From: Xylogone sp. PMI_703
Taxonomy: Eukaryota > Ascomycota > Leotiomycetes
Direction: 5' to 3'
Assembly (NCBI GenBank): GCA_021399445.1
Contig: JAJTUQ010000003.1
Location: 6,138,001-6,202,000 of the forward strand
DNA length: 64,000 nucleotides
The position numbers were made by a program, and so were the translations under genes. Shown in pieces: positions 1 to 64,000 of the stretch. Position 1 is the first letter of the stretch. The number at the start of each line of letters is the position of its first letter. The notes under the pieces were generated by a model. It ran no database searches. It was not told the DNA's origin and saw only the letters and a program-made list of their open reading frames with translations.

Positions 1-230
1 GTGCATTCTGGAGAGAAAGGGGAAGTATAACTTGCGAAGGGTCAACTCTTGCATAATTAGTGCCATTTCTGCCAGTCAAGTTAATATTTTAGCGCATCAT
101 AGCAATATATCTAGCTAACAGTAACTGTCACATCACTGGGACATTTCGTTGACTAATAATGAGCATTTGCTGGATCACTCTACTAACACTCGATTATTCA
201 TGTAGTTTTGTTTATCTAATACGTCGCCGG

Positions 231-1906
231 CTAGTTCTCTTGCGCAGCAAGTATGGTCACTGGATCTGTTCTCTTTTTGAAAACTGCTTGAACTGCTCCC
301 CCAGTCGTGGTGTCTGTGAAGGAGTCCAACTCCCAGCTATCTAGCCTACGCATCTTCCACACTAATGCTATATCGTTAGTAAGATCAAGGCACCACAACT
401 TAAGCTTATCAGCACGATTTGTGTCATAACCCCTGATAGACTGTCGTTTACCAAGACGATGCCATGTCCCATAAGCAATCTGTAGCGGAATCTGTAGACG
501 TAATGCGACAAATGGTAGAGCAGGGCTAAGATTAAGGGCGTACTGAGCGCATCGCGCTATAGAGATAGCAGCATGTATTTCTTTCTTCCATATAGTATCC
601 AAGTTAAAGAGTGTTTCCGTGGCTGGTACTATATCACACAGTTTCTGGGTAATGCCACAGAGCAGAATCTGCAGGCTATAAAAACGAACAACTAGCTCAA
701 ATACAGCAACTGAATCAAAATGCCAGGATTCTGCTGTTATCCACGAATGGGATAGTAGAGTAGGCACATCTACTTTATGCAGCTGGAGCAATTGCACAAA
801 ATTTGCCTCATTATCGTCGAGAGAGAGGGATCGGAGAAGCTCTACTGCCTCTCCGTAGCTGCTTGCGTCAGCTGATAGGTGCTGGCAAGAGCGTACTAGT
901 CGGGCCAACCGGGGAATGCGAGCCATATTGCAGATCAGTGGCTGAGAGACAATATCAAATAGTCCACTTTGGGTTGATGTATCTGGTTGCAGTGACCTAA
1001 GCCACAAAGGGCTATCTGACATCGAATCTCGACCTGCCATAAGCGCCTCAAATGCCTAAAAAGCAGTTAGCAGGACTATCTCCGCCTGCATATAATGCAT
1101 CCCCTTACCTCATCGTAGATTGTGGATTCATAGAGGGCCCAAGTTATTCCTTCACTTGGTGATGGTGGGCCACGAAGTTTGAATAGTTGAATAAAGCTTT
1201 GGAGGTGTACGACGTAGATGTATGCACCGACGTTTAAGAATATCTATTGTAGGTTAGTCGCACATTTTAGCGTTTGTCAGAAAACATAATCATGCCTCAG
1301 CACCTATATGAAGCTTGATAGCAAGTAGCAAGTCGCATATTTGCTGTGGGCTCTTCCTCGCCTGTTTCCAGCTAAGACGGAGTTGCTTTTGGGCTTTTAT
1401 GCCTGAACGTCGAGCTGCTAAACGGGCCGGGTCAGACTCTAGCAGCCATGATTCTATACTATCAAGTAAGAATATAGCAGCCACATCGACCATTTTACTC
1501 GAGCCTAAGTGTGACGGTATATCTGTAATCCAGGTCCCGAATATACGTAGAGGATTAACTGTAAGGGGTTTTGGCTGTAGAACCGAAACCCACCGCGATG
1601 CCAGCTGTGTCGCAAAAGTTGGTGGCATTGGCTTTGGCAAGCCAAATGTCACACGATCACGCTGGTTGATAACACTAAGCCTCGATCCATCCTTCTTCCT
1701 TGCATCAGGAATTTCCGCAACGAAAACTAGTGCCTCTTTATATGTATATCTGCAAAGCCGCGGTCTCTTATTGCAATTACTGCAACTTGGCTTCTTTTCA
1801 TCGCACTTATACAGGACTAAGCATCATTTTCAAATAGCGATGCATATTGCAAACATACCTTAATTTTTCGTATCCGACATGCCTGACACTTTCGTATCTG
1901 CGTCAT
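231..1906 (-). CDS. Zn2Cys6 (GAL4-type) fungal transcription factor, 4 exons
   Basis: Nuclear DNA-binding regulator. Exons read 1906-1859, 1805-1296, 1243-1109 and 1055-231, giving about 505 residues. The binuclear zinc cluster is split by the first intron (GT-AG, 1858-1806) and has six cysteines at residues 7, 10, 17, 24, 27 and 34, spaced C-x2-C-x6-C-x6-C-x2-C-x6-C with a basic stretch RIRKIK. The start at 1906 puts the cluster at the extreme N-terminus, as is usual. The rest resembles the helical middle and C-terminal region of fungal C6 factors. Intron 2 only keeps frame if it uses a GC donor (GAG|GCATGA at 1295) with the CAATAG acceptor; the nearby GT donor at 1303 shifts the frame. It lies 4.5 kb from the RiPP genes, so a role in regulating them is possible but unproven. 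Family call is firm; target genes are unknown. Confidence 0.85.
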
Positions 1907-2106
1907 GCTTGATGTGGAATGTCTAACTCGAGAATGTGTTCTTCACCAAGTAGCGTATCGAGCAAAAGTAGAATACGCACTTTATAGGTATTGCCGCCGT
2001 AGCTCATGTGGATTTGCGGTAGGGCCTCCACCGCTACTAGACATGGGTGTCTGAGCCTCATGAGCTTTGTAACTCCATTACTGCCTATTCCGGGGTGCTG
2101 AATCAT
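1903..2106 (-). other. possible upstream ORF of the Zn2Cys6 gene
   Basis: A 67-codon open frame whose TGA overlaps the ATG of the Zn2Cys6 gene (ATGA). No family is recognised. It could be a leader peptide on a long 5' UTR or chance. Confidence 0.2.
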
Positions 2107-3440
2107 GAGCGCTACTTGCTGACCGGCTCCAAACTATGCCTGAGGCATGGAGCTGAGAGGATTGCTTCGTTGGAAAGCAGTCTATCTCGTATTTTGTCCT
2201 GTCACTGGACATAAAGCGGTACTTACGAGAATGGATATCAAGCTAGCCAGATTATGATCTCACTGCTTCCGTAAATGACCACGCTCGCGGAATAGCTAAC
2301 GGTATCTAACGCTCCGCCACTATGTTAAAGACGACTGACAGGTACGAGTTACATTATTACAATATGGTCTATGTGTTTTCTATCTTTATATTTTTGAATG
2401 CCAGATGAATTACAGGCCAAGGACTAAATTGCGGTACCATGGCCCTCCAAAAGTAGGGCTAGCTAAAACCAGTAGACAGGCAACCCCAGAAGTGATTCCA
2501 AAGGCCAAACCACTTAGCAAAAGCTTAACCATTTTATAATTCCAAATCCGAACTAATTAATTCATTCTGTCATGTCTATTCAAGAAAATGAAAATAAAAT
2601 ATTAACATCAAGAAACCGCCAAAGTCTAATTCATAGAATCTCAAAAGATTGAATGATACCAAGCACTGGTGGATATAGGATAACTACTCAGGCTGTGTTT
2701 TAATGTCAAAATAGCACCTAGATCTACCTCTGAATGAGGTCGAAAGCGTTGGTAATTAGATGCACCACTAAGATTTTAAAATAGGACGGCCTCAATAAGA
2801 GGAGTAGTAAAAGTGATCCATCAAATCCACGCACCTTTTGCGCGTATTCGCGAAATTTGACTATCCACCTTTTCAGCCTTAAATAATTATATTAATTGAA
2901 ATGAGTGCATACAAGGGTGTTCTGAGCTTAAATTTCGTAATTCTATTAATCAAAAAGTCCGCAAAATCCTACAGAGATCACTTCTGAGACAAGGACACAG
3001 GTACTTCAAAAAGCACCGTTCGATTCCGATTGATCCGATCGTTTCTTGGCTCATGCGTTGATTGAAAAGGATTGGCTCTTCAATTATATTTGCAGCATGA
3101 TTTTCTTGACAAACACTCTTTCAAGAATCTCATCAATATTGACACGAACATGATGGTCCCCACTGTACCCATGTCAGATTCTCGCAATTTATTACCGACT
3201 AGGCCTAGCTTTGGGGTTTCGTTATTGGCATCCTGGTACCCTGACATCCTGACATATGCTTAGCTATCAGATCACAATAAGCTTTTGTATTAGTTACCTT
3301 TACCGGTTTACAATTTTATGATTAATTTTATGATTATGAATCTTAAAGCTAAAATTATAATCTAGAACATACATGATAAACACACTAAAGCCAAGCAATC
3401 GCTTAATGATTGATATTTATAGATGAAACAATAGCAACCT
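1907..3440. other. intergenic, no gene recognised
   Basis: Apart from the possible upstream ORF at 1903-2106, I see no coding exon, RNA gene or clear repeat. The part from about 2380 to 3400 is AT-rich. Confidence 0.5.
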
Positions 3441-4307
3441 TCATCTACGGAAAACCCCTCCACCTACTGTATTCGAACGATCATTGGGAACCTCATCTAA
3501 TTTCTTGAGAGATTTCAGTTTAGGGGGTACAAATCCCTTGGCAATGAAACCAAATACTTTCATAAACTACACGATATTGTGTTAGAATTTAGTCGCTATA
3601 TCGCCAAGTTTGCAATGGAAATCCTCACCGCCTGGTCCAAAATCTTAATATTTCCCGGTAATGCGATATAGGTATCACCTTCATAGAATACCCTCAAGGC
3701 CATCAAAAGACCTGGGGAGCTTGCTTGGAACATATCCTGAAAGAAGAGCGCTTTGTATTCTCCTGGTGGTGCATTCTTCTCGACAAATGTAACCCTCACC
3801 CCCTTTATAACTGTGAAGCTATGAACTGTACCACGAGGGACGATGAGGGGCTCATCGCCTGCCCTGACAATGATTTCTTTTCCGTTTACGAAAAATTTCA
3901 TCTGGCCCTCAGTCACTTCCAGTATCTCATCATGGTGCTGTAATACAATATCTGGTTATCTGTTGTTTGCGGAAGAGAAAACCAAAAGCTGGGTAGTTAT
4001 GGCGGCTTTGAGCGTACCTTGTGCCAATGGCCCGGCACGGCCACGATATCAGATCCTTCCATTCCATCATAGGTAGTCTCACACCAATTGCGTCCGACAT
4101 CCTGGACGGATTTGCTCTATTTATTCAATCTTAACTAGGCAAACGTATAGAGTAAGATTGGGATGTACACTAACATGATCAATGAAGATACGCATGTGGC
4201 TCCCCTATGAAGATAGCCATCATTTTAGTGATAGATCCCTGATACAGCTCATTGTTACATACCTTTCCCACAGTAATCGGCATTAGTTCTTCAATTTGAG
4301 ACGACAT
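3441..4307 (-). CDS. small single-domain cupin protein, 5 exons
   Basis: Exons 4307-4263, 4204-4175, 4101-4018, 3937-3629 and 3566-3441 all join in phase 0 and give 197 residues. Cupin motif 1 is HWHKHHDEILEVTEG at residues 50-64, with two to three histidines and a glutamate able to bind a metal; motif 2 is PRGTVHSF about 40 residues on. No signal peptide is seen. The last intron (3628-3567, with a CTAAC branch site) replaces a short read-through tail with a C-terminal exon ending VFRR. Cupins of this size act as isomerases, cyclases or oxygenases, or have no known activity. It may be an accessory enzyme of the RiPP locus 2 kb downstream, but nothing in the sequence proves this. Confidence 0.8.
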
Positions 4308-5054
4308 GTTCGGTGTCCCTCACTCAAATTAAAATATGAAGATGATTCAGGGAAAAGGTGAGCGTCTTTAGAGATAATATTATCGTGGCGGGCTTTTCTA
4401 TCAGCCTCACCTGCCGAGCTTTGAATGGCTCAGAATGAATCAGCGAATGAGTATACACATTTTGAGCTGGGCTTAAAAAGTGAAATGCGCACATTTGCCT
4501 TAAAGAAGCTAAGGCCGGTACGTAAGTACACCTGAATGTGGCGAATTGGACCTTAAGATGTCAAATCAACATCAAAATCTCTCTTAGTAAACGGCATCGC
4601 GCATGCGCTTTGTGTCAAATGAGCTAAAGGAGAACTCCTTCCGCAAGTATGGGAGGACCTAGCATCCAGATATGGTAAGCATGAGCTTACTATAGAAAAG
4701 ACGTTACTTTGAAAGAAACATACTATTATGTCTGACAGGACTGTTATCTCCAACCTAAAAGTACGAAAACAGAGTCGGCATCCTGGTCACACTTGCGTCC
4801 GCCGGGGTTGCAGTTGAATGCGGGCCGGCGTCGGCCGACCAGGAGGGAACGACTAGAAATGAGGGCCAAGCGAGCCGACGATTAGTATTCGTACACGTAC
4901 AGAACGAAGGTACCGCAGCATCACGGCTTTTGATAAAAGTGATTGTCTACCAGGGGCTCTTTCATGATTGTCTCTTCCCTAGCTTGCTTACATAAGAACA
5001 GATATCTGGAGAATAGGGAACAACAGCACCCGATGGCCATACATTTCGGACAAG
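4308..5054. other. divergent intergenic region (cupin / F-box)
   Basis: Shared upstream region of the cupin (minus) and F-box (plus) genes. No gene seen. Confidence 0.5.
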
Positions 5055-6017
5055 ATGGATATGGTTTTGTCTACGCCTGAGCTCTTGGCAGCCATCATTG
5101 TCAACCTATCAGTCCAAGATATCCTGGTGAACGCCATGCGCGTTAGCCATACGTGGCATACCACTGTTGATACATTCCCGGCTCTTCAGCAACGTCTGTT
5201 TTTTGCGTCTATTTCATCCTCACCAAAGCGTGCCACACAGTGGACCAAAAACCCTCTTTTAGTCAAAATGTTTCCTTATTGGTTTAACGATTTTCGTGAT
5301 ACAAATCGCTTTGTTGTTGAACCTCATGATGATTTGTATTCCAATCCAGGATCATACAAGTATTATCGGCTTTACTCTAGTTATAATTTAAAAACGTTAC
5401 CCTGGGCCTCTAATTCAGATGCTTTCTCTCGCTCGGAGGCCAGTTGGAGACGGATGATGGTCATGCAACCTGCTGTCACCAAGCTTAACATAATGTCTGC
5501 TGCGACATGGCACAAGAAATGGTCGAGAAACAGACAGGAAAAGTATATTCCAGCAAAGGACGGAGGAGTACGCATGGGTCTTTTATACGACATTGTTATC
5601 GGCTATTGTGACGATACATCTGCACGCTTTAGCATCCAGTGGAATATGTTTGATTATGAGGAAGATACGGCTTCCGAGTATCAAGGTGATGGAGACTTTG
5701 TCTCCATTGCTGCACTGGAAGAGAAATATGAGGAGGAAGACAGTTTGACCTTGATCTGGGCAAATAATGATACAGATTCTCGGGGAACACCACGAGGTCG
5801 TCCTTTCTCAAAGCTAGGAGAAAATTTCAGAAGTAAATCGAGGGACGATATGTGGAATGATGCGGCTAAATTGATTGAAGCTGGGATTTATACGTTCTGT
5901 CGGCCCAAGGGTAGGGAAGGTCTACTAACATTCAGGCAAGAAGAGGCTGAAGAAGAGCGTCGCAGACGGCTTAAAGAAGAGAATTATAGAAAACTTCGGG
6001 CTAGAGAGGCGAAATAA
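5055..6017 (+). CDS. F-box domain protein, single exon, 320 aa
   Basis: The N-terminus (residues about 5-50) matches the F-box pattern: STPELLAAIIVNLSVQDIL, then an RVSHTWHTTVD segment. This region would bind Skp1 and make the protein a substrate adaptor of an SCF ubiquitin ligase. The rest has no repeats (no LRR, WD40 or Kelch) and is rich in aromatic residues; the C-terminus is a highly charged helix (EEAEEERRRRLKEENYRKLR). One uninterrupted frame. An upstream ATG at 5032 is in another frame. Such lineage-specific F-box proteins are numerous in Pezizomycotina and their substrates are unknown. There is no sign it belongs to the neighbouring RiPP cluster other than proximity. Confidence 0.8.
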   Translation: MDMVLSTPELLAAIIVNLSVQDILVNAMRVSHTWHTTVDTFPALQQRLFFASISSSPKRATQWTKNPLLVKMFPYWFNDFRDTNRFVVEPHDDLYSNPGSYKYYRLYSSYNLKTLPWASNSDAFSRSEASWRRMMVMQPAVTKLNIMSAATWHKKWSRNRQEKYIPAKDGGVRMGLLYDIVIGYCDDTSARFSIQWNMFDYEEDTASEYQGDGDFVSIAALEEKYEEEDSLTLIWANNDTDSRGTPRGRPFSKLGENFRSKSRDDMWNDAAKLIEAGIYTFCRPKGREGLLTFRQEEAEEERRRRLKEENYRKLRAREAK

Positions 6018-6371
6018 AAATTGGTAATACTGGAATTGATGTTCTTGTTGTGTGATCACTTCCAATGCAACATCCCAATAGCTTGGAGGAATTTTGTAAT
6101 CTCGTAGCAGTCATAGTCAAAATGAGCGAGTGGGTGTTTGAATTCAGTTTTTCAGCTCATTCAGAAGCGAAATACATTCAAACTGAGCCTTCATTCGACT
6201 TATATGACATCCTATTAGAGCTTGCACAACTCCTTTAGTTAACCAAAAGCCTACAAAAGGAGGGCCAATCGGGAGAATATGAAGGCAAAGAAGAGCCAAA
6301 CAATAAGTTATATTCTATACATTGAATCAACTATGAGGATCTCCCGGGGCTTTCTCTAGTTTTGGCAAAAA
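6018..6371. other. convergent 3' region
   Basis: Lies between the ends of the F-box gene (plus) and the UstYa-like gene (minus). Nothing else recognised. Confidence 0.5.
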
Positions 6372-7412
6372 TCAATCGATTTGTTGCCCCCCATACTTTT
6401 TGTCATCTAGCCGATGAGCTTTAGCCCAAGAATTGATTGGGTCCATGTCTCTGCATTGGACTTCAGTGTCCCAGGTGGCAAACGAGCCCTCTGCTCGCTG
6501 CATAGGAGTTCGGTGTAGATATTCCTCTGTGTAATGCTTAATGCCACTTTCATCTACGTAACTATAATTGGAGTTCCACCAATAAACCAGTGCAACATCT
6601 CCGTGACATAAAATTGACTGCCGAATCATATCGAAACAATGATCTAAACAAAATTTAATAGTTAGCCTCTCGATATTTTGACAAAAATGCTATCACTTAC
6701 TCTTGTGGAACTCAATCATTTTTGGTGAGTCGTTGGGGAAGAATTTATCTGGATAAAATGACTTTCGGATTCGATTTAGACAATGCATTTGGTGGTACAC
6801 AGCTAATCCATAAGCCATATAGCCAGGATCATTGAAAGCCTCAATAGTTTCGGGGAGGTTTAAGCTAATGGCTTTGGCTTTAGGTATTAGGATCATATCA
6901 TCGTGCTCTAGATACGGTTAGCTAGGTTGTGGCAACTTAAGTTTATCATAAGGAATCCACCTCTTAGCCACGAATCCCAAGCATGTTCTACTTTTTCTGA
7001 TGTTGAGGATTGGAATATTTTCTGGGGCTTGTACTTAGTATTGATATATCGAACCACACCATCCTCACGCAACGGAGCTTATTTGTCAATAGTTAGTTCG
7101 GCAGATCTATAGAATGGGATGAAAATAATGACGCTAACAATACGGTGGTGTAGGCCATTCTGGGTGTGTTACTCTCAAATTGAGCAAATATATTATAATG
7201 AATAAGAACAAAATGCAAAGACCAATAAGAAGTGAAATCCAAGGATTGGATCGAATTTTTTGGAGTAATCCTATCCGTTGTCGAGTAACATAATTCCCTA
7301 TGAAACCCTTTTCCTCCTGAATTTCATGAGAATCTCTATCTTCGACATCATCTTCACCAAGATAGAGCGGGACATATTTAGTGTGGCTTGTTTGAGGAGA
7401 CGAGGAGGCCAT
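6372..7412 (-). CDS. UstYa-family (DUF3328) oxidative cyclase of a RiPP pathway, 4 exons
   Basis: Exons 7412-7139, 7077-6961, 6907-6701 and 6643-6372 join in phase 1 and encode 289 residues. A cytosolic N-terminus is followed by one membrane segment (about 57-79), then the conserved PYSP sequence (90-93) created by the first splice. Both diagnostic HxxHC motifs are present: HQMHC at 168-172 and HKNHC at 197-201, the second completed across the last intron and followed by FDMIRQSILCHGD. In ustiloxin, asperipin and related pathways UstYa homologues catalyse oxidative macrocyclisation of the core peptide, probably with copper held by these histidines. Here it faces the repeat-containing precursor across a 686-bp divergent promoter, so it is the likely cyclase for that peptide. 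All key residues are intact. Confidence 0.92.
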
Positions 7413-8098
7413 GATTGTTATAACGGGTTAACAAAACGTAATAGATTGTATAATATAGAGAGTAAGGTAAAATATTTGACTTGATCATGGAAAAGAGGAG
7501 ATCTTGAAGTTTACTTCAATTAAAGCAGTGCTTTTCGCAGGTCTTTCATTTACTCCCGATAGGGCTGAACTGATCACATGCTAAACGATAATGCGCGGGA
7601 TTCGTAATGGGACTGGGCGGCACGGAAGCAGCTTGAAACTGTGGTACCCATGCATTTATTATCACACCGTATATTGGTCTTAGTCTATCCAATTCTCCAA
7701 AAATATGGATGCGGATCTTATCAACGATTGATCTTAGAGCTTGATAAGAATTTTGATAATCTTTTCTCCTAAAGATTGGCGATAATTGGCCTACCCGCCG
7801 ATCACTTCTAGGTTCTTCTGACCGCTTGTGGGATATTCCATATGATTATATCAATAAGTTGGATTAATGTTTCAGTTTAAAAATGGAAAGACAAAAAAAC
7901 GTCATGATTTGCTCACCCGGACTTTCATGCGCTTGACGGTCGACATTCCTCATTCAATGGGAGTGGCTGAGTAATTTATAAAAAAGCTTTGGATACCCAT
8001 TGTCAACATTCAAGAGAAAACAATCAATTAATATCAACTAACTCAGATTCTACTTCAATCACAACTCTTTTCTGCTTCAAAGTATTAAGCAACTAAAC
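7413..8098. promoter_or_regulatory. bidirectional promoter region between UstYa-like oxidase and RiPP precursor
   Basis: The two genes are divergent, so this 686-bp stretch must carry both promoters. No ORF is seen. A TATA-like element sits near the precursor side. Confidence 0.6.
7977..7986 (+). promoter_or_regulatory. TATA-like box of the RiPP precursor gene
   Basis: The sequence TATAAAAAAG lies about 120 bases upstream of the precursor ATG, leaving a leader of roughly 90 bases rich in CAAT/CAAC. Position and sequence fit a TATA box; it is inferred only. Confidence 0.45.
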
Positions 8099-8524
8099 AT
8101 GTATGCTAAGACAGCCTTATCTTTTGTGATCACTACACTGATCATAACTTCGGCGGCTGCTCCTACTCCATTGTTAAGCAACCTGCCTGGAGCTATTGAA
8201 AAACGCAATAATCCAAAATTCGACTATCCCGGAAATCCCGATGAAGCTTTCGACAAGCGCAATAACCCGAAGTTCGACTATCCTGGTAGCCCTGATGAAG
8301 CCCTCGAGAGACGCAACAACCCAAAATTTGACTACCCTGGTAGCCCTAACGAAGCTCCTGAAAAACGCAATAACCCAAAGTTTGACTACCCTGGCAGCCC
8401 GGATGAAGCCCTCAGCAAGCGCAACAACCCAAAGTTCGATTATCCTGGCAACCCCGACGAGGCACTTGAAAAACGCAATAACCCAAAATTTGATTATCCC
8501 GGAAACCCAGATGAAGCTTCATAA
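8099..8524 (+). CDS. RiPP precursor peptide with six Kex2-delimited repeats (UstA/GigA-like)
   Basis: 141 residues in one exon. Residues 1-21 form a signal peptide ending in SAAA, and residues 22-36 a short leader ending EKR. From residue 37 there are six copies of an 18-residue unit (the last shortened to 15): NNPKFDYPG, then (N/S)P(D/N)EA, two variable residues, and KR or RR. The dibasic sites are typical for Kex2 cleavage in the Golgi. The first nine residues are identical in all six copies and contain the aromatic F and Y expected for UstYa cross-linking; the acidic tail varies and probably acts as spacer. Known relatives by architecture are the ustiloxin, asperipin, phomopsin, epichloecyclin and victorin precursors. 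The core sequence matches none that I know. Exact core borders and the final structure are inference. Confidence 0.93.
   Translation: MYAKTALSFVITTLIITSAAAPTPLLSNLPGAIEKRNNPKFDYPGNPDEAFDKRNNPKFDYPGSPDEALERRNNPKFDYPGSPNEAPEKRNNPKFDYPGSPDEALSKRNNPKFDYPGNPDEALEKRNNPKFDYPGNPDEAS
8207..8521 (+). repeat. in-frame tandem repeat, 54-bp unit x 5.8, encoding RiPP cores
   Basis: Units begin at 8207, 8261, 8315, 8369, 8423 and 8477 (last unit 45 bp). DNA copies differ at many third codon positions while the NNPKFDYPG part of the protein is unchanged. Confidence 0.95.
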
Positions 8525-9351
8525 AGAAATAGACTGAAAGCAAATGTAAGTGAAACTATCCATACTTTTTATATTGAAGGTTGGCTAATGTATGGAAGAT
8601 CGAAAGTCAGCGTGAATAATGCTAGATTATTCATATCGGTTTTATAGGAATGGAAGAAACAGCGTCATTAGCTTTCATTAAGTATCTATTTAGAGCCTAG
8701 ATTACTTAGAAATTGATCAAATGCTGGACACTTTTGCTTAACACTTCATATTTGTGAATCGCTTGCCGTGCTAGAATGGATCTGAAGTGTACAATATTTC
8801 CTGGTTAAATAAAATAAATAAATTTATGCTAACGGAATTCCTTTACCAGCTATGGTCCATGTAATACTGACGTAGAAACTCAAGACTTCTTCTATTTCCT
8901 GTATCCGGATGAAACATATTATGTAAGCATCCTTCCATGTCAGAGATATTGCTTACGTAATTGGCGTTGGCCAATCATAGCTGTAGAAGCTAACGGTCGG
9001 TAAAAGAGAAGAGTTTTACCGGTTTACCCCTATGTACTGTACATCATCAAGACTAGCAACGAATAGAGTCTCTGTACCATACAATTTATATGTGGAGTAG
9101 CCTAACCACTGCGCCATAACCTCTGACATTCCACATCCCAAGTTACCTGCTTCCAGCCCTATAGAGCTGAATTTCTATAATGCATTCCTCGGCAGGCCAG
9201 AGAATATTATATCTCGTACAAATGACGCTAAATGAGAATGCATCTATACTCTTCATATTAAATTACAATCTATGTATCAGGAGGCAATCGATTTTTTACT
9301 GACATTCTTGATACACTAGCTACAATATTTGCTTATTTGAGATTCGGAAAG
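8525..9351. other. convergent intergenic region, no gene recognised
   Basis: 3' region between the precursor (plus) and the S28 peptidase (minus), moderately AT-rich. Nothing else recognised. Confidence 0.5.
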
Positions 9352-11083
9352 CTACAACCATTCTGCCAAAGCCTGAGAAAAGTAGAATAGTGCAATGGCC
9401 CCTCCGGGGTGACCCAAGGTGAAGTCGACGCAGTGCTCGGCATTTTCAATCATATATCCAAAGAAAGTGCTCTCATTCCCTGGTTGGTTATATTGAGGAA
9501 TCTCAGTTGTCCAGCTGACCCCACCAGGAGCAAAACTTGTCTTGGAGAATGGAGTCAGACCGCGCCAAGGATCATAGTCACCCACAGTCCAAAATACATT
9601 AGAAGGACGCATCCTGAATCCCCCAGTCGCCTGGTTGACAGCTTGTGTCCGTGGTTGAGCTGGCAAGGCCCCACTTTCAACCGCACCAGGGAACTGCTGG
9701 TAACATTGCTTCTGACGGTATTCAAGCGAAAAATATCTGGAGACTAGTGATTGTAAACCGCTGTTGTATGATGCAAAGAATCCCCATTGGCTGCACAGCA
9801 ACCAGGTCCATGCAATAGAATCGGGATTCGACTCACGCAATTGAGACATGTCGCACAGGGCTTCGTGGCTCGTATTCAGCTGTCTGCAAGTCGATTGAAA
9901 AAGATTTTTGATCATGGTAGTAAGCAAGGGCCAGGCGGCAAATCTCTCCGTCATATACTTCACTCCGTACGCCGTGACAAGACCTTCTGCAACAGCTTTT
10001 CCAGTTGGGGCATCACTCTCCAGGTAGCTACAGAATAAACCCAAGGATCTGCCTCTACCACCCATTCCATGACTTTGAAAGGAGCTGTAAATATTTGCCA
10101 GTGCAAGAGCAAAGTCCCCATTATCCATTTGCTCTGCACTAGGACCTAGGAAGAGCTGCTTTATCTCCGAGGCGGTATCATTCTTAGACAATTGTCCATC
10201 AACATATATCATAATCTCATGCATATCTCTTGCACAATTGCCGTATCCATATGCCACCATGCCTCGATAAATTTGGTCGAAAAAGGAGCTTAGATCAATG
10301 CGAGCCTCGACAGGTGCTGATGAGGCGTATGCAGCATAAAACGTATCAGGATAGACCTGGCGTGAGAGTGCAGCCCTCGCACCGGGGTAGGAACAACCAA
10401 TCATGATCCATGGCGTTGATTGTGGACTGAAGTCAACATTTAAAAAACGCTGGCGACGGAATGTACGAGCAAAATAAGGAATATCAGCTAAGGCTTGCTC
10501 ATAAGTGAGATATTTGAAATGTTCATACGGGGTGTCCAAGTTGACAGGAAATGGAAGAGAATCTCCAAAATAGCTGCACTTGTTAACGAAAATGACAGAA
10601 TGGAAAGACAAAATTTCAATTACCGGTGCTCCCACACAATTCCAAGACCATGGAATTTTTTCAAGATGTCAACTAAATAGGAAGACCCATTTGCCAGGTA
10701 GGTGTGCGCTGCGCGCTCTGCGTTGCTCTCCCCGGCATCATGAATAAACACCGGTCCTCCAGGTTGGTACAGCTCATCGTTGACCCAAAACCGATTCCGA
10801 TATGTTCCAATAGATAGATTTTCATGATCGATAGGGAGCTATAGATTCAAATTGTCATGTATAAACGAAGTTTAATAATTATAGTGTACTTTATACTCAC
10901 AGCAGCATACTCAACAGAGATTTTATAATCTTGAGGAGATTTATTAGGCTCAAAAGCCCACCGGGAACCTGAAAACCACTGAATACATTTTGCAAAATGA
11001 TCCCTAAAATAGCTTTCACCAGATACCCAGTTTAGAAAGTACACAAAACTGAAGAGGTAATATATTATGAAATTCTGCTTCAT
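9352..11083 (-). CDS. secreted serine peptidase, family S28 (Pro-X carboxypeptidase-like), 3 exons
   Basis: Exons 11083-10901, 10838-10624 and 10573-9352 give 539 residues, normal for the family. A signal peptide (about 1-22) is followed by the S28 fold: RNRFWVND, GGPVFIHDAGE, and WEHRYFGDSLPF, the last formed only if the second intron ends at the inner acceptor GTGCAG. The nucleophile motif is GCSYPG with Ser194; the Asp is in DYDPWRG (Asp467) and the His in EHCVDF (His513), so the triad is complete. S28 enzymes cleave after proline in peptides. S28 genes occur in the victorin RiPP locus, and the core here contains proline, so trimming of Kex2-released peptide is a reasonable role. It is the second cluster gene on the minus strand, 668 bp from the exporter gene. 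Confidence 0.9.
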
Positions 11084-11751
11084 CTGGTATCTTTTTACTT
11101 AATAAATTGCGCAAGTGTATATTTTCGACTTTGAGATGATGTGATGAGCAGTATTTATGATGTTCGAATTTTTAGGGTAGGCTTTGAAAGGTGCAGATCT
11201 AATCAATAGATTTGGCTTGTGCCTCTGAAATATCCAATCAATGTAAAATGTAGCATAATTTTTTTGACTAGCTTAGGTATGACAGAAGTTGACCAATTAT
11301 TTTGTGATCCATACTTCAAACTTGTTGAAGTGATAGATACGCTTATTTTGTTTTTCATGAAGTAATATTGCAGCTACACCGTATAAATGTACTGTATGCC
11401 TTTTCAGAACGTCTCCATAAATAACTACCTTTTAACTATCCTTGTAATTATGGAACTACGTACCAATGAAATAGGACAATACTTGAAAGGTACATAAGAG
11501 TTTTTAAATATAACTTGTGAAGAGTCAAAGAAGAAGGCCAAAATCTATAGACAGTTTTTAGTGCATATTTTAGAAGTTCTTAGAATCTGGTGAAAGAAGA
11601 ATATTCTAGGCCAAAGGGAGTAAGAGCCAACACAGATTTTACAATGCCACATGTAACTACGTAATTGAAATTCTGGATATTTGTGTCAAGGTTAGTATAT
11701 GAGATAGAGAAAAAGAGAACACTACTCATTATCCTCCCTCCTAATCTGTCA
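11084..11751. other. intergenic, promoter of the S28 peptidase gene
   Basis: AT-rich region between the MFS 3' end and the peptidase start. No ORF recognised. Confidence 0.5.
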
Positions 11752-13401
11752 TTATTTTTCTAAGTAACGACGCAAAGAAATTGACATGATAAATGTAAGA
11801 CAAAAGATGCTACATGCACCATAGAACGGCAATGAATTCGGAAGGTTGTTGTCTTCTCGAAGAGTGAATGAGAAAAGGCCTGTCCAAAGTGGGATACCTA
11901 CTAATCCTGCCATTGTTTGCATCATGCTGATACCCATGTAGAGCATTTTGATAGATTCTTCATCAACCAGAGCACTAGTGGCGTAAGATCGAAGAGAATC
12001 TGCTTGTCCAGATCCCAATGCATATACACTCAACCCAACAATATAGAGAACTCCAGAACGCTCTATTCCCATTGCAAATATTCCCATGATATTAACAATA
12101 GCACTAGTCCAAATCACCCACAAATCAACTTGCCGCTTACCAGCAATCCATAATCTCATTAGATTATTGGATATAAATGGCAGGCTGAGGAGAACCAATC
12201 CTGCGATTACTAATTCTAATGATAAAACTTTACTAACAGTTGCCAGTGTCCAGTGAAATGAGCTTGATGCCCATTGTTGAAAATTGACATGGACAGACAT
12301 TGCCACACCATTCCCGAGGAAAATAAGCATGATGAGGCGTATCAGTGGGTTTTGAATGGCATCTCCAATTAGCATGAACGATAAAGGAAGATCCACACTA
12401 AATGCTCGAAGGATGGTTTTCCATAATCCTGGTTTTGACAAGTGAGCTGGTGTTCTACCAGTTTCCACCTCTGACGAAGGAATATGAACATAATGAGGCT
12501 CGGCGGCTGCGGGAAGCAAAATAATAGTAGGTAGAGTGAGGCTATATATACCGACTCCAATTAGACATAGCAGCCAAACATCGATCTTCAAAATTACTGA
12601 GCCAAGGAATGTGCCCAGAGATGTTATTCCTAATAAGATTGAGCTGGTGTGGTATAGAGTATTACTCCTACAGTTGATATATTAGCAATTATAGATTATA
12701 CAGAAATAGCTCATGCTACTTCAATTCTCTTAGCCATGAAACAGATGTGCTAAAACAAATGATGACATTGCGTAAAAGAGAACATCTTACAGATTGTCTA
12801 CATCTTCACTGTCTGCAATATAGCTATACAGTAACGCGTTCTGCACGGGGACACCGCCTCCAACAAACTCAAACAGAGAAGTGAGCAGTACCGTGTGAAC
12901 GTTAAACAGCTCATAAAAGTAGCCTGAATGGTTCTAAGTCAACTGATCTATTAGTGCATTTTGGCAATAGTGGTGCACTTACACACGAACGAGAAGTATA
13001 TGGACCCAATAACAAAACTGCAGAGACTAATCAGAAGTACAATCTTCTTTCCAGTTATTAAAGCTAATCGTGTATATATTGGTGTAGCCAAAAACCCTTT
13101 GTGTTTTATATTAGCAGCTTAAAGATGAAATGGCACATTGGTTAATCTCACCTGCAATTAAGATACCTACATTGAAGGCTCCATGGAGTAGAGCAAGCTC
13201 AGACTGAACTGGATCAATTTTACACTTTATTTCAGGAATCCTTCCGTTAGGTAAGATAGCTGAGGGATCTGAGATTTTGTAAAAGGTTCGACAAAGAGTC
13301 TGTTCCATTAGGAAAACACGTGTTGTGCCCACCATTGCGTTCCCCAATCGAATTAACGACATGCTGAATACACAATACCAAGTAACAGGGCTCATCTTCA
13401 T
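11752..13401 (-). CDS. MFS transporter, likely RiPP exporter, 4 exons
   Basis: Exons 13401-13152, 13096-12983, 12923-12791 and 12667-11752 encode 470 residues. Hydrophobic segments consistent with 12 membrane helices run through the protein, with a loop between helices 1 and 2 (NGRIPEIKCKIDPVQSE) and the hydrophilic centre after LLPAA. The run TPIYTRLALITGKKIVLL resembles the MFS signature loop between helices 2 and 3. Sequence identity to drug-efflux subfamilies is not obvious to me. It shares strand and neighbourhood with the S28 peptidase and UstYa-like genes, so export of the cyclic peptide or self-protection is the likely job; asperipin-type clusters also carry an MFS gene. No break is seen in the frame once the introns are removed. 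Confidence 0.82.
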
Positions 13402-14421
13402 TTCCAGAGCGTACTTATTTTATTTAGGTAAGTACAGCAACTTTTATATACAAAGTTGAGAGAGTAAAGGCATTTAGCCTAACCCAACCTTTGTGACCAT
13501 CTCATTCAGGCGGTGAGCCGCCGGCGGGAAGGTCTTGAGTGCTCCATTGAGAAAGTTACTAGTGGGTCGCTCTGTTTCTAACACAATAGTAACACAGCAT
13601 GAAACTAGCCTCTGACAGGGGAAGCGAGGGAAAAAATGCAATCAGGTATGAGAACGGATCGAGCGATTAAGCCGATGCATAGTGTCTTTCCATGGTAACT
13701 TGCTAGAGTGATCCACTAAGAGAGAGGAGAGTAAAAGAGGTGATCGTCCACAGGATCTGCATGTCTCAGCCATTCGTTATTGAACACCGTCACATAGGGA
13801 GGAACCCGGGTATGGAGAAAGCGGTACCAGTGTTTATGAACCAACCGGACGCTACGTTCAACTGAAAGCTAGGCGGGAGGGAGGGAGATGGCGCTTCCCG
13901 GGCACCATCTCACCATGTTGTTGGCGCCTCATTTTGTGCCGTGTGCCTAGAATATGTTCCGGTTCATACACCAATGCCGCCCGTTTGCCAGTAATTGAGC
14001 CATTTTGTGTATGGCCTCTACACCGACGAGCCATGACAGTATTTTGCGAGTCCGTGAATGTCCCGTCAAATCAGATCGCGCAAGCCTTGGCCCGTGTCAT
14101 CACGCAAATTAATTATTGAGTTTATCATCTTCTATCAGAGGTTATAGGCACTGGTTATAAGCTTGGGATTAGAGGCTAAATCTACTGTAGCCAAAGATAC
14201 TCTACTATGGTGGAATAATAAGCAAACACTTGTAACTACAGACTCCATATCACAATCACAGTTATGTACTAATTAGATGCAATACGTAAGATGTGAGAGT
14301 TGTTTAATGATACTTTTTGTTACTCTAATATTTCACCATTTTCCAATATCACGGCATAGTTAGCCGTACCATCCTATATTAAATCCAACACGATCCTTCT
14401 TTCGCTGTCACGAGTATTAGG
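13402..14421. other. intergenic, no gene recognised
   Basis: GC content is higher around 13480-14100 than in the flanks. It contains short frames without family resemblance and no RNA gene that I can see. It may mark the right edge of the RiPP cluster. Confidence 0.45.
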
Positions 14422-15014
14422 ATGGCGGAATCTTGTTCCTATTCAGTTTTATCGCCCAATAGCAGTGTATTCATATTCAAGCTCCCCAACAAAGTGCTCC
14501 AACTCATCACGCCCCTATTGTCGAATAAGGATATCAAGAATTTACGGCTTTCGTGCAGGCGCTTCCAGTCCACTAAAATTTATACATGGAACGGGTATTT
14601 ATCACTCCAAGCTACAAGAATATCGAGGTTCTGTACGCCATTGCGAACCACAAAGAATTTTGTAGGCGGGTAAAGGAAATTGTCTGGGACGATGCACGGT
14701 TTGAGAAATACGTTACTTCCGACGAAGAAGTGCCGTATGGAATTTATTCGGAGCGTCCACTACTAAACCTGGATAAGTTCAAATTGGAGTGTCGGCATAA
14801 TCTTCACAGCGATGAAGCCAAACTCTTCCAAAAATGAACAGGGGGGTATCCTACTGAAAATGATTACCTTATGTCTCTAGATGAGGATTGTGCTTTTTAT
14901 CGCCGGCTTCATGAGGAGCAGCAAGCTATCATTGAGGCTAGCTTAGATAGAGAGACCTTACGAAAAGCTTTATCTGTTTTCCCGGCTTTAAAGAGAGTTA
15001 CAGTAAGTCTTTAA
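14422..15014 (+). pseudogene. broken F-box family gene
   Basis: The first frame (from 14422) encodes an F-box: FKLPNKVLQLITPLLSNKDI followed by NLRLSCRRFQS. After about 14585 the homology continues in another frame (RVFITPSYKNIEVLYAIANH, then EFCRRVKEIVWDDARFE), an in-frame TGA lies at 14835-14837, and family-like sequence resumes in that frame (CAFYRRLHEEQQAIIEASLD ... FPALKRVTVSL). The order and phrases match a large fungal F-box family. One frameshift and one stop make it inactive as read; an intron at the shift is conceivable, but no good splice pair is visible there. The C-terminal part is absent. Unrelated in sequence to the intact F-box gene at 5055. Confidence 0.75.
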
Positions 15015-16613
15015 ACGGAGGTGATAACCCTTTTATTGGTAGCTATAATGGGAATACTATCCAGCCGGGCGTTGGAATCCTTAAAACCGACTTCGGAGAA
15101 GAATATATATTGTAAAAAGTAAATTCTTGGCCACTATAGTATACTATTCAATAAGATATATGCATCTTGCAACGCCTTTATTGAGTGTGAATAGCTGCAG
15201 AAACGATGAAGATAAGTATAAATAGTGGCACGATTAGTGTTTAATGCTAGGTTAGATATCATTCATTAGAATTGCATTCTACACCCATATATATTTACTC
15301 TCAAGGACCAGGGCCTTTATTGCCAATATAACAATACTATATCCAACTCTATTCAACTTAGAATAATTGGTGGGGAAGGAAGGCTCCGGAGTAGTAGACC
15401 CCGCCCTGTATACAGAGCATTCAGGTAATGTGACCAATTATAGAGTGCAACAACCGTAACACACTTAGTGTATTGTATTAGTGTATGAGATGCCACCGCC
15501 CATACGCCAATGGCTCATATATTGGTAAATGGGGTGGCCCATTGGTAGACTGGCAGGACGCTGCAACGAACCGTAAACCAGAGCGGATTGGACTGTAATT
15601 CATGGCTCAGTCTCAAACTTTGAGACTGTAGACTGTTTCGAGCAGTCTGGTCTGGACAACATTACATAAGTTATGGTATAGTCTTAAATGTATTGTTGTC
15701 TTCTTATATTATAAGAATATAAAGTTCAAATTAGTAAATTTAACTCGAAGTTAAACTTAATCTTTAAGGATTTCTATTTTTAAGTTCGTTCAAATAATTG
15801 AGGGATTATTAATTTTATGAATATATTTTATAAAACCTCTCATCAGTTAACTAGAAATTTAAGCAATTTAAATCTTAAATCTTAACCCCAGTTACAGCCC
15901 GTACTGTAGGCCTAAGGCCTTGTAAGCGAAGCCTTGTAGGGCCTTGAATGCCTTGCCTTAGGTCGATATAGGCCGATTAGCTTTAACAGGCAATTACCTT
16001 TTTATTTTGACTTAGTTATAAGTAAATAAATTTCTATACAGTATGGCTGTCATAAGGTAGCTGAACATATAGGAAATTGTTGAGTATACTGAGGTTTGGT
16101 ACATCAATAATATTTAATGATTAATTGATAGTCGTTGTGGCGCGAGTGGCACCCGAGCCGGCTGTGCCAGTTCTAATTAAAAATATTTTAAAAGTGTAAG
16201 TTATAAAAACTAATTAATATCATATTTTTAATCATATTACACATTGTCTCTCATGTTTACGCCGTTCCCTTGTAGTATCCCCTAAAACCGAAGACCGACT
16301 AACTTAAATAAGTTGTATGTTTGCTAGTGCAACAATCTCAGTGCCTGAAGTGCCATAACTATAGCGTAGTATTAGGCACTGACTGCCCGAAGGTCACTGG
16401 AATTGCAGGGCATATTCAGGGGCTGCTCTAGCGCCTTGGCAACATGATATGATAAATTAACAAAAATCACCACATCCCTTCCTGCTTAATTCCTTTTATT
16501 ATTTGTGGTTTTCATCAGCCAGGCAGCCAAATGCGATCAATTGATATCTTTGAGGCAATTGGCTGCATATAAAAGTGACACTAGAGGCAATTGCAATATA
16601 AAGGCGCAAGACA
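15015..16613. other. AT-rich intergenic region
   Basis: Strongly AT-rich between about 15660 and 16260, with a short GC-richer run of GGCCTTG-like words near 15900-15980. Probably decayed repeat DNA, but no transposon domain can be read. No gene seen. Confidence 0.45.
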
Positions 16614-17621
16614 ATGGGCTTCAAAGAGTTCTTCCGTAGCAAGGTACTCAGTGTTCATCCAACATTGATCACTAGTGTTCTGATAAAACTGTAGAAAGGG
16701 AAAGACTCAAAGCCTCGAAAAAGAGGACCAGAATACCGTGATCCAAATGTTCAGCCAACTCTTCCAAAATCTCGACCTCGAGCTTTAACTTTTCAAGGGT
16801 CAAGCAGTCAACAGGCCTCGAATCTATTTCTGAGACTACCAGCTGAACTTCGCAATCGCATTTATCTTGACGTCTTCGGCAATCGCAAGGTTCATATTTT
16901 ATTTAGCTATGGGTCATTTCGGTACGGGTATCGCACTCGCACAGACAAGAAACCTCCAGAGTGGCGATGGTGGCATTGCATTTGCACCTGGGATCAAACT
17001 ACAGACGACCGTTATTGGAGTATCCGGTGGGATCAATGTAAAGGGGGCAACTTTGATGGGTCTCCTGGTCCGCCAAATGGCATGATGGGCAAACTTAAAC
17101 TAGATTTTGCGATTTTACAAACATGTCGGCAAATGTGAGTGATCTGGCCCTAGCTTCTACACCTTCAGCAAGTTGAATAATTTCGTAGATATTCCGAAGG
17201 AATCGACATCCTTTACGGTACTACAACTTTCGACTTCGATGGGCGCCGGCTTCTAAGTGACTTTCCCTCAATGGTGCTTCCGCATCGTTTTGCACTTATC
17301 AGCTCTATTGAGACGATGTGTGAGTTTATAGACCTAGGTTTATCAGAAATCCCCGACGAAGAGAAGAAACGTTATGATAGCACGTGGAAACTGCTTGCCA
17401 GCATGCCTAATCTCCAACACCTTATCATTGGGGTCGCTGCTTATGAGTGCCGAGATCCCGTTGCGCCTGATCTGCAGGAGGTATGGTTAGGACCTCCGAC
17501 ACAAGTAAGAAAGTTGAAACATTTTGAGGTGTTGGTTCCTGATTCATATATGAAGCACTTCCGTGTTGACCCGGACTGGAATTTCCAGTTAAAACCGTAC
17601 CGGGATCTTCACTCCCCATAA
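16614..17621 (+). CDS. 2EXR/DUF7730-like protein, 3 exons
   Basis: Exons 16614-16643, 16695-17134 and 17189-17621 encode 300 residues. After a basic N-terminal region comes the domain signature LFLRLPAELRNRIYLDVFG (about residues 54-72), then a variable loop rich in W, R and D, and the second conserved block ILQTCRQIYSEGIDILYGTT, which is completed by the second splice. This pairing is characteristic of the F-box-like 2EXR/DUF7730 proteins that are numerous in Pezizomycotina. They have no assigned biochemical function; an F-box-like protein-binding role has been suggested from fold similarity. Splice sites are standard and the frame is intact. Confidence 0.8.
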
Positions 17622-17772
17622 TAACTTGATGGTATTGATTTTTTCACCATAAGTCCGCAAGATGGAAGCGACGAGAGTTAGATTAATAGTATTTGAAATA
17701 TTTTATGAAAAAATTTCTTGCTGTACTCTCATAATGAGGTGTATTTTATGAATTTACAAAGTCGAATATCTA

Positions 17773-20700
17773 CTAAGTCGGTACGGGTGTCCCACTTGTT
17801 ATGGTTGTTGCAGTCCCAGAGATTCCAATACATACATACACGAAGGCCTGTAAGCCTGTACAATCTCCATTTAATGCTGGGTTCCACGTGTAGAAATTCC
17901 TATCATATTTAATTAGCTTTCACTAGCATAAGAAAATATATGTAAGGTATATACTTACGAAAGAGATATGCCTGCTTCTGCGGCCACATCGAAGCAATCA
18001 TTACCGCTTTCTACATAGTAGAAACGTTTACACCCACTCACCATACCAGGCTTTTATGGTGTTAGAACATAGCTCACTAAGAGGATTACAAGGTTTAAAC
18101 TAACCTGCACTGGAGTTGGTGTCGCCAGCCCTCCAGCTTTAGTTGTAGTTGTAGTCGCAGGGGCTGATGCTGGAACAGGCGTGCCAGATGTTATAGTCGT
18201 TGCGGGTCCAGTAAGACCTATACAAACATAAACAGAGGCTTGGAGGCCCGTGCAATCTGTTTTCACGGCAGGCTTCAAATTGTTAGTGCAGGGTAGAACT
18301 AGCTAGAGTGAGCTGACTTACATTATAGGAGTAGAAGCTATCTGTGGTAGGCATTATAGTTAGTAGAGTAGTATTTGGAAGCAGAATTACTGATTCTGAA
18401 CTTACTAAGAGGAATGCCTGCCTCGGCAGCCAAGTTGGAGCATCCGTCACCACTTTCAACCAAATAGAATCTTTCACATCCACTAACCATACCAGACTAG
18501 ATTACGATTAGCTGTGATTATCCTGAAATATTAGGGAGTTAAGACTCTTACCTGAACAGGAGATGGTGTTGTAAGACCCGAGCCTGGTGTAGTTGTGGAA
18601 GAAACCTTGCTTGTGGTTTTGCTGGATGTTGTAGAGCTGGCTGTTTTGCCTGTGGTAGTGATGCTTTTTGTGGTGCTTCTCGTGGTGCTTCCCGGGGTGC
18701 TAGTTGTGACACTAGTTGCGGGTGGAGGCGTAGAATTGCCTGGCATCTCAACACAAATATAGTAGTTTTGTTTCAGCCCTGAGCAATCGTTGCCAAGTGC
18801 AGGCTATAGAACAGTTAGCATTCATAGCTACAAAAGAGTTTTAAGCCTAAGAGTCTGTTTACATTGTAGCTCTCTAGTTGAGCGACGGTAATATTGTTTA
18901 TGCTTGCAATAGAACTGCAGGTATCTAATCTATACGGAATTTAGTACGGGTCTTAGTCGTTGAATATAATATTTAGATTGGTACATACGTTCCAACAAAC
19001 CAGTAATTCGAACATGAAGCTGAAATCCCAGCTTGTTCAGGTTGTGGACCGACTCCATTTGATGGAAGTGGAGTAGAACTATAAGTCGTTGTTCTGGTTG
19101 TTGGGGTTGACGGAATTGCAACGCAGTAGTAGTCACCCACAGTAAGGCCGGAGCAATCCGTACCAAGAGCCGGATTCCAGTTCTGGAAGTCTGTCAAGCT
19201 GAATGTACCAAAGATCTCAACTATTATTTGACAGGAATCTCCACTATCTGCTCTGTACCATGATACACAGTTGGATGCAATGCCGGTCTGTGTTGGGGTC
19301 GGTGGGGTTTTTGCTACAGATGGCAAAGGAAGTGTACCATTCATGACGCAATAATAATCCCCTGGAACCAACCCAGAACAGTCAGATCCCAGTGCAGGCT
19401 GATAAGTTAGTTAGACTATATGTCACGGATATTTCACGACTTACATTATATTCCTTAAGCTCATCCAGAGTGACATACCCTTCTGTCTCCACAATTGTAT
19501 CACAAGTATCATTAGAGCTTGCTTGATAGAATGCGAGACAACTGGGAGGGATACCACTCTGCGTTGGTGAAGCAATAAACGTAGTATTGAGTGTTGGGGC
19601 AGTTGTAGGAGTATATGACGGATACCAGAAAGATGTTGCGGTGGTGGTATTCAGAAGACTTGTCTGATATTGAATTCCTATAAAAGTCAGCTGTATTTCC
19701 GACTGTGGCTTAAAATATAGAATCTTACCAACGCAGACATAATAGTTAACATAGAGACCGCTGCAATCGGCGCCAAGGGCTGGATTCCATGATAGACTTG
19801 ATATTAATGTCAGCTTCTGTTCAATATACGATGAATAAGGAAGCTTGGGAATTAGTACAAGTCATCCATTGACATTGAAGTCGAATAACGGCCCTGTATA
19901 CTGTTGCATGTATCTCCCGAGTTCACAAGTTTCCAGTTATTGCCTAGAAAAATGTCAGCTTTGTCTAACTTAAGAACCTTGTATTCCTACAGTAAGATAC
20001 TTGCCCAGCCTGGGTACGAGTAGGTGGCCAGGAAGTAGCCGTTCCGATTGTAACCGGCACGTAAGAGGTTGTAGGCTCTGGAAGTATAGAGTATGTAGCA
20101 GGTGTGGTAGTAGTAGTCTTAGTAGTTTTAGTAGTAACGACTGGGCCAACCCCTACGCAATAAGAATCTCCAACCCAAAAATTAGTTCCACAGTCCGAGG
20201 AAATAGCGGGCTTAGCAGATATTAGTCAGCTATTGTGAACAAGAGCTGTTTATCTTGAGACTTACATTCCAGAGCAAGAATTCCGCATGTGTTATGTTGA
20301 AGGCAGTTTCAATTGTTCCACAAGAATCACCGGTCACTACGTCGTACCACTTGTTGCAGTTGCTGATAGTACCAGTTTGTGTCGGTTTGTCAGGTGCTGT
20401 TAGATAGTGTGTATGCTTCGTAGTTGTCGTGGTGGAAGCACATTTTGCTGTTGTCGTCCCGACGCAGTAGCTATCACCAACCCAGAAGTTGGTGCTGCAG
20501 TCGGATGCTACAGCTGGCTTCAAAGGTCAGTACACTGTCTGAGATAGATTGGTAATGAACTTACATTCCATTGAAGGAACTGAGCAAGAGTGATTCCAAA
20601 TGCGCTCTCAATGGACTGGCAAGAGTCACCAGTTACTACATCGTACCACTTGTTGCAGTTACAGGCAGTTCCAGATTGTGTTGGCAGATCCGCAGTTGAG

Positions 20701-21155
20701 TGAACAATTGTGTGCGCTCCAGAAGTAGTCTTGGTAGTAGCTTTGGAAGTAGTCTTGCTGGTTGTCTTACTAGTTGTCTTGCTACTAGCAGCGGAAGACG
20801 TGCCTACACAATACGAATCTCCAACCCAAAAATTAACAGCACAATCAGAAGAAACTGCTGGCTATGAAGTATCAGCATTTAAATTTTTAATCTTGGGCCT
20901 ATAACCTACATTCCATGCTAGAAATTGTGCATTCGTTATTCCGAAGGCGGCTTCAACTGAGGCACAACTATCGCCAGAAACTACATCATAAAATTTGTTG
21001 CAGTTTTTTGCAATTCCGGTTTGTGTTGGTAAGTCCGCACTTGTTTTATATGATGTATGGGCTGCTCTTGGGGCGATTTGAGCGTCATTCACGTCAATGA
21101 TGCCTGTTGGTATATTTAAAACTGCTAAGACAGCTGAAAGAGATGGTAAATGCAT
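17773..21155 (-). CDS. secreted protein with nine LysM domains, about 15 exons
   Basis: Following exons by phase I read nine LysM modules, each with the pattern C-x3-(W/Y)-x4-S-G/N-D-(S/T)-C ... (F/L)-x2-(W/Y)-N-PA-x3-DC and joined by Thr/Ser/Pro linkers. The N-terminus is hydrophobic and probably a signal peptide. LysM modules bind chitin or N-acetylglucosamine oligomers. The gene ends at a TAG at 17775-17773, after the last module and a short tail. Total length is estimated at 880-910 residues. Six of the 14 introns fall at the same place and phase, directly after the Asn of (W/Y)N|P, showing growth by exon duplication. Module 4 lacks the first cysteine and its upstream splice is uncertain (donor at CAA|GTATCT or ACTC|GTACCC). 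It sits next to a chitinase on the same strand, a recurring fungal arrangement; roles include chitin shielding or targeting of the chitinase. Confidence 0.85.
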
Positions 21156-22240
21156 TGCATCTAATCCGAGTTCCTTTACGGAACGGAACTACAGCTGAAA
21201 TTCAGATTTGCAAGTAATTCGAGCAGTGGTATAGCGGCATAAGAGGGTAGATCGACAATTCAATACAGAAAACAATACCTGTCACAATGGAAGACACTGA
21301 CAAAAGAGCTAAGAGTAAAACTTGCTGCAATCGGGACAAGAGGGGGAGAGCTGGATCGATAGCCGTGGGCCAAGAGCAGGACCCAAACATCAGGCTCCTT
21401 CAACTATCCACAATCTGGCTCTCTTTCTCAATCTAGCCCACCTTCCGTGGTGGACTAAGTCTTATCCTAGAAGTTGCAAGACACAAGACAAACTAACCTA
21501 CTTTCGGCTCTTGGAAATGCTTCTCTACCCTGCCCCTGCTCTTGCATGAAGCCCCGGACCATGAGCTTGATCCGGATTACATGCATGTACGCGTAGGAAT
21601 TGGAACTAACACAGCTCCTTCCATAATCCTACTCTATGCGCTTGCCTTTTACGATAGAAATTGCCCCCACTATATGGATTTTTTTACGTTTTTGCCCTGC
21701 TGCGCCGTATTGTCTTTACCGCAGATTTTGGAGAAGACACGGGTAAAAGCGGCCACAAGGGTCCAATTCATGCAAGGAGTCATTATTGCAACTTTGATTA
21801 GTATATCATGTACTTTATTTATCGTGGATAAAGTCGATTCAGGCCGAAGTAATTGACGTGTCACGCGGTAGTATTGTCATCGAATACTGGATGCTCCACT
21901 TCATCCGAACTCACAAGCTCAAAAATTGTTTGACATGGGTAATAAACCAACCAACTCAAAGAACGTTTCAAAAAAACCACATAAATTTGCCAAGGCTAAG
22001 CGCATAGTAAATATTAGATTCATGATGAGTTGAAGAAATCGGTTTGTCTAACAAGATTACATAAGTTTCGCATGTATATACGCACTGCGTAGTGGATGTT
22101 GCCCTTCAAAGTATTGTTTGGAGCATTTCATGGAGATTTTTTACTAGATGATACAATATTTTACGCCTGAAACAGTAGAGTTTGTAGCAGTGTAGTTTAG
22201 GGATAAGATAGTGCTTATTTTTATCATGCGATATACAATT
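21156..22240. other. promoter region of the LysM gene
   Basis: Region between the chitinase 3' end and the LysM start. Short frames only; nothing recognised. Confidence 0.5.
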
Positions 22241-24278
22241 TTATGCAGTTCCCAAATCTGTGGTGTTTGAGTTTGGATCTAAAAGACTGGGATCATATAC
22301 TAAAGATTTGTTACGACTGAGATCCGATCCAAGAGCATCAATGGTACCTCCATCGTCCATATCTAGAGCCCATGCCATTGTCCTAAAGTTAAGTGAGCAA
22401 AATATCTAGAGAAATTCACGCCAAGAAAATTTATTCTTACCCTCCTAGACAGTGATCATTGGCATATTGAACCCTTGAGAAAATACAATTAATTTAACTG
22501 TCTTGGAACTGGAGATTTGAGAGACTTACTTTAATTTCATGGTTTCAGCATCATCATAGGAGACCCATTGATTTTTGTCCCATGTAATGATCTTGACAGC
22601 TGCAACAGGGTCAAATGTGACGGTTGCTCCGCCATCTGCTACGATTTGTCTAATCTCGACAGCTGAAAGGATGCCAGACGTGTTTGTACACACCCCAGGA
22701 TTGCCACCACCGGAGAATGGACAACCCGCTTCAAGACATGATGGGTTTGACATTGTAAAGCCTATTGCATTATTTTTAGTGGTACTATCCATAGGCGTAC
22801 TGAACTATCGACTTACTGCGGCCGTAAAAGCCGAGCCCAAGATTTACTGATATGAATAGTTAGCGTCGACATAAGCGCAGAGAATGTACATAATCACCTT
22901 TCGCGGGATTAATATGATTCCTCCAGAGCAGTTCCAGACTTTGCTGTATCTCTGTTAGGTTAGTGTGTGCTTGCGCAACGGAACCTATAGCAGGATCTGT
23001 AGAGTCCCAAGTTCCGTGAATATCGTAGGTCATAATATTGAAGAAATCAATTATGGGGTCAATTTTAACAACATCAAAGCCGCGCATATACCAATACGAA
23101 GATGGCTAGAAAAGTTTAGAATCAGGAAGTCATAGTGTGACTGTTTTTTACTCACGATTGTAATTGATATTCCTGGTCGTGTTGGCATTCCACTCTCGTC
23201 TAATGCTTTTCTGAGATTCTGGAGAAATGTAGGATAATTTTGTAGGTCAGCGTCCTTCCCTCCTCTGTCTGATGCAACCGGGTACTCCCTATTCGCCCGT
23301 TAATTTTGATGCCACAAATTGGAATAAGAGTGGTTTACTAAGACTTACCAGTCAATATCAACGCCGTCAAATCCATTTGTCTGCATGAAGCTGATTAGTG
23401 AATTGAAAAAATTTGACTGTGCGCTAGCTGAAGATGCGAGATCAGAGAATGTAGTTGTTGTTGGTCCAGGATCATTCATAGACCATCCTCCCACTGAGAT
23501 CCAGACTTGCAGCCCGGGCTGTGCAACTTTTAATTTGGTAACTCTTTGATAAAGCGCAGCAACATCTGATCCCATGGGAGCAATATTGAACGTTTTTGGA
23601 TCAATCAATGCAAATGCAAAATTGATATGTGTGTAATACCCTAAAGGTATCTGTTCAGGAGTCATAGCTATGACATTGTCAGCATTGCACTTCTCTCTAT
23701 GAGTTTGATTCACATACTACCGCACTCTCGTTCGAGATTCCAACCTTCGTAGTATCCAATAGTTCGAGCATCAGAACTAGAACCTCCACAGGAAGGAGAG
23801 ACTACCGTTTTTGCTCCGCAGAAATCAGATGTAGTACCTGCGGCAGTTTAATCAATACGTTCCTTTGGAGATTCAAATCACCGTAGCTCACCGCAGAAAC
23901 CATACTCGCTGCAACAGACATTAAGAGGACATGCTTCTGCTGTAGACCACTGCGAACCCCATCCAGGATCGCATTCTGCTTTTTGGTCGCATGTGGATGT
24001 GCAGTTTCCTTTCCCGCAAAATGTAGGTCCTGTATTTCATTAGCATGGAAGTTCACGCAGCTCAAGAGTCAAAGATCGAACCAAGTCCACAATTTCCCGT
24101 CCTAGCAAGAGATTAGTAGTTGAATTTTGGGTATTTTTTTTTAGAGTAGAACTGACCCATCAGCTTCTAGTCTACAACATCCGCTGGCGCATTTTTGTGT
24201 CGCCGTGCATGTATATACTGCGTAGATAGTAGGAAAGATGCTGAACAATACAGCCGGTAGAAGCACGAATAGCTTCAT
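22241..24278 (-). CDS. GH18 chitinase with type-1 chitin-binding domain, 11 exons
   Basis: Exons 24278-24157, 24101-24082, 24029-23892, 23837-23721, 23667-23349, 23288-23156, 23105-22898, 22846-22817, 22761-22530, 22473-22441 and 22382-22241 join without a frame break into 497 residues. A signal peptide (about 1-20) precedes a cysteine-rich ChtBD1 module (about 43-98; CGLGPTFCG to CCSEYGFCG). The GH18 barrel starts at RTIGYYEGWN, contains SVGGWS, and has the catalytic motif DGVDIDWE with Glu240 as acid/base, then MTYDIHG, GLGFYGRSF and GGTMAWALDMDD. It hydrolyses beta-1,4 chitin outside the cell. The arrangement and the neighbouring multi-LysM gene fit subgroup C-like fungal chitinases, though no LysM lies in this protein itself. 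Two exons are only 20 and 30 bases. Confidence 0.92.
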
Positions 24279-24978
24279 GGTTACGATATTTCTCTACCTG
24301 GAGCAAACTTTTCCAGAAAGTGAAACTGGGGACGGGACGAATATTGGCACAAGATACCCTCTACTACAATCGAGACTCACGAGCCCCTCCCTATCTCCTT
24401 CGCCCCTCGTTCTTCCCACGGTCAGTGAAGGGCGATAAAGCCGAAGTCGCAAGGGCCCGCACTGTGCATCTTCAGGGTCCCTGTAAGCTTCAAGGTACAA
24501 TGCAGGCGGATTCGATACACGTATATGCACTACGGAGGCACGGTGCGGATCCAGCCTTGTGCATCGACCCTAGTAAGAAATAAGCTGCATCGTTAAAGAG
24601 ACGCCGATTGCCCTTTTTTATTGGTGTGAATGCACCCAGGAATGATTCCGTGTTGGTCTTATATTAAGTGGAGCTTGAATTGAAGTTCACATGAGCATTC
24701 GGAACGTAGAAGCTCTAGACAAGAATTATCGTGTGTGTGGAAAAGATTTGGAGCTAAGATCAAATAGAGTCTTTGAGCCGATAGGCTGCAACAAAGCCAT
24801 GTCTGTTTTCCTCTCTGTATGTCTCTGTGCTTTGTCAAGTGGGCTGCATTCTTCGAATCAGTCTCGTCGTAGCTCTTCGAGTCAAGTTTGGACATTTTGA
24901 AAAGTACAGGTAAGTTGTTCCACTCCTTCTCAAGTTTTTCAGTTGAACTCATACATCAAGTAGTACTACTGTACAAGT
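24279..24978. promoter_or_regulatory. divergent promoter region (chitinase / metalloprotease)
   Basis: About 700 bp between two secreted-enzyme genes transcribed away from each other. No ORF of note; shared control is possible. Confidence 0.5.
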
Positions 24979-26149
24979 ATGGTTTGGTTAACTAAATTCA
25001 TCCACGGCTGTCTTTATGCTGGACCTCTCTTTTTAACATTGGTGCGGGCATGTCCTGACTATGCCGACCTTCCTAGCTTCAGGTCCATCAATAGCAGTGA
25101 AAGCAGCGCTGATGCTACCGGTTTGATAAAAAGATACTACACGGTTCAGCAAACCGATGGACCTTCTTTCAGTCCCGGTACATGGCCTGATAGCACTATC
25201 CCATATTGCTTCGAAACTGCGGATGCAAAAGCTCAGTTAGCAAAACTCGTTCAGAGTGGTTGGAAGCTTTGGCAGTCAGCGTGAGTAATCATCGGACTAT
25301 CATATGAAGCGTAGCTATTAACATTTACAGAGGCGTCAGCTATCGTATCAATATGGGCGAGTATTCGGCGTGTCCCGATCCTGGTGATGGACCAGTTCCA
25401 CCGAGCAAAAACTATCTTCTCATCCAGCTCAACAATCAGGGAAAACTAGTGACTAGTGTTGGATATCAGATATACACCTCTAGAAGTGGGCCAACCATGC
25501 AATTTGATCCCAGTCCAGCTGTTGCTATGCGGGATCCGGTTGCCAACATGGCACACGAAATCGGGTGAGACCTTTGCCATAGATTCCTGGATGATCTGGA
25601 CTGACAAGTGAAATACACAGACATGCTTGGGGCTTCTATCACGAGCACCAACGTCCGAGTTTCTGGAGTCGATCCCAATATGCTAACGGGAAAGGAGCTA
25701 CAAATCAAGTCAACTTTGACTGTACAAAGCTTGCCGACTACGCGGCTCAAGTTGGAGAACTAGGTCTTGACGGGACATCCGGGGACGCTTGCCACAGCTA
25801 TGTAGCAGCCAAAGCCAAAGGGTTTTCAGCATTGCAGTATATGCCTATGGATGAAGAGTATACAGTTCAGCTCGATGCTGGAGATTACGACTGGGATTCC
25901 ATTATGCTTTACGGCTCTGCGATTGGTGGTGTAGTGACTAATGGAGTGCCTGCCAATGTCTATACCAGAGCCTCGGATGGAAAAGCAATTGGCTACAATA
26001 AGGTGCCAAGTCCCAGAGATGTAGAGAGGTTCATGGCAATGTATTCGCAAAACGCGCCGTTCCCGAATACGTGCTTGATCAACCAGGGCTGCAGCCCGTT
26101 GAAGGCATCATTCTTGAGGACAAAAGATAAGTGCAAGAAAATCATTTGA
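24979..26149 (+). CDS. secreted astacin-like (M12A) zinc metalloprotease, 3 exons
   Basis: Exons 24979-25280, 25331-25564 and 25621-26149 give 354 residues. A signal peptide (about 1-24) and a short propeptide ending near KR (50-51) precede the catalytic domain. The zinc-binding motif is split by intron 2: HEIGH followed by AWGFYHEHQRP, with ligands His176, His180 and His186 and catalytic Glu177. The Met-turn SIMLYG (Met274, Tyr276) follows at the usual distance. This is the full astacin signature HExxHxxGFxHE with x = Y before the third His. The domain start YRINMGEYSACPD and the C-terminal cysteines suggest disulphides. Fungal astacins are less common than M35/M36 enzymes; substrates are extracellular proteins. 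It is divergent from the chitinase. Confidence 0.92.
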
Positions 26150-27232
26150 ATGGATGGAAGCTAGAATGGGAGTTGTAGTAAAAATGCACTCAGTACAATA
26201 TATTACTGTAAATGGAGCATTGGTTGATGCTTGGTGAGGGAGTCTGAAAAGTGATACTGTTAACCTGCATGAAGATTAGACAAGCTCCGCTCGCTCTTCT
26301 AGCACTTCTTTTGTCCATCAATTTCTTGAGTCACAATGAATACTGAATTAAAACTACGGTGACTTACCGGGTGACAGCTTAGGCATGCCTTCCGTCAACC
26401 TGTCGTCTTAATGGATTTGGCAGGTGGATACAGTACGTATAGCGCTTACTGCGTATCCACTGAATTAGAGATGCTGTTTGACTATATTTTCACCCTACTA
26501 ATGTAATGGTGGTCCTGAAGAGATAGGAAAAGGGAGAGTTAGGATTCATCTGAGTAATCTGCAGGTACAGTAATAGCTGTCTTCACAGCAAAACTAAGCC
26601 CAACCCACCCACTCGCAAACCCCTAACCCTTGCGAGCTTGGGTTCAGTTGCCTATTCAAGGTTACTCCGGCACTTGTGACTATTGGTATCAAATGTTGGT
26701 GTTGAGGTTGGATTCCCCGCCCCTTGACTCCATCCTAAGAACCCACGTCTACAGGTTCTAGAGCACTATCGTACGCGCCGGGCGGGATCATTCTCGGATG
26801 AAGGTCTGGAGGATTGCAGTTGGAATTGTGATAAAGTGGGGAGATCGCGGCCGCTTTAGGTTAAACATGAGCGATTTTAAGCTTTACGTCGGGCCGCAGG
26901 GAGTCTCACGTACTTAGTATGGCGGTATGGCTCCATAGCGGATCTGTTTTGACTGTGCCACAACGGTGGTACCCTGTGCCCCTGAAGATGCAGATGCATG
27001 TTCCATTGCTGGGGCAGGGGAGAAGTGAATAGCTACATCTTGGCAAATGTTGGAGAAGTCAAGAGCGCCAGGGTCATCCGAAGTACCAGGGGGGTTGGTC
27101 GAGTCGCTGAGTCGCAGCTGGTAGAGGTCCAGAGACTCCTCCGTTATTTCCTTTACAATTTATTCTTTGCTCGTTGGATGTGTGTATGCGCATTGCAGAA
27201 TTGTTAGCAGTGACTGTTTCTTGCTGCTCGCC
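26150..27232. other. intergenic, no gene recognised
   Basis: Separates the metalloprotease from the SGNH hydrolase. No coding exon with family resemblance. Confidence 0.5.
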
Positions 27233-29423
27233 ATGGTGCAGCCGTTATTCAGAACGGCGTTGAGCGTCGCCTTAATGTTCACTGCGCCAGTTACCGCCAG
27301 CTCTCTCATAATTAGAGATTCGAATGATCCAACGGACTACTCATGGATCAAGAAGTTTGCTGCAGTGGGTGACAGCTTCACAGCTGGCATCGGATCCGGC
27401 GATCTGTATAGCGATAATGACAACTCGTATGAGTGCTCGCGGTATTCATACACCTACCCTACAATTATGAACCATTTCTTCGGACCAAGTATCGAGACTT
27501 TCACATATACTGCATGCTCAGGAGCTATAACAACTGGCATATTTGAGCAGGTCAATGCCTTGGATGAAGGACAAGATCTTGTCATCTTAACCGCTGGAGG
27601 AAATGACCTTTGTCTTGTGAGATAGACCTCAGAGCTGGAATAGATTGGCATTCTGACAGACTTTACAGTCAACTATGATTGACAAATGCATTGCTGGTGC
27701 CAATCCAAATGAGGACGATTGTGATTCTGCAATCGCTCATGCCAAAAGTGGACTCGCCGATGGAGGCTACTTCAAGCAGAATATCAAAGACCTCCTGACA
27801 GCGATTGAGTATGTATATCCACATCCTTTTGTGTGCGAAAATTTTCAGCTGATTAAAATGAATGTTAGTTCCAAGATGGCAACAAACGGAATTGTGGTCC
27901 AAGTTCTGTATGCTCAATACTTCAACGATCAGACCGATGATTGTACGTCCGAAGATTGGCAGATTATTGATTTATCAGCGGGTCCAGGACTAGCATTAAC
28001 TAAAGAAAGGCGTACAACATTCAACTCATTAGTATTACAAACCAATACTGTAATAAAAGAGGCTGTAGAAGAAGTTGCAGCCACTGCAAAAACGATGACG
28101 CTTGTAACTGCTGATTGGGATCCGTGGGCACCGCTCACAGGAGGGCAGTTCTGTAAGTTCCTCTGACTAGTGCATATAACTTCGTAAATCTAAGCTTAGA
28201 ATACTAATGTAAAACCAACTGTAGGTGAACCAGGAGCAAGTCCAGTGAGTAGTCAAAGAGTCCATTAACACCTCGATAACATAATTCTCACATTCAAGCA
28301 GGATCCAACAGATGAGAGCAATGATAGCGTCATGTTCTTCAAACTTTTCACCGGCAATACGGCACCGTTAGAAGCCAGGAGTCTTTATAGCTACAATTAC
28401 TATGGTAATACATCATATGGTATTGAGCCATTCCCACTAGCAATGAACAAGCGCGATCCTGTTGATCCTGGTTGCCCCAAATCATCCATCAGTCTTCCCG
28501 ACTCCATTGGGAAGATATTTCACCCTAACAACCTCGGCCATGAAGTCATTGCAGCATATACCCTCGATGCTATTGCGGATGCTCGTGCTTCCATACTTGG
28601 GCAGGACCCCGTATGTCCAATCATTGACAGTATGACTTGTTATTCAAGCCAAGGTAGTACTGCATACGCCAGTTCCGAAGCCCTGAATAATAATATCGAT
28701 GACTTCTGTGAATACGTCACCGATAACGCACCGACAAACGAAGCGGGCTGGAGCCGTAGTAAAAATTACTACTCAGGTAGCTTAGATGAATATACGATGG
28801 CGGTATCACTATCTGACCATGCCGCTGCATTTGACGAGGATGCCTGTAAAGCTGCTATCAGCAAGATCATCAATGGCTGTGATGTGCCTTCTGGAGGGAG
28901 CAATCCCATGAACTGGAAGGGTGGCGGAAAGAGAGTTGAGGGTGAGTTCACTTATACGGTCAATATATATCGGACCAATCGTCCGTGGCCACCTCCCTCA
29001 GAGCCATCACAGCAATGTGAGGGCTGGTACAAGTTTTTGTTTCAAAGTTATGATATTTATGGTGCTGGATGGGCGACATATGACTGGGGGCAGAAGACAT
29101 TAATGAAACAGGTTAATCCGTGCTGTGGTTCTGGTAAGAGAGACACTTTCTATTATTTCTTCTAAGTTAGCTTTATACTTACTCTCCCCCTATAGGTAGT
29201 CTTACCGGGTGGACTTTCGATTATTTCGATGAACCTGATGAAAATGGATACGAGGTAAGCACGGGTACTATTTTGTATCAAAGCGACACATACTAACTCA
29301 CCTACAAAGTGGCATGCCTTTTTCCACACTGCAATTGGCACTCGTCGGAGATGTTTTGACAATAACAAAGTCCAGTGTGCTGCTGGGGGTCCTTGTGATT
29401 CTTATTGTAAGGGTAACGGATAA
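27233..29423 (+). CDS. secreted SGNH-fold hydrolase (lipase/esterase-like), 7 exons
   Basis: Exons 27233-27616, 27669-27808, 27869-28152, 28225-28244, 28302-29133, 29196-29254 and 29310-29423 encode 610 residues. A signal peptide (about 1-22) is followed by block I FAAVGDSFTAGIGSG with nucleophile Ser47, block III ILTAGGNDLCL, and block V FHPNNLGHEVIA, in which His350 or His356 is the catalytic base. These residues define the SGNH/GDSL-like family acting on ester bonds of lipids or polysaccharides. The 230-residue C-terminal extension, rich in W, Y and C, is not recognised and could bind a substrate. Exon 4 is a 20-base microexon. The start at 27233 is chosen because the longer frame from 27167 adds residues before the signal peptide. 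Confidence 0.85.
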
Positions 29424-31155
29424 CTTAACAAGCTATTCAGTAGCATACAAATGATTAAATTATCCATATACTTCATGCACTTTAAGCTTTGACTGTGTAA
29501 TTTCAACTGCAGTAGTATCAAGTAAAGGAGCCCGTTATGACTAGTAGCAGATTTGCAAGTACATAAGGTCAACGCTGCCAACCAAAATATGTTAATATAC
29601 GACCTTGGTAGAGACGGTGCCCCTTTAGTTAATCCACCGCGTACAACATCTTCACATTATACAAGCACTTGTAGATGTACATAGGTGCTGTGGTTTGGTT
29701 TGCACTTAAACCCCTAAACTTTACCACATATTCACCAAATTAAAGCTAAAGCTAATATGGATGTTCCCTTTCAGTATGGATGGATAGTAAGCCTCTTTTG
29801 CTTTGTTCGTCGGGCATTTTGTTAAGATACGGAAGAAGAATACGATCCCGGTGTGACTTCACTTTGTATGCTGACACCAGATTATTCCATCCTCTAATGG
29901 ACTTAAGAAGACAACTTGGGATATGAGGTTCTCTAGCAAATCTTGTAAGTGGTTCAAAGTAGGTTCTGACAGTAAACACCAAAGCCTTTCGTTGTTTCCA
30001 AGCGCCTGAGCGTCTGGTGCTCTGACCTGGAGTAGAGGTCATCAATAGTTAATGATTAGATCTACCAGCCTAGGCCCAAGCTTTCAATCATGTTAGTCGC
30101 ATGTATATTGCTATGATGTATAAACTTTAACGGAAGATACTCATAAGCTACCTCGTCTCCATTCTTTTTTTCCATGCAATGCGACCAGTGTAGACCATCA
30201 TCAAGTTGAATAAAGTACTATTAAATATAATCTATACACTTGTCGCTCTGTAAACTTTAACTCTGATAATAAGTTCCTTCTGATGTGTCTACATAAGACG
30301 GTTTATTGATTACGCTTAATAAATCTCTAGTATCAGCTTTTTGTTTATAATTATAAGATAAAAATATAAAACTGGTTTTACCGTTATATATTTCCGTTGA
30401 TTCAGCTTCGTTTCATTCTGGTTTTCAGTCTTATTTTTACCCTCGTTTTCGGCCTTGGTTTTAGTCTCATTCCTAGCCTCGTTCCCAGCCTCACTACTGA
30501 TAGAGTTGGCTTATTCTTCGCGCCTAGTCTTCGATTCATCCTGGCTTGAGAGACCCCGGAATTAAAAGGGTCGAATTGACGGATAACAAGAAGAATGTTT
30601 CTCTCTTAAAAGATAGCCTTACATTGCGGACAAGCAGTGAAAAGTAAATATCACAGCACATAAGACTGTCCTGGGTGAAAAGGATTATGGAAAAGCGAAT
30701 CACCATGTTATGTACTGTATATACATCGTCATGGCCGAGTGGTTGCCAGACAATTTCAGAGCATCCAAGTACGTGCTAGAGTTCGCGCTGGCTGATTACC
30801 TGCGAGCCTCAGCGGCAACTCTTCGTCTGAGAATTAGTGGTTGATGGTGGTGCTAGAAGGCTCAAACCAGGCCTTACCCCTTGGCTCGTTAGGTACTTGT
30901 TCGTTAGACTTAGTGGAGTGGAGAAGAACTTGAGAGATGACCGCAGTGCAAAATCCTCGTAATCAAGTGTTCGTGAATGAAAACTATCCTCTATAATGTT
31001 ACTGTAATTCCATTCATATTCTTCGAGGTTATCCCGCATCTCACCGGAATGAGTCACGCCGTCGTCCAAGCAGATCCCTAACATAAATGACAGAATTGCC
31101 TCATCCGGCAACTTGATTCTCCTGATATTTGATTCCACATATCCTAACGTACAAA
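29424..31155. other. intergenic region with two orphan frames on the minus strand
   Basis: Contains an unassigned 97-codon frame (30045-29752) and part of a 135-codon frame (31216-30809) that overlaps the next gene's start. Neither shows a family motif. Around 30380-30530 there is low-complexity CT-rich sequence. Confidence 0.4.
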
Positions 31156-31989
31156 ATGCCTGCTCCTTCTCAAGATATTTTAGATGCGTTCGAATGTACT
31201 GAGCCCGCGAGGGCACTGAGCGGTGGTCAGAATCAAAGTTACAAGTCAGGAATCGCAGTCTTAAAACCTGTAGATGATATTGTTGAAGCAGAGTGGACAG
31301 CTGAAGTATTTACTCAATTATCTGCATCTCCTATAGATGGTTTCCGAGTGCCAGCTCCTATTCGAGCAAGTAATTCTCGGTTCACATACCGAGGATGGGC
31401 GGCATATAGATTCCACAGTGGAGTGACTGGCCCACGAGGCAAGTGGAAGGAGCTCGTAGAAATATCTCGTCTGTTTCACGCCGCTCTCCAAGATGTTGAA
31501 CGCCCTTTCTCTCTGGAAAATCGATCTCATCCCTGGGCCATCGTGGATCGTGTAGCATGGGAAGAAGAACATCGGGGGGTTACATCGCGTCTAGAACAGG
31601 TATATCAGCGACTATGTAATATGAGGCGAGAAGTTAGGATGACATATCAAATCATTCATGGAGATTTGAGTGGCAATGTTCTTTTTGCGTCCGACGGGGC
31701 ACCTCCAACTGTTATTGATTTCTCGCCGTTTTGGCGACCAGTGGAGTATTCTGAGGCTATTCTAGCCGTAGACGGCATACTATACTTTGGAGAAGGGGAA
31801 GAGCTAGTAGCACTTTGCCATGCATCGGCTAATCAGTATCAGATGCTCGTAAGAGCTTCTATTTTCAGACTCGTGGCAAGAAGTGGTCTTATTGGGTTAT
31901 TAGGTGAAGTTGCGGCAAATGAGATCGAAGATTTTGAGAGATTAGTGTCCATTTTACTGAAAATGGAACCAAAAGGTCCTGATTCTTAA
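31156..31989 (+). CDS. aminoglycoside-phosphotransferase-like kinase, intronless
   Basis: 277 residues from the ATG at 31156 (an in-frame ATG at 31129 would add nine). The N-terminal half carries the glycine-containing ALSGGQNQSYKSG loop and VLKP, as expected for nucleotide binding. The catalytic loop is IIHGDLSGNVLF and the metal-binding segment is PTVIDFSPFWRP, in the position of the DFG-like motif. The family is known as an actinobacterial-type phosphotransferase (I recall the TIGR02569 group) and also appears in scattered fungi. Substrate is unknown; resistance to an antibiotic should not be assumed. Lack of introns among intron-rich neighbours and bacterial-style sequence suggest horizontal transfer, which is inference. 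Confidence 0.8.
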   Translation: MPAPSQDILDAFECTEPARALSGGQNQSYKSGIAVLKPVDDIVEAEWTAEVFTQLSASPIDGFRVPAPIRASNSRFTYRGWAAYRFHSGVTGPRGKWKELVEISRLFHAALQDVERPFSLENRSHPWAIVDRVAWEEEHRGVTSRLEQVYQRLCNMRREVRMTYQIIHGDLSGNVLFASDGAPPTVIDFSPFWRPVEYSEAILAVDGILYFGEGEELVALCHASANQYQMLVRASIFRLVARSGLIGLLGEVAANEIEDFERLVSILLKMEPKGPDS

Positions 31990-33805
31990 GCCCCAGGCTT
32001 AACCAATTAGTTTATTTACATTGCTCCAGCGGTTTAAGAAGAGCTACAGTTTATTCTTTTAGCCCCTTGCTACATAACAAGAATCGAAATTACCAGTATT
32101 TTCATTTTGAGAGGTTTCCCATTACAAAGCTAGCAAAGTTACACAGAGAACCATGCAGAATATTTAATCTTTTCATATTACATATATCTACAATTGATAG
32201 GAACTCGTTCCCATTTTTGAATTACTGTTCATCTTCTAATAGACTTGAAGCTTTCATAAAATGGACACTTATAAGAATCAGACTATGGTAAGACAAATTT
32301 ATTCTCTCCCAAAGGAGCGGAATTTAGTATCGTTACTATTGTAATGCAATCTGACAAATGCTTTATAATTTTTAAGATCTCAAATTTGTGTACATCATTC
32401 CTCTTCAAGTCTTATAATGATGAGAGTTGGCTTCGCTATTAGCGACTTCATTGCAGCGATCGAGCTTTCCAAGTCGTTCTTGTTGAGCTGCCGCGGATGT
32501 TAGAAAATGCACTGAGTAGGACAAACAAACGAGTATGAAAGGGGATAAGTGGGACCGAACCCCAGTCTTTGCTATGTTTACTCTCAATTTGAGTCACGAT
32601 CGGTGTCATGGGGTGTACCCACTACTGCACAATAAATGTCACCTCTTCTATGTGATCTCAAGTCGAAGGACTTGGATATGTTGACAAGCTGGTAATAAAA
32701 AGTATACTAAGCTTTGGTTAGCGAAATGGTGGTTTTGGGAAATAGTTGACCAGAAAGGAACACTATGTAGACCGGTATATCTAGCTGGGTTTTATCTTTG
32801 ATGGAGCCTGTACACCGAGCGATTTCTCTTTACTCGGTTGAAACAAAACGGTACGTTGTTTCTAAGTCACAGTGGTGTATTTGCTAGAAGTAGACCAATT
32901 GACAGTGATAATTGGCTCAATGTTAATTTCTTAGCTTGTACATGATACATTTGGAACAGCCACCAGATTCTCTCACGGCATTGTATCCAATCACTATTAA
33001 GTAGTCAAAGTCCGTTACCTCAGTAGTGCACCTTAGGAAGCCACCTCGCCAGGTACCGTCCCTGGCAATCTCGTTCCCGACAAAGCAATTTCGAAGTAGA
33101 TTTGCATCTTTGGTGATTTGCCGCCTTTTTTGAAAGATACTGTATTTCTCGAAACCTAATCAGGGTGGGTTCATTAGGGATTGTAATCTACAAAAAGAAA
33201 AAGTAAGTCACTCTGGAAGACTGGTATCAGCTTCGTGATGGGAAAGGTGTGCTCTGCTTCGCTGGAAACGGAATCGAATCAAAGCGAGGTGATGGGATGG
33301 CAGACCTCATCTCCACATGCAGTAGTTCTAGAACAAGCGTTAGATCATTCAAGGTAAGGCATAGGTCCGATCGATTGGTCCTTCATAAATCGAGATCAAT
33401 CGCCTTCCCCACCGCCAACGATCACCGTCTTGGGAATTTACCCGGTTTGACACATAGTCTAAAGTGAACGACAAAAATCACCAAAGATACGCACTAAGAA
33501 GGTCGACGACAGGTATAATATATACTTTTATTATTCATTTAACAAAAACACTAGTGGTATATATACAGGGCAGGCAACTCTAAAGGACATCTACCCTGAA
33601 CTCCGACCAGGAAAGACAAAAAGACCACTCTGCCAATGCCCAATGCCCAATGCCCATACCGTCCCATGCAATCCCAGGGCCGTTAATATGCTGCAAGACC
33701 AGAACATAAAAGGCATATTGCGAACAGCAAAAGAGTTCGCATCATAAATCAAAAGAAGTTAAAAATAAGACGGCATAAGATGGCCGTAAAATCCCCATTC
33801 TTCCC
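31990..33805. other. intergenic, no gene recognised
   Basis: No recognisable exon. A tRNA-like T-arm string near 32545 does not fold into a complete tRNA. A short CAATGCCC tandem (about 33632-33655) lies near the downstream gene's 3' end. Confidence 0.45.
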
Positions 33806-35675
33806 TCAGACAGTCTGAGTGACTACTTCTCCGGTATTCCTCCGCGAATTCGCCGGTCGCCCTCTTGACAGCGCGATGCTGTTCCTCCGGCTTCCCGTCT
33901 GGCTCCGGACCTTGGTGTCCTGGACGGAGCGGGCGTGGGAGCTGGCTCTCGAGTAGGGGATTCGAGAGGGAGGCTGTCCGGTGGTATCGCCGCCGTGAGG
34001 GTGAGTCTCCCTCTCGTGCTGAAGTTGCTGGGCGAAGGGAGAGCGCTTCCGAAGGACCGGGCCCTTCCAGTAGATCACGTAAACGGCGATGATCAGCAGG
34101 AAGGAGATGCAGACTGGGGAGACATGTTAACAGATGTACTATGAGATGAATGACGGGGCTGAACTTACAGAGGATCGTCGAGGCATACGCCAGAGGGTTG
34201 CTTCCGATGTTCGTGAAGAAAGGCGTTGCCGGGATGGTCAGGACACCAGCAAGGAAGTCTCGAGACCATCCATTGCCACCCGTTGCCGACGCAGAGTATG
34301 GCCCATAGGCGCAGATCATGTAGTCGATGGTCGCCATGTAGATGGCGTAGTTGGCGATACCGACAATGGCAGCGAAGACCATGGAGCCGATCCAGTGAAT
34401 TGGCGGTCCGGTGCTGGTCCAGGCGAAACCGATCAGGCCGATGGGGAGGCAGGGCACGGTGTACAGGAGCCACCACAGACGAGACTCGTACTGAGCCCGC
34501 TCATCATGTGGCTTGGCCCGTCGTTCCTTGATATTCCTTCTGATGGCAGGAATAAAGGATATGTACGCGATGACATATCCAATCAAGATCGGGATGAACG
34601 AAAGACCGAGAGCGACCGTGCCGAAGCCCCATTGCTTGTAGACCAAGGCGAAGGACTGGATGAACATGAAGATCAGGGCGTCGCTGAAACCACTGAGTAG
34701 GGAGAGCGTGAGCACAATGGGTTCCATCAAGAACATCTTGAATGGCCGGATCCAGGTCGACAAAACCTCTCTCATGGAGAAGCGCTCGTGGAAGGGGACG
34801 AGCTCGCTTGGCCCATAGAGATTGGGCTCCTTGCCACTCTCACGCCGCTTCTTTGCGATGCGGTCCATCATGATCGTGGACCGGGTTTCTGGGACCAAGA
34901 AGAGGTGCAGCAACTGGACGAAACCGCCGAAGATGAGCTGGATCCAGATGCACCAGCGCCATGGAAGATATTCCTCCACGAATCCACCGACAACCGGGCC
35001 CAGAACAGATCCACCAACCGAGGAGAAGACGACGTAGGCAACGGCGTACTGCTGGGTGTCTGCCTCCCACATGTCGGCAATCATACCCAGCGTGACGGAA
35101 CCACCAGCCGACGCGAGACCTCCGAGAGCACGACCCGCCATGATCGTTCCGAAATTCTTAGCCAAGGCGACGGGAAGCTGGAAGACGTTGACAAGGAACA
35201 AACTGGCCTGGAGGACCGGCTTGCGACCGATCTCCTCACTCCATGGGGCCCAAAGCTCGCAACCGAAAGCGTAGAGGATGAGGAAGATCATGGCACCGCA
35301 GCGAGCGGCCTGCTCGCTGACGTGGAACTCCTCAGAGATGCCACCGACGGCATTGGAGTACAGGCTGGTGTTAAAGTTCATTGACACCTGTACGATGAAG
35401 ATGATCGTGAGGATCATCCACTTCTTCCACGTTGGGAAGCCAAAACCCAGCTCATCGTAGCATTCCTCCTCGGTGATGATGAGCCGGCCGTTCGTCTCGG
35501 TCTTGTGGATGGCCTCGAAGCCATGGGTGTGTCGAGACCGCTGGGGGGCTACGGGATGCTGCTTCTCAGCATCCTCGACTTCGGTGGTCGAGCTAGAATC
35601 GGAAGGGCCCTCTGGGGGAGCGGCCTCATGCTTCTCGTTGAGAGGCTGCTGTGTGGCACCCTCGGTGGATGCCAT
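33806..35675 (-). CDS. MFS drug/polyamine:H+ antiporter (DHA1 type), 2 exons
   Basis: Exons 35675-34169 and 34113-33806 encode 604 residues. A long acidic, Ser/Thr-rich cytosolic N-terminus (about 1-85) ends before helix 1 (KKWMILTIIFIVQVSMN). The signature loop is present as WAPWSEEIGRKPVL and motif C as SVGGSVLGPVVGGFVEE, as in DHA1 exporters. About 12 helices are seen, with the central loop near 280-320; the last helix (FCISFLLIIAVYVIYW) lies in exon 2, followed by a basic Ser/Arg-rich tail. Reading through the single intron would give a wrong, longer C-terminus. It probably exports polyamines or toxic compounds at the plasma membrane. Codon use is much more GC-rich than in the neighbouring genes. 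Confidence 0.88.
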
Positions 35676-38345
35676 GGTGAAGGTTGTATATCGATGGCGA
35701 GATATAAGAAGAAAGTAAAGAAAGAAAAAAGAGTAGGGAAGATAGAAGTTATATAAGAGAAGGACAGCCAGGAACCTGGCAGCCTAGTGAATATGAAAGC
35801 TCCTTGACAGAGTGAATGTGTGTATGGGGAGTGCCAGGCTATATAGTCTGGAGTGCATTCACTGTAGAGAATTTTTTCCGAGCGAGGAGATCAGCATGGA
35901 CTCACCGAAGAATATATACCAAAGGGCAGTCTGAACGTCAATCCGCGTTCGGGGTTCAGACTAGTCCACACCGGTATCAAGACGCTGGAACTACGCAGCT
36001 ACGACAGTAAACTAGGAGGACGACGGACTACCCTGACGCCTGAGTGATGTGGGGAGCATCTACAGTAATCCGGGCTAGAGACGCTGAATCCGTACGTCAT
36101 TATCCAGGAGTAGACTGGCACGACTGGGGAGAAGTTAGCACAACCTCCAGGATTACCCACCGTTAGTAGACATTTCGTCTTGCGAGTGCCCTTGGACTGC
36201 CCTTCTGTCAGGTTGTGAGGCGAACCCATGGGGGATGGGTCCACTCCGCCGCAACTGAAACCCCCATGAATGAATGCTTCAGACTGGCTGGGCTGGGTGG
36301 AATTGGAATTCGAGTCAGTTGAAATTGCGACTTGATCCCTGGAATCCCCATCTTTTTGAGCCCTGGGGGTTAGTGATGGCGAAAGGGCAGTTGCTTTGAT
36401 AAGAATGACGTTGATACCTGTGATGTTGTAATAAGTCAAGTCAACTGGTCGGACTGGAACGAAAGGCGGCAAAGGGCCCAGTCAGCATCGCTCGCTTAGC
36501 CCTCTTCGCTTCGTGCAGCGTCCACGCCCATTCGCCACTTTTTTCTTACTGTGGAAAGCACGAGAAGTACGAGGCAAAAATCACAGTACGCGCTGCTTGT
36601 ATCCACGTCCTGTACGCGACAAGGCGGAGAAGAGCTGGAGATGTGGGAATGAGGAGAATAATGGGGGAGGATGTTACGGAGAAACAAACACAATGCATGG
36701 AGAAGAGATAAAGAGAAAAGGGGCCCACGGATCGTACGGAGCTCGCAGCTGTCGAGATGCATTGGAGTTATTGGCTTGGCGAGCACATTCCTGGTGGATA
36801 TCGTGGATACAGAATGCAAGTACCTGGTGTTATCGAGGGATCGTCTGTTGGAGGTGGTGAGAACGTGGTGGTGAGCATGGTGGTGATAACCTCTCGAGCC
36901 TCTCACGCCTCTCACGCTTCTCTGTACGATGGAGCCTCCTCCGTCGCAGACCCTCTTTTCTCGCGGATAGTCGGCAGCTCCTGCGTCTTTTCGTCCTCGC
37001 CATCCCACGGTCTTCGCAACAGATATCGATATCAAATCCGATCGGGCATGAGACGAACTCTTGGTTATCGCATTATCTCTGCTATCGCTACCTTCGAAAG
37101 AGATTCCTCATCGTGTAAATCTTCGTCGCTCTTCTCGGGCTCCAACGCCCTGAGCAACTGACGTCTAACTGCAGCCAACAGGAATGCCCGGAGCATCAAG
37201 AGGCGTCGTCGGAGCGATGATGATGATGGTGCTAAGGGAATGATGCGCCAGGAAATCCAAGAAACCAAGCTTTGGCTCATCCGCCCTGGTCTTGAGATCT
37301 TGACAATCCTGTCCCAAAGCGTGCACTGGTTGCTGGTTCGGGAGCGAAAATTTTCCCCTGCGATCGATCTTGCCCGAGTCCGTTCACTGCTTCGGCGTCA
37401 CGTGCGCGTCTCCCTTGTATCTACTCAGCCCTTCCCGTCTGACAATGACGACGATGGACGAATGCAGGATTCGTATTGCTTTTGTTGTTGTTGGATTTGC
37501 ACAAGAGTATTCTCAATTTCTAAGCACACAACTCGAATGTGTGATGCGCGCAGTATTATTCAGGTTTTATGCTCCTTCATTGCGGCTATGCTACTCTACA
37601 GTACATCTACAATTGCGCACAAAGCACGAGTCACGCATCCAGCAATCATCGGCTCCCAGACCCGCAGTATCACCGAGTTCATGCCCTGCACGTGACTACT
37701 ATCTCCATCAGCAACCCCAGGGTCCTCTCCAGAGCTGCACGAGGCTGTTGACGCTCCACAGATCAGCGTGCAACTCCCGCAGCATTGAACTCCAATAATT
37801 CCCTGCTATCAACTGATAATTAAGGGAGTTGCGCCATTTTATACCCCGTCGAGCCCGTGTACCCCACTGCCCGACTCACCGTGTTGGAGTCGAGGGTCTG
37901 TCGTGCTCGAACCACGGATCCAGACGGTCGTCTATGGAGTTAGTTCAGGGGCACAGAATGTGATTTGGAGTGCTGTTTAGGTAATGCCAACCAGACGTGC
38001 CTGAACACTACTTGAATTATCTATGAGTGACCGATCAGGAAGATGTCCAAAGGCTTCCCTGTTGAGAACAGCGCCGAGAGCGCTTGGAGAATAGCCCCGG
38101 ACTCCAAGTCTCAAGAAGGATACCAAAGATACTTGGAACGACGATCATCATAGAAAATTTCGATGGACTGAAAGTTCGCTTCAACAGGTAACAAATCTCT
38201 TGTTGATTCAGTTATTTCAAATTCTTGTAGATGATATTGCTACCCCTATATCCCTCTTTGGCCGCCTTGAAAGGCGACGTTTTCAATTTCTTCATCTTCA
38301 CCTCCAACCCAGCCAACATCCTTTCAGGGGCGCAGAAGAAGACAT
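35676..38345. other. long GC-richer intergenic region
   Basis: About 2.7 kb with many overlapping medium ORFs on both strands, as expected from GC-rich non-coding DNA; none shows a family motif. It contains the promoter of the DHA1 gene and CTCTCACGC-like short repeats near 36900. Confidence 0.45.
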
Positions 38346-40623
38346 TCAGACCTCCGGTACAGCTTCAGCCTGCGAAATATGCTCCACTTTGCCCGTAACC
38401 ATCGTCTTCTCATCAAAGGCTGTGAGCGCTTCACCGTGTGTCATATCGCGATCAAACAGCGCTCCAACCTTGGTGGCTTCATGGTCCAAAAATACCCACG
38501 GTGTGCGGCCCTTGATAAAGAGGAAGTCCATCTCCTCGAGCGTCTTACCGGCTGACTCCTACAGTGATACCCTCGTTAGAGAATGTGATTATGAGTATAT
38601 AACTACGGATGTCGACTTACCGGGAAGAACAGGTAACACACAATCGATATCAAAACACAGATGGCGGCAAATATGATGTATAACTTCCAGCTGCCTCCAA
38701 GTCAACCTTCATGTCCCCACGCACCTTTTTTGAGAGATAAATAACATACCTGATCTTATTCATCGCTGTCGGGATATACAGAGCAAACCAAAAGTTCTAG
38801 CGAGTCATCAGCCAGCTGGTTCCATTCTTTCGAAGCACTATCCAAACTCACCACAAACCAATTCGTCGCAGAGGTCATGGAAGTGCCCTTACTACGCATG
38901 TTCGTAGCAAAGATCTCTGGTGGATAGACCCACGCGACACAAGCCCAAGTCAACGCAAACCAGGCAACGTAGATATACACGAATGCAATCGCGGCATGTG
39001 AGGCCGACTTATCGGTAAAGTCGAAATTCGTCTTCTTGGTAAGATGGTCGTATACCGGGTTACCTTTCGTTACCATGATCACGCCAATCAGTAACATGGA
39101 GACAGCCATACCGATACCTCCAATAACCATGGGCTTGCGTCTTCCCCAGGAGTCGATGTACCACATGTTTATCCATGTAATCACGTTGAGGACTGCGCCC
39201 TGGATGCCGTTTGCGAGTAAAGAAGCCTGAGTACCCTGGATTCCGGCTTGCTGGAACAAAAACACGGCGTAGTACATAATCCTAGATTGAAAATCAGTAG
39301 CTAGTCCAGACGCTATTAAGAGATGAAGCCCCGTACACATTAATACCAGTAACTTGTTGCCAGAATTGCTGTGTTCATATCCATGGTTAGCTTGTTTACT
39401 CGACAGCTCGAGAGATGAGAGAGGCACTCACGACGCCAATGCCAATCCACATACGACGAGCATGCTCTCCGAATAAAAGTGAAATGTACGAAGGATCCTG
39501 ATGCTCCTTCTCGAACTTGATCTTCGATATAATTTCCGCAAGTTCGGCCTGGACGTATAAATCTTCGGTGTTTCCACGAGCGTGTACTTTGGCTAACACC
39601 CGAAGCGCATCTTCATGGCGATCTTGCGCAACCAGCCAACGGGGAGACTCTGGTAGGAAATACATCGTAACATGCAGGGCTATGGTAGCCTAGGCAATAC
39701 AATTCTAAGTTATCTGCTGTTTCTTTCTTACTTTGCGAAGAGAGTAACTTACGACCATCTGCAGACCCATGGGAAGCCTCCATGCTGCAGAGCCATCGAT
39801 GAAGCTGGAAGCGTACTGGATCCAGAACGCGACGAGGATTCCTAGATTGATGAAGCATTGCTGCGCGGAGATAATGCGTCCTCGAACCCTATAATTTACA
39901 TGTTAGTCTCAAGTAATAGACAGCTCCAGCGAGTGGCAGGGTAAGAAATACTCTCTCGGTGCAATTTCACTCTGATACAGCGGCACCTATTTCATAAAAC
40001 CATTAGCATAATAATCCAAGAAAAACATCAAAAAAGCCAGCTGCACAATCTCACCATCATCGCAAGACACCCGTTTCCTAAGCCATTGATCACACGCCCT
40101 GCCACTAATGCGGCAAGGCCGTTCGCGGCGCAAGCTATGGCGCAGCCAACCGTGAAGAGCGCGGAGCCAAAAAGGATAGTCTTCTTCCGCCCAAACCTAT
40201 CCGCAAGGAAGGCTCCGGTCAAGAGTGATCCAGCGAAGGCGCCGGCCTGGATTGATGCGGTGATTCCTCCCTGGCGGAAGTTGGATGGGTAGTTGAAGTA
40301 CTCCAGGAACTGGGGCATCGCCAGGATACCGCCTTCGGTGGCGCACATCTGTTAGAAGATTCGATTTCAATGGCAATGGGTACGGTAGGTTGGACTTACT
40401 CATTGACCCGGTGTCCTATTTAGGGTGATGATTAATTTCTTATTCTACCTTTTGATAAGTGGTGCATAGGAGAGGGGGAGTACTCACATAGCCAAATGCC
40501 AGACCACCTGTACAAGGCGCGATGCCGTACAAATATATCGCCTAGCCCCAGTGTATCTAAGTTAATCCCCCAGCATTTCCATCAGACGGACAGTAGGGTA
40601 TGGTACATTACCTTCGAAGGCAT
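38346..40623 (-). CDS. sugar transporter (MFS, sugar porter family), 12 exons
   Basis: Exons 40623-40612, 40541-40488, 40415-40400, 40332-40055, 39986-39952, 39888-39753, 39689-39432, 39368-39337, 39281-38852, 38796-38750, 38690-38621 and 38558-38346 give 526 residues. All sugar-porter signatures appear once spliced: GYDTGSMSG, ADRFGRKKT, VPLYQSEIAPREVRGR, PESPRWL, QFWQQVTGIN, DSWGRRKP, PPEIFATNMRSKG and the final PESAGKTLEEMDFLF. Twelve helices are expected at the plasma membrane. The substrate (hexose, glycerol or another polyol) cannot be decided from sequence alone. Exons of 12 and 16 bases and several splice sites with near-by decoys make automated models here unreliable; for example the GAAG acceptor at 40333, not CTAACAG, restores the DTGSMSG motif. 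Confidence 0.88.
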
Positions 40624-42028
40624 GGCTACTCAATGTAGGAGCTTAACTCAGAGAATAACCTTAAACCTCAAGGAGCACAACCAACAGAACCTCCAAAACC
40701 AGAACCCGTTCAAGCTCGAGACGGGGTCCTAGGTATATATACACAAGTTCGTATTTCCTTAGTTCCCTCTCCACAATTGTGTGTCATTAGTCAACCCACG
40801 CCTCAGCAGCAGTAGCACTACTTAACTAAAGAGAACTTAATTAGAGAGACCCAACCTCCCAGCGAACAAATAGACAAGACAAAAACAAGCATTCCTGCGG
40901 GCCGCTTGAATGGAAAATAGGACCAGAGCTAACTACCCTTTCGCACCGAAAATCTCTCCCCAACCCGGGTAATTTGGAGGGCTGTTATTCGTGGAATACG
41001 GGCTTTTTGTTGTTGCACCTTTCGACGTTGCATGGGGGAGGCGTTGAGATGTTCGGAAGGGGTAATGATGTGCGGAAGTTGTCTCTCTAGCAAGTGGCAC
41101 GTTTTCTTGGTCGTCATAATTGTAGAGATGAGTGCTTTGGCTGCGGTGACGGTTATGATCTAAATTCAATGTTATGATAGCTTTAATGCTAAGGAAGATC
41201 AATCTATCTTCTGAGATTCCCATGGGAATTATATCTCTTGGCGATAGCACCGTCTTGGTATCGATAACATCTACTGATCGCCACACCAGCTCGTGGAAAG
41301 ATGCACATTCACCGAGAGGTCGATCAGCGGAGCAAGAATGGGGGAGCTGGGGCAAAGAAGAATAACCTGTCGAGCATGTGCAGTACCTTGGTCGTGCGGG
41401 GTGTTGATACACCGGGCCTCCGCATTCTTTGGTTGGGTTTTGCGGGTCTCTGGGGTTCAATTGATGCTACGTTGTACGGCGCGGTTTTACCGGTAGGTTG
41501 GCACGTCCGAATGGGTAGTGATTCCTCATCTGGTGTGTTGGTTTCGTATTTTGAATATTGAATTCTAGGTAAGACTTGTTATTCCAATAATTAGGCTTTG
41601 GTTATTTTCATAAAGATTTTTTTCTTTTAGAGTTATGATCTCATCTGATTGTTTTGAAATATAAGCTTATGTTTAGACTCGGATGTGGACCCAGGTGGAT
41701 AGATGTGAATATATTACGGTCTATATTTGAGCAACATGCTCGTTGCATTATTTTCTCTATTTCTTCTACTAGTCAAGTATTGTATAATGTGTTTGCATTA
41801 TAATGTGCAAAAAAAACCATGCTTGAAATCACCTGTCACAATTGTATGAAAAGGTGGCAGTCGGCCCGGCCTTGAACCTCTTCACCGAATTCAACCAATA
41901 CTTAGACCAGATGTACAAGCAGCGACGGTACTATAATAAATACATAGATACAATCTGTAATGCAGATATAAAACATTCTACTTTAATATTCGAGGAACAT
42001 ATAATACACGTAGATTCTACACGCGGCC
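40624..42028. other. intergenic, no gene recognised
   Basis: Upstream of the sugar transporter and downstream of the FAD oxidase. Overlapping frames at 40933-41561 on both strands have no family motif. Confidence 0.45.
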
Positions 42029-43582
42029 TCATTCTCTCGCAACACAGAATGTGTTCGGCGTAAAAGTCCCATCAGGATCAGCCTGCCTCCGTATCTTCCG
42101 CAGGTTATCATACTTCTCCCGGCTGTCATAATAGTGATTCCAACATTTGTCTAGATCGAAGTCCCCGAAAGAGCCCCATAACATACGCCGGTCGTCCTTC
42201 GAGAACTTCCCGTTGGCTCCTACGCCTTCCTGGTTATTGACCCGCACCCAGTCTTCTGCCGTCTGCTTATACCCCGGGGCATAGAAACAATCCATAACAC
42301 TACAAACAGTGGAATCTCTCCAGCTGTAAGAAGTACCATTATCGCGGTTGGTGTAGAACTGGGAATTCTTGCCGCCAAAGCATTGGAATTGCGCAAGCAC
42401 GAAACACTTGTGTTTCAGAGGCTTCACGATCCCATCGATCCGTTTGGTGGCCCATTTCGCCCAGCCATCAGCTGAAAGAGTCTTTGAATTTGTGAAGTGA
42501 GCAGCTTTGATGTAAGGATGGTTGAATTCTCGCACATTCGTGAAGATCCATTGTCCGGTCAACTCAGACATGGGCTTCGTCCTCACGGGCAGATCGAGGA
42601 GAGATCCCTCTCGGATTCGCTCGAACCAGCTCATATCGCACACATCGTCCTTTGAAAACGGCACCCATTGAGCACCAGCAAGGATCATAGCAGGCCAAAA
42701 TGGCATGCTATCTTTTCCGAAAAGCTCGGGATGGTCCTCTTTCATTTTCTCGTCGATTCCCTCCTCCCCCGGTAACCAGTCTAGAAGCTGGTTCTGTGCA
42801 CTAAGCACGGTGATAGAGAAGTCGTAGTTGCGTGGGAAGTTCTCGTCCTCTGACATCTCTACTAGGATATCTAGAAGTCGATTCAGCGTCTCCGGATTGT
42901 AGCAATACATGGCCTTCAGCCCTTTCGAGCCGACGTGGTCTTCATCGCGGTGGACTTTGATGGTGAAATGGGTGATAACACCGAGGTTTCCAGGACTTCC
43001 TCCAAGGATTGCCCCAAATAAATCCGCATCACTCTTCTTCGTCACTTCCTTGACTTGACCTGCGTGATCGACAATCTCAATTGAGACGACATGGTCTCCC
43101 AAGAGGCCAAAACTGCGGCCCAGCTGCCCAAATCCACCTGTTTGCACATGGCCACCTAGATGGACGTCTACACATTGTCCATGAGGGACAAAAACCTTGT
43201 GCTCTCTTAGGAACTTGTTGAACTCCCCAAGACCCCAGCTAACGCTAGTTCGAACATAGGTTTGTCCATCCGCTACAAAAATCCGTCGATCGTTCGGTCC
43301 TCTAAGAGCATTCTTCAAATCCATCTGAATGTTAGGAGCGCAAGTTGATGAAGCCCCACTGTATTGATGGCCTCCTGTCCTGATCGCCACTGCAACACCC
43401 TGCGACTTGGCATGCTTCAGAATTGATGCAATCTCTTCTATGCTGGTGGGGTACACCACGAGGGCCGGATCCATGCGGCTTTCCGTTACATGGCTAGAAG
43501 TAGCATATTGATATGTGTGGTCATCGTATTCTTCCGCACCTTTAACAATCTGTTTACAAGAGATTCCACTGATAGTAGCCAT
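42029..43582 (-). CDS. BBE-type FAD-linked oxidase with bicovalent flavin signature, single exon
   Basis: 517 residues. The PCMH-type FAD domain (about 30-215) has the TGGHQYSG motif with His72 and the HGQCVDVHLGGH motif with Cys137, the two residues that form the 8alpha-histidyl and 6-cysteinyl links to FAD in the berberine-bridge-like family. The C-terminal BBE motif NLRKIRRQADPDGTFTPNTF is complete. No clear secretion signal is seen, unlike many secreted sugar oxidases. Such enzymes oxidise C-N or C-O bonds or form rings in secondary metabolism. It lies about 2 kb from a GliT-like flavoprotein on the same strand and may belong to the same pathway. The substrate is unknown. Confidence 0.88.
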   Translation of the reverse strand: MATISGISCKQIVKGAEEYDDHTYQYATSSHVTESRMDPALVVYPTSIEEIASILKHAKSQGVAVAIRTGGHQYSGASSTCAPNIQMDLKNALRGPNDRRIFVADGQTYVRTSVSWGLGEFNKFLREHKVFVPHGQCVDVHLGGHVQTGGFGQLGRSFGLLGDHVVSIEIVDHAGQVKEVTKKSDADLFGAILGGSPGNLGVITHFTIKVHRDEDHVGSKGLKAMYCYNPETLNRLLDILVEMSEDENFPRNYDFSITVLSAQNQLLDWLPGEEGIDEKMKEDHPELFGKDSMPFWPAMILAGAQWVPFSKDDVCDMSWFERIREGSLLDLPVRTKPMSELTGQWIFTNVREFNHPYIKAAHFTNSKTLSADGWAKWATKRIDGIVKPLKHKCFVLAQFQCFGGKNSQFYTNRDNGTSYSWRDSTVCSVMDCFYAPGYKQTAEDWVRVNNQEGVGANGKFSKDDRRMLWGSFGDFDLDKCWNHYYDSREKYDNLRKIRRQADPDGTFTPNTFCVARE

Positions 43583-45476
43583 GATAGGAAATAGAGCGAC
43601 TGGTGCGTTGATGTTGCGCTTCTAGTGGCCGGGGGATGCCATCTTATATTAACATTACATGCAGCATCTCGCGGGCTGTGCCGGGACTAATGTTTGTAAG
43701 TGGTGGTGAGGCTGAGTGGTCAGCTTCCAATATTCCTGTCAGCTCGTGGAGGTGGGTTTGCCCAGGAACCAAGAGGAGGAAGGTATCCACTGTGAGCAAA
43801 AGGAATACAATCCATCTTTTCTCAACCTGGGGCTGAATCCCGAGGAATCCGTCCACGCTGTAAGGCTGTCATGGACAAGATAAGCTCAGGTAAGAGAACC
43901 AATTGATTCCATGTTTCCGTCATCCGCAATTCTAGTGACGAGGAGACATGAGAGAGGCTTGGTGAACAGGAGGGGTGAAGGCGTTCCTGAATTTGTATAG
44001 CCTCGGTGAGGGCCCAAAACGACAACCATTATTGCGACATTGGCCCACTTCCTCGGCGCTTAAGTCGAGCTGTGGCGCACCTTCTCAGCCAAAAGTCGCC
44101 TGTTCCTTCGTTTTTCGTAACGTTGGCTGAGGGAGCTGAAAAGAACCGAGTCAGCAGCTGAGAACTTTCGCTTCAGCGAACCAAACTATTGCCGTAACAC
44201 AATCCCCCGTCACGTGACGACGCAATCTGGACACATAGGTCGCTGTGGTCCTGGTTATAGAAATGGTTCATTGCAGTGCTCAAAGGCTGTTGTGTTGATT
44301 GTTTAGGTCACAATAACAGTGCCCTGTATTATGAGGTAATATTGATAGCCTGTTTACTTGTAACCGCCTGTAGCCGAAAAGCCATAACGGAAAGCGGGCA
44401 CCTCCGCTTGAGCCTAGCTCTATGCTCTTTCACCTTATACCTTTGAAGTCACCGAGCTGCTTTAAATTGCTTTTGGAGAGGTCATATGGTTTATGGGGAC
44501 TCATACATTCAGTCGAGTCTCAGAGAAGAATGATTGTGACTTCAATGCAGGAAGGGGAACATGCTCAACCCTCGACAGCCGGGATCTCTTAGAAGATGCT
44601 GATACAATTTTGGTTCATGACGGGAGACCTCAAGTAAGGTGTGATAATGTCATTTAGCAACATCAAGCCTATCAGAATTATCTCTAATAATAAGCTTGAG
44701 ATGGCATGCACCTCCTGATCCATGATCAGTTCAATGGAGTGACCCAGTACACATTTAGCTCTAGCTTCTACCTCGCCCTCTGTCTTACTAGCTTTCTTTT
44801 CAGTTTTGCCTTCTGATCGATATGCTTTCTGTGCTTTCCTCCCGTTAGCGATTCAGCAAGGCTGTAGCCCCACTCTCATCGTGGCCGCAACCTGACTCTG
44901 GTGCGAACATAAGAAATATGTTAATCATCGCCTCGATGCAATCCCGCATACATAGATTCTCCAGACTTCTTTCCAGCGATAAGTAGGGCGAGGAGCATAC
45001 ATGAGTTGAATGAGAGGCTTGGTTATCGGTGAAACCTGGCTTCATGGTAAATTTATGTGCTAGTAACCACAATCACAACAGCATCGTTATGGGTATCTTA
45101 TTACTCGCCAACAAAATGGATATTGTACTTCTTATTTAAGCAACTTGGTACTATTATTTGATGTAACTATGATTACAAGACTGACATGATATGATTAACA
45201 GTACATAGGCAGGCTTTATGAGCTTTTTATCTGACTGGTATAATATCTCAACATCAAGAGATATTGCGGCAAGCCTTATTCTAGAATCTTCGCCTCATTT
45301 CCTCACAAAGGTACCATATTGGATATCAGCGACGAGTTTTAAAGATGGAGTTTACTTAATCTGCTCTTTTTAGGGAGTTGAACTGAGAATAATAACCTTT
45401 TATTTTAGTTTCTCATATGCTTAATTTACGGTTGTTCATACTTCAGAGACACACAGCCATCAATAGAAACACACTC
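43583..45476. other. intergenic with one dispersed repeat copy
   Basis: No gene recognised. It contains repeat copy A (about 44902-45090). A minus-strand frame 45072-44845 overlaps this repeat and has no known family. Confidence 0.45.
44902..45090 (+). repeat. dispersed repeat, copy A
   Basis: Resembles 49898-50110 in the same orientation. Shared words include GAAATAT, GATTCTCCAG, TGAGAGGCTTGGT and ATAAATTTA/GTAAATTTA. Differences are biased to C/T and G/A, with this copy keeping more C and G. Confidence 0.55.
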
Positions 45477-46594
45477 CTACAACTCTTGATGAAATCCCAA
45501 CTCTGCTGTTTTTATCATCGGTTCTGCTTGGAGCTGAGAGACTAGTCCACCGGCAGCGAGAGATCCCATTGCAATTGCAGGGGTGACAGCCTTGAACAGG
45601 GTGGCACAGTCCCCAACTGCGAACACACCGGGGATACTGGTCTCGTAGAAGGGCTGCGATGTTTGGATATCCCCTTCTTTTGTCAAAGCCAAAGATAGCT
45701 GGTCAGCAAATGGCCCGTTTATCTCTGTCTTTGGATTATATACCTGCAGATACAGAGTCAGAACTACAATTCCTCATGAACTGCCAAACTGGATACTTAC
45801 CAAGAAGCCCTCTTCTTTCATCTCTGCCTGATCTTTGAAGTGGACAATGACGGTCTTGTCGTCCTCCCCCTTCTGGAATCGAACGATCTGTCGCGAATCC
45901 AACCGAAGCCAAGATTCGGATTCGGGAGCTACATTTCTGATCTCAGCTACAAGGTCGTCATTGCTATGGGTATAAACCGTGACAGATTGTGAGAGCTGGT
46001 GGGCCATGCGTGCCAGATGCAGAGCCCGTTGCACGTTCGCAAGAGGCCCTAGGGCAAGGATGCCGACTGTCTCCTGGCCCCGGTCTTCGTATCCGTCACA
46101 GAACAAGCAGTGATAACTGAGAGCTGTGAGCATTTTAATATCGATCCCAAATATCATGGTCCAACGCACATTCCGTTTGCCCAACACTCAGAGTACCCTT
46201 CAATGTCTAGTGGGATATCCCGGACGCCGGTTGCCAAAACGACCTTCCGACCATACCACTTATTGCCATCAGCGTCGCACGCCTGAAATAGTTGCTTTTC
46301 GTCAATCTTCCGAATTGATTCGATCGAGGTGTTCTGAAACTGAATGGTTGCGTATCGGTTGGAGATATCAGCCCGACCTGCAGCTCGCAGCTCCCCAGGG
46401 TTCCGGTGGTCCCAGCCAAGGACGTTATGCATATGCTGCGTCTTCGCATTGCGATAGACTCCTGAGTCGAATACAACCGCTGTATGTAGCTGACGTGCTA
46501 GACCAGTTGCGGTTGACAGGCCTGCTGGGCCGGCGCCAATAATGAGGACGTCAACCAGCAGCGCCCCATTAGCTAGAAGTTTTCCAATCGTCAT
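45477..46594 (-). CDS. GliT-like thioredoxin reductase-type flavoprotein (dithiol oxidase), 3 exons
   Basis: Exons 46594-46170, 46116-45801 and 45743-45477 encode 335 residues, typical for this class. FAD binding is shown by [16 protein letters not shown] (residues 14-29) and by [10 protein letters not shown] near the C-terminus. The redox pair is a CLFC motif (Cys145 and Cys148), reached only when intron 1 ends at GCTCTCAG. The second Rossmann site reads [10 protein letters not shown] rather than GxGxxA, as in oxygen-using dithiol oxidases of the GliT/HlmI/DepH type that do not depend on NADPH. Those enzymes form disulphides in epidithio compounds and protect the producer. The adjacent DHA2 exporter on the same strand supports a self-protection role. 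A general thioredoxin reductase is less likely. No NRPS is in the window. Confidence 0.85.
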
Positions 46595-47747
46595 TTGATT
46601 GTTGTAGCGAAGCGGTTGAGAGAGGCCTCGGGTGAGGAAAATGATACAGAGGAGCTACTATTGCAGGAATCTTGTGAGCGCTTGAGACGCGTATCTTTAT
46701 ACCATAGTAACTGACATAGGGACTCGATGCTCGGAGATATCCTTAAAAAGTCTCCGGGCAGGCCAATCAGTGACTGAGCATTATTACAAATGATGATGCG
46801 AATTGAACACAAATGAAAAGGGACTGAGCAAATTACAGCAGTATTCAATCCCTATAATAGGACTAGGTCGCCCAGATGACATAGTAGTCAAGCGCCTCGT
46901 GTCCGAAAGTCGCCGCGACTAACGAGATCTCAGATCGAAAGGAGACCTCCAGTTGAACTGGCTGCTTATACCCCCCTGTATCTGTGTTCTGACACGAGAT
47001 CTGCCACCTCGCGGTATCTGGACGTGAGCGATGCTGGTTTTGACTCCAACTTTAGGTACCTCTTCTGGCTGCCTCCCTAGTAGGTTGACCAGCTGGCTTT
47101 TTCCCACCCCTAGGGTCCTGCCCCGATAGAGAGCCAACTTTGTACCCGGTTCTCTATTCGCGCTTACCACAGGCTGCATAGATACTTCCACTTTCATTGA
47201 GTGAGAGGTAAGTAGATAAAGGAGAGGTTGTAAAACTTGGATGTTATTAGGGAGAAGGAAGTTTGGTTGCCCCTATGCAAGTTTACCTAGCCCTCCTGTT
47301 GGCAGCATACATGTATAACAATATAGGAAGAGACTCTCCGGAGTACTGCGATGATAGGCCAAGGGAGGTATTGATAATAACAATAATATAATATTAATAA
47401 TCCATAATAGTTGGACCAGGTCAAGGAAGAATGTTATGACACTCTATTGCTCACACTAATTGTACTATCCACCCCCTCATCTCTTCAACCCCCAGAGTAC
47501 TCGTATATATTATATTTTTGCTGCTTGTACTGCAGAGGAAGAGAAACATATAGAAAAATACAAGAAGGAATAAGGAGCCAAATCATAAACTAGCTGTGTA
47601 ATGTTACGAAAACGGCAGCATTTAAATGACAAACATTCAATACATGCCGCGTAAATGCAGCGCGAAGCATACATCCCATGAGGCGCCTAAGCAGGAGACA
47701 GTACATAACGTACATAACTCATTTGCCACAATAAAACGAGATATCCG
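46595..47747. other. promoter region of the GliT-like gene
   Basis: No gene recognised. It contains the motif at 46747-46759 and a related CTCCGGAG palindrome at 47335-47342. Confidence 0.5.
46747..46759 (+). promoter_or_regulatory. putative shared operator, copy upstream of the GliT-like gene
   Basis: The 13-mer AAAGTCTCCGGGC lies about 155 bases upstream of the GliT-like ATG and is repeated exactly upstream of the DHA2 exporter. The CCG/CGG core fits a Zn2Cys6 regulator. Function is inferred. Confidence 0.4.
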
Positions 47748-49346
47748 TTACACTTGATCCTTCACGGCGGTTTCCTTCAGGTTCCTCCAACCCGAAAGCA
47801 AAGACAGCACGGTGGCAATCGCTCCCAAGACGATGGACAGAAGAAAACAATTCTTCAATCCTGCCATGTATGCGTCCAGGATAATAGCGAGCCGTTCGCC
47901 ATTGAACACTGACTGTAGTTCCGTCGCTCCAGTCGTCGCAATGAGGGCCGTACTGAGATCGGGCAGTTGTTGATGTATAACCTGCGTCAGCTTGTTGTTA
48001 AAGGCGGCCTGCGCGGCCTGCACGAAGATGGCACCGCCCATACACTGGAAGAAAAGAATCATAGCAGAGACAGTGGAGATATCTTGCACCTCTACAACGG
48101 CTTGACTGGCAATTATAGGCACCTGGATGGCGAGGCCGACGCCAATTCCCGCGATAGCTTGGTAACCAATCCATTCATTGGGTCCGGACGTGAGATCCAG
48201 AGTATAAAGCAAGCCACTCGCAACAGTAGTCAACACACTTCCTAACGTCAGGAGCGGCAGATAGTACCCAATGATTCCGAGAATGACACCGGAGATAGTC
48301 GCAAACAGGCCATCGCCCAGTACTAGCGGCAGCATACGAACCCCTGAGTTCGCGGCCGATGCATGCTTTGCGGACTGGAAGTAGATCGGGAGGTAGTAAA
48401 GCAATAAGTAGAAGGAACCACCGAAGAAGAAAGCATTGGCCGAGCAAAAGAGAACCGTTCGATTCCTCATCAAGCGGGATGGGATCATAGCCTTATCTCG
48501 TAGCATAACCTCATTAACACAAAAAAGTAGCAAAAGGGTGCCAAACCCGACCAAAGTTCCAATCACGTCCGCACTGCTCCACGGCTTTGCTGATCCACCC
48601 CATTGTAGAGCAAGCAAGAAACAGAGGATGGCCCCAAGAAGGAGAATAACTCCAGAGATATCCATCTGCATTAGGACTTCTTTCCACGGCTCGTTCCGGG
48701 CTTGTAAGTGAGGGGGGGTCTTGAAGAACAGAAGGACTAACCCGGCCGCCACGCCGCCAATAGGCAGATTGACCCAGAAACACCATCTCCAGGTCGAGTT
48801 TTGCGTGAAGGCGCCGCCAATTAGCGGACCAGCAACACTAGCAACCGCAAAACTAGCCCCAATGGCGCCCGTCATGGCGGCACGCTTCTGCGGTGGAACT
48901 GAGAAGGCTAGAATGGTGTAGGAGCCGGAGGAGATGCCTGCTGCGCCAATGCCGGCGATGGCTCGGCCGACAATCAGGGTCACAGAATTCTGGGCCACGG
49001 CACAGGTCAAGGATCCCGTTTCGAACAGGAGCACAGAGGCGGCGAAGCTTGTCGTGAGTGAGAGATAGCGGTATATCTTGCCCCAGGTGCCTTGAAACGA
49101 GGCGAGGGTGAGGAAGAACGCAGAGCCGTACCATCCTATATCCGATACCGTATGGAAATCATCTGTGATGCGGGGAATAGCCGTCGAAACAATGGTTGTG
49201 TCCAGCGAGATGAGAAAAATGGCGGCCACCAGACCAATCATGACAATGGTGAGGTGGATGGCTGAAGGGTAGCTGATATCGTCTGGTGGCTGTGGCTGCG
49301 GCTCATCCCGCTCGAGTTTTGGTTCATCGTCAGGATGAGGATACAT
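47748..49346 (-). CDS. MFS multidrug exporter, DHA2 (14-helix) type, single exon
   Basis: 532 residues in one exon. After a Pro-rich cytosolic N-terminus, helix 1 ends in the DHA2 mark [13 protein letters not shown]. The drug-efflux signatures follow: [33 protein letters not shown] and [13 protein letters not shown] (motif C). The length and spacing of hydrophobic segments fit 14 helices. Related proteins include GliA and the aflatoxin-cluster efflux pump, which export secondary metabolites at the plasma membrane. It lies on the same strand as, and 1.15 kb upstream of, the GliT-like gene and shares an upstream motif with it, so the two probably act together in export and protection. Confidence 0.92.
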
Positions 49347-49649
49347 ATTGTTTAGCGCTTTAATTTATCTGATGGAAAAGACCTATCTATAATTTCCAAG
49401 ATGGTTTTGAGAAAAGGGGAAGTATTAGATTATCTTCCAGGCCTTCTTTCTTTATAGATCTCTATACAAGAGAGAAAAGCAGCCATGAAGGCAAGCATTA
49501 ATAAGAGAGGCACTCTAGACCAGTCCCAATTGTCAGCAGCCTTTAACCAAAGTCAAGACTTTTTGTCAAAGTCAAATTTTCATGTTGCTCTCTCTTGTCT
49601 AGCTCGGAAACATCCACTCCCTCCGAAGGTGTCTGAGTGGGTCTGGAGA

Positions 49650-49681
49650 AGTCTCCGCAAGTCTCCGCAAAGTCTCCGGGC
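49650..49681 (+). promoter_or_regulatory. three AGTCTCCG repeats upstream of the DHA2 exporter
   Basis: AGTCTCCG begins at 49650, 49660 and 49671; the last lies in the 13-mer AAAGTCTCCGGGC (49669-49681), identical to the one upstream of the GliT-like gene. They sit about 300-335 bases upstream of the exporter ATG. Confidence 0.45.
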
Positions 49682-49897
49682 TGATCACAAGCTGCAGTAT
49701 TATTTTAAGAATGATTAGCTACCCCAAGAAAAGAGTACCACATTTTGGAAATTACTCGATATAAAGTAGGCATGTTGGACCTAGTGGGGTTCGCCGGAGA
49801 AGTGCTCACTGCTTGAGATACACGTCGCTCCATCTTAGGGTCTACGCTTTTACGGATTAGGATATGGTTGTTTGATCCGCTTACGGAATTGTATCCG

Positions 49898-50110
49898 AAT
49901 AAGTTGGCATGAGAAATATACTAAACATCACATCAATGCAATTCTAATACAGGGATTCTCCAGCAGCCTCTGTGAGTTCTATGAGAGGCTTGGTCATTAC
50001 TATAGTTGTAAGGTTGATTTAACTTACCTTAAACACTCGCTTTGAGATTTTGAAGGTTTGTTTTTATCATAAATTTAAGTGTTAGTCCTTATGACCATAA
50101 CAGTGTCATT
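49898..50110 (+). repeat. dispersed repeat, copy B
   Basis: Diverged counterpart of 44902-45090. In aligned words it has T for C and A for G (TCACATCAATGCAATTCT here against TCGCCTCGATGCAATCCC in copy A), as expected from RIP. Confidence 0.55.
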
Positions 50111-51367
50111 GTAAGTATAATTATAGCTTCTTTATTTCCGGATTGCTGTTTGAGTTTGACCACCTTTCACCAAAAAGTAATAGATGTAGATAATGTCATA
50201 AATGCCGAAGGTTATTCTTAGATAATAGCTATTGGAGTTCCCGCGGAATATGTCAATATGATTATAGCTGTTCAAGCTTAATTTATGGCAAGTATGTGCA
50301 GTCATAATTGTTCTGACAGAACTCCAGAAAATCAACTAGCTTCATACTCTCAGGCTATACAGTTTATAAATATCCAATCACAATACCTGTCATTTTAACC
50401 GCCACAGCTGCCAATACGACTAGCGTAGCCTTGCAACACAAGAGCTGAGCTGCAACGCCCTTCTCCATATTTCTCCCACTTGCCTCCGTATGGGTGCTAT
50501 CGACTGCTTGTGGCTCAAATTCAACTTAATTGTTATCGACATCTCTGATCGTTCGTCATGTCATGTATTTCTAAGCCGCAGTTATCCTGCGATCTAGCTT
50601 TCTGTCAATACCCAAACTCCAAGTTAGATAGACTGTGCTCAAAGAGAAACTTTAGGGGACCCTAGTAACAGTAATAGAGCATCTCTTCGGGACATCATTA
50701 CCATTAATTCGTGACTCGAAACTGTTGTGTGACTAAACATTCCCGTCCCGTTTTCACCATGACCGGAAACGTTATACATCATTATTTCTATTAAGGTTAA
50801 AATAATCTGCGTGACCATTATTCTATCAGATCAAACCGGGTGTGATGGGTGTAATCCACATCCCCGTCGGTTCGGCCTGATGTCGCTAACCTCAAGGGAT
50901 ATGTTCTAGTCCATTTGCACTCCGGTTCAGTAACTTGCTAGCAAGCTAGCCTATTCCCTAATTATAAGCCCGTTCTAGAATTCAATCGCATGCCTCCTAC
51001 TGGCAAGTAGCATGAGTAGATCTTGTTGGAGTAGAATATACAAGAATACAATTAATGGATAGCCATTATAACACTTGCACTCAACTAAGACAAGGCTTGT
51101 TAGTTCAGAATATTCTGGTGTAATGATATTAATACCTGATATTACTTTTTATTGAAAAGCTCATCTAGAAGCTTCTATTCCCGGCGTCGGTGCTCCCACG
51201 CCTCGTAGTGGAGCCCAGAACCGCGGGCAATGGGTGCGCTTCAGAAACTAGTGATCATTACGGATGATGGAGAGGCTGACCGTATTGTTGCATGTAAAAA
51301 GAGATATATGAATAAGAGGAGGGCAAAATCTTAAAATAGCTTCAAAAAGAAGAGAGATAACCCATTA

Positions 51368-51673
51368 TTGAGTAGAGATAGCAAATACGACTTTAGCAGC
51401 GGATTGAGAAACGAGATCCATACTCAAAATAGCAACCTTGCCACCGTTCCCCAGATTCTCGGGGATATCGATCACATGGGCCGCGTACATAGCGTTAAAA
51501 ACCTCCCCTCCCCCCCGTGTTTTCATGCAATAGGTGGGTATCTGCTTCTCTGGCCTATAAGGATCAGCAAAGGTGAAGAAGTTGCAACGACACTAGAGCA
51601 GAAGGAATTTGCGCGGAGAGTATTTGAACGGATTCGAGATTACACTGGAATGAAAGCTATGCTTGGCGACTAA
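51368..51673 (+). pseudogene. C-terminal relic of a Zn2Cys6 transcription factor
   Basis: The frame ends with FHAIGGYLLLWPIRISKG, then a stretch with REWV-like FARRVFERIRDYTGMKAM and a stop. This matches the C-terminal ends of fungal C6 regulators (GGYLLLWPL ... RxRIxxIGxxxGI). The upstream sequence has neither the zinc cluster nor the central domain, so only a fragment remains. It lies beside the GliT-like/exporter genes and may be the lost pathway regulator. Confidence 0.5.
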
Positions 51674-51776
51674 AGTATCATCTGAAGTTGTCTAAAAACA
51701 GGCTCTATTACAACAGATTTGTGGTACCTAAACCTATATCCCAAAATACAATGGAGAATGCAGACTCATCCTTCCT

Positions 51777-52320
51777 TCATTTCGTCAACACTGTCTCCTC
51801 CAGTTCCGTCCCATCAGGCGACTTGATTTTCTCAGCATTGACCGTGACGAACATGGTCCGGCAGGTCTTGTCGGTGCGGTTGATCCAATGGTGCTTAGTG
51901 CCCGCCTGGATGATGTACTCTCCAGCGCGTACCGTCTTCTCATCGCCGCTGTCGAGCTTGAGAACCATCTCTCCCTCTAAGACTACAGCATAGTCGATAC
52001 TTAGTGTCTGATGCATCGGTACTGTGAAGTTTCCAGCGATGTTGGTGATGCAGAAGATGACACCTTTGGGTGGGCACTGCGGCAACATCCCTGAATGAAT
52101 CTCCTATCGTATCTTGGTTCTTGTTCACCGGCACCGCTTCGCGCTGATCGAACACAGCGGACGACGATCCCGCGGGCCCGAATGATCGGAATAGTGGAAC
52201 CTCTCTATACGCGGAGAAAATCGACGTTCCATCTACCGCGTGAGTAGTTACAATCAGCCGCGGGTTGGAGTCTGTTGAGGGCGTGGTCCGGGGGGCCGTA
52301 GTAGAAATGTTGGAAGACAT
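51777..52320 (-). CDS. cupin domain protein, 2 exons
   Basis: Exons 52320-52129 and 52076-51777 give 163 residues; the 52-base intron (GTGAAC...CCGCAG) is the only one that keeps both halves in frame. The N-terminal half (PRLIVTTHAVDG and REVPLFRSF) and the cupin barrel (PMHQTLSIDYAVVLEGEMVL, then AGTKHHWINR) match a common fungal cupin group. The first metal motif has only one His and lacks the usual HxH, so metal binding is doubtful; the second motif keeps His. Homologues are often found in secondary-metabolite clusters with unassigned or cyclase/decarboxylase-like roles. It lies 2.4 kb from the DHA2 exporter on the same strand. Confidence 0.8.
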
Positions 52321-52524
52321 CCTAGAACGTGATTAAGATGCGTCTCTAAGTCACTCTAATATCCATGAGGGCAACTAAGTAGGTAGTTCCAGTCGAGGAA
52401 GCCTGGAACTACAAACCACCAGGGGAAGAGTTACGCTTGCACAGATATATTTTATTTCGAAAGACGAAGTTTCGGTCTCATAATATTCGTTCAATATTCT
52501 ATTTTCTTTTCGGCGTTTACAGCC

Positions 52525-54464
52525 TTAATGTTCGCATAAGTTGAACTCATGAGAAGTAAAAATGTCGTTCTGTTCACGAGCAAAAATTGATCTCTCCTCC
52601 ATAAGCTCGAGGCGTAACTTTTTAGCCTCATCCATATGCATTGGATAATCAACTTCATCCATTACCTTCTGCTGAAGTTCAGGTGGTAGACGATCCAATG
52701 ATTGCATTCGAGCCACCTCCCCTGCCCACCAATGATGCTGTTGGGGAGGAATGTTCGCTGTAGAAATCACACGCATTCTAGGATCTACAAGAAAGAGAGC
52801 AAGAATTTTGCGGTGGCCCGGTTTTGTTGGATCCGCAAGCTTGAAAGGCTTGACCTGGTGTTGAAGAATGTTGGAGAAAGTCAGAAGGCGGTCTTCCTCA
52901 CAGACAACACTCAAAACTTCTTGAGCTTTAGGGCCATGTTGCTCACATCCGTATACAGCTTCCAACCAAACATGATCGCCCTGCTCATACTCGATATTTA
53001 GGACATCTAGTTCGCTATCTTGGCGAAAGGCTAATCGACTTTCCGTTATGTTCTCGCAATCGTAATAGAATAACGCAGTGGCACAGATATGCTCATTCTA
53101 CATCCGGTTAGGTTATATATGGTTGAATTTTTGTTTCTTTAAATAGACCCAAAAAATACGTACCAATTGACCTTCAACATGCCACGTACCTGCATCGTAT
53201 GTGGGCTTCTCAGGGGTGAGGTGAATATTGGCAAGCTTCACGATCACTTGTAGTCCTCTGTCACCTGCTTCTTCAAGAAGATTGACTCTAAAGTTAGCGA
53301 TGGGTGAGAATTCATCAGGTTCAGGCTGAATAAGGTATCTAGGGTCGTGTTCGTCCTCCTCGTCGATGCTGCCTTCTGAATCCTCATCTCCTGAAGCTTC
53401 TGAACCTTGGGGTTCACCGCTAGAACCACTATTTGAGCCGGGAGGTGCTGCTTGTCGATTTGGGCTCCTTTCTCTATAATATGCTACAGGATAACAGATA
53501 CGTTGGTCACCCTCCCCCAAATTATTCTTGTCAACTGGCCAAAGAGTATATTCCCACAAGGGAATCGCACAATCGATAACAATCTTGATGAGCTCATACA
53601 ATTCCTTATGTTTGACTGGATGCAAGTTGTTAATATAACTGTTTATTTTGCATCCATTTTCCGCATCTAGCATTACATCGCAAGGAAGCCATTGGAATTT
53701 GACGCTGTACGGGCTTGGCTCAGATTCCTCATCTTCTTTGTGCAGAACTTCTCCATGACCAACACGTGCCAGGAAATTATCCAGGCCGATCACTCCGTCT
53801 GTAAGGAATTTTGTACGGCCGTATACCAGCGGAAATAGAGATGGATGAACCAAGTCGAGAACTTTTTCATTGCTCCCTGGGTGGTAATCCTTTTCTGGTG
53901 TGTCCTCTAGAGGTCGTACGGCCTTTTTAAGCGCCCCTCTAATTTCCTCTGGTACAGCAGTATCTGATTTGACAACACCGCCATTGTTGTATGATATCAC
54001 GATTCCAGTTTCATTGAACAATTTGACCTTGTATTGAAGCTCCGCAAGCACCCAGTCCATCATTGCCTTTGTAAAGATTGGTCCGAGTGCTTCGTTTGTC
54101 CATCGCTGGACGATTTCCTCGTCAAATACCTTTCCGTCTATTAGAATACAAGACATAACTACGGGGAAAAGTATTGGATTCTTGCCTTGATGTGCCAGTT
54201 AGGTTTATCGGTTATAGTATCCATGATCCGAATCATGTTAAGTTCGCGAATGGTGTTCAGAGGCAGGCTAAATGAGATCAGTCGGTGCTCTGAAGGCTCT
54301 GGGCAGCCGTCTCGGGTATATCAGGTCATTTACCCTGTCCATCGATTACTGATATTATAGAAATCTAAAGCTGTTAGGAACAACTCTTCCTTTGCAGGGA
54401 TGTAGTTCAGCGGAAGGTCGTATCCTGGGAGGTCGACTGGCATGACCTCGTGGGAGGGTGCCAT
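52525..54464 (-). CDS. DUF4246 family protein, 4 exons
   Basis: Exons 54464-54334, 54267-54186, 54129-53164 and 53097-52525 give 583 residues. The order of conserved blocks is typical: LPGYDLPLNYIPAKEEL at the start, MDTITDKPNWHIKVFDEEI, MDWVLAELQYKVKLF, GVVKSDTAVPEE, DLVHPSLFPLVYGRTKFL, KFQWLPCDV, TYDAGTWHVEGQLNEHICAT and KILALFLVDPRMRVISTAN near the C-terminus. The HVEG...NEHI and KILALFLVDP parts recall a 2-oxoglutarate/Fe(II) oxygenase-like fold, but activity is unknown. Intron 2 must be a GC-AG intron (AAG|GCAAGA to GGAAAG) to give WHIKVFDE. The start at 54464 is preferred over 54521 because the conserved N-terminus begins just after it. Confidence 0.85.
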
Positions 54465-55286
54465 TTGCGGAGGTTTATAATTGAGTGCCCAAGTAGAAAA
54501 GAAAATCACTGAACGTCTCATTGATGAAATAAAAAATAGTTCTCTCGCGATTTATATTTGCATGTGCCAAGGGTTTTGTCTTGTCGGTATTGGTGTTGAT
54601 GCTTCAAGTAGTCGCAGGCAGCCATGTTCTGCCTGGCGCCATGGAACTCGGTGGCTTTCCTGGCCGAGGGGAGCCTTATTAGCACCTTGGCTTGCCAATA
54701 AATATGAGCCAGACTCTTTTCAGGCGATAAACGCGTAAAGGTGGATCAGGAGACATAAGAGATTAGAACATGAGGTTTTTATGGTCTAGCCAATACGTGC
54801 TGCTGACCACTGGTAGAAAGTGTGATTAGTGATTAAAGCACCAAATAATACCTATAGTTACAGTAACATTTGGAATACTACACGCAGCCAGCGGAAACAT
54901 ACTTATATGTCCCTCGAGCAGAAAGTAAGATAGTAAAAGCTATCCTAATTAGAAATAAAATAATATAAGTGAGCCCTTACGGTAGAGCCGATTTGGTAAT
55001 TTCAATTCAATGCCATCTAAGCTTTAGATTCTGTAAAACCCTGATCCCACTTCGACAATTCAGTAGTGTTATGAACCAGCCAGGGTATTTATATAGGTGA
55101 CTAAGCACTTACTCAGATTCCGGTTGTATAATAATCGTTCGGCTTAACCTACACAGCACTCACCACATTACTTACGTAATATGGTGAGGGACAGCAATAC
55201 GCAAAAAACACCAATACGCAAATTTTGCCTCCAAATTCATACCTCCCAATTTTTGAGCGCATTTTACCCACAAATATCAACATAAT
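54465..55286. other. intergenic, boundary to RIP-affected DNA
   Basis: Composition falls to AT-rich from about 54,800 on. No gene recognised. Confidence 0.5.
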
Positions 55287-55834
55287 ATGGCCGAATCACG
55301 TATTGCAGAAGCAATTGAATATATTCAACTACATCCTCATGCAAAAATCGCACCAATTGCACGTTCTTTTGACGTTCTCTACCACAAAATACATACATGT
55401 CTCAATGGTCAGCTTCCTTCATCTTCACGCGGAAGACACAACAAAAAGCTCTCTAAGCCTCAAGAGACTACTCTTAAGGATTATATGATGTTGTTATATT
55501 ACTCTGGAATGCCTAGAACTATTAAAACCCTGATCTAAGCGGCCAATCAACTACTATATTACTTTAGTATTAATGATACTGTCTCTCACAGATAAGCAAA
55601 ACGATAAATTGCAAAGAATAAAAAATACTAGAAATTAGTACAACTTAAACTAATTTCTGTACAACGGCGACAAGCATATATACAAGAGAATATCAAAGTA
55701 TATTTTGAAGAATTTAAACATTATTGTCAGTATTAGGGAATCCTTGAAGAGAATATATTTAATTTTGACAAAACAAGATTTTAAATTAATGTAATATTTG
55801 GTAATTAAGTAATTATTCTTGTTAATTATAAAGC
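55287..55834 (+). mobile_element. relic of a pogo/Fot-type (Tc1/mariner) DNA transposon transposase
   Basis: The open part (55287-55538) encodes a Psq/CENP-B-type helix-turn-helix: AESRIAEAIEYIQLHPHAKI, APIARSFDVLYHKIHTCLNG. Further on, through stops, come VYFEEFKHYCQY and EENIFNFDKTRF, corresponding to the NFDETGFRIG block that holds the first catalytic Asp of DDE_1 transposases. The reading ends where the gypsy LTR starts, so the rest has been separated by that insertion. Many stops at former CAG/CAA/CGA codons point to RIP. Not functional. Confidence 0.75.
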
Positions 55835-56011
55835 TGTTGTGGTAAGGAATCCGCGCGCGGGTAATAGTGGTTCTACCGCCGAAACCTCCGAATTTTATAT
55901 ATAGAGTGGTTTGTACAGTATTACAATAGACAGCGATTTGTACTCCTATTTTACAGATATACGAACTCTGATTGACTCTCTTACGATTGCTACGATTGTT
56001 ACAATATCGCA
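55835..56011 (+). repeat. probable 5' LTR of the gypsy element
   Basis: Begins TGTTGTGG, contains CCGCGCGCGG and a TATA-like TTATATATAG, and ends ...ATATCGCA. It is less AT-rich than its flanks. The 3' partner is not in the window, so borders are inferred from the TG...CA ends. Confidence 0.55.
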
Positions 56012-56937
56012 ATATTGGTGATCGTATTATATGATGTTGTTGTTGTTGTTCGTTGCATACCTACATACCAGCTGCCAGAGATCATGTGCCTCCTATAGCA
56101 CTCACACCTTCCTTTTCACATTGGGGCACAATCCAGGGAAGACTGAAAATCAATCTTTTGAAGCTAAAGGATAAGTATAGCAATAAAGGAAACAGCAAAT
56201 ACTCGAAGAAAGTATTACTTAGAGTAAGCATGCCGAAAAACCCTGAAAACTTCACAATAAACAGAATCTAGAGACCGGAAAGGTGTACACAATCAATTGA
56301 TTACGGAGACACTATTCGGAGACGACAAAGACATTAAAGATATATAACATAAATCAACTAAAGGAGCTGACAGCAATACCATGTCAAGATAGTACAATTA
56401 TAGAGGGAATTCAAGGAAAAGAATTTCTATTTTAGAGGCAAAGCAAGAGTACCAGGAATCCGAAACACTATTAGCACAGGAAGAAGAAAGCTCTCAGGTC
56501 AGTTTTACTGACAACGGTATCAATCAGCATAAAAAGACAGGAAGAACTCAATTAATTGATTCAAAGATAAGTAAATTAAAAACTGAGAAAAGACCTCAAG
56601 AAAGCTAACTCTTTGACAGAAAGAAAATATAGAAACAGATAACACAAAAAGCGTTAAGAACAGCAGAATACTTTATTTTATTATTATTCAATATCATTTT
56701 ACTATTTTAAAATATTTTTATGTCTTAAGACTGAGAAGGTTAAGATAATCAAAGACCAAAAAGTTTATATACAACTAATAGGTTAACCGAAAGAACTTCA
56801 TCAACAGATTTAACAAGTAATATATCGAATACGGAAAAGAATATAACCTAAGCTTAAGAAACTCCTGGGATATCTTAACTTCAACTATATGAAAGTTCTT
56901 TATTCTATAAAACTTTATACCCCCTAAGTATATTACC

Positions 56938-57820
56938 TTATTTCGAAGAATAGAATATTATGAACTTTTTTGATTTACTTGAGGACAAGTTTAAATTAAC
57001 CGGAGAAAAGACAAATGATAAGATAAAAAAAATAAGGTTTACTTAGCATTATGACTTGAAAATCAAGTTTGTCATCAAGAATCTTAAGGTTTAGAAAGAA
57101 AAGGACTAAGAAACCTTTAAAACAATTTTACTTAAAAAGTTCAGAGATCAAAATATACAATAATAACAAATAACATTAGACTATTTAATTATGTTCAAGA
57201 GTAAACCTAGAACCGAGAAAAATAACCTAAGAATGTATACTAAAGAGTTCATATAAATAGTCTAAATATTATTAACGAAAAAAAAGATTTTAAGTTAAGA
57301 ATTAAGTTTGTATTATTTCCAAGAACTCCTGAATTAAATAAATAAGAAAATAATTAAGAAGTATAAAATAAACACGAAAAACAAAATAACAATAAACTTC
57401 AATAAATTAATTAAGAACTTCAGAAAGTAAGATAACAATTATAATACAATAAAGAAAGTTCAAAACTACAAAAAAAAGGAAAATATAAATAAAGTTATAA
57501 AATATTTTAACTAAGAAGTCAAGACCTCTGAAGACCTAAAGTTCTGACTACTAATAATCCTTAATCCACAGATATCAGGAGCCAGTGACATTATAGTAAA
57601 GGAGGACAAGATTATCAATAATATAATGAAAATATTTAAGACATTAACTTTAACGATAAAAGTCTTAAAAGATACTATCAAAACAAACAAAAACCCAAGT
57701 AAGAACAATAAAATAATTACCAGAAGCAGAAGACTACAGAGTCAAGGAGAAGCCGAAGTACAAGCGGCTGAAGAGAACTTTATAATTTGTTATTATTATG
57801 GCGAAGAAAACTATATATAA
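56938..57820 (+). pseudogene. gag remnant with a mutated CCHC knuckle
   Basis: Gag-like reading (KFKLTGEKTNDKIKKI) is followed near 57787-57820 by CYYYGEENYI, which corresponds to C-x2-C-x4-H: the second Cys is now Tyr (TGT to TAT) and the His is Tyr (CAT to TAT). Both changes are RIP-type, one on each strand. Confidence 0.6.
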
Positions 57821-58589
57821 TTATATTATAATATTTTTACAAGTAATATAGCTAATGGACTCTGTCACAAGAAGAATGACTAAGTTTATCATAGGCAGAA
57901 GAGTCCTAGTATCCTTGAAACTTAATTTTATCATAATACTCCTCAACGTAAGATTATTCTACAGTAGAGAAAAAATTCATAAGCCAGTAAAAAGTCTATA
58001 CCTACTAAAAATATATAATCATTAATAATAAAACTATCCGATAACAAATCTGACTTTGAAGACTTTATGACAGCTGAAGTATTTATTAAAGTAAATACAA
58101 CAAAAGTTAATAAACCAAAAAAAAAAAATAAATAACAATCAAAGAACAGAGTATTGAAGTAACAAACAGAAGACAAGAAAAAGCTAATTACCCCAAAGTT
58201 ATCAAAGTTGAACAATTAGAAGCCAATGAAGATTGACAATAACTTTAAGCCAGAAGATATAATTATTAATATAACAAATAATAATAAATAAAACAAGATA
58301 ATCAGATTTGTAGATTTCAAGACTCTAATAAAGCAAAAACTGTCACTTCTGGAGAAACTAAAGAATAACCTAAGTCAAGACTAAGTTTTGGACAAAGTTT
58401 TGAAGCAAAAGGTAGAATTGACAGTTAAAGAGATCTTGTCGTCATTGAATTTACTCCAGAAATTCATATTTAGGCATAAAAAACCAACAACTAAGAAAGA
58501 GATAAAGGTTCAGTATATTACAAAGAAAGAGAATCGTTTTTATACAGTTAGAATACCCAAAGTCAAAATATGGTTAAAAGAATATTATT

Positions 58590-58730
58590 AAGTAAAAAGT
58601 TTTCTTCGATACTGGAGCAAAGATTAATGTTATAACCAGTCGGCTGACTAACAAGCTCAGTTTATCAGTACGAACAAACCCAAAGATAGTAATAATATCA
58701 GTAATTAGAGAGAAGAAATAATTTAACAAT
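58590..58730 (+). pseudogene. retroviral-type aspartic protease remnant
   Basis: A stop-free stretch reads VFFDTGAKINVITSRLTNKL, with the DTGA catalytic motif, then SLSVRTNP. It directly precedes the reverse transcriptase region, as in gypsy pol. Confidence 0.7.
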
Positions 58731-59779
58731 ATATATAATGACATAGAAGTCAGAATCAACCTAATATCAATAACTATATATATATTTGTCATAAATAAAA
58801 CATCATTAAAGTTAATACTGAAGACCCTGTTTATATGAAAAACTCAGATGAAATTTAAGCCCAAAAAGGACAGAACATACATTATAATATATAATGAAGA
58901 TACGAACGAAAGAATGATTATACATATTTCTCTATCCCCGGAATATAATTATATTCAACAGCAAACAGACTAATCAAGAAACAAATAATTGACATTTCTC
59001 AGAGGCCGAATGTTAACAAAAAATAAATCTTTAAATATCATGGTGAAAAAGTAAGAAGTGAAACACAAAAGGTGAAAATGTAAGAATTACAAATTATCGG
59101 ATCAAGGAACATCTTACGACATACAAAATATATAGATAAAAAGGAGGTAAAAATACTTAAGATAATATAAACAACAAGATATACAAGATGAGATTCCTGG
59201 GAAAACGTCAAAACTCTTACAGAGGTTTATCTGTTGATGATGTACAAGAGAAAAGCTCAAAAGATATAACTAATAAATTTGGGAATTTCAGATAAGAGCA
59301 AACCAGGTGAAATTGACAATTAAAAAGAGGAATTAAAAATATTAGAAATATTATTAACAATCCTCGGGAAGTATGATCACTGGATTATGCCGAAGTTCTT
59401 GAAGATCAAGAAAAGAGAGCGTTTGATGCTGGAAAGGATAAACAAGTTGATTTTTGGTGACCAGCTAACACCAGAAGAACATAAGTTATTCATTAAATTA
59501 CTATACAACCAGGAGAAAGCAATTATTTTTGACTTTTCACATATAAGAATGATTAGACTAAAGATAATACTACTGTAAGTCATACGAATAATCAAGTATG
59601 ACGTATGACAAGAAATGAATATACTATTGTCAAAAGCCTTGATACTAATGGTTATACAAATGTTACAAGAACATATTGATCAAAGAGTACTAGAACAGAG
59701 TTATAAGCCTTATAAGAATAAGTAGTTCTTGGTCAAAAAGAAGATTAAGAAGATTTACTGATTAATAAATATAATTATT

Positions 59780-60950
59780 ATAATGAATAAGTATATAATA
59801 CAGGATATTAACTTATTATCTTCAACAGATGCTTTTGCAGAAAAATTCGTTAAATATGTTATTATTTTATTGATTGACTTCTTTTTAAGATATGATTAAG
59901 TCGAATTAGCTATAGAAAGCTAAGATATAACAAGATTCACGACTTTTATAGATTTTTTATGATATATGAGATTATCTCAAAAAATAACTAATTCAATAAC
60001 TCAGTTTATGTAAATTGTTACTCAAATATTAAAAAACCTTATTCCTCATATTTATAAGCCGTTTTTGGACAATGTACTAATGAAAAAACCTTATTTAACA
60101 TACAACAATCAAGAAGTAATACCAGGAATCTGAAAATATATTCTAAAGTATGTTCAGAACCTCAACAAAGTACTGTATAATATAAAGCAATCAGACATTA
60201 CTATAAAACCAAAATCTCAGTTCAGAATACCAAGAATCAAGATTGTAAAATATATATATAATATTGATAAAAAGTATTCTGACAGTATAAAAGTTCTGAA
60301 GATATTAAATTAGCTAACTTGTAAAGATAAACGAGAAGCCAGAGCTTTCTTAAAGATATATGTCTATTACTATATTTGGATCAAGGACTTTGTTATAATA
60401 ATTATACTGATATACAGATTGTTACAAAAAGGCACAGAATAGTTTTAGAACCTTGAACAAAAAAAGATTATGGATAAACTGAAAATAACCTTGATATTGT
60501 CACTGGCGTTCAGGAGATTGGATTACGAATCAGGAAGGATAATTATATTAATAGTAAACATCTCTTTACTTAGGTGGAGAGAAGTTATCATACAAATTAA
60601 AAAGACCAGTAAAAGATACCCAAACTGGTATAAAAGTAATATATAGTCAAACGCTGAGCAAAAGTACGATACTACAAAACGAGAGTATAAAACGTTATTG
60701 AAAACTCTCAAGAAATTCTGTTTAAACCTATATAGAATCAAGTTCGTGGTAAAAACCAACGTTAATATACTTGTAACCCAATTAAATAAAGCAGTTTCTG
60801 ATGTCCTAGGTACTTTGTTGACTAAATAGTTTACGTAAATTCGATTATTCGATTTTGATATTAAACACATTCCGGGAAAAAAGAATAAAACAACGGATAA
60901 CTTATCCCAGAGGCCACTAGCCGAAGATAAAGAGATCAAAGATAATCAAG
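59780..60950 (+). pseudogene. reverse transcriptase-RNase H remnant
   Basis: Readable blocks through stops are FVKYVIILLIDFF, NSITQFM, LIPHIYKPFLDNV (FLDD box now FLDN), then YYYIWIKDF-like and RNase H sequence ending IRLFDFDIKHIPGKKNKTTD and NLSQRPL near 60838-60921. At least four former Gln/Arg codons are stops. Confidence 0.8.
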
Positions 60951-61439
60951 CCATCAAAGACCATATTAACACAGATCTGTATGTTATACAAGTAATGACT
61001 ATGTCAGTTAAACCCGAAAAGTTACTAAAAGACAAATACAGAAAAGAATTCTATACAATTACACAGTATTTATTGATGTTGATCAGACCTAAAGATATAA
61101 ATAAACAGGATTTCCGACTATTCAAGCAGAAAGTACTCAAATTCGAAGTTATCGATCGAATATTATACTGATAAGCTGACAAGAACATTCCAAGGACTAA
61201 AATGATTGATTCTACCGAAAAATAGCAGGAAATCATGAAGGAATTATACGAGAAGAGTAAGCACAGAAGACATAATAATACTTATTATAAAGTTTCAAAA
61301 AAATATTAATGACTACAGCTATATATACAAATGAGAGAATATTATGTTTTATATAAAGAATACTAAAGGAAAACAGGGGAAAGAACCTCTAATTTACTAT
61401 ATCCAACGTTCCTAGCTTACCTTTAGTAAACAGTTAACT

Positions 61440-62315
61440 TGAATATCATGTATATATTGCCTGATAAAAGATTTAACTACTTAGTTATAACAAGAGAATA
61501 CCTCTCTGGATAACCAGAGGGAAAAACACTCCGGAAAGCCAATTCTTCAAGTATACGACAATTTATATAGGAAGATATTATTTATTGACATAATATGTTC
61601 AGAAGATTTATAGTAAATAACAATCCTGAAAACAAAAAATACATAGAAGTTCTAGCTAAAAGTTATAATATTAATAGAGTTCTATCGTCGGCCTATAACT
61701 TATACAACAATAGTATGATTAAACGTAGTCATAAACAGATTATAGACGTTTTATCAAAGATCATAAACAGAAGATCAAGGAAATAAGTATCATGATTACC
61801 AAGAGTCCTTATGACAAACCGAGCAACAGTAAAAGCACTTACAGGTCAATCACCAACGAGCCTAATATACAGATCAGAAATAGTATTACTGGTGAAAATC
61901 AAGTATAAGACTTAGAGAATATTAAAATAAGAAAAAGTATGATCAATGAACAAATTATTAGTTATAAAGATCCGACAAATTGATTTAAGGAAAGATATCA
62001 TCACAGATACGAAAAACAAACTCTATCATTAACGAATTAAAAGGAAAAAGTAATTTGATAATAACTCCTAAGTTAAAACTAAATTTATTCCGAAAAACAG
62101 TATAATATTAATATACAACATCAAACAATCAATCAACAAATCCAGAGAATCCAAGTTAAAATACAAGTAAAGAGATCTCTTTAGAGTCAAAAAGGTCAAT
62201 GTTAAGAAAGGTTAATATATACTAGAGAAGTTCGATAAAACTCAGTTTGCTAAAACATTTGTTAACAATCAGTTAAAGGTCTTCGTACGAAGAGGAGGAT
62301 TTTATGAAGAACAAA
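61440..62315 (+). pseudogene. integrase remnant
   Basis: Blocks TREYLSG, FRRFIVNNNPENKKYIEVLA (core DGGPEN-like, catalytic Asp lost) and NRATVKALTGQSP are followed by a C-terminal GPY-like part, ESKLKYK then LFRVKKVNVKKG, ending KVFVRRGGFYE. Confidence 0.75.
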
Positions 62316-64000
62316 TCAAAGATGAACAAGTTAAAGAATCAAGAGATAACCTTGTTCAGAATAATTAAAAAAACAAAAAGGTTATAATATTAATCAACGA
62401 AGAAAGAGAACAAGTAAAAAAACTTAAACTAATAAAGTTTGAAGAGAATACGTCTGAAAATGATACCAAATCTATAAATTCAAAGAATCTAAAGTTATTG
62501 ATATAAATCTGTCAAATGATACAAAAACAATTACAAGAATAACAACAACAAGAAAACTAACAATATATTCCTGAAGAACAAAGATTTGTAGTAATATTAC
62601 CATTAACACCGAGAAACTAAGACAAAGACAGTAATCAAACCAGATATCCAAAAGCCATAGAACATTTTAGCCTATGGATACAGAAAGAATAAATATATTG
62701 TTATTTATTTTTAGTAAAGGATATATAAATACATTTGCAGAAATAGTTTTGATAACCTTAAAGACTGAAAAGATCGAAATCCTGATTATATATCCATAGA
62801 TCGAAAACCTAATCAAAGAAAAGATCATAAGTAGTAATTGTTGATTCTGAAGTTTTTAGAGTATTATCAAGATTCAGATCTTAGAGTTGTATTAAAAGAC
62901 AGAAGTTATACGCAGTTTTATAATTACTTACCAAGTTCTTAAAGAAATAATATTAAAAGTGATCTAAAAGGAATATGTAAAAAGTTTCTTTCTTGTTATA
63001 TTATATAAAGTTAAACTACCATCAGTAATTATCATTATTACAGAGTTAAACAATCATGAGATTAGAGCAAGATCAAGTATTAATCTTGCCAGAAAAGACA
63101 ACAAAGCTTTGAGCAAAAGAGGAAGTACATAAATAACAACAAAGAATAACAAGAACTTTATGATCAAGTCTACAGAAAAGATATCCATCAAAGACTTGAG
63201 AGACTTGAATTGTACTATTTTTAGTAAAATCATGATCGAATTACGACAAGAACTAATATGATATATTATAAGGAGTTTATATCAACAAGAGACTAACATA
63301 ATAATCAAAAAAACATTTCGAATAAAGAAAAGGATCAGTAGTAAGATCTCGAAAAGTTATAACTTCAGGTTCAAGATTATAAAGTTCAATATTACTTTTG
63401 TTAAAAATCATATTCAAATATTAACAAAAGATTATTAGATCAATATAAAATACCTAAAGTATTCTTTAGTTATAACCTGAATATAAAAAGACTTAATTTA
63501 TCAATAGTTCAAAAGATATTTAAGGAAAAAGAACTTTTGTTATAATTATGATCTTAATCATATTTTTAGACCAAAACCTTTGTTACATTAACTAAAGGAT
63601 TATATTTAATGGTTTTCTTTTTCAAAAATATAATTGAAAAAGAAAAGGGGACAATATAGAATATTCAAAAATTTAATATTTAAAGTTATATTTAATCAAA
63701 GAAATCCACCAGAAGATTTATGTGAAGAATTCATCTTTGAACACTGATTTAGGTTAAATAACGTCATATAAGGGGACGAGATTACTCAAATTTACGTCTT
63801 AAACTCAAGTAATATACAAAAACCCCTCAAAAATAGTTAATATTAATTAATAACTTAAAATTTTGTGTAAAATTACAAAAAACTCATCAATATCAAATCC
63901 GACAAGATGAATATTGTTCCTGGAGTACTTATTATACTTATAGTACAATAATAGGTTTAACTTATTACAAAAGAAGTTTTGGAAACCAAAGTAGTTATAA
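62316..64000. other. 3' part of the gypsy element, no readable domain
   Basis: Extremely AT-rich. A polypurine tract (63636-63650, GAAAAAGAAAAGGGG) could be the plus-strand primer site, but no LTR follows within the window. Confidence 0.45.

What the first reader, a model, noticed from the sequence alone, without database searches (positions are those of the whole stretch)
6372..13401. A compact RiPP cluster with a core peptide I do not recognise
A secreted repeat precursor, a divergent UstYa-type oxidase with both HxxHC motifs, an S28 peptidase with a complete triad and an MFS exporter sit within 7 kb. This set matches the dikaritin/epichloecyclin/victorin logic. The conserved unit NNPKFDYPG differs from the cores known to me (ustiloxin, phomopsin, asperipin, victorin, epichloecyclin), so the product may be undescribed.
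Basis: partly seen in the sequence, partly recalled or inferred. Interest (0 to 1): 0.92.

Follow-up and report, generated by a model that had tools for sequence, protein, structure and literature searches.

The report
Uncharacterised fungal cyclic-peptide gene cluster
Four neighbouring genes in the mould Xylogone look like a small factory that cuts a repeated secreted protein into short peptides and cross-links them; the peptide was not found in the papers searched, but the kind of factory is already known.

Summary
The precursor (8099-8524, +) has six units NNPKFDYPG[NS]P[DN]EA after KR or RR. UstYa (6372-7412, -) has both HxxHC motifs, the second only after splicing. S28 (9352-11083, -) keeps its triad and, by alignment, the proline-pocket residues of Aspergillus niger prolyl endoprotease. 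The transporter (11752-13401, -) is MFS only through one relative. The organism is Xylogone sp. PMI_703: my spliced UstYa equals its public protein; the public set fuses transporter and S28, and the precursor was not among the proteins returned.

New here: (1) codons 1-9 of the repeats show 72 synonymous and 0 amino-acid-changing pairwise differences; (2) one relative on an unnamed Logan contig has ANPKFDYPGSPDEL twice; (3) UstYa and S28 lie two locus numbers apart in Penicillium fimorum and Aspergillus bombycis, and these S28 proteins share a clade with the window's; (4) an Epichloe protein (56% identity over 78%) is in the same UstYa subfamily; (5) five further repeat precursors lie near 27 other UstYa loci examined, of 56.

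Verdict: a UstYa-type RiPP cluster, epichloecyclin-like, product unknown; new member of a known kind. The 9-mer is the invariant block, not a shown product: conservation continues to Pro11.

The parts
8099..8524 (+). RiPP precursor gene, 141 aa, one exon: signal-like start, short pro-region ending in EKR, six units NNPKFDYPG[NS]P[DN]EAxx, five preceded by KR and one by RR
   Evidence: single match in the genome; not among the proteins returned by the protein search
8207..8524 (+). six repeat units in register (8207, 8261, 8315, 8369, 8423, 8477); residues 1-9 invariant with 72 synonymous and 0 nonsynonymous pairwise differences
6372..7412 (-). UstYa-family (DUF3328) oxidase gene, 4 exons, 289 aa, one hydrophobic helix (59-77), HQMHC and HKNHC
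   Evidence: identical to public protein P0002, F5884DRAFT_786191 of Xylogone sp. PMI_703
6644..6700 (-). 57-nt intron that splits the second HxxHC motif of UstYa
   Evidence: P0017-P0020 carry extra residues at the same place, which looks like missed splicing (inference)
9352..11083 (-). S28 serine peptidase gene, 3 exons, 539 aa, signal-like N-terminus; nearest solved structure A. niger prolyl endoprotease
11752..13401 (-). MFS-type transporter gene, 4 exons, 470 aa
   Evidence: relative L031 (24% identity, 1.2e-9) matches Pfam MFS_1 at 1.8e-14; three other relatives do not match MFS_1
7413..8098 (.). 686-bp divergent region between UstYa (-) and precursor (+); no regulatory site was looked for
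   Evidence: coordinates

Best explanation
A four-gene RiPP cluster of the UstYa (dikaritin/epichloecyclin) kind. The precursor enters the secretory path; a Kex2-type protease coded elsewhere cuts after KR/RR to give six near-identical peptides beginning NNPKFDYPG; the membrane-anchored UstYa oxidises each and ties Tyr7 to another residue of the same peptide, most simply one near the N-terminus so as to make a ring of up to seven residues as described for epichloecyclins; the S28 protease cuts after proline (most likely Pro11, perhaps Pro8) and so removes the follower; the transporter exports the product. Shown: gene structures, motifs, selection on the unit, the UstYa-S28 pair by locus numbers in two other fungi. 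Inferred: every processing step, the ring, the export.
For: Gene models and families; UstYa identical to a public model. Codons 1-9: pS 0.85, pN 0; codons 11-14: pN 0.036; codons 15-16: pN 0.51, so what is kept is the peptide, not the DNA. P0001, from an unnamed source outside this genome (single match here), keeps NPKFDYPGSPDE in both its units. UstYa N7463_009279 and S28 N7463_009277 in P. fimorum, UstYa ABOM_002346 and S28 ABOM_002348 in A. bombycis, each pair with one contig length; in Xylogone exactly one gene, the precursor, lies between the two. The three S28 proteins fall in one 12-row clade of 120 rows, local support 100. S28 is nearest A. niger prolyl endoprotease, 3.1e-47, and keeps Ser194, Asp467, His513 and, at Glu98, Pro220, Trp388 and Trp469, the residues that PMC9147577 (passages) lists as conserved Glu88, Pro205, Trp374 and Trp460 (numbering; matching of Glu88 counted by hand on the alignment). 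All 12 clade members show the Ser, Asp and His motifs. Pro11 is invariant in 6 of 6 window units and 2 of 2 units of P0001.
Against: No expression, mass-spectrometry or mutant data. Only one UstYa and no tyrosinase match in the window, whereas ustiloxin's first cyclic intermediate needs UstQ, UstYa and UstYb (PMC6514808, passages). Residue 1, the ring partner described for epichloecyclins, is Asn here and Ala in P0001, not Ile. The genes between UstYa and S28 in the two other fungi were not seen, and nine of the twelve S28 clade members were not checked for neighbours. The two S28 proteins that are linked to UstYa elsewhere, P0078 and P0080, lack the pocket Pro that the other ten clade members keep. 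The transporter's membership rests on position alone.
Confidence: 0.78

Rival explanations
1. The precursor is a linear secreted repeat protein (pheromone-like or surface peptide) and the UstYa next to it serves another pathway.
For: Most KEPs are not beside a DUF3328 gene (6120 of 7878, PMC7329392, passages). This genome has 57 UstYa loci, so accidental neighbours are possible. Two pheromone-like arrays do lie within 10 kb of UstYa matches here (L019, L021).
Against: Divergent neighbours 686 bp apart; Tyr in each of the six units; pheromone-annotated KEPs are almost never beside DUF3328 genes (same passages); this UstYa matches the rest of its genome only in pieces of 27-46% identity (best 1.6e-9), yet has relatives of 45-64% in other sources (18 of 19 aligned), two of them two locus numbers from an S28 gene.
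Confidence: 0.12
2. A true orthologous epichloecyclin cluster: same UstYa, same ring (residue 1 to Tyr7) and N-methylated lysine.
For: Epichloe bromicola P0007 is 56% identical over 78% of the query and sits in a supported clade of 6 with A. bombycis. Passages describe a seven-residue ring through Tyr with methylated Lys (PMC6514808) and an N-terminal Ile tied to an internal Tyr (PMC9233826), which puts Tyr at place 7, as here.
Against: Whether P0007 is the gig-cluster enzyme is not shown. The gig cluster is given as gigA, kexB, a DUF3328 gene and a hypothetical gene, with 27-residue repeats (PMC7317419, passages): no S28 named, and units of 18 here. No subtilisin-family match in the window and no Methyltransf_25 match there among the 50 of 121 candidates scored. 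Residue 1 is Asn or Ala.
Confidence: 0.3
3. A decayed cluster, no longer making anything.
For: Nothing direct; the precursor is missing from the proteins returned, which an unexpressed gene would also explain.
Against: All four genes give open frames, the eight introns begin GT and end AG, and codons 1-9 have no amino-acid change across six copies despite 72 synonymous differences.
Confidence: 0.04

Closest known systems
Epichloecyclins (gigA cluster, Epichloe)
   Same: Secreted multi-unit precursor with Kex2 sites, a single DUF3328 gene, Tyr deduced at place 7, a Lys in the core; an Epichloe UstYa is 56% identical over 78% of this one
   Different: Here 18-residue units, S28 and MFS genes next door, residue 1 Asn not Ile; gig has kexB in the cluster (PMC7317419, passages)
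Asperipin-2a cluster (Aspergillus flavus)
   Same: One DUF3328 gene in the pathway (PMC7329392, passages)
   Different: Described as bicyclic with two links from Tyr (PMC9233826, passages); relationship of its UstYa to this one not tested
Ustiloxin / phomopsin (classical dikaritins)
   Same: Repeat precursor, Kex2 sites, UstYa family, peptidase and transporter genes as a kind
   Different: Two and five DUF3328 genes (PMC7329392, passages), a tyrosinase and S41 peptidases (PMC6514808, passages); here one UstYa and no tyrosinase match in the window
Aspergillus niger prolyl endoprotease (S28.004; PDB 7wab, 8b57)
   Same: Sequence match over residues 63-489 (7wab), catalytic and proline-pocket residues kept
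   Different: The window protein belongs to a clade of which two other members lie two locus numbers from a UstYa gene; the niger enzyme itself was not in the tree

Membership tests
UstYa-type fungal RiPP (dikaritin in the broad sense) | Secreted precursor with repeated cores between Kex2 sites | tested here: met
   hydrophobic N-terminus (no SignalP available) and six units, each preceded by KR or RR
UstYa-type fungal RiPP (dikaritin in the broad sense) | UstYa/DUF3328 gene close by with two HxxHC motifs | tested here: met
UstYa-type fungal RiPP (dikaritin in the broad sense) | Oxidative side-chain cross-link in the product | not testable with these tools
   needs LC-MS/NMR
Classical dikaritin (Ding et al. 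definition, as quoted in PMC12048977) | Multiple DUF3328 genes | tested here: not met
   one UstYa; nearest other match about 101 kb away on the same contig
Classical dikaritin (Ding et al. definition, as quoted in PMC12048977) | Tyrosinase gene | tested here: not met
   13 tyrosinase matches in the genome, none in the window
Classical dikaritin (Ding et al. definition, as quoted in PMC12048977) | Methyltransferase gene | tested here: inconclusive
   one of many methyltransferase families searched, 50 of 121 candidates scored, none in the window; none among 15 flanking stretches scanned with Pfam, of 49 ORFs listed
Epichloecyclin | UstYa orthologous to the gig-cluster enzyme | tested here: inconclusive
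   Epichloe protein in the same subfamily, its locus not seen
Epichloecyclin | Kexin gene in the cluster | tested here: not met
   33 Peptidase_S8 matches in the genome, none in the window; the nearest begins about 7 kb beyond its right end and some 58 kb from the cluster
Epichloecyclin | Seven-residue ring through Tyr, methylated Lys | not testable with these tools
   spacing compatible (Tyr7, Lys4)
Peptidase family S28, post-proline cleaving | Ser-Asp-His triad and proline pocket | tested here: met
   activity untested
Major facilitator superfamily | Match to an MFS model | tested here: inconclusive
   no direct Pfam match; weak NCBIfam MFS match 6.8e-4 through P0024; of four relatives one, L031, matches MFS_1 at 1.8e-14, three do not

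The most novel reading that the evidence does not exclude
A distinct, scattered subfamily of UstYa RiPP clusters defined by a dedicated clade of S28 post-proline proteases: the protease reads conserved prolines built into the repeat and sets the C-terminus of the ring peptide, a trimming step whose enzyme was still unknown for ustiloxin in 2019 (PMC6514808, passages). The family would link Xylogone, Penicillium, Aspergillus and perhaps Epichloe, with NPKFDYPG as a so far unseen core.
Probability: 0.4. Interest if true: 0.62.

Novelty: new member of a known kind. Interest (0 to 1): 0.45.

Why it matters
Few UstYa RiPPs have known products (five listed in a 2022 review, PMC10512285, passages) against 1758 KEP genes with a DUF3328 gene nearby (PMC7329392, passages). 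If the reading is right, this cluster gives an exact core, a short list of ions to look for, and a protease whose preference for proline makes the C-terminus predictable. The UstYa-S28 pair is a handle for finding relatives. The fused protein model, and a precursor that the protein search did not return, suggest how such clusters are overlooked.

Tried and rejected
Precursor relatives: the protein search gave one hit at E up to 1 among 6466 candidates; it is limited to shared 5-residue words and to proteins of about 78-247 residues, so longer or more diverged precursors would be missed. The bacterial/archaeal genome collection gave none. Fold of UstYa: model of mean pLDDT 69.6, no PDB match at E 0.001 or better, no PDB sequence match better than E 0.44: not used. 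Transporter: no PDB sequence match at E up to 10; of four fetched relatives only L031 matched MFS_1, while L030, L032 and L033 did not. Papers: KFDYPG in 0 papers; S28 with DUF3328 in 0; UstYa, S28 and RiPP together in 3, one of which was looked into and used S28 as a table number, the other two not opened. All papers cited were seen as passages only. Considered and rejected: frame artefact (introns GT/AG; UstYa model identical to the public one); DNA-level homogenisation of the repeats (many synonymous differences). The UstYa tree holds 20 of the 22 hits (fragments P0021 and P0022 left out) and has no starred branch fixing Xylogone. The S28 tree is a FastTree of the 120 listed of 210 hits, without bootstrap. 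In one search my first pattern for the His motif missed most rows; one search repeats it with a better one. The P. fimorum and A. bombycis adjacency assumes that locus numbers run along the contig.
Full report
What is there. The precursor is a single open frame at 8099-8524 on the + strand, 141 residues, beginning with a hydrophobic stretch and carrying six 18-residue units (the last cut short), five preceded by KR and one by RR. UstYa lies on the other strand, 6372-7412. Its second HxxHC motif is cut by a 57-nt intron, so it does not show in raw frames; after splicing both motifs stand, and the 289-residue model is identical to a public protein of Xylogone sp. PMI_703 (P0002), on a contig of 8,055,043 bases, the length of the contig that holds the window. 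One paper calls this strain a mycoparasite (PMC11708051, passages). S28 (9352-11083) and the transporter (11752-13401) follow on the - strand. The public set has these two fused in one 886-residue model that lacks the signal-like first exon of S28 and both ends of the transporter (P0024); S28 relatives P0078 and P0080 start with their own hydrophobic leader, which favours two genes. The precursor was not among the proteins returned, and the genome shows a single match.

Selection on the unit. Over the 15 pairs of repeats, codons 1-9 show 72 synonymous and 0 nonsynonymous differences; codons 11-14 show 37 and 5; codons 15-16 show 13 and 30. So the copies have drifted at silent sites, while NNPKFDYPG, Pro11, Glu13 and Ala14 are held. 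Position 10 is Asn or Ser, position 12 Asp or once Asn, and the last two are free. A relative on a 1048-base Logan contig, P0001, has two units beginning ANPKFDYPGSPDEL; position 1 differs, the rest of the block and SPDE are the same.

The enzymes. UstYa scores 123.8 bits. Of the 19 relatives aligned with it, 18 are 45-64% identical and one (Daldinia, P0023) 26%; the named ones belong to Aspergillus, Penicillium, Arthroderma, Elaphomyces, Cladobotryum, Epichloe and Daldinia. Inside its own genome the other matches are pieces of 27-46% identity, so it looks like a dedicated subfamily. Of the 20 aligned sequences 15 show both HxxHC motifs; P0013, P0017, P0018, P0019 and P0020 show only the first as annotated, four of them with extra residues exactly at the intron site, which looks like missed splicing. 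S28 is nearest to A. niger prolyl endoprotease. A review gives the family's triad as Ser-Asp-His and lists Glu88, Pro205, Trp374 and Trp460 as conserved (PMC9147577, passages); the window protein has Ser194, Asp467, His513 and Glu98, Pro220, Trp388, Trp469 at these places (an offset of 42 links the chain to all four of the review's numbers, Glu88 by hand count). Which Asp and His numbers form the niger triad is from recall. In the 12-member clade the Ser, Asp and His motifs stand in 12 of 12, the pocket Pro in 10 of 12; the two without it are the P. fimorum and A. bombycis proteins, a point against a shared proline preference. Prolines stand at unit places 3, 8 and 11; Pro11 sits just before the acidic follower, which makes it the likeliest cut. 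The transporter has no direct family match; one relative in the same genome (L031, found at 1.2e-9) matches MFS_1, three others do not.

A recurring pair. In P. fimorum the UstYa and S28 relatives are N7463_009279 and N7463_009277, in A. bombycis ABOM_002346 and ABOM_002348, each pair reported on contigs of equal length. One number lies between, as one gene (the precursor) does in Xylogone. Those S28 proteins and the window's form a clade of 12 rows among 120, local support 100; the other nine rows, including Endocarpon pusillum, were not checked for neighbours. A. californicus and Elaphomyces granulatus also have both proteins, but listed on contigs of different length, so they neither support nor refute it. 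By coordinates, of the 9 S28 loci that I made out only this one is within 5 kb of a UstYa match; both lists may be incomplete, as the tool says.

Missing partners. No tyrosinase (13 matches in the genome) and no subtilisin-family protease (33 matches) match in the window; Methyltransf_25 has none there among the 50 of 121 candidates scored. Other methyltransferase families were not searched genome-wide. Of the 49 flanking ORFs listed between 1-6 kb and 13.5-26 kb, I scanned 15 stretches with Pfam; they gave F-box, Zn-cluster, cupin, DUF7730, LysM, GH18 and astacin matches or none.

Setting. The genome has 108 UstYa matches, which I grouped into 57 loci. I could read 20 regions of 10 kb and 8 short search loci (L007 lies inside L025), that is 27 loci besides the window's. 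With one scan for at least three similar 8-mers after dibasic sites, 5 further precursor genes appeared, in L002, L010, L016/L017 (one gene seen from two loci), L019 and L021; an antisense frame of L010 was dropped. In the rest of the 64-kb window there was none. There was no control on random regions outside the window, and the short loci hold only about 1.5 kb on each side of the match. This fits the pairing as common in this fungus and also shows that the cluster is one of several.

What it works like, and what it is. It works like the UstYa RiPP systems: precursor, Kex2 release, oxidative ring closure, trimming, export. By the broad definition it is a member on the two features that could be tested. 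By the older five-gene dikaritin definition it is not. Of known products epichloecyclin is closest: papers describe a seven-residue ring through Tyr and methylated Lys (PMC6514808, passages) and an N-terminal Ile as partner of an internal Tyr (PMC9233826, passages), which implies Tyr at place 7 as here. From recall, and in no paper text that I could find, the core of epichloecyclin A shares residues at places 2, 4, 7 and 9 with this one; that is a lead, not a test. Against identity are the gene set of gig, the repeat length and the first residue.

How sure. That this is a functional UstYa RiPP cluster I hold at about 0.8; that S28 trims after proline at about 0.55; that the ring runs from the N-terminal region to Tyr7 at about 0.5. 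The chemistry itself is unobserved.

Noticed in passing
L010 2644-3219 (G000:C1 near 1010570): Another repeat precursor beside a UstYa locus: eleven units beginning DFAEPLLGE after KR, secreted-looking start.
   Followed up: no
L016 9530-9979 and L017 3-452 (G000:C1 near 8104000): Repeat precursor with units QTTGDKSPKYEDYEV[ST] between two UstYa loci, with two tyrosinase matches at C1:8096533 and 8102267: a fuller dikaritin-type gene set than the window's. Cut by the fetched ends.
   Followed up: partly
L002 236-631 (- strand): Repeat precursor with units of the type [AEG]RDTDNVASY[EQ]W after KK beside the UstYa match at C20:1059338.
   Followed up: no
L019 955-1233 (-) and L021 9185-9427 (+): Two look-alike arrays (units ending in PQYRNADWKR and AQFSNKDWKR, with EA/EP steps in front) within 10 kb of UstYa matches, although pheromone-annotated precursors are reported as almost never beside such genes (PMC7329392, passages). 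That they are pheromones is my inference.
   Followed up: no
G000:C19:6466760-6469273: A tyrosinase match lies about 1.3 kb from a UstYa match, another possible RiPP-type locus.
   Followed up: no
window 11752-13401 and 9352-11083: Public gene model P0024 fuses the transporter with the S28 protease, and the precursor was not among the proteins returned.
   Followed up: partly
window 18000-24100 (-): A LysM match (20862-21185) and two GH18 chitinase pieces (22860-23102, 23345-23713), looking like a LysM-chitinase gene group next to the cluster.
   Followed up: partly
window 231-1823 (-) and 3596-3952 (-): A Zn2Cys6-like piece (below cut-off) and a cupin-type frame left of the cluster; could be regulator or tailoring genes, no evidence either way.
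   Followed up: partly
window 56001-64000: G+C drops to 25-29% from 39-55% in the rest, as in repeat-mutated AT-rich blocks.
   Followed up: no
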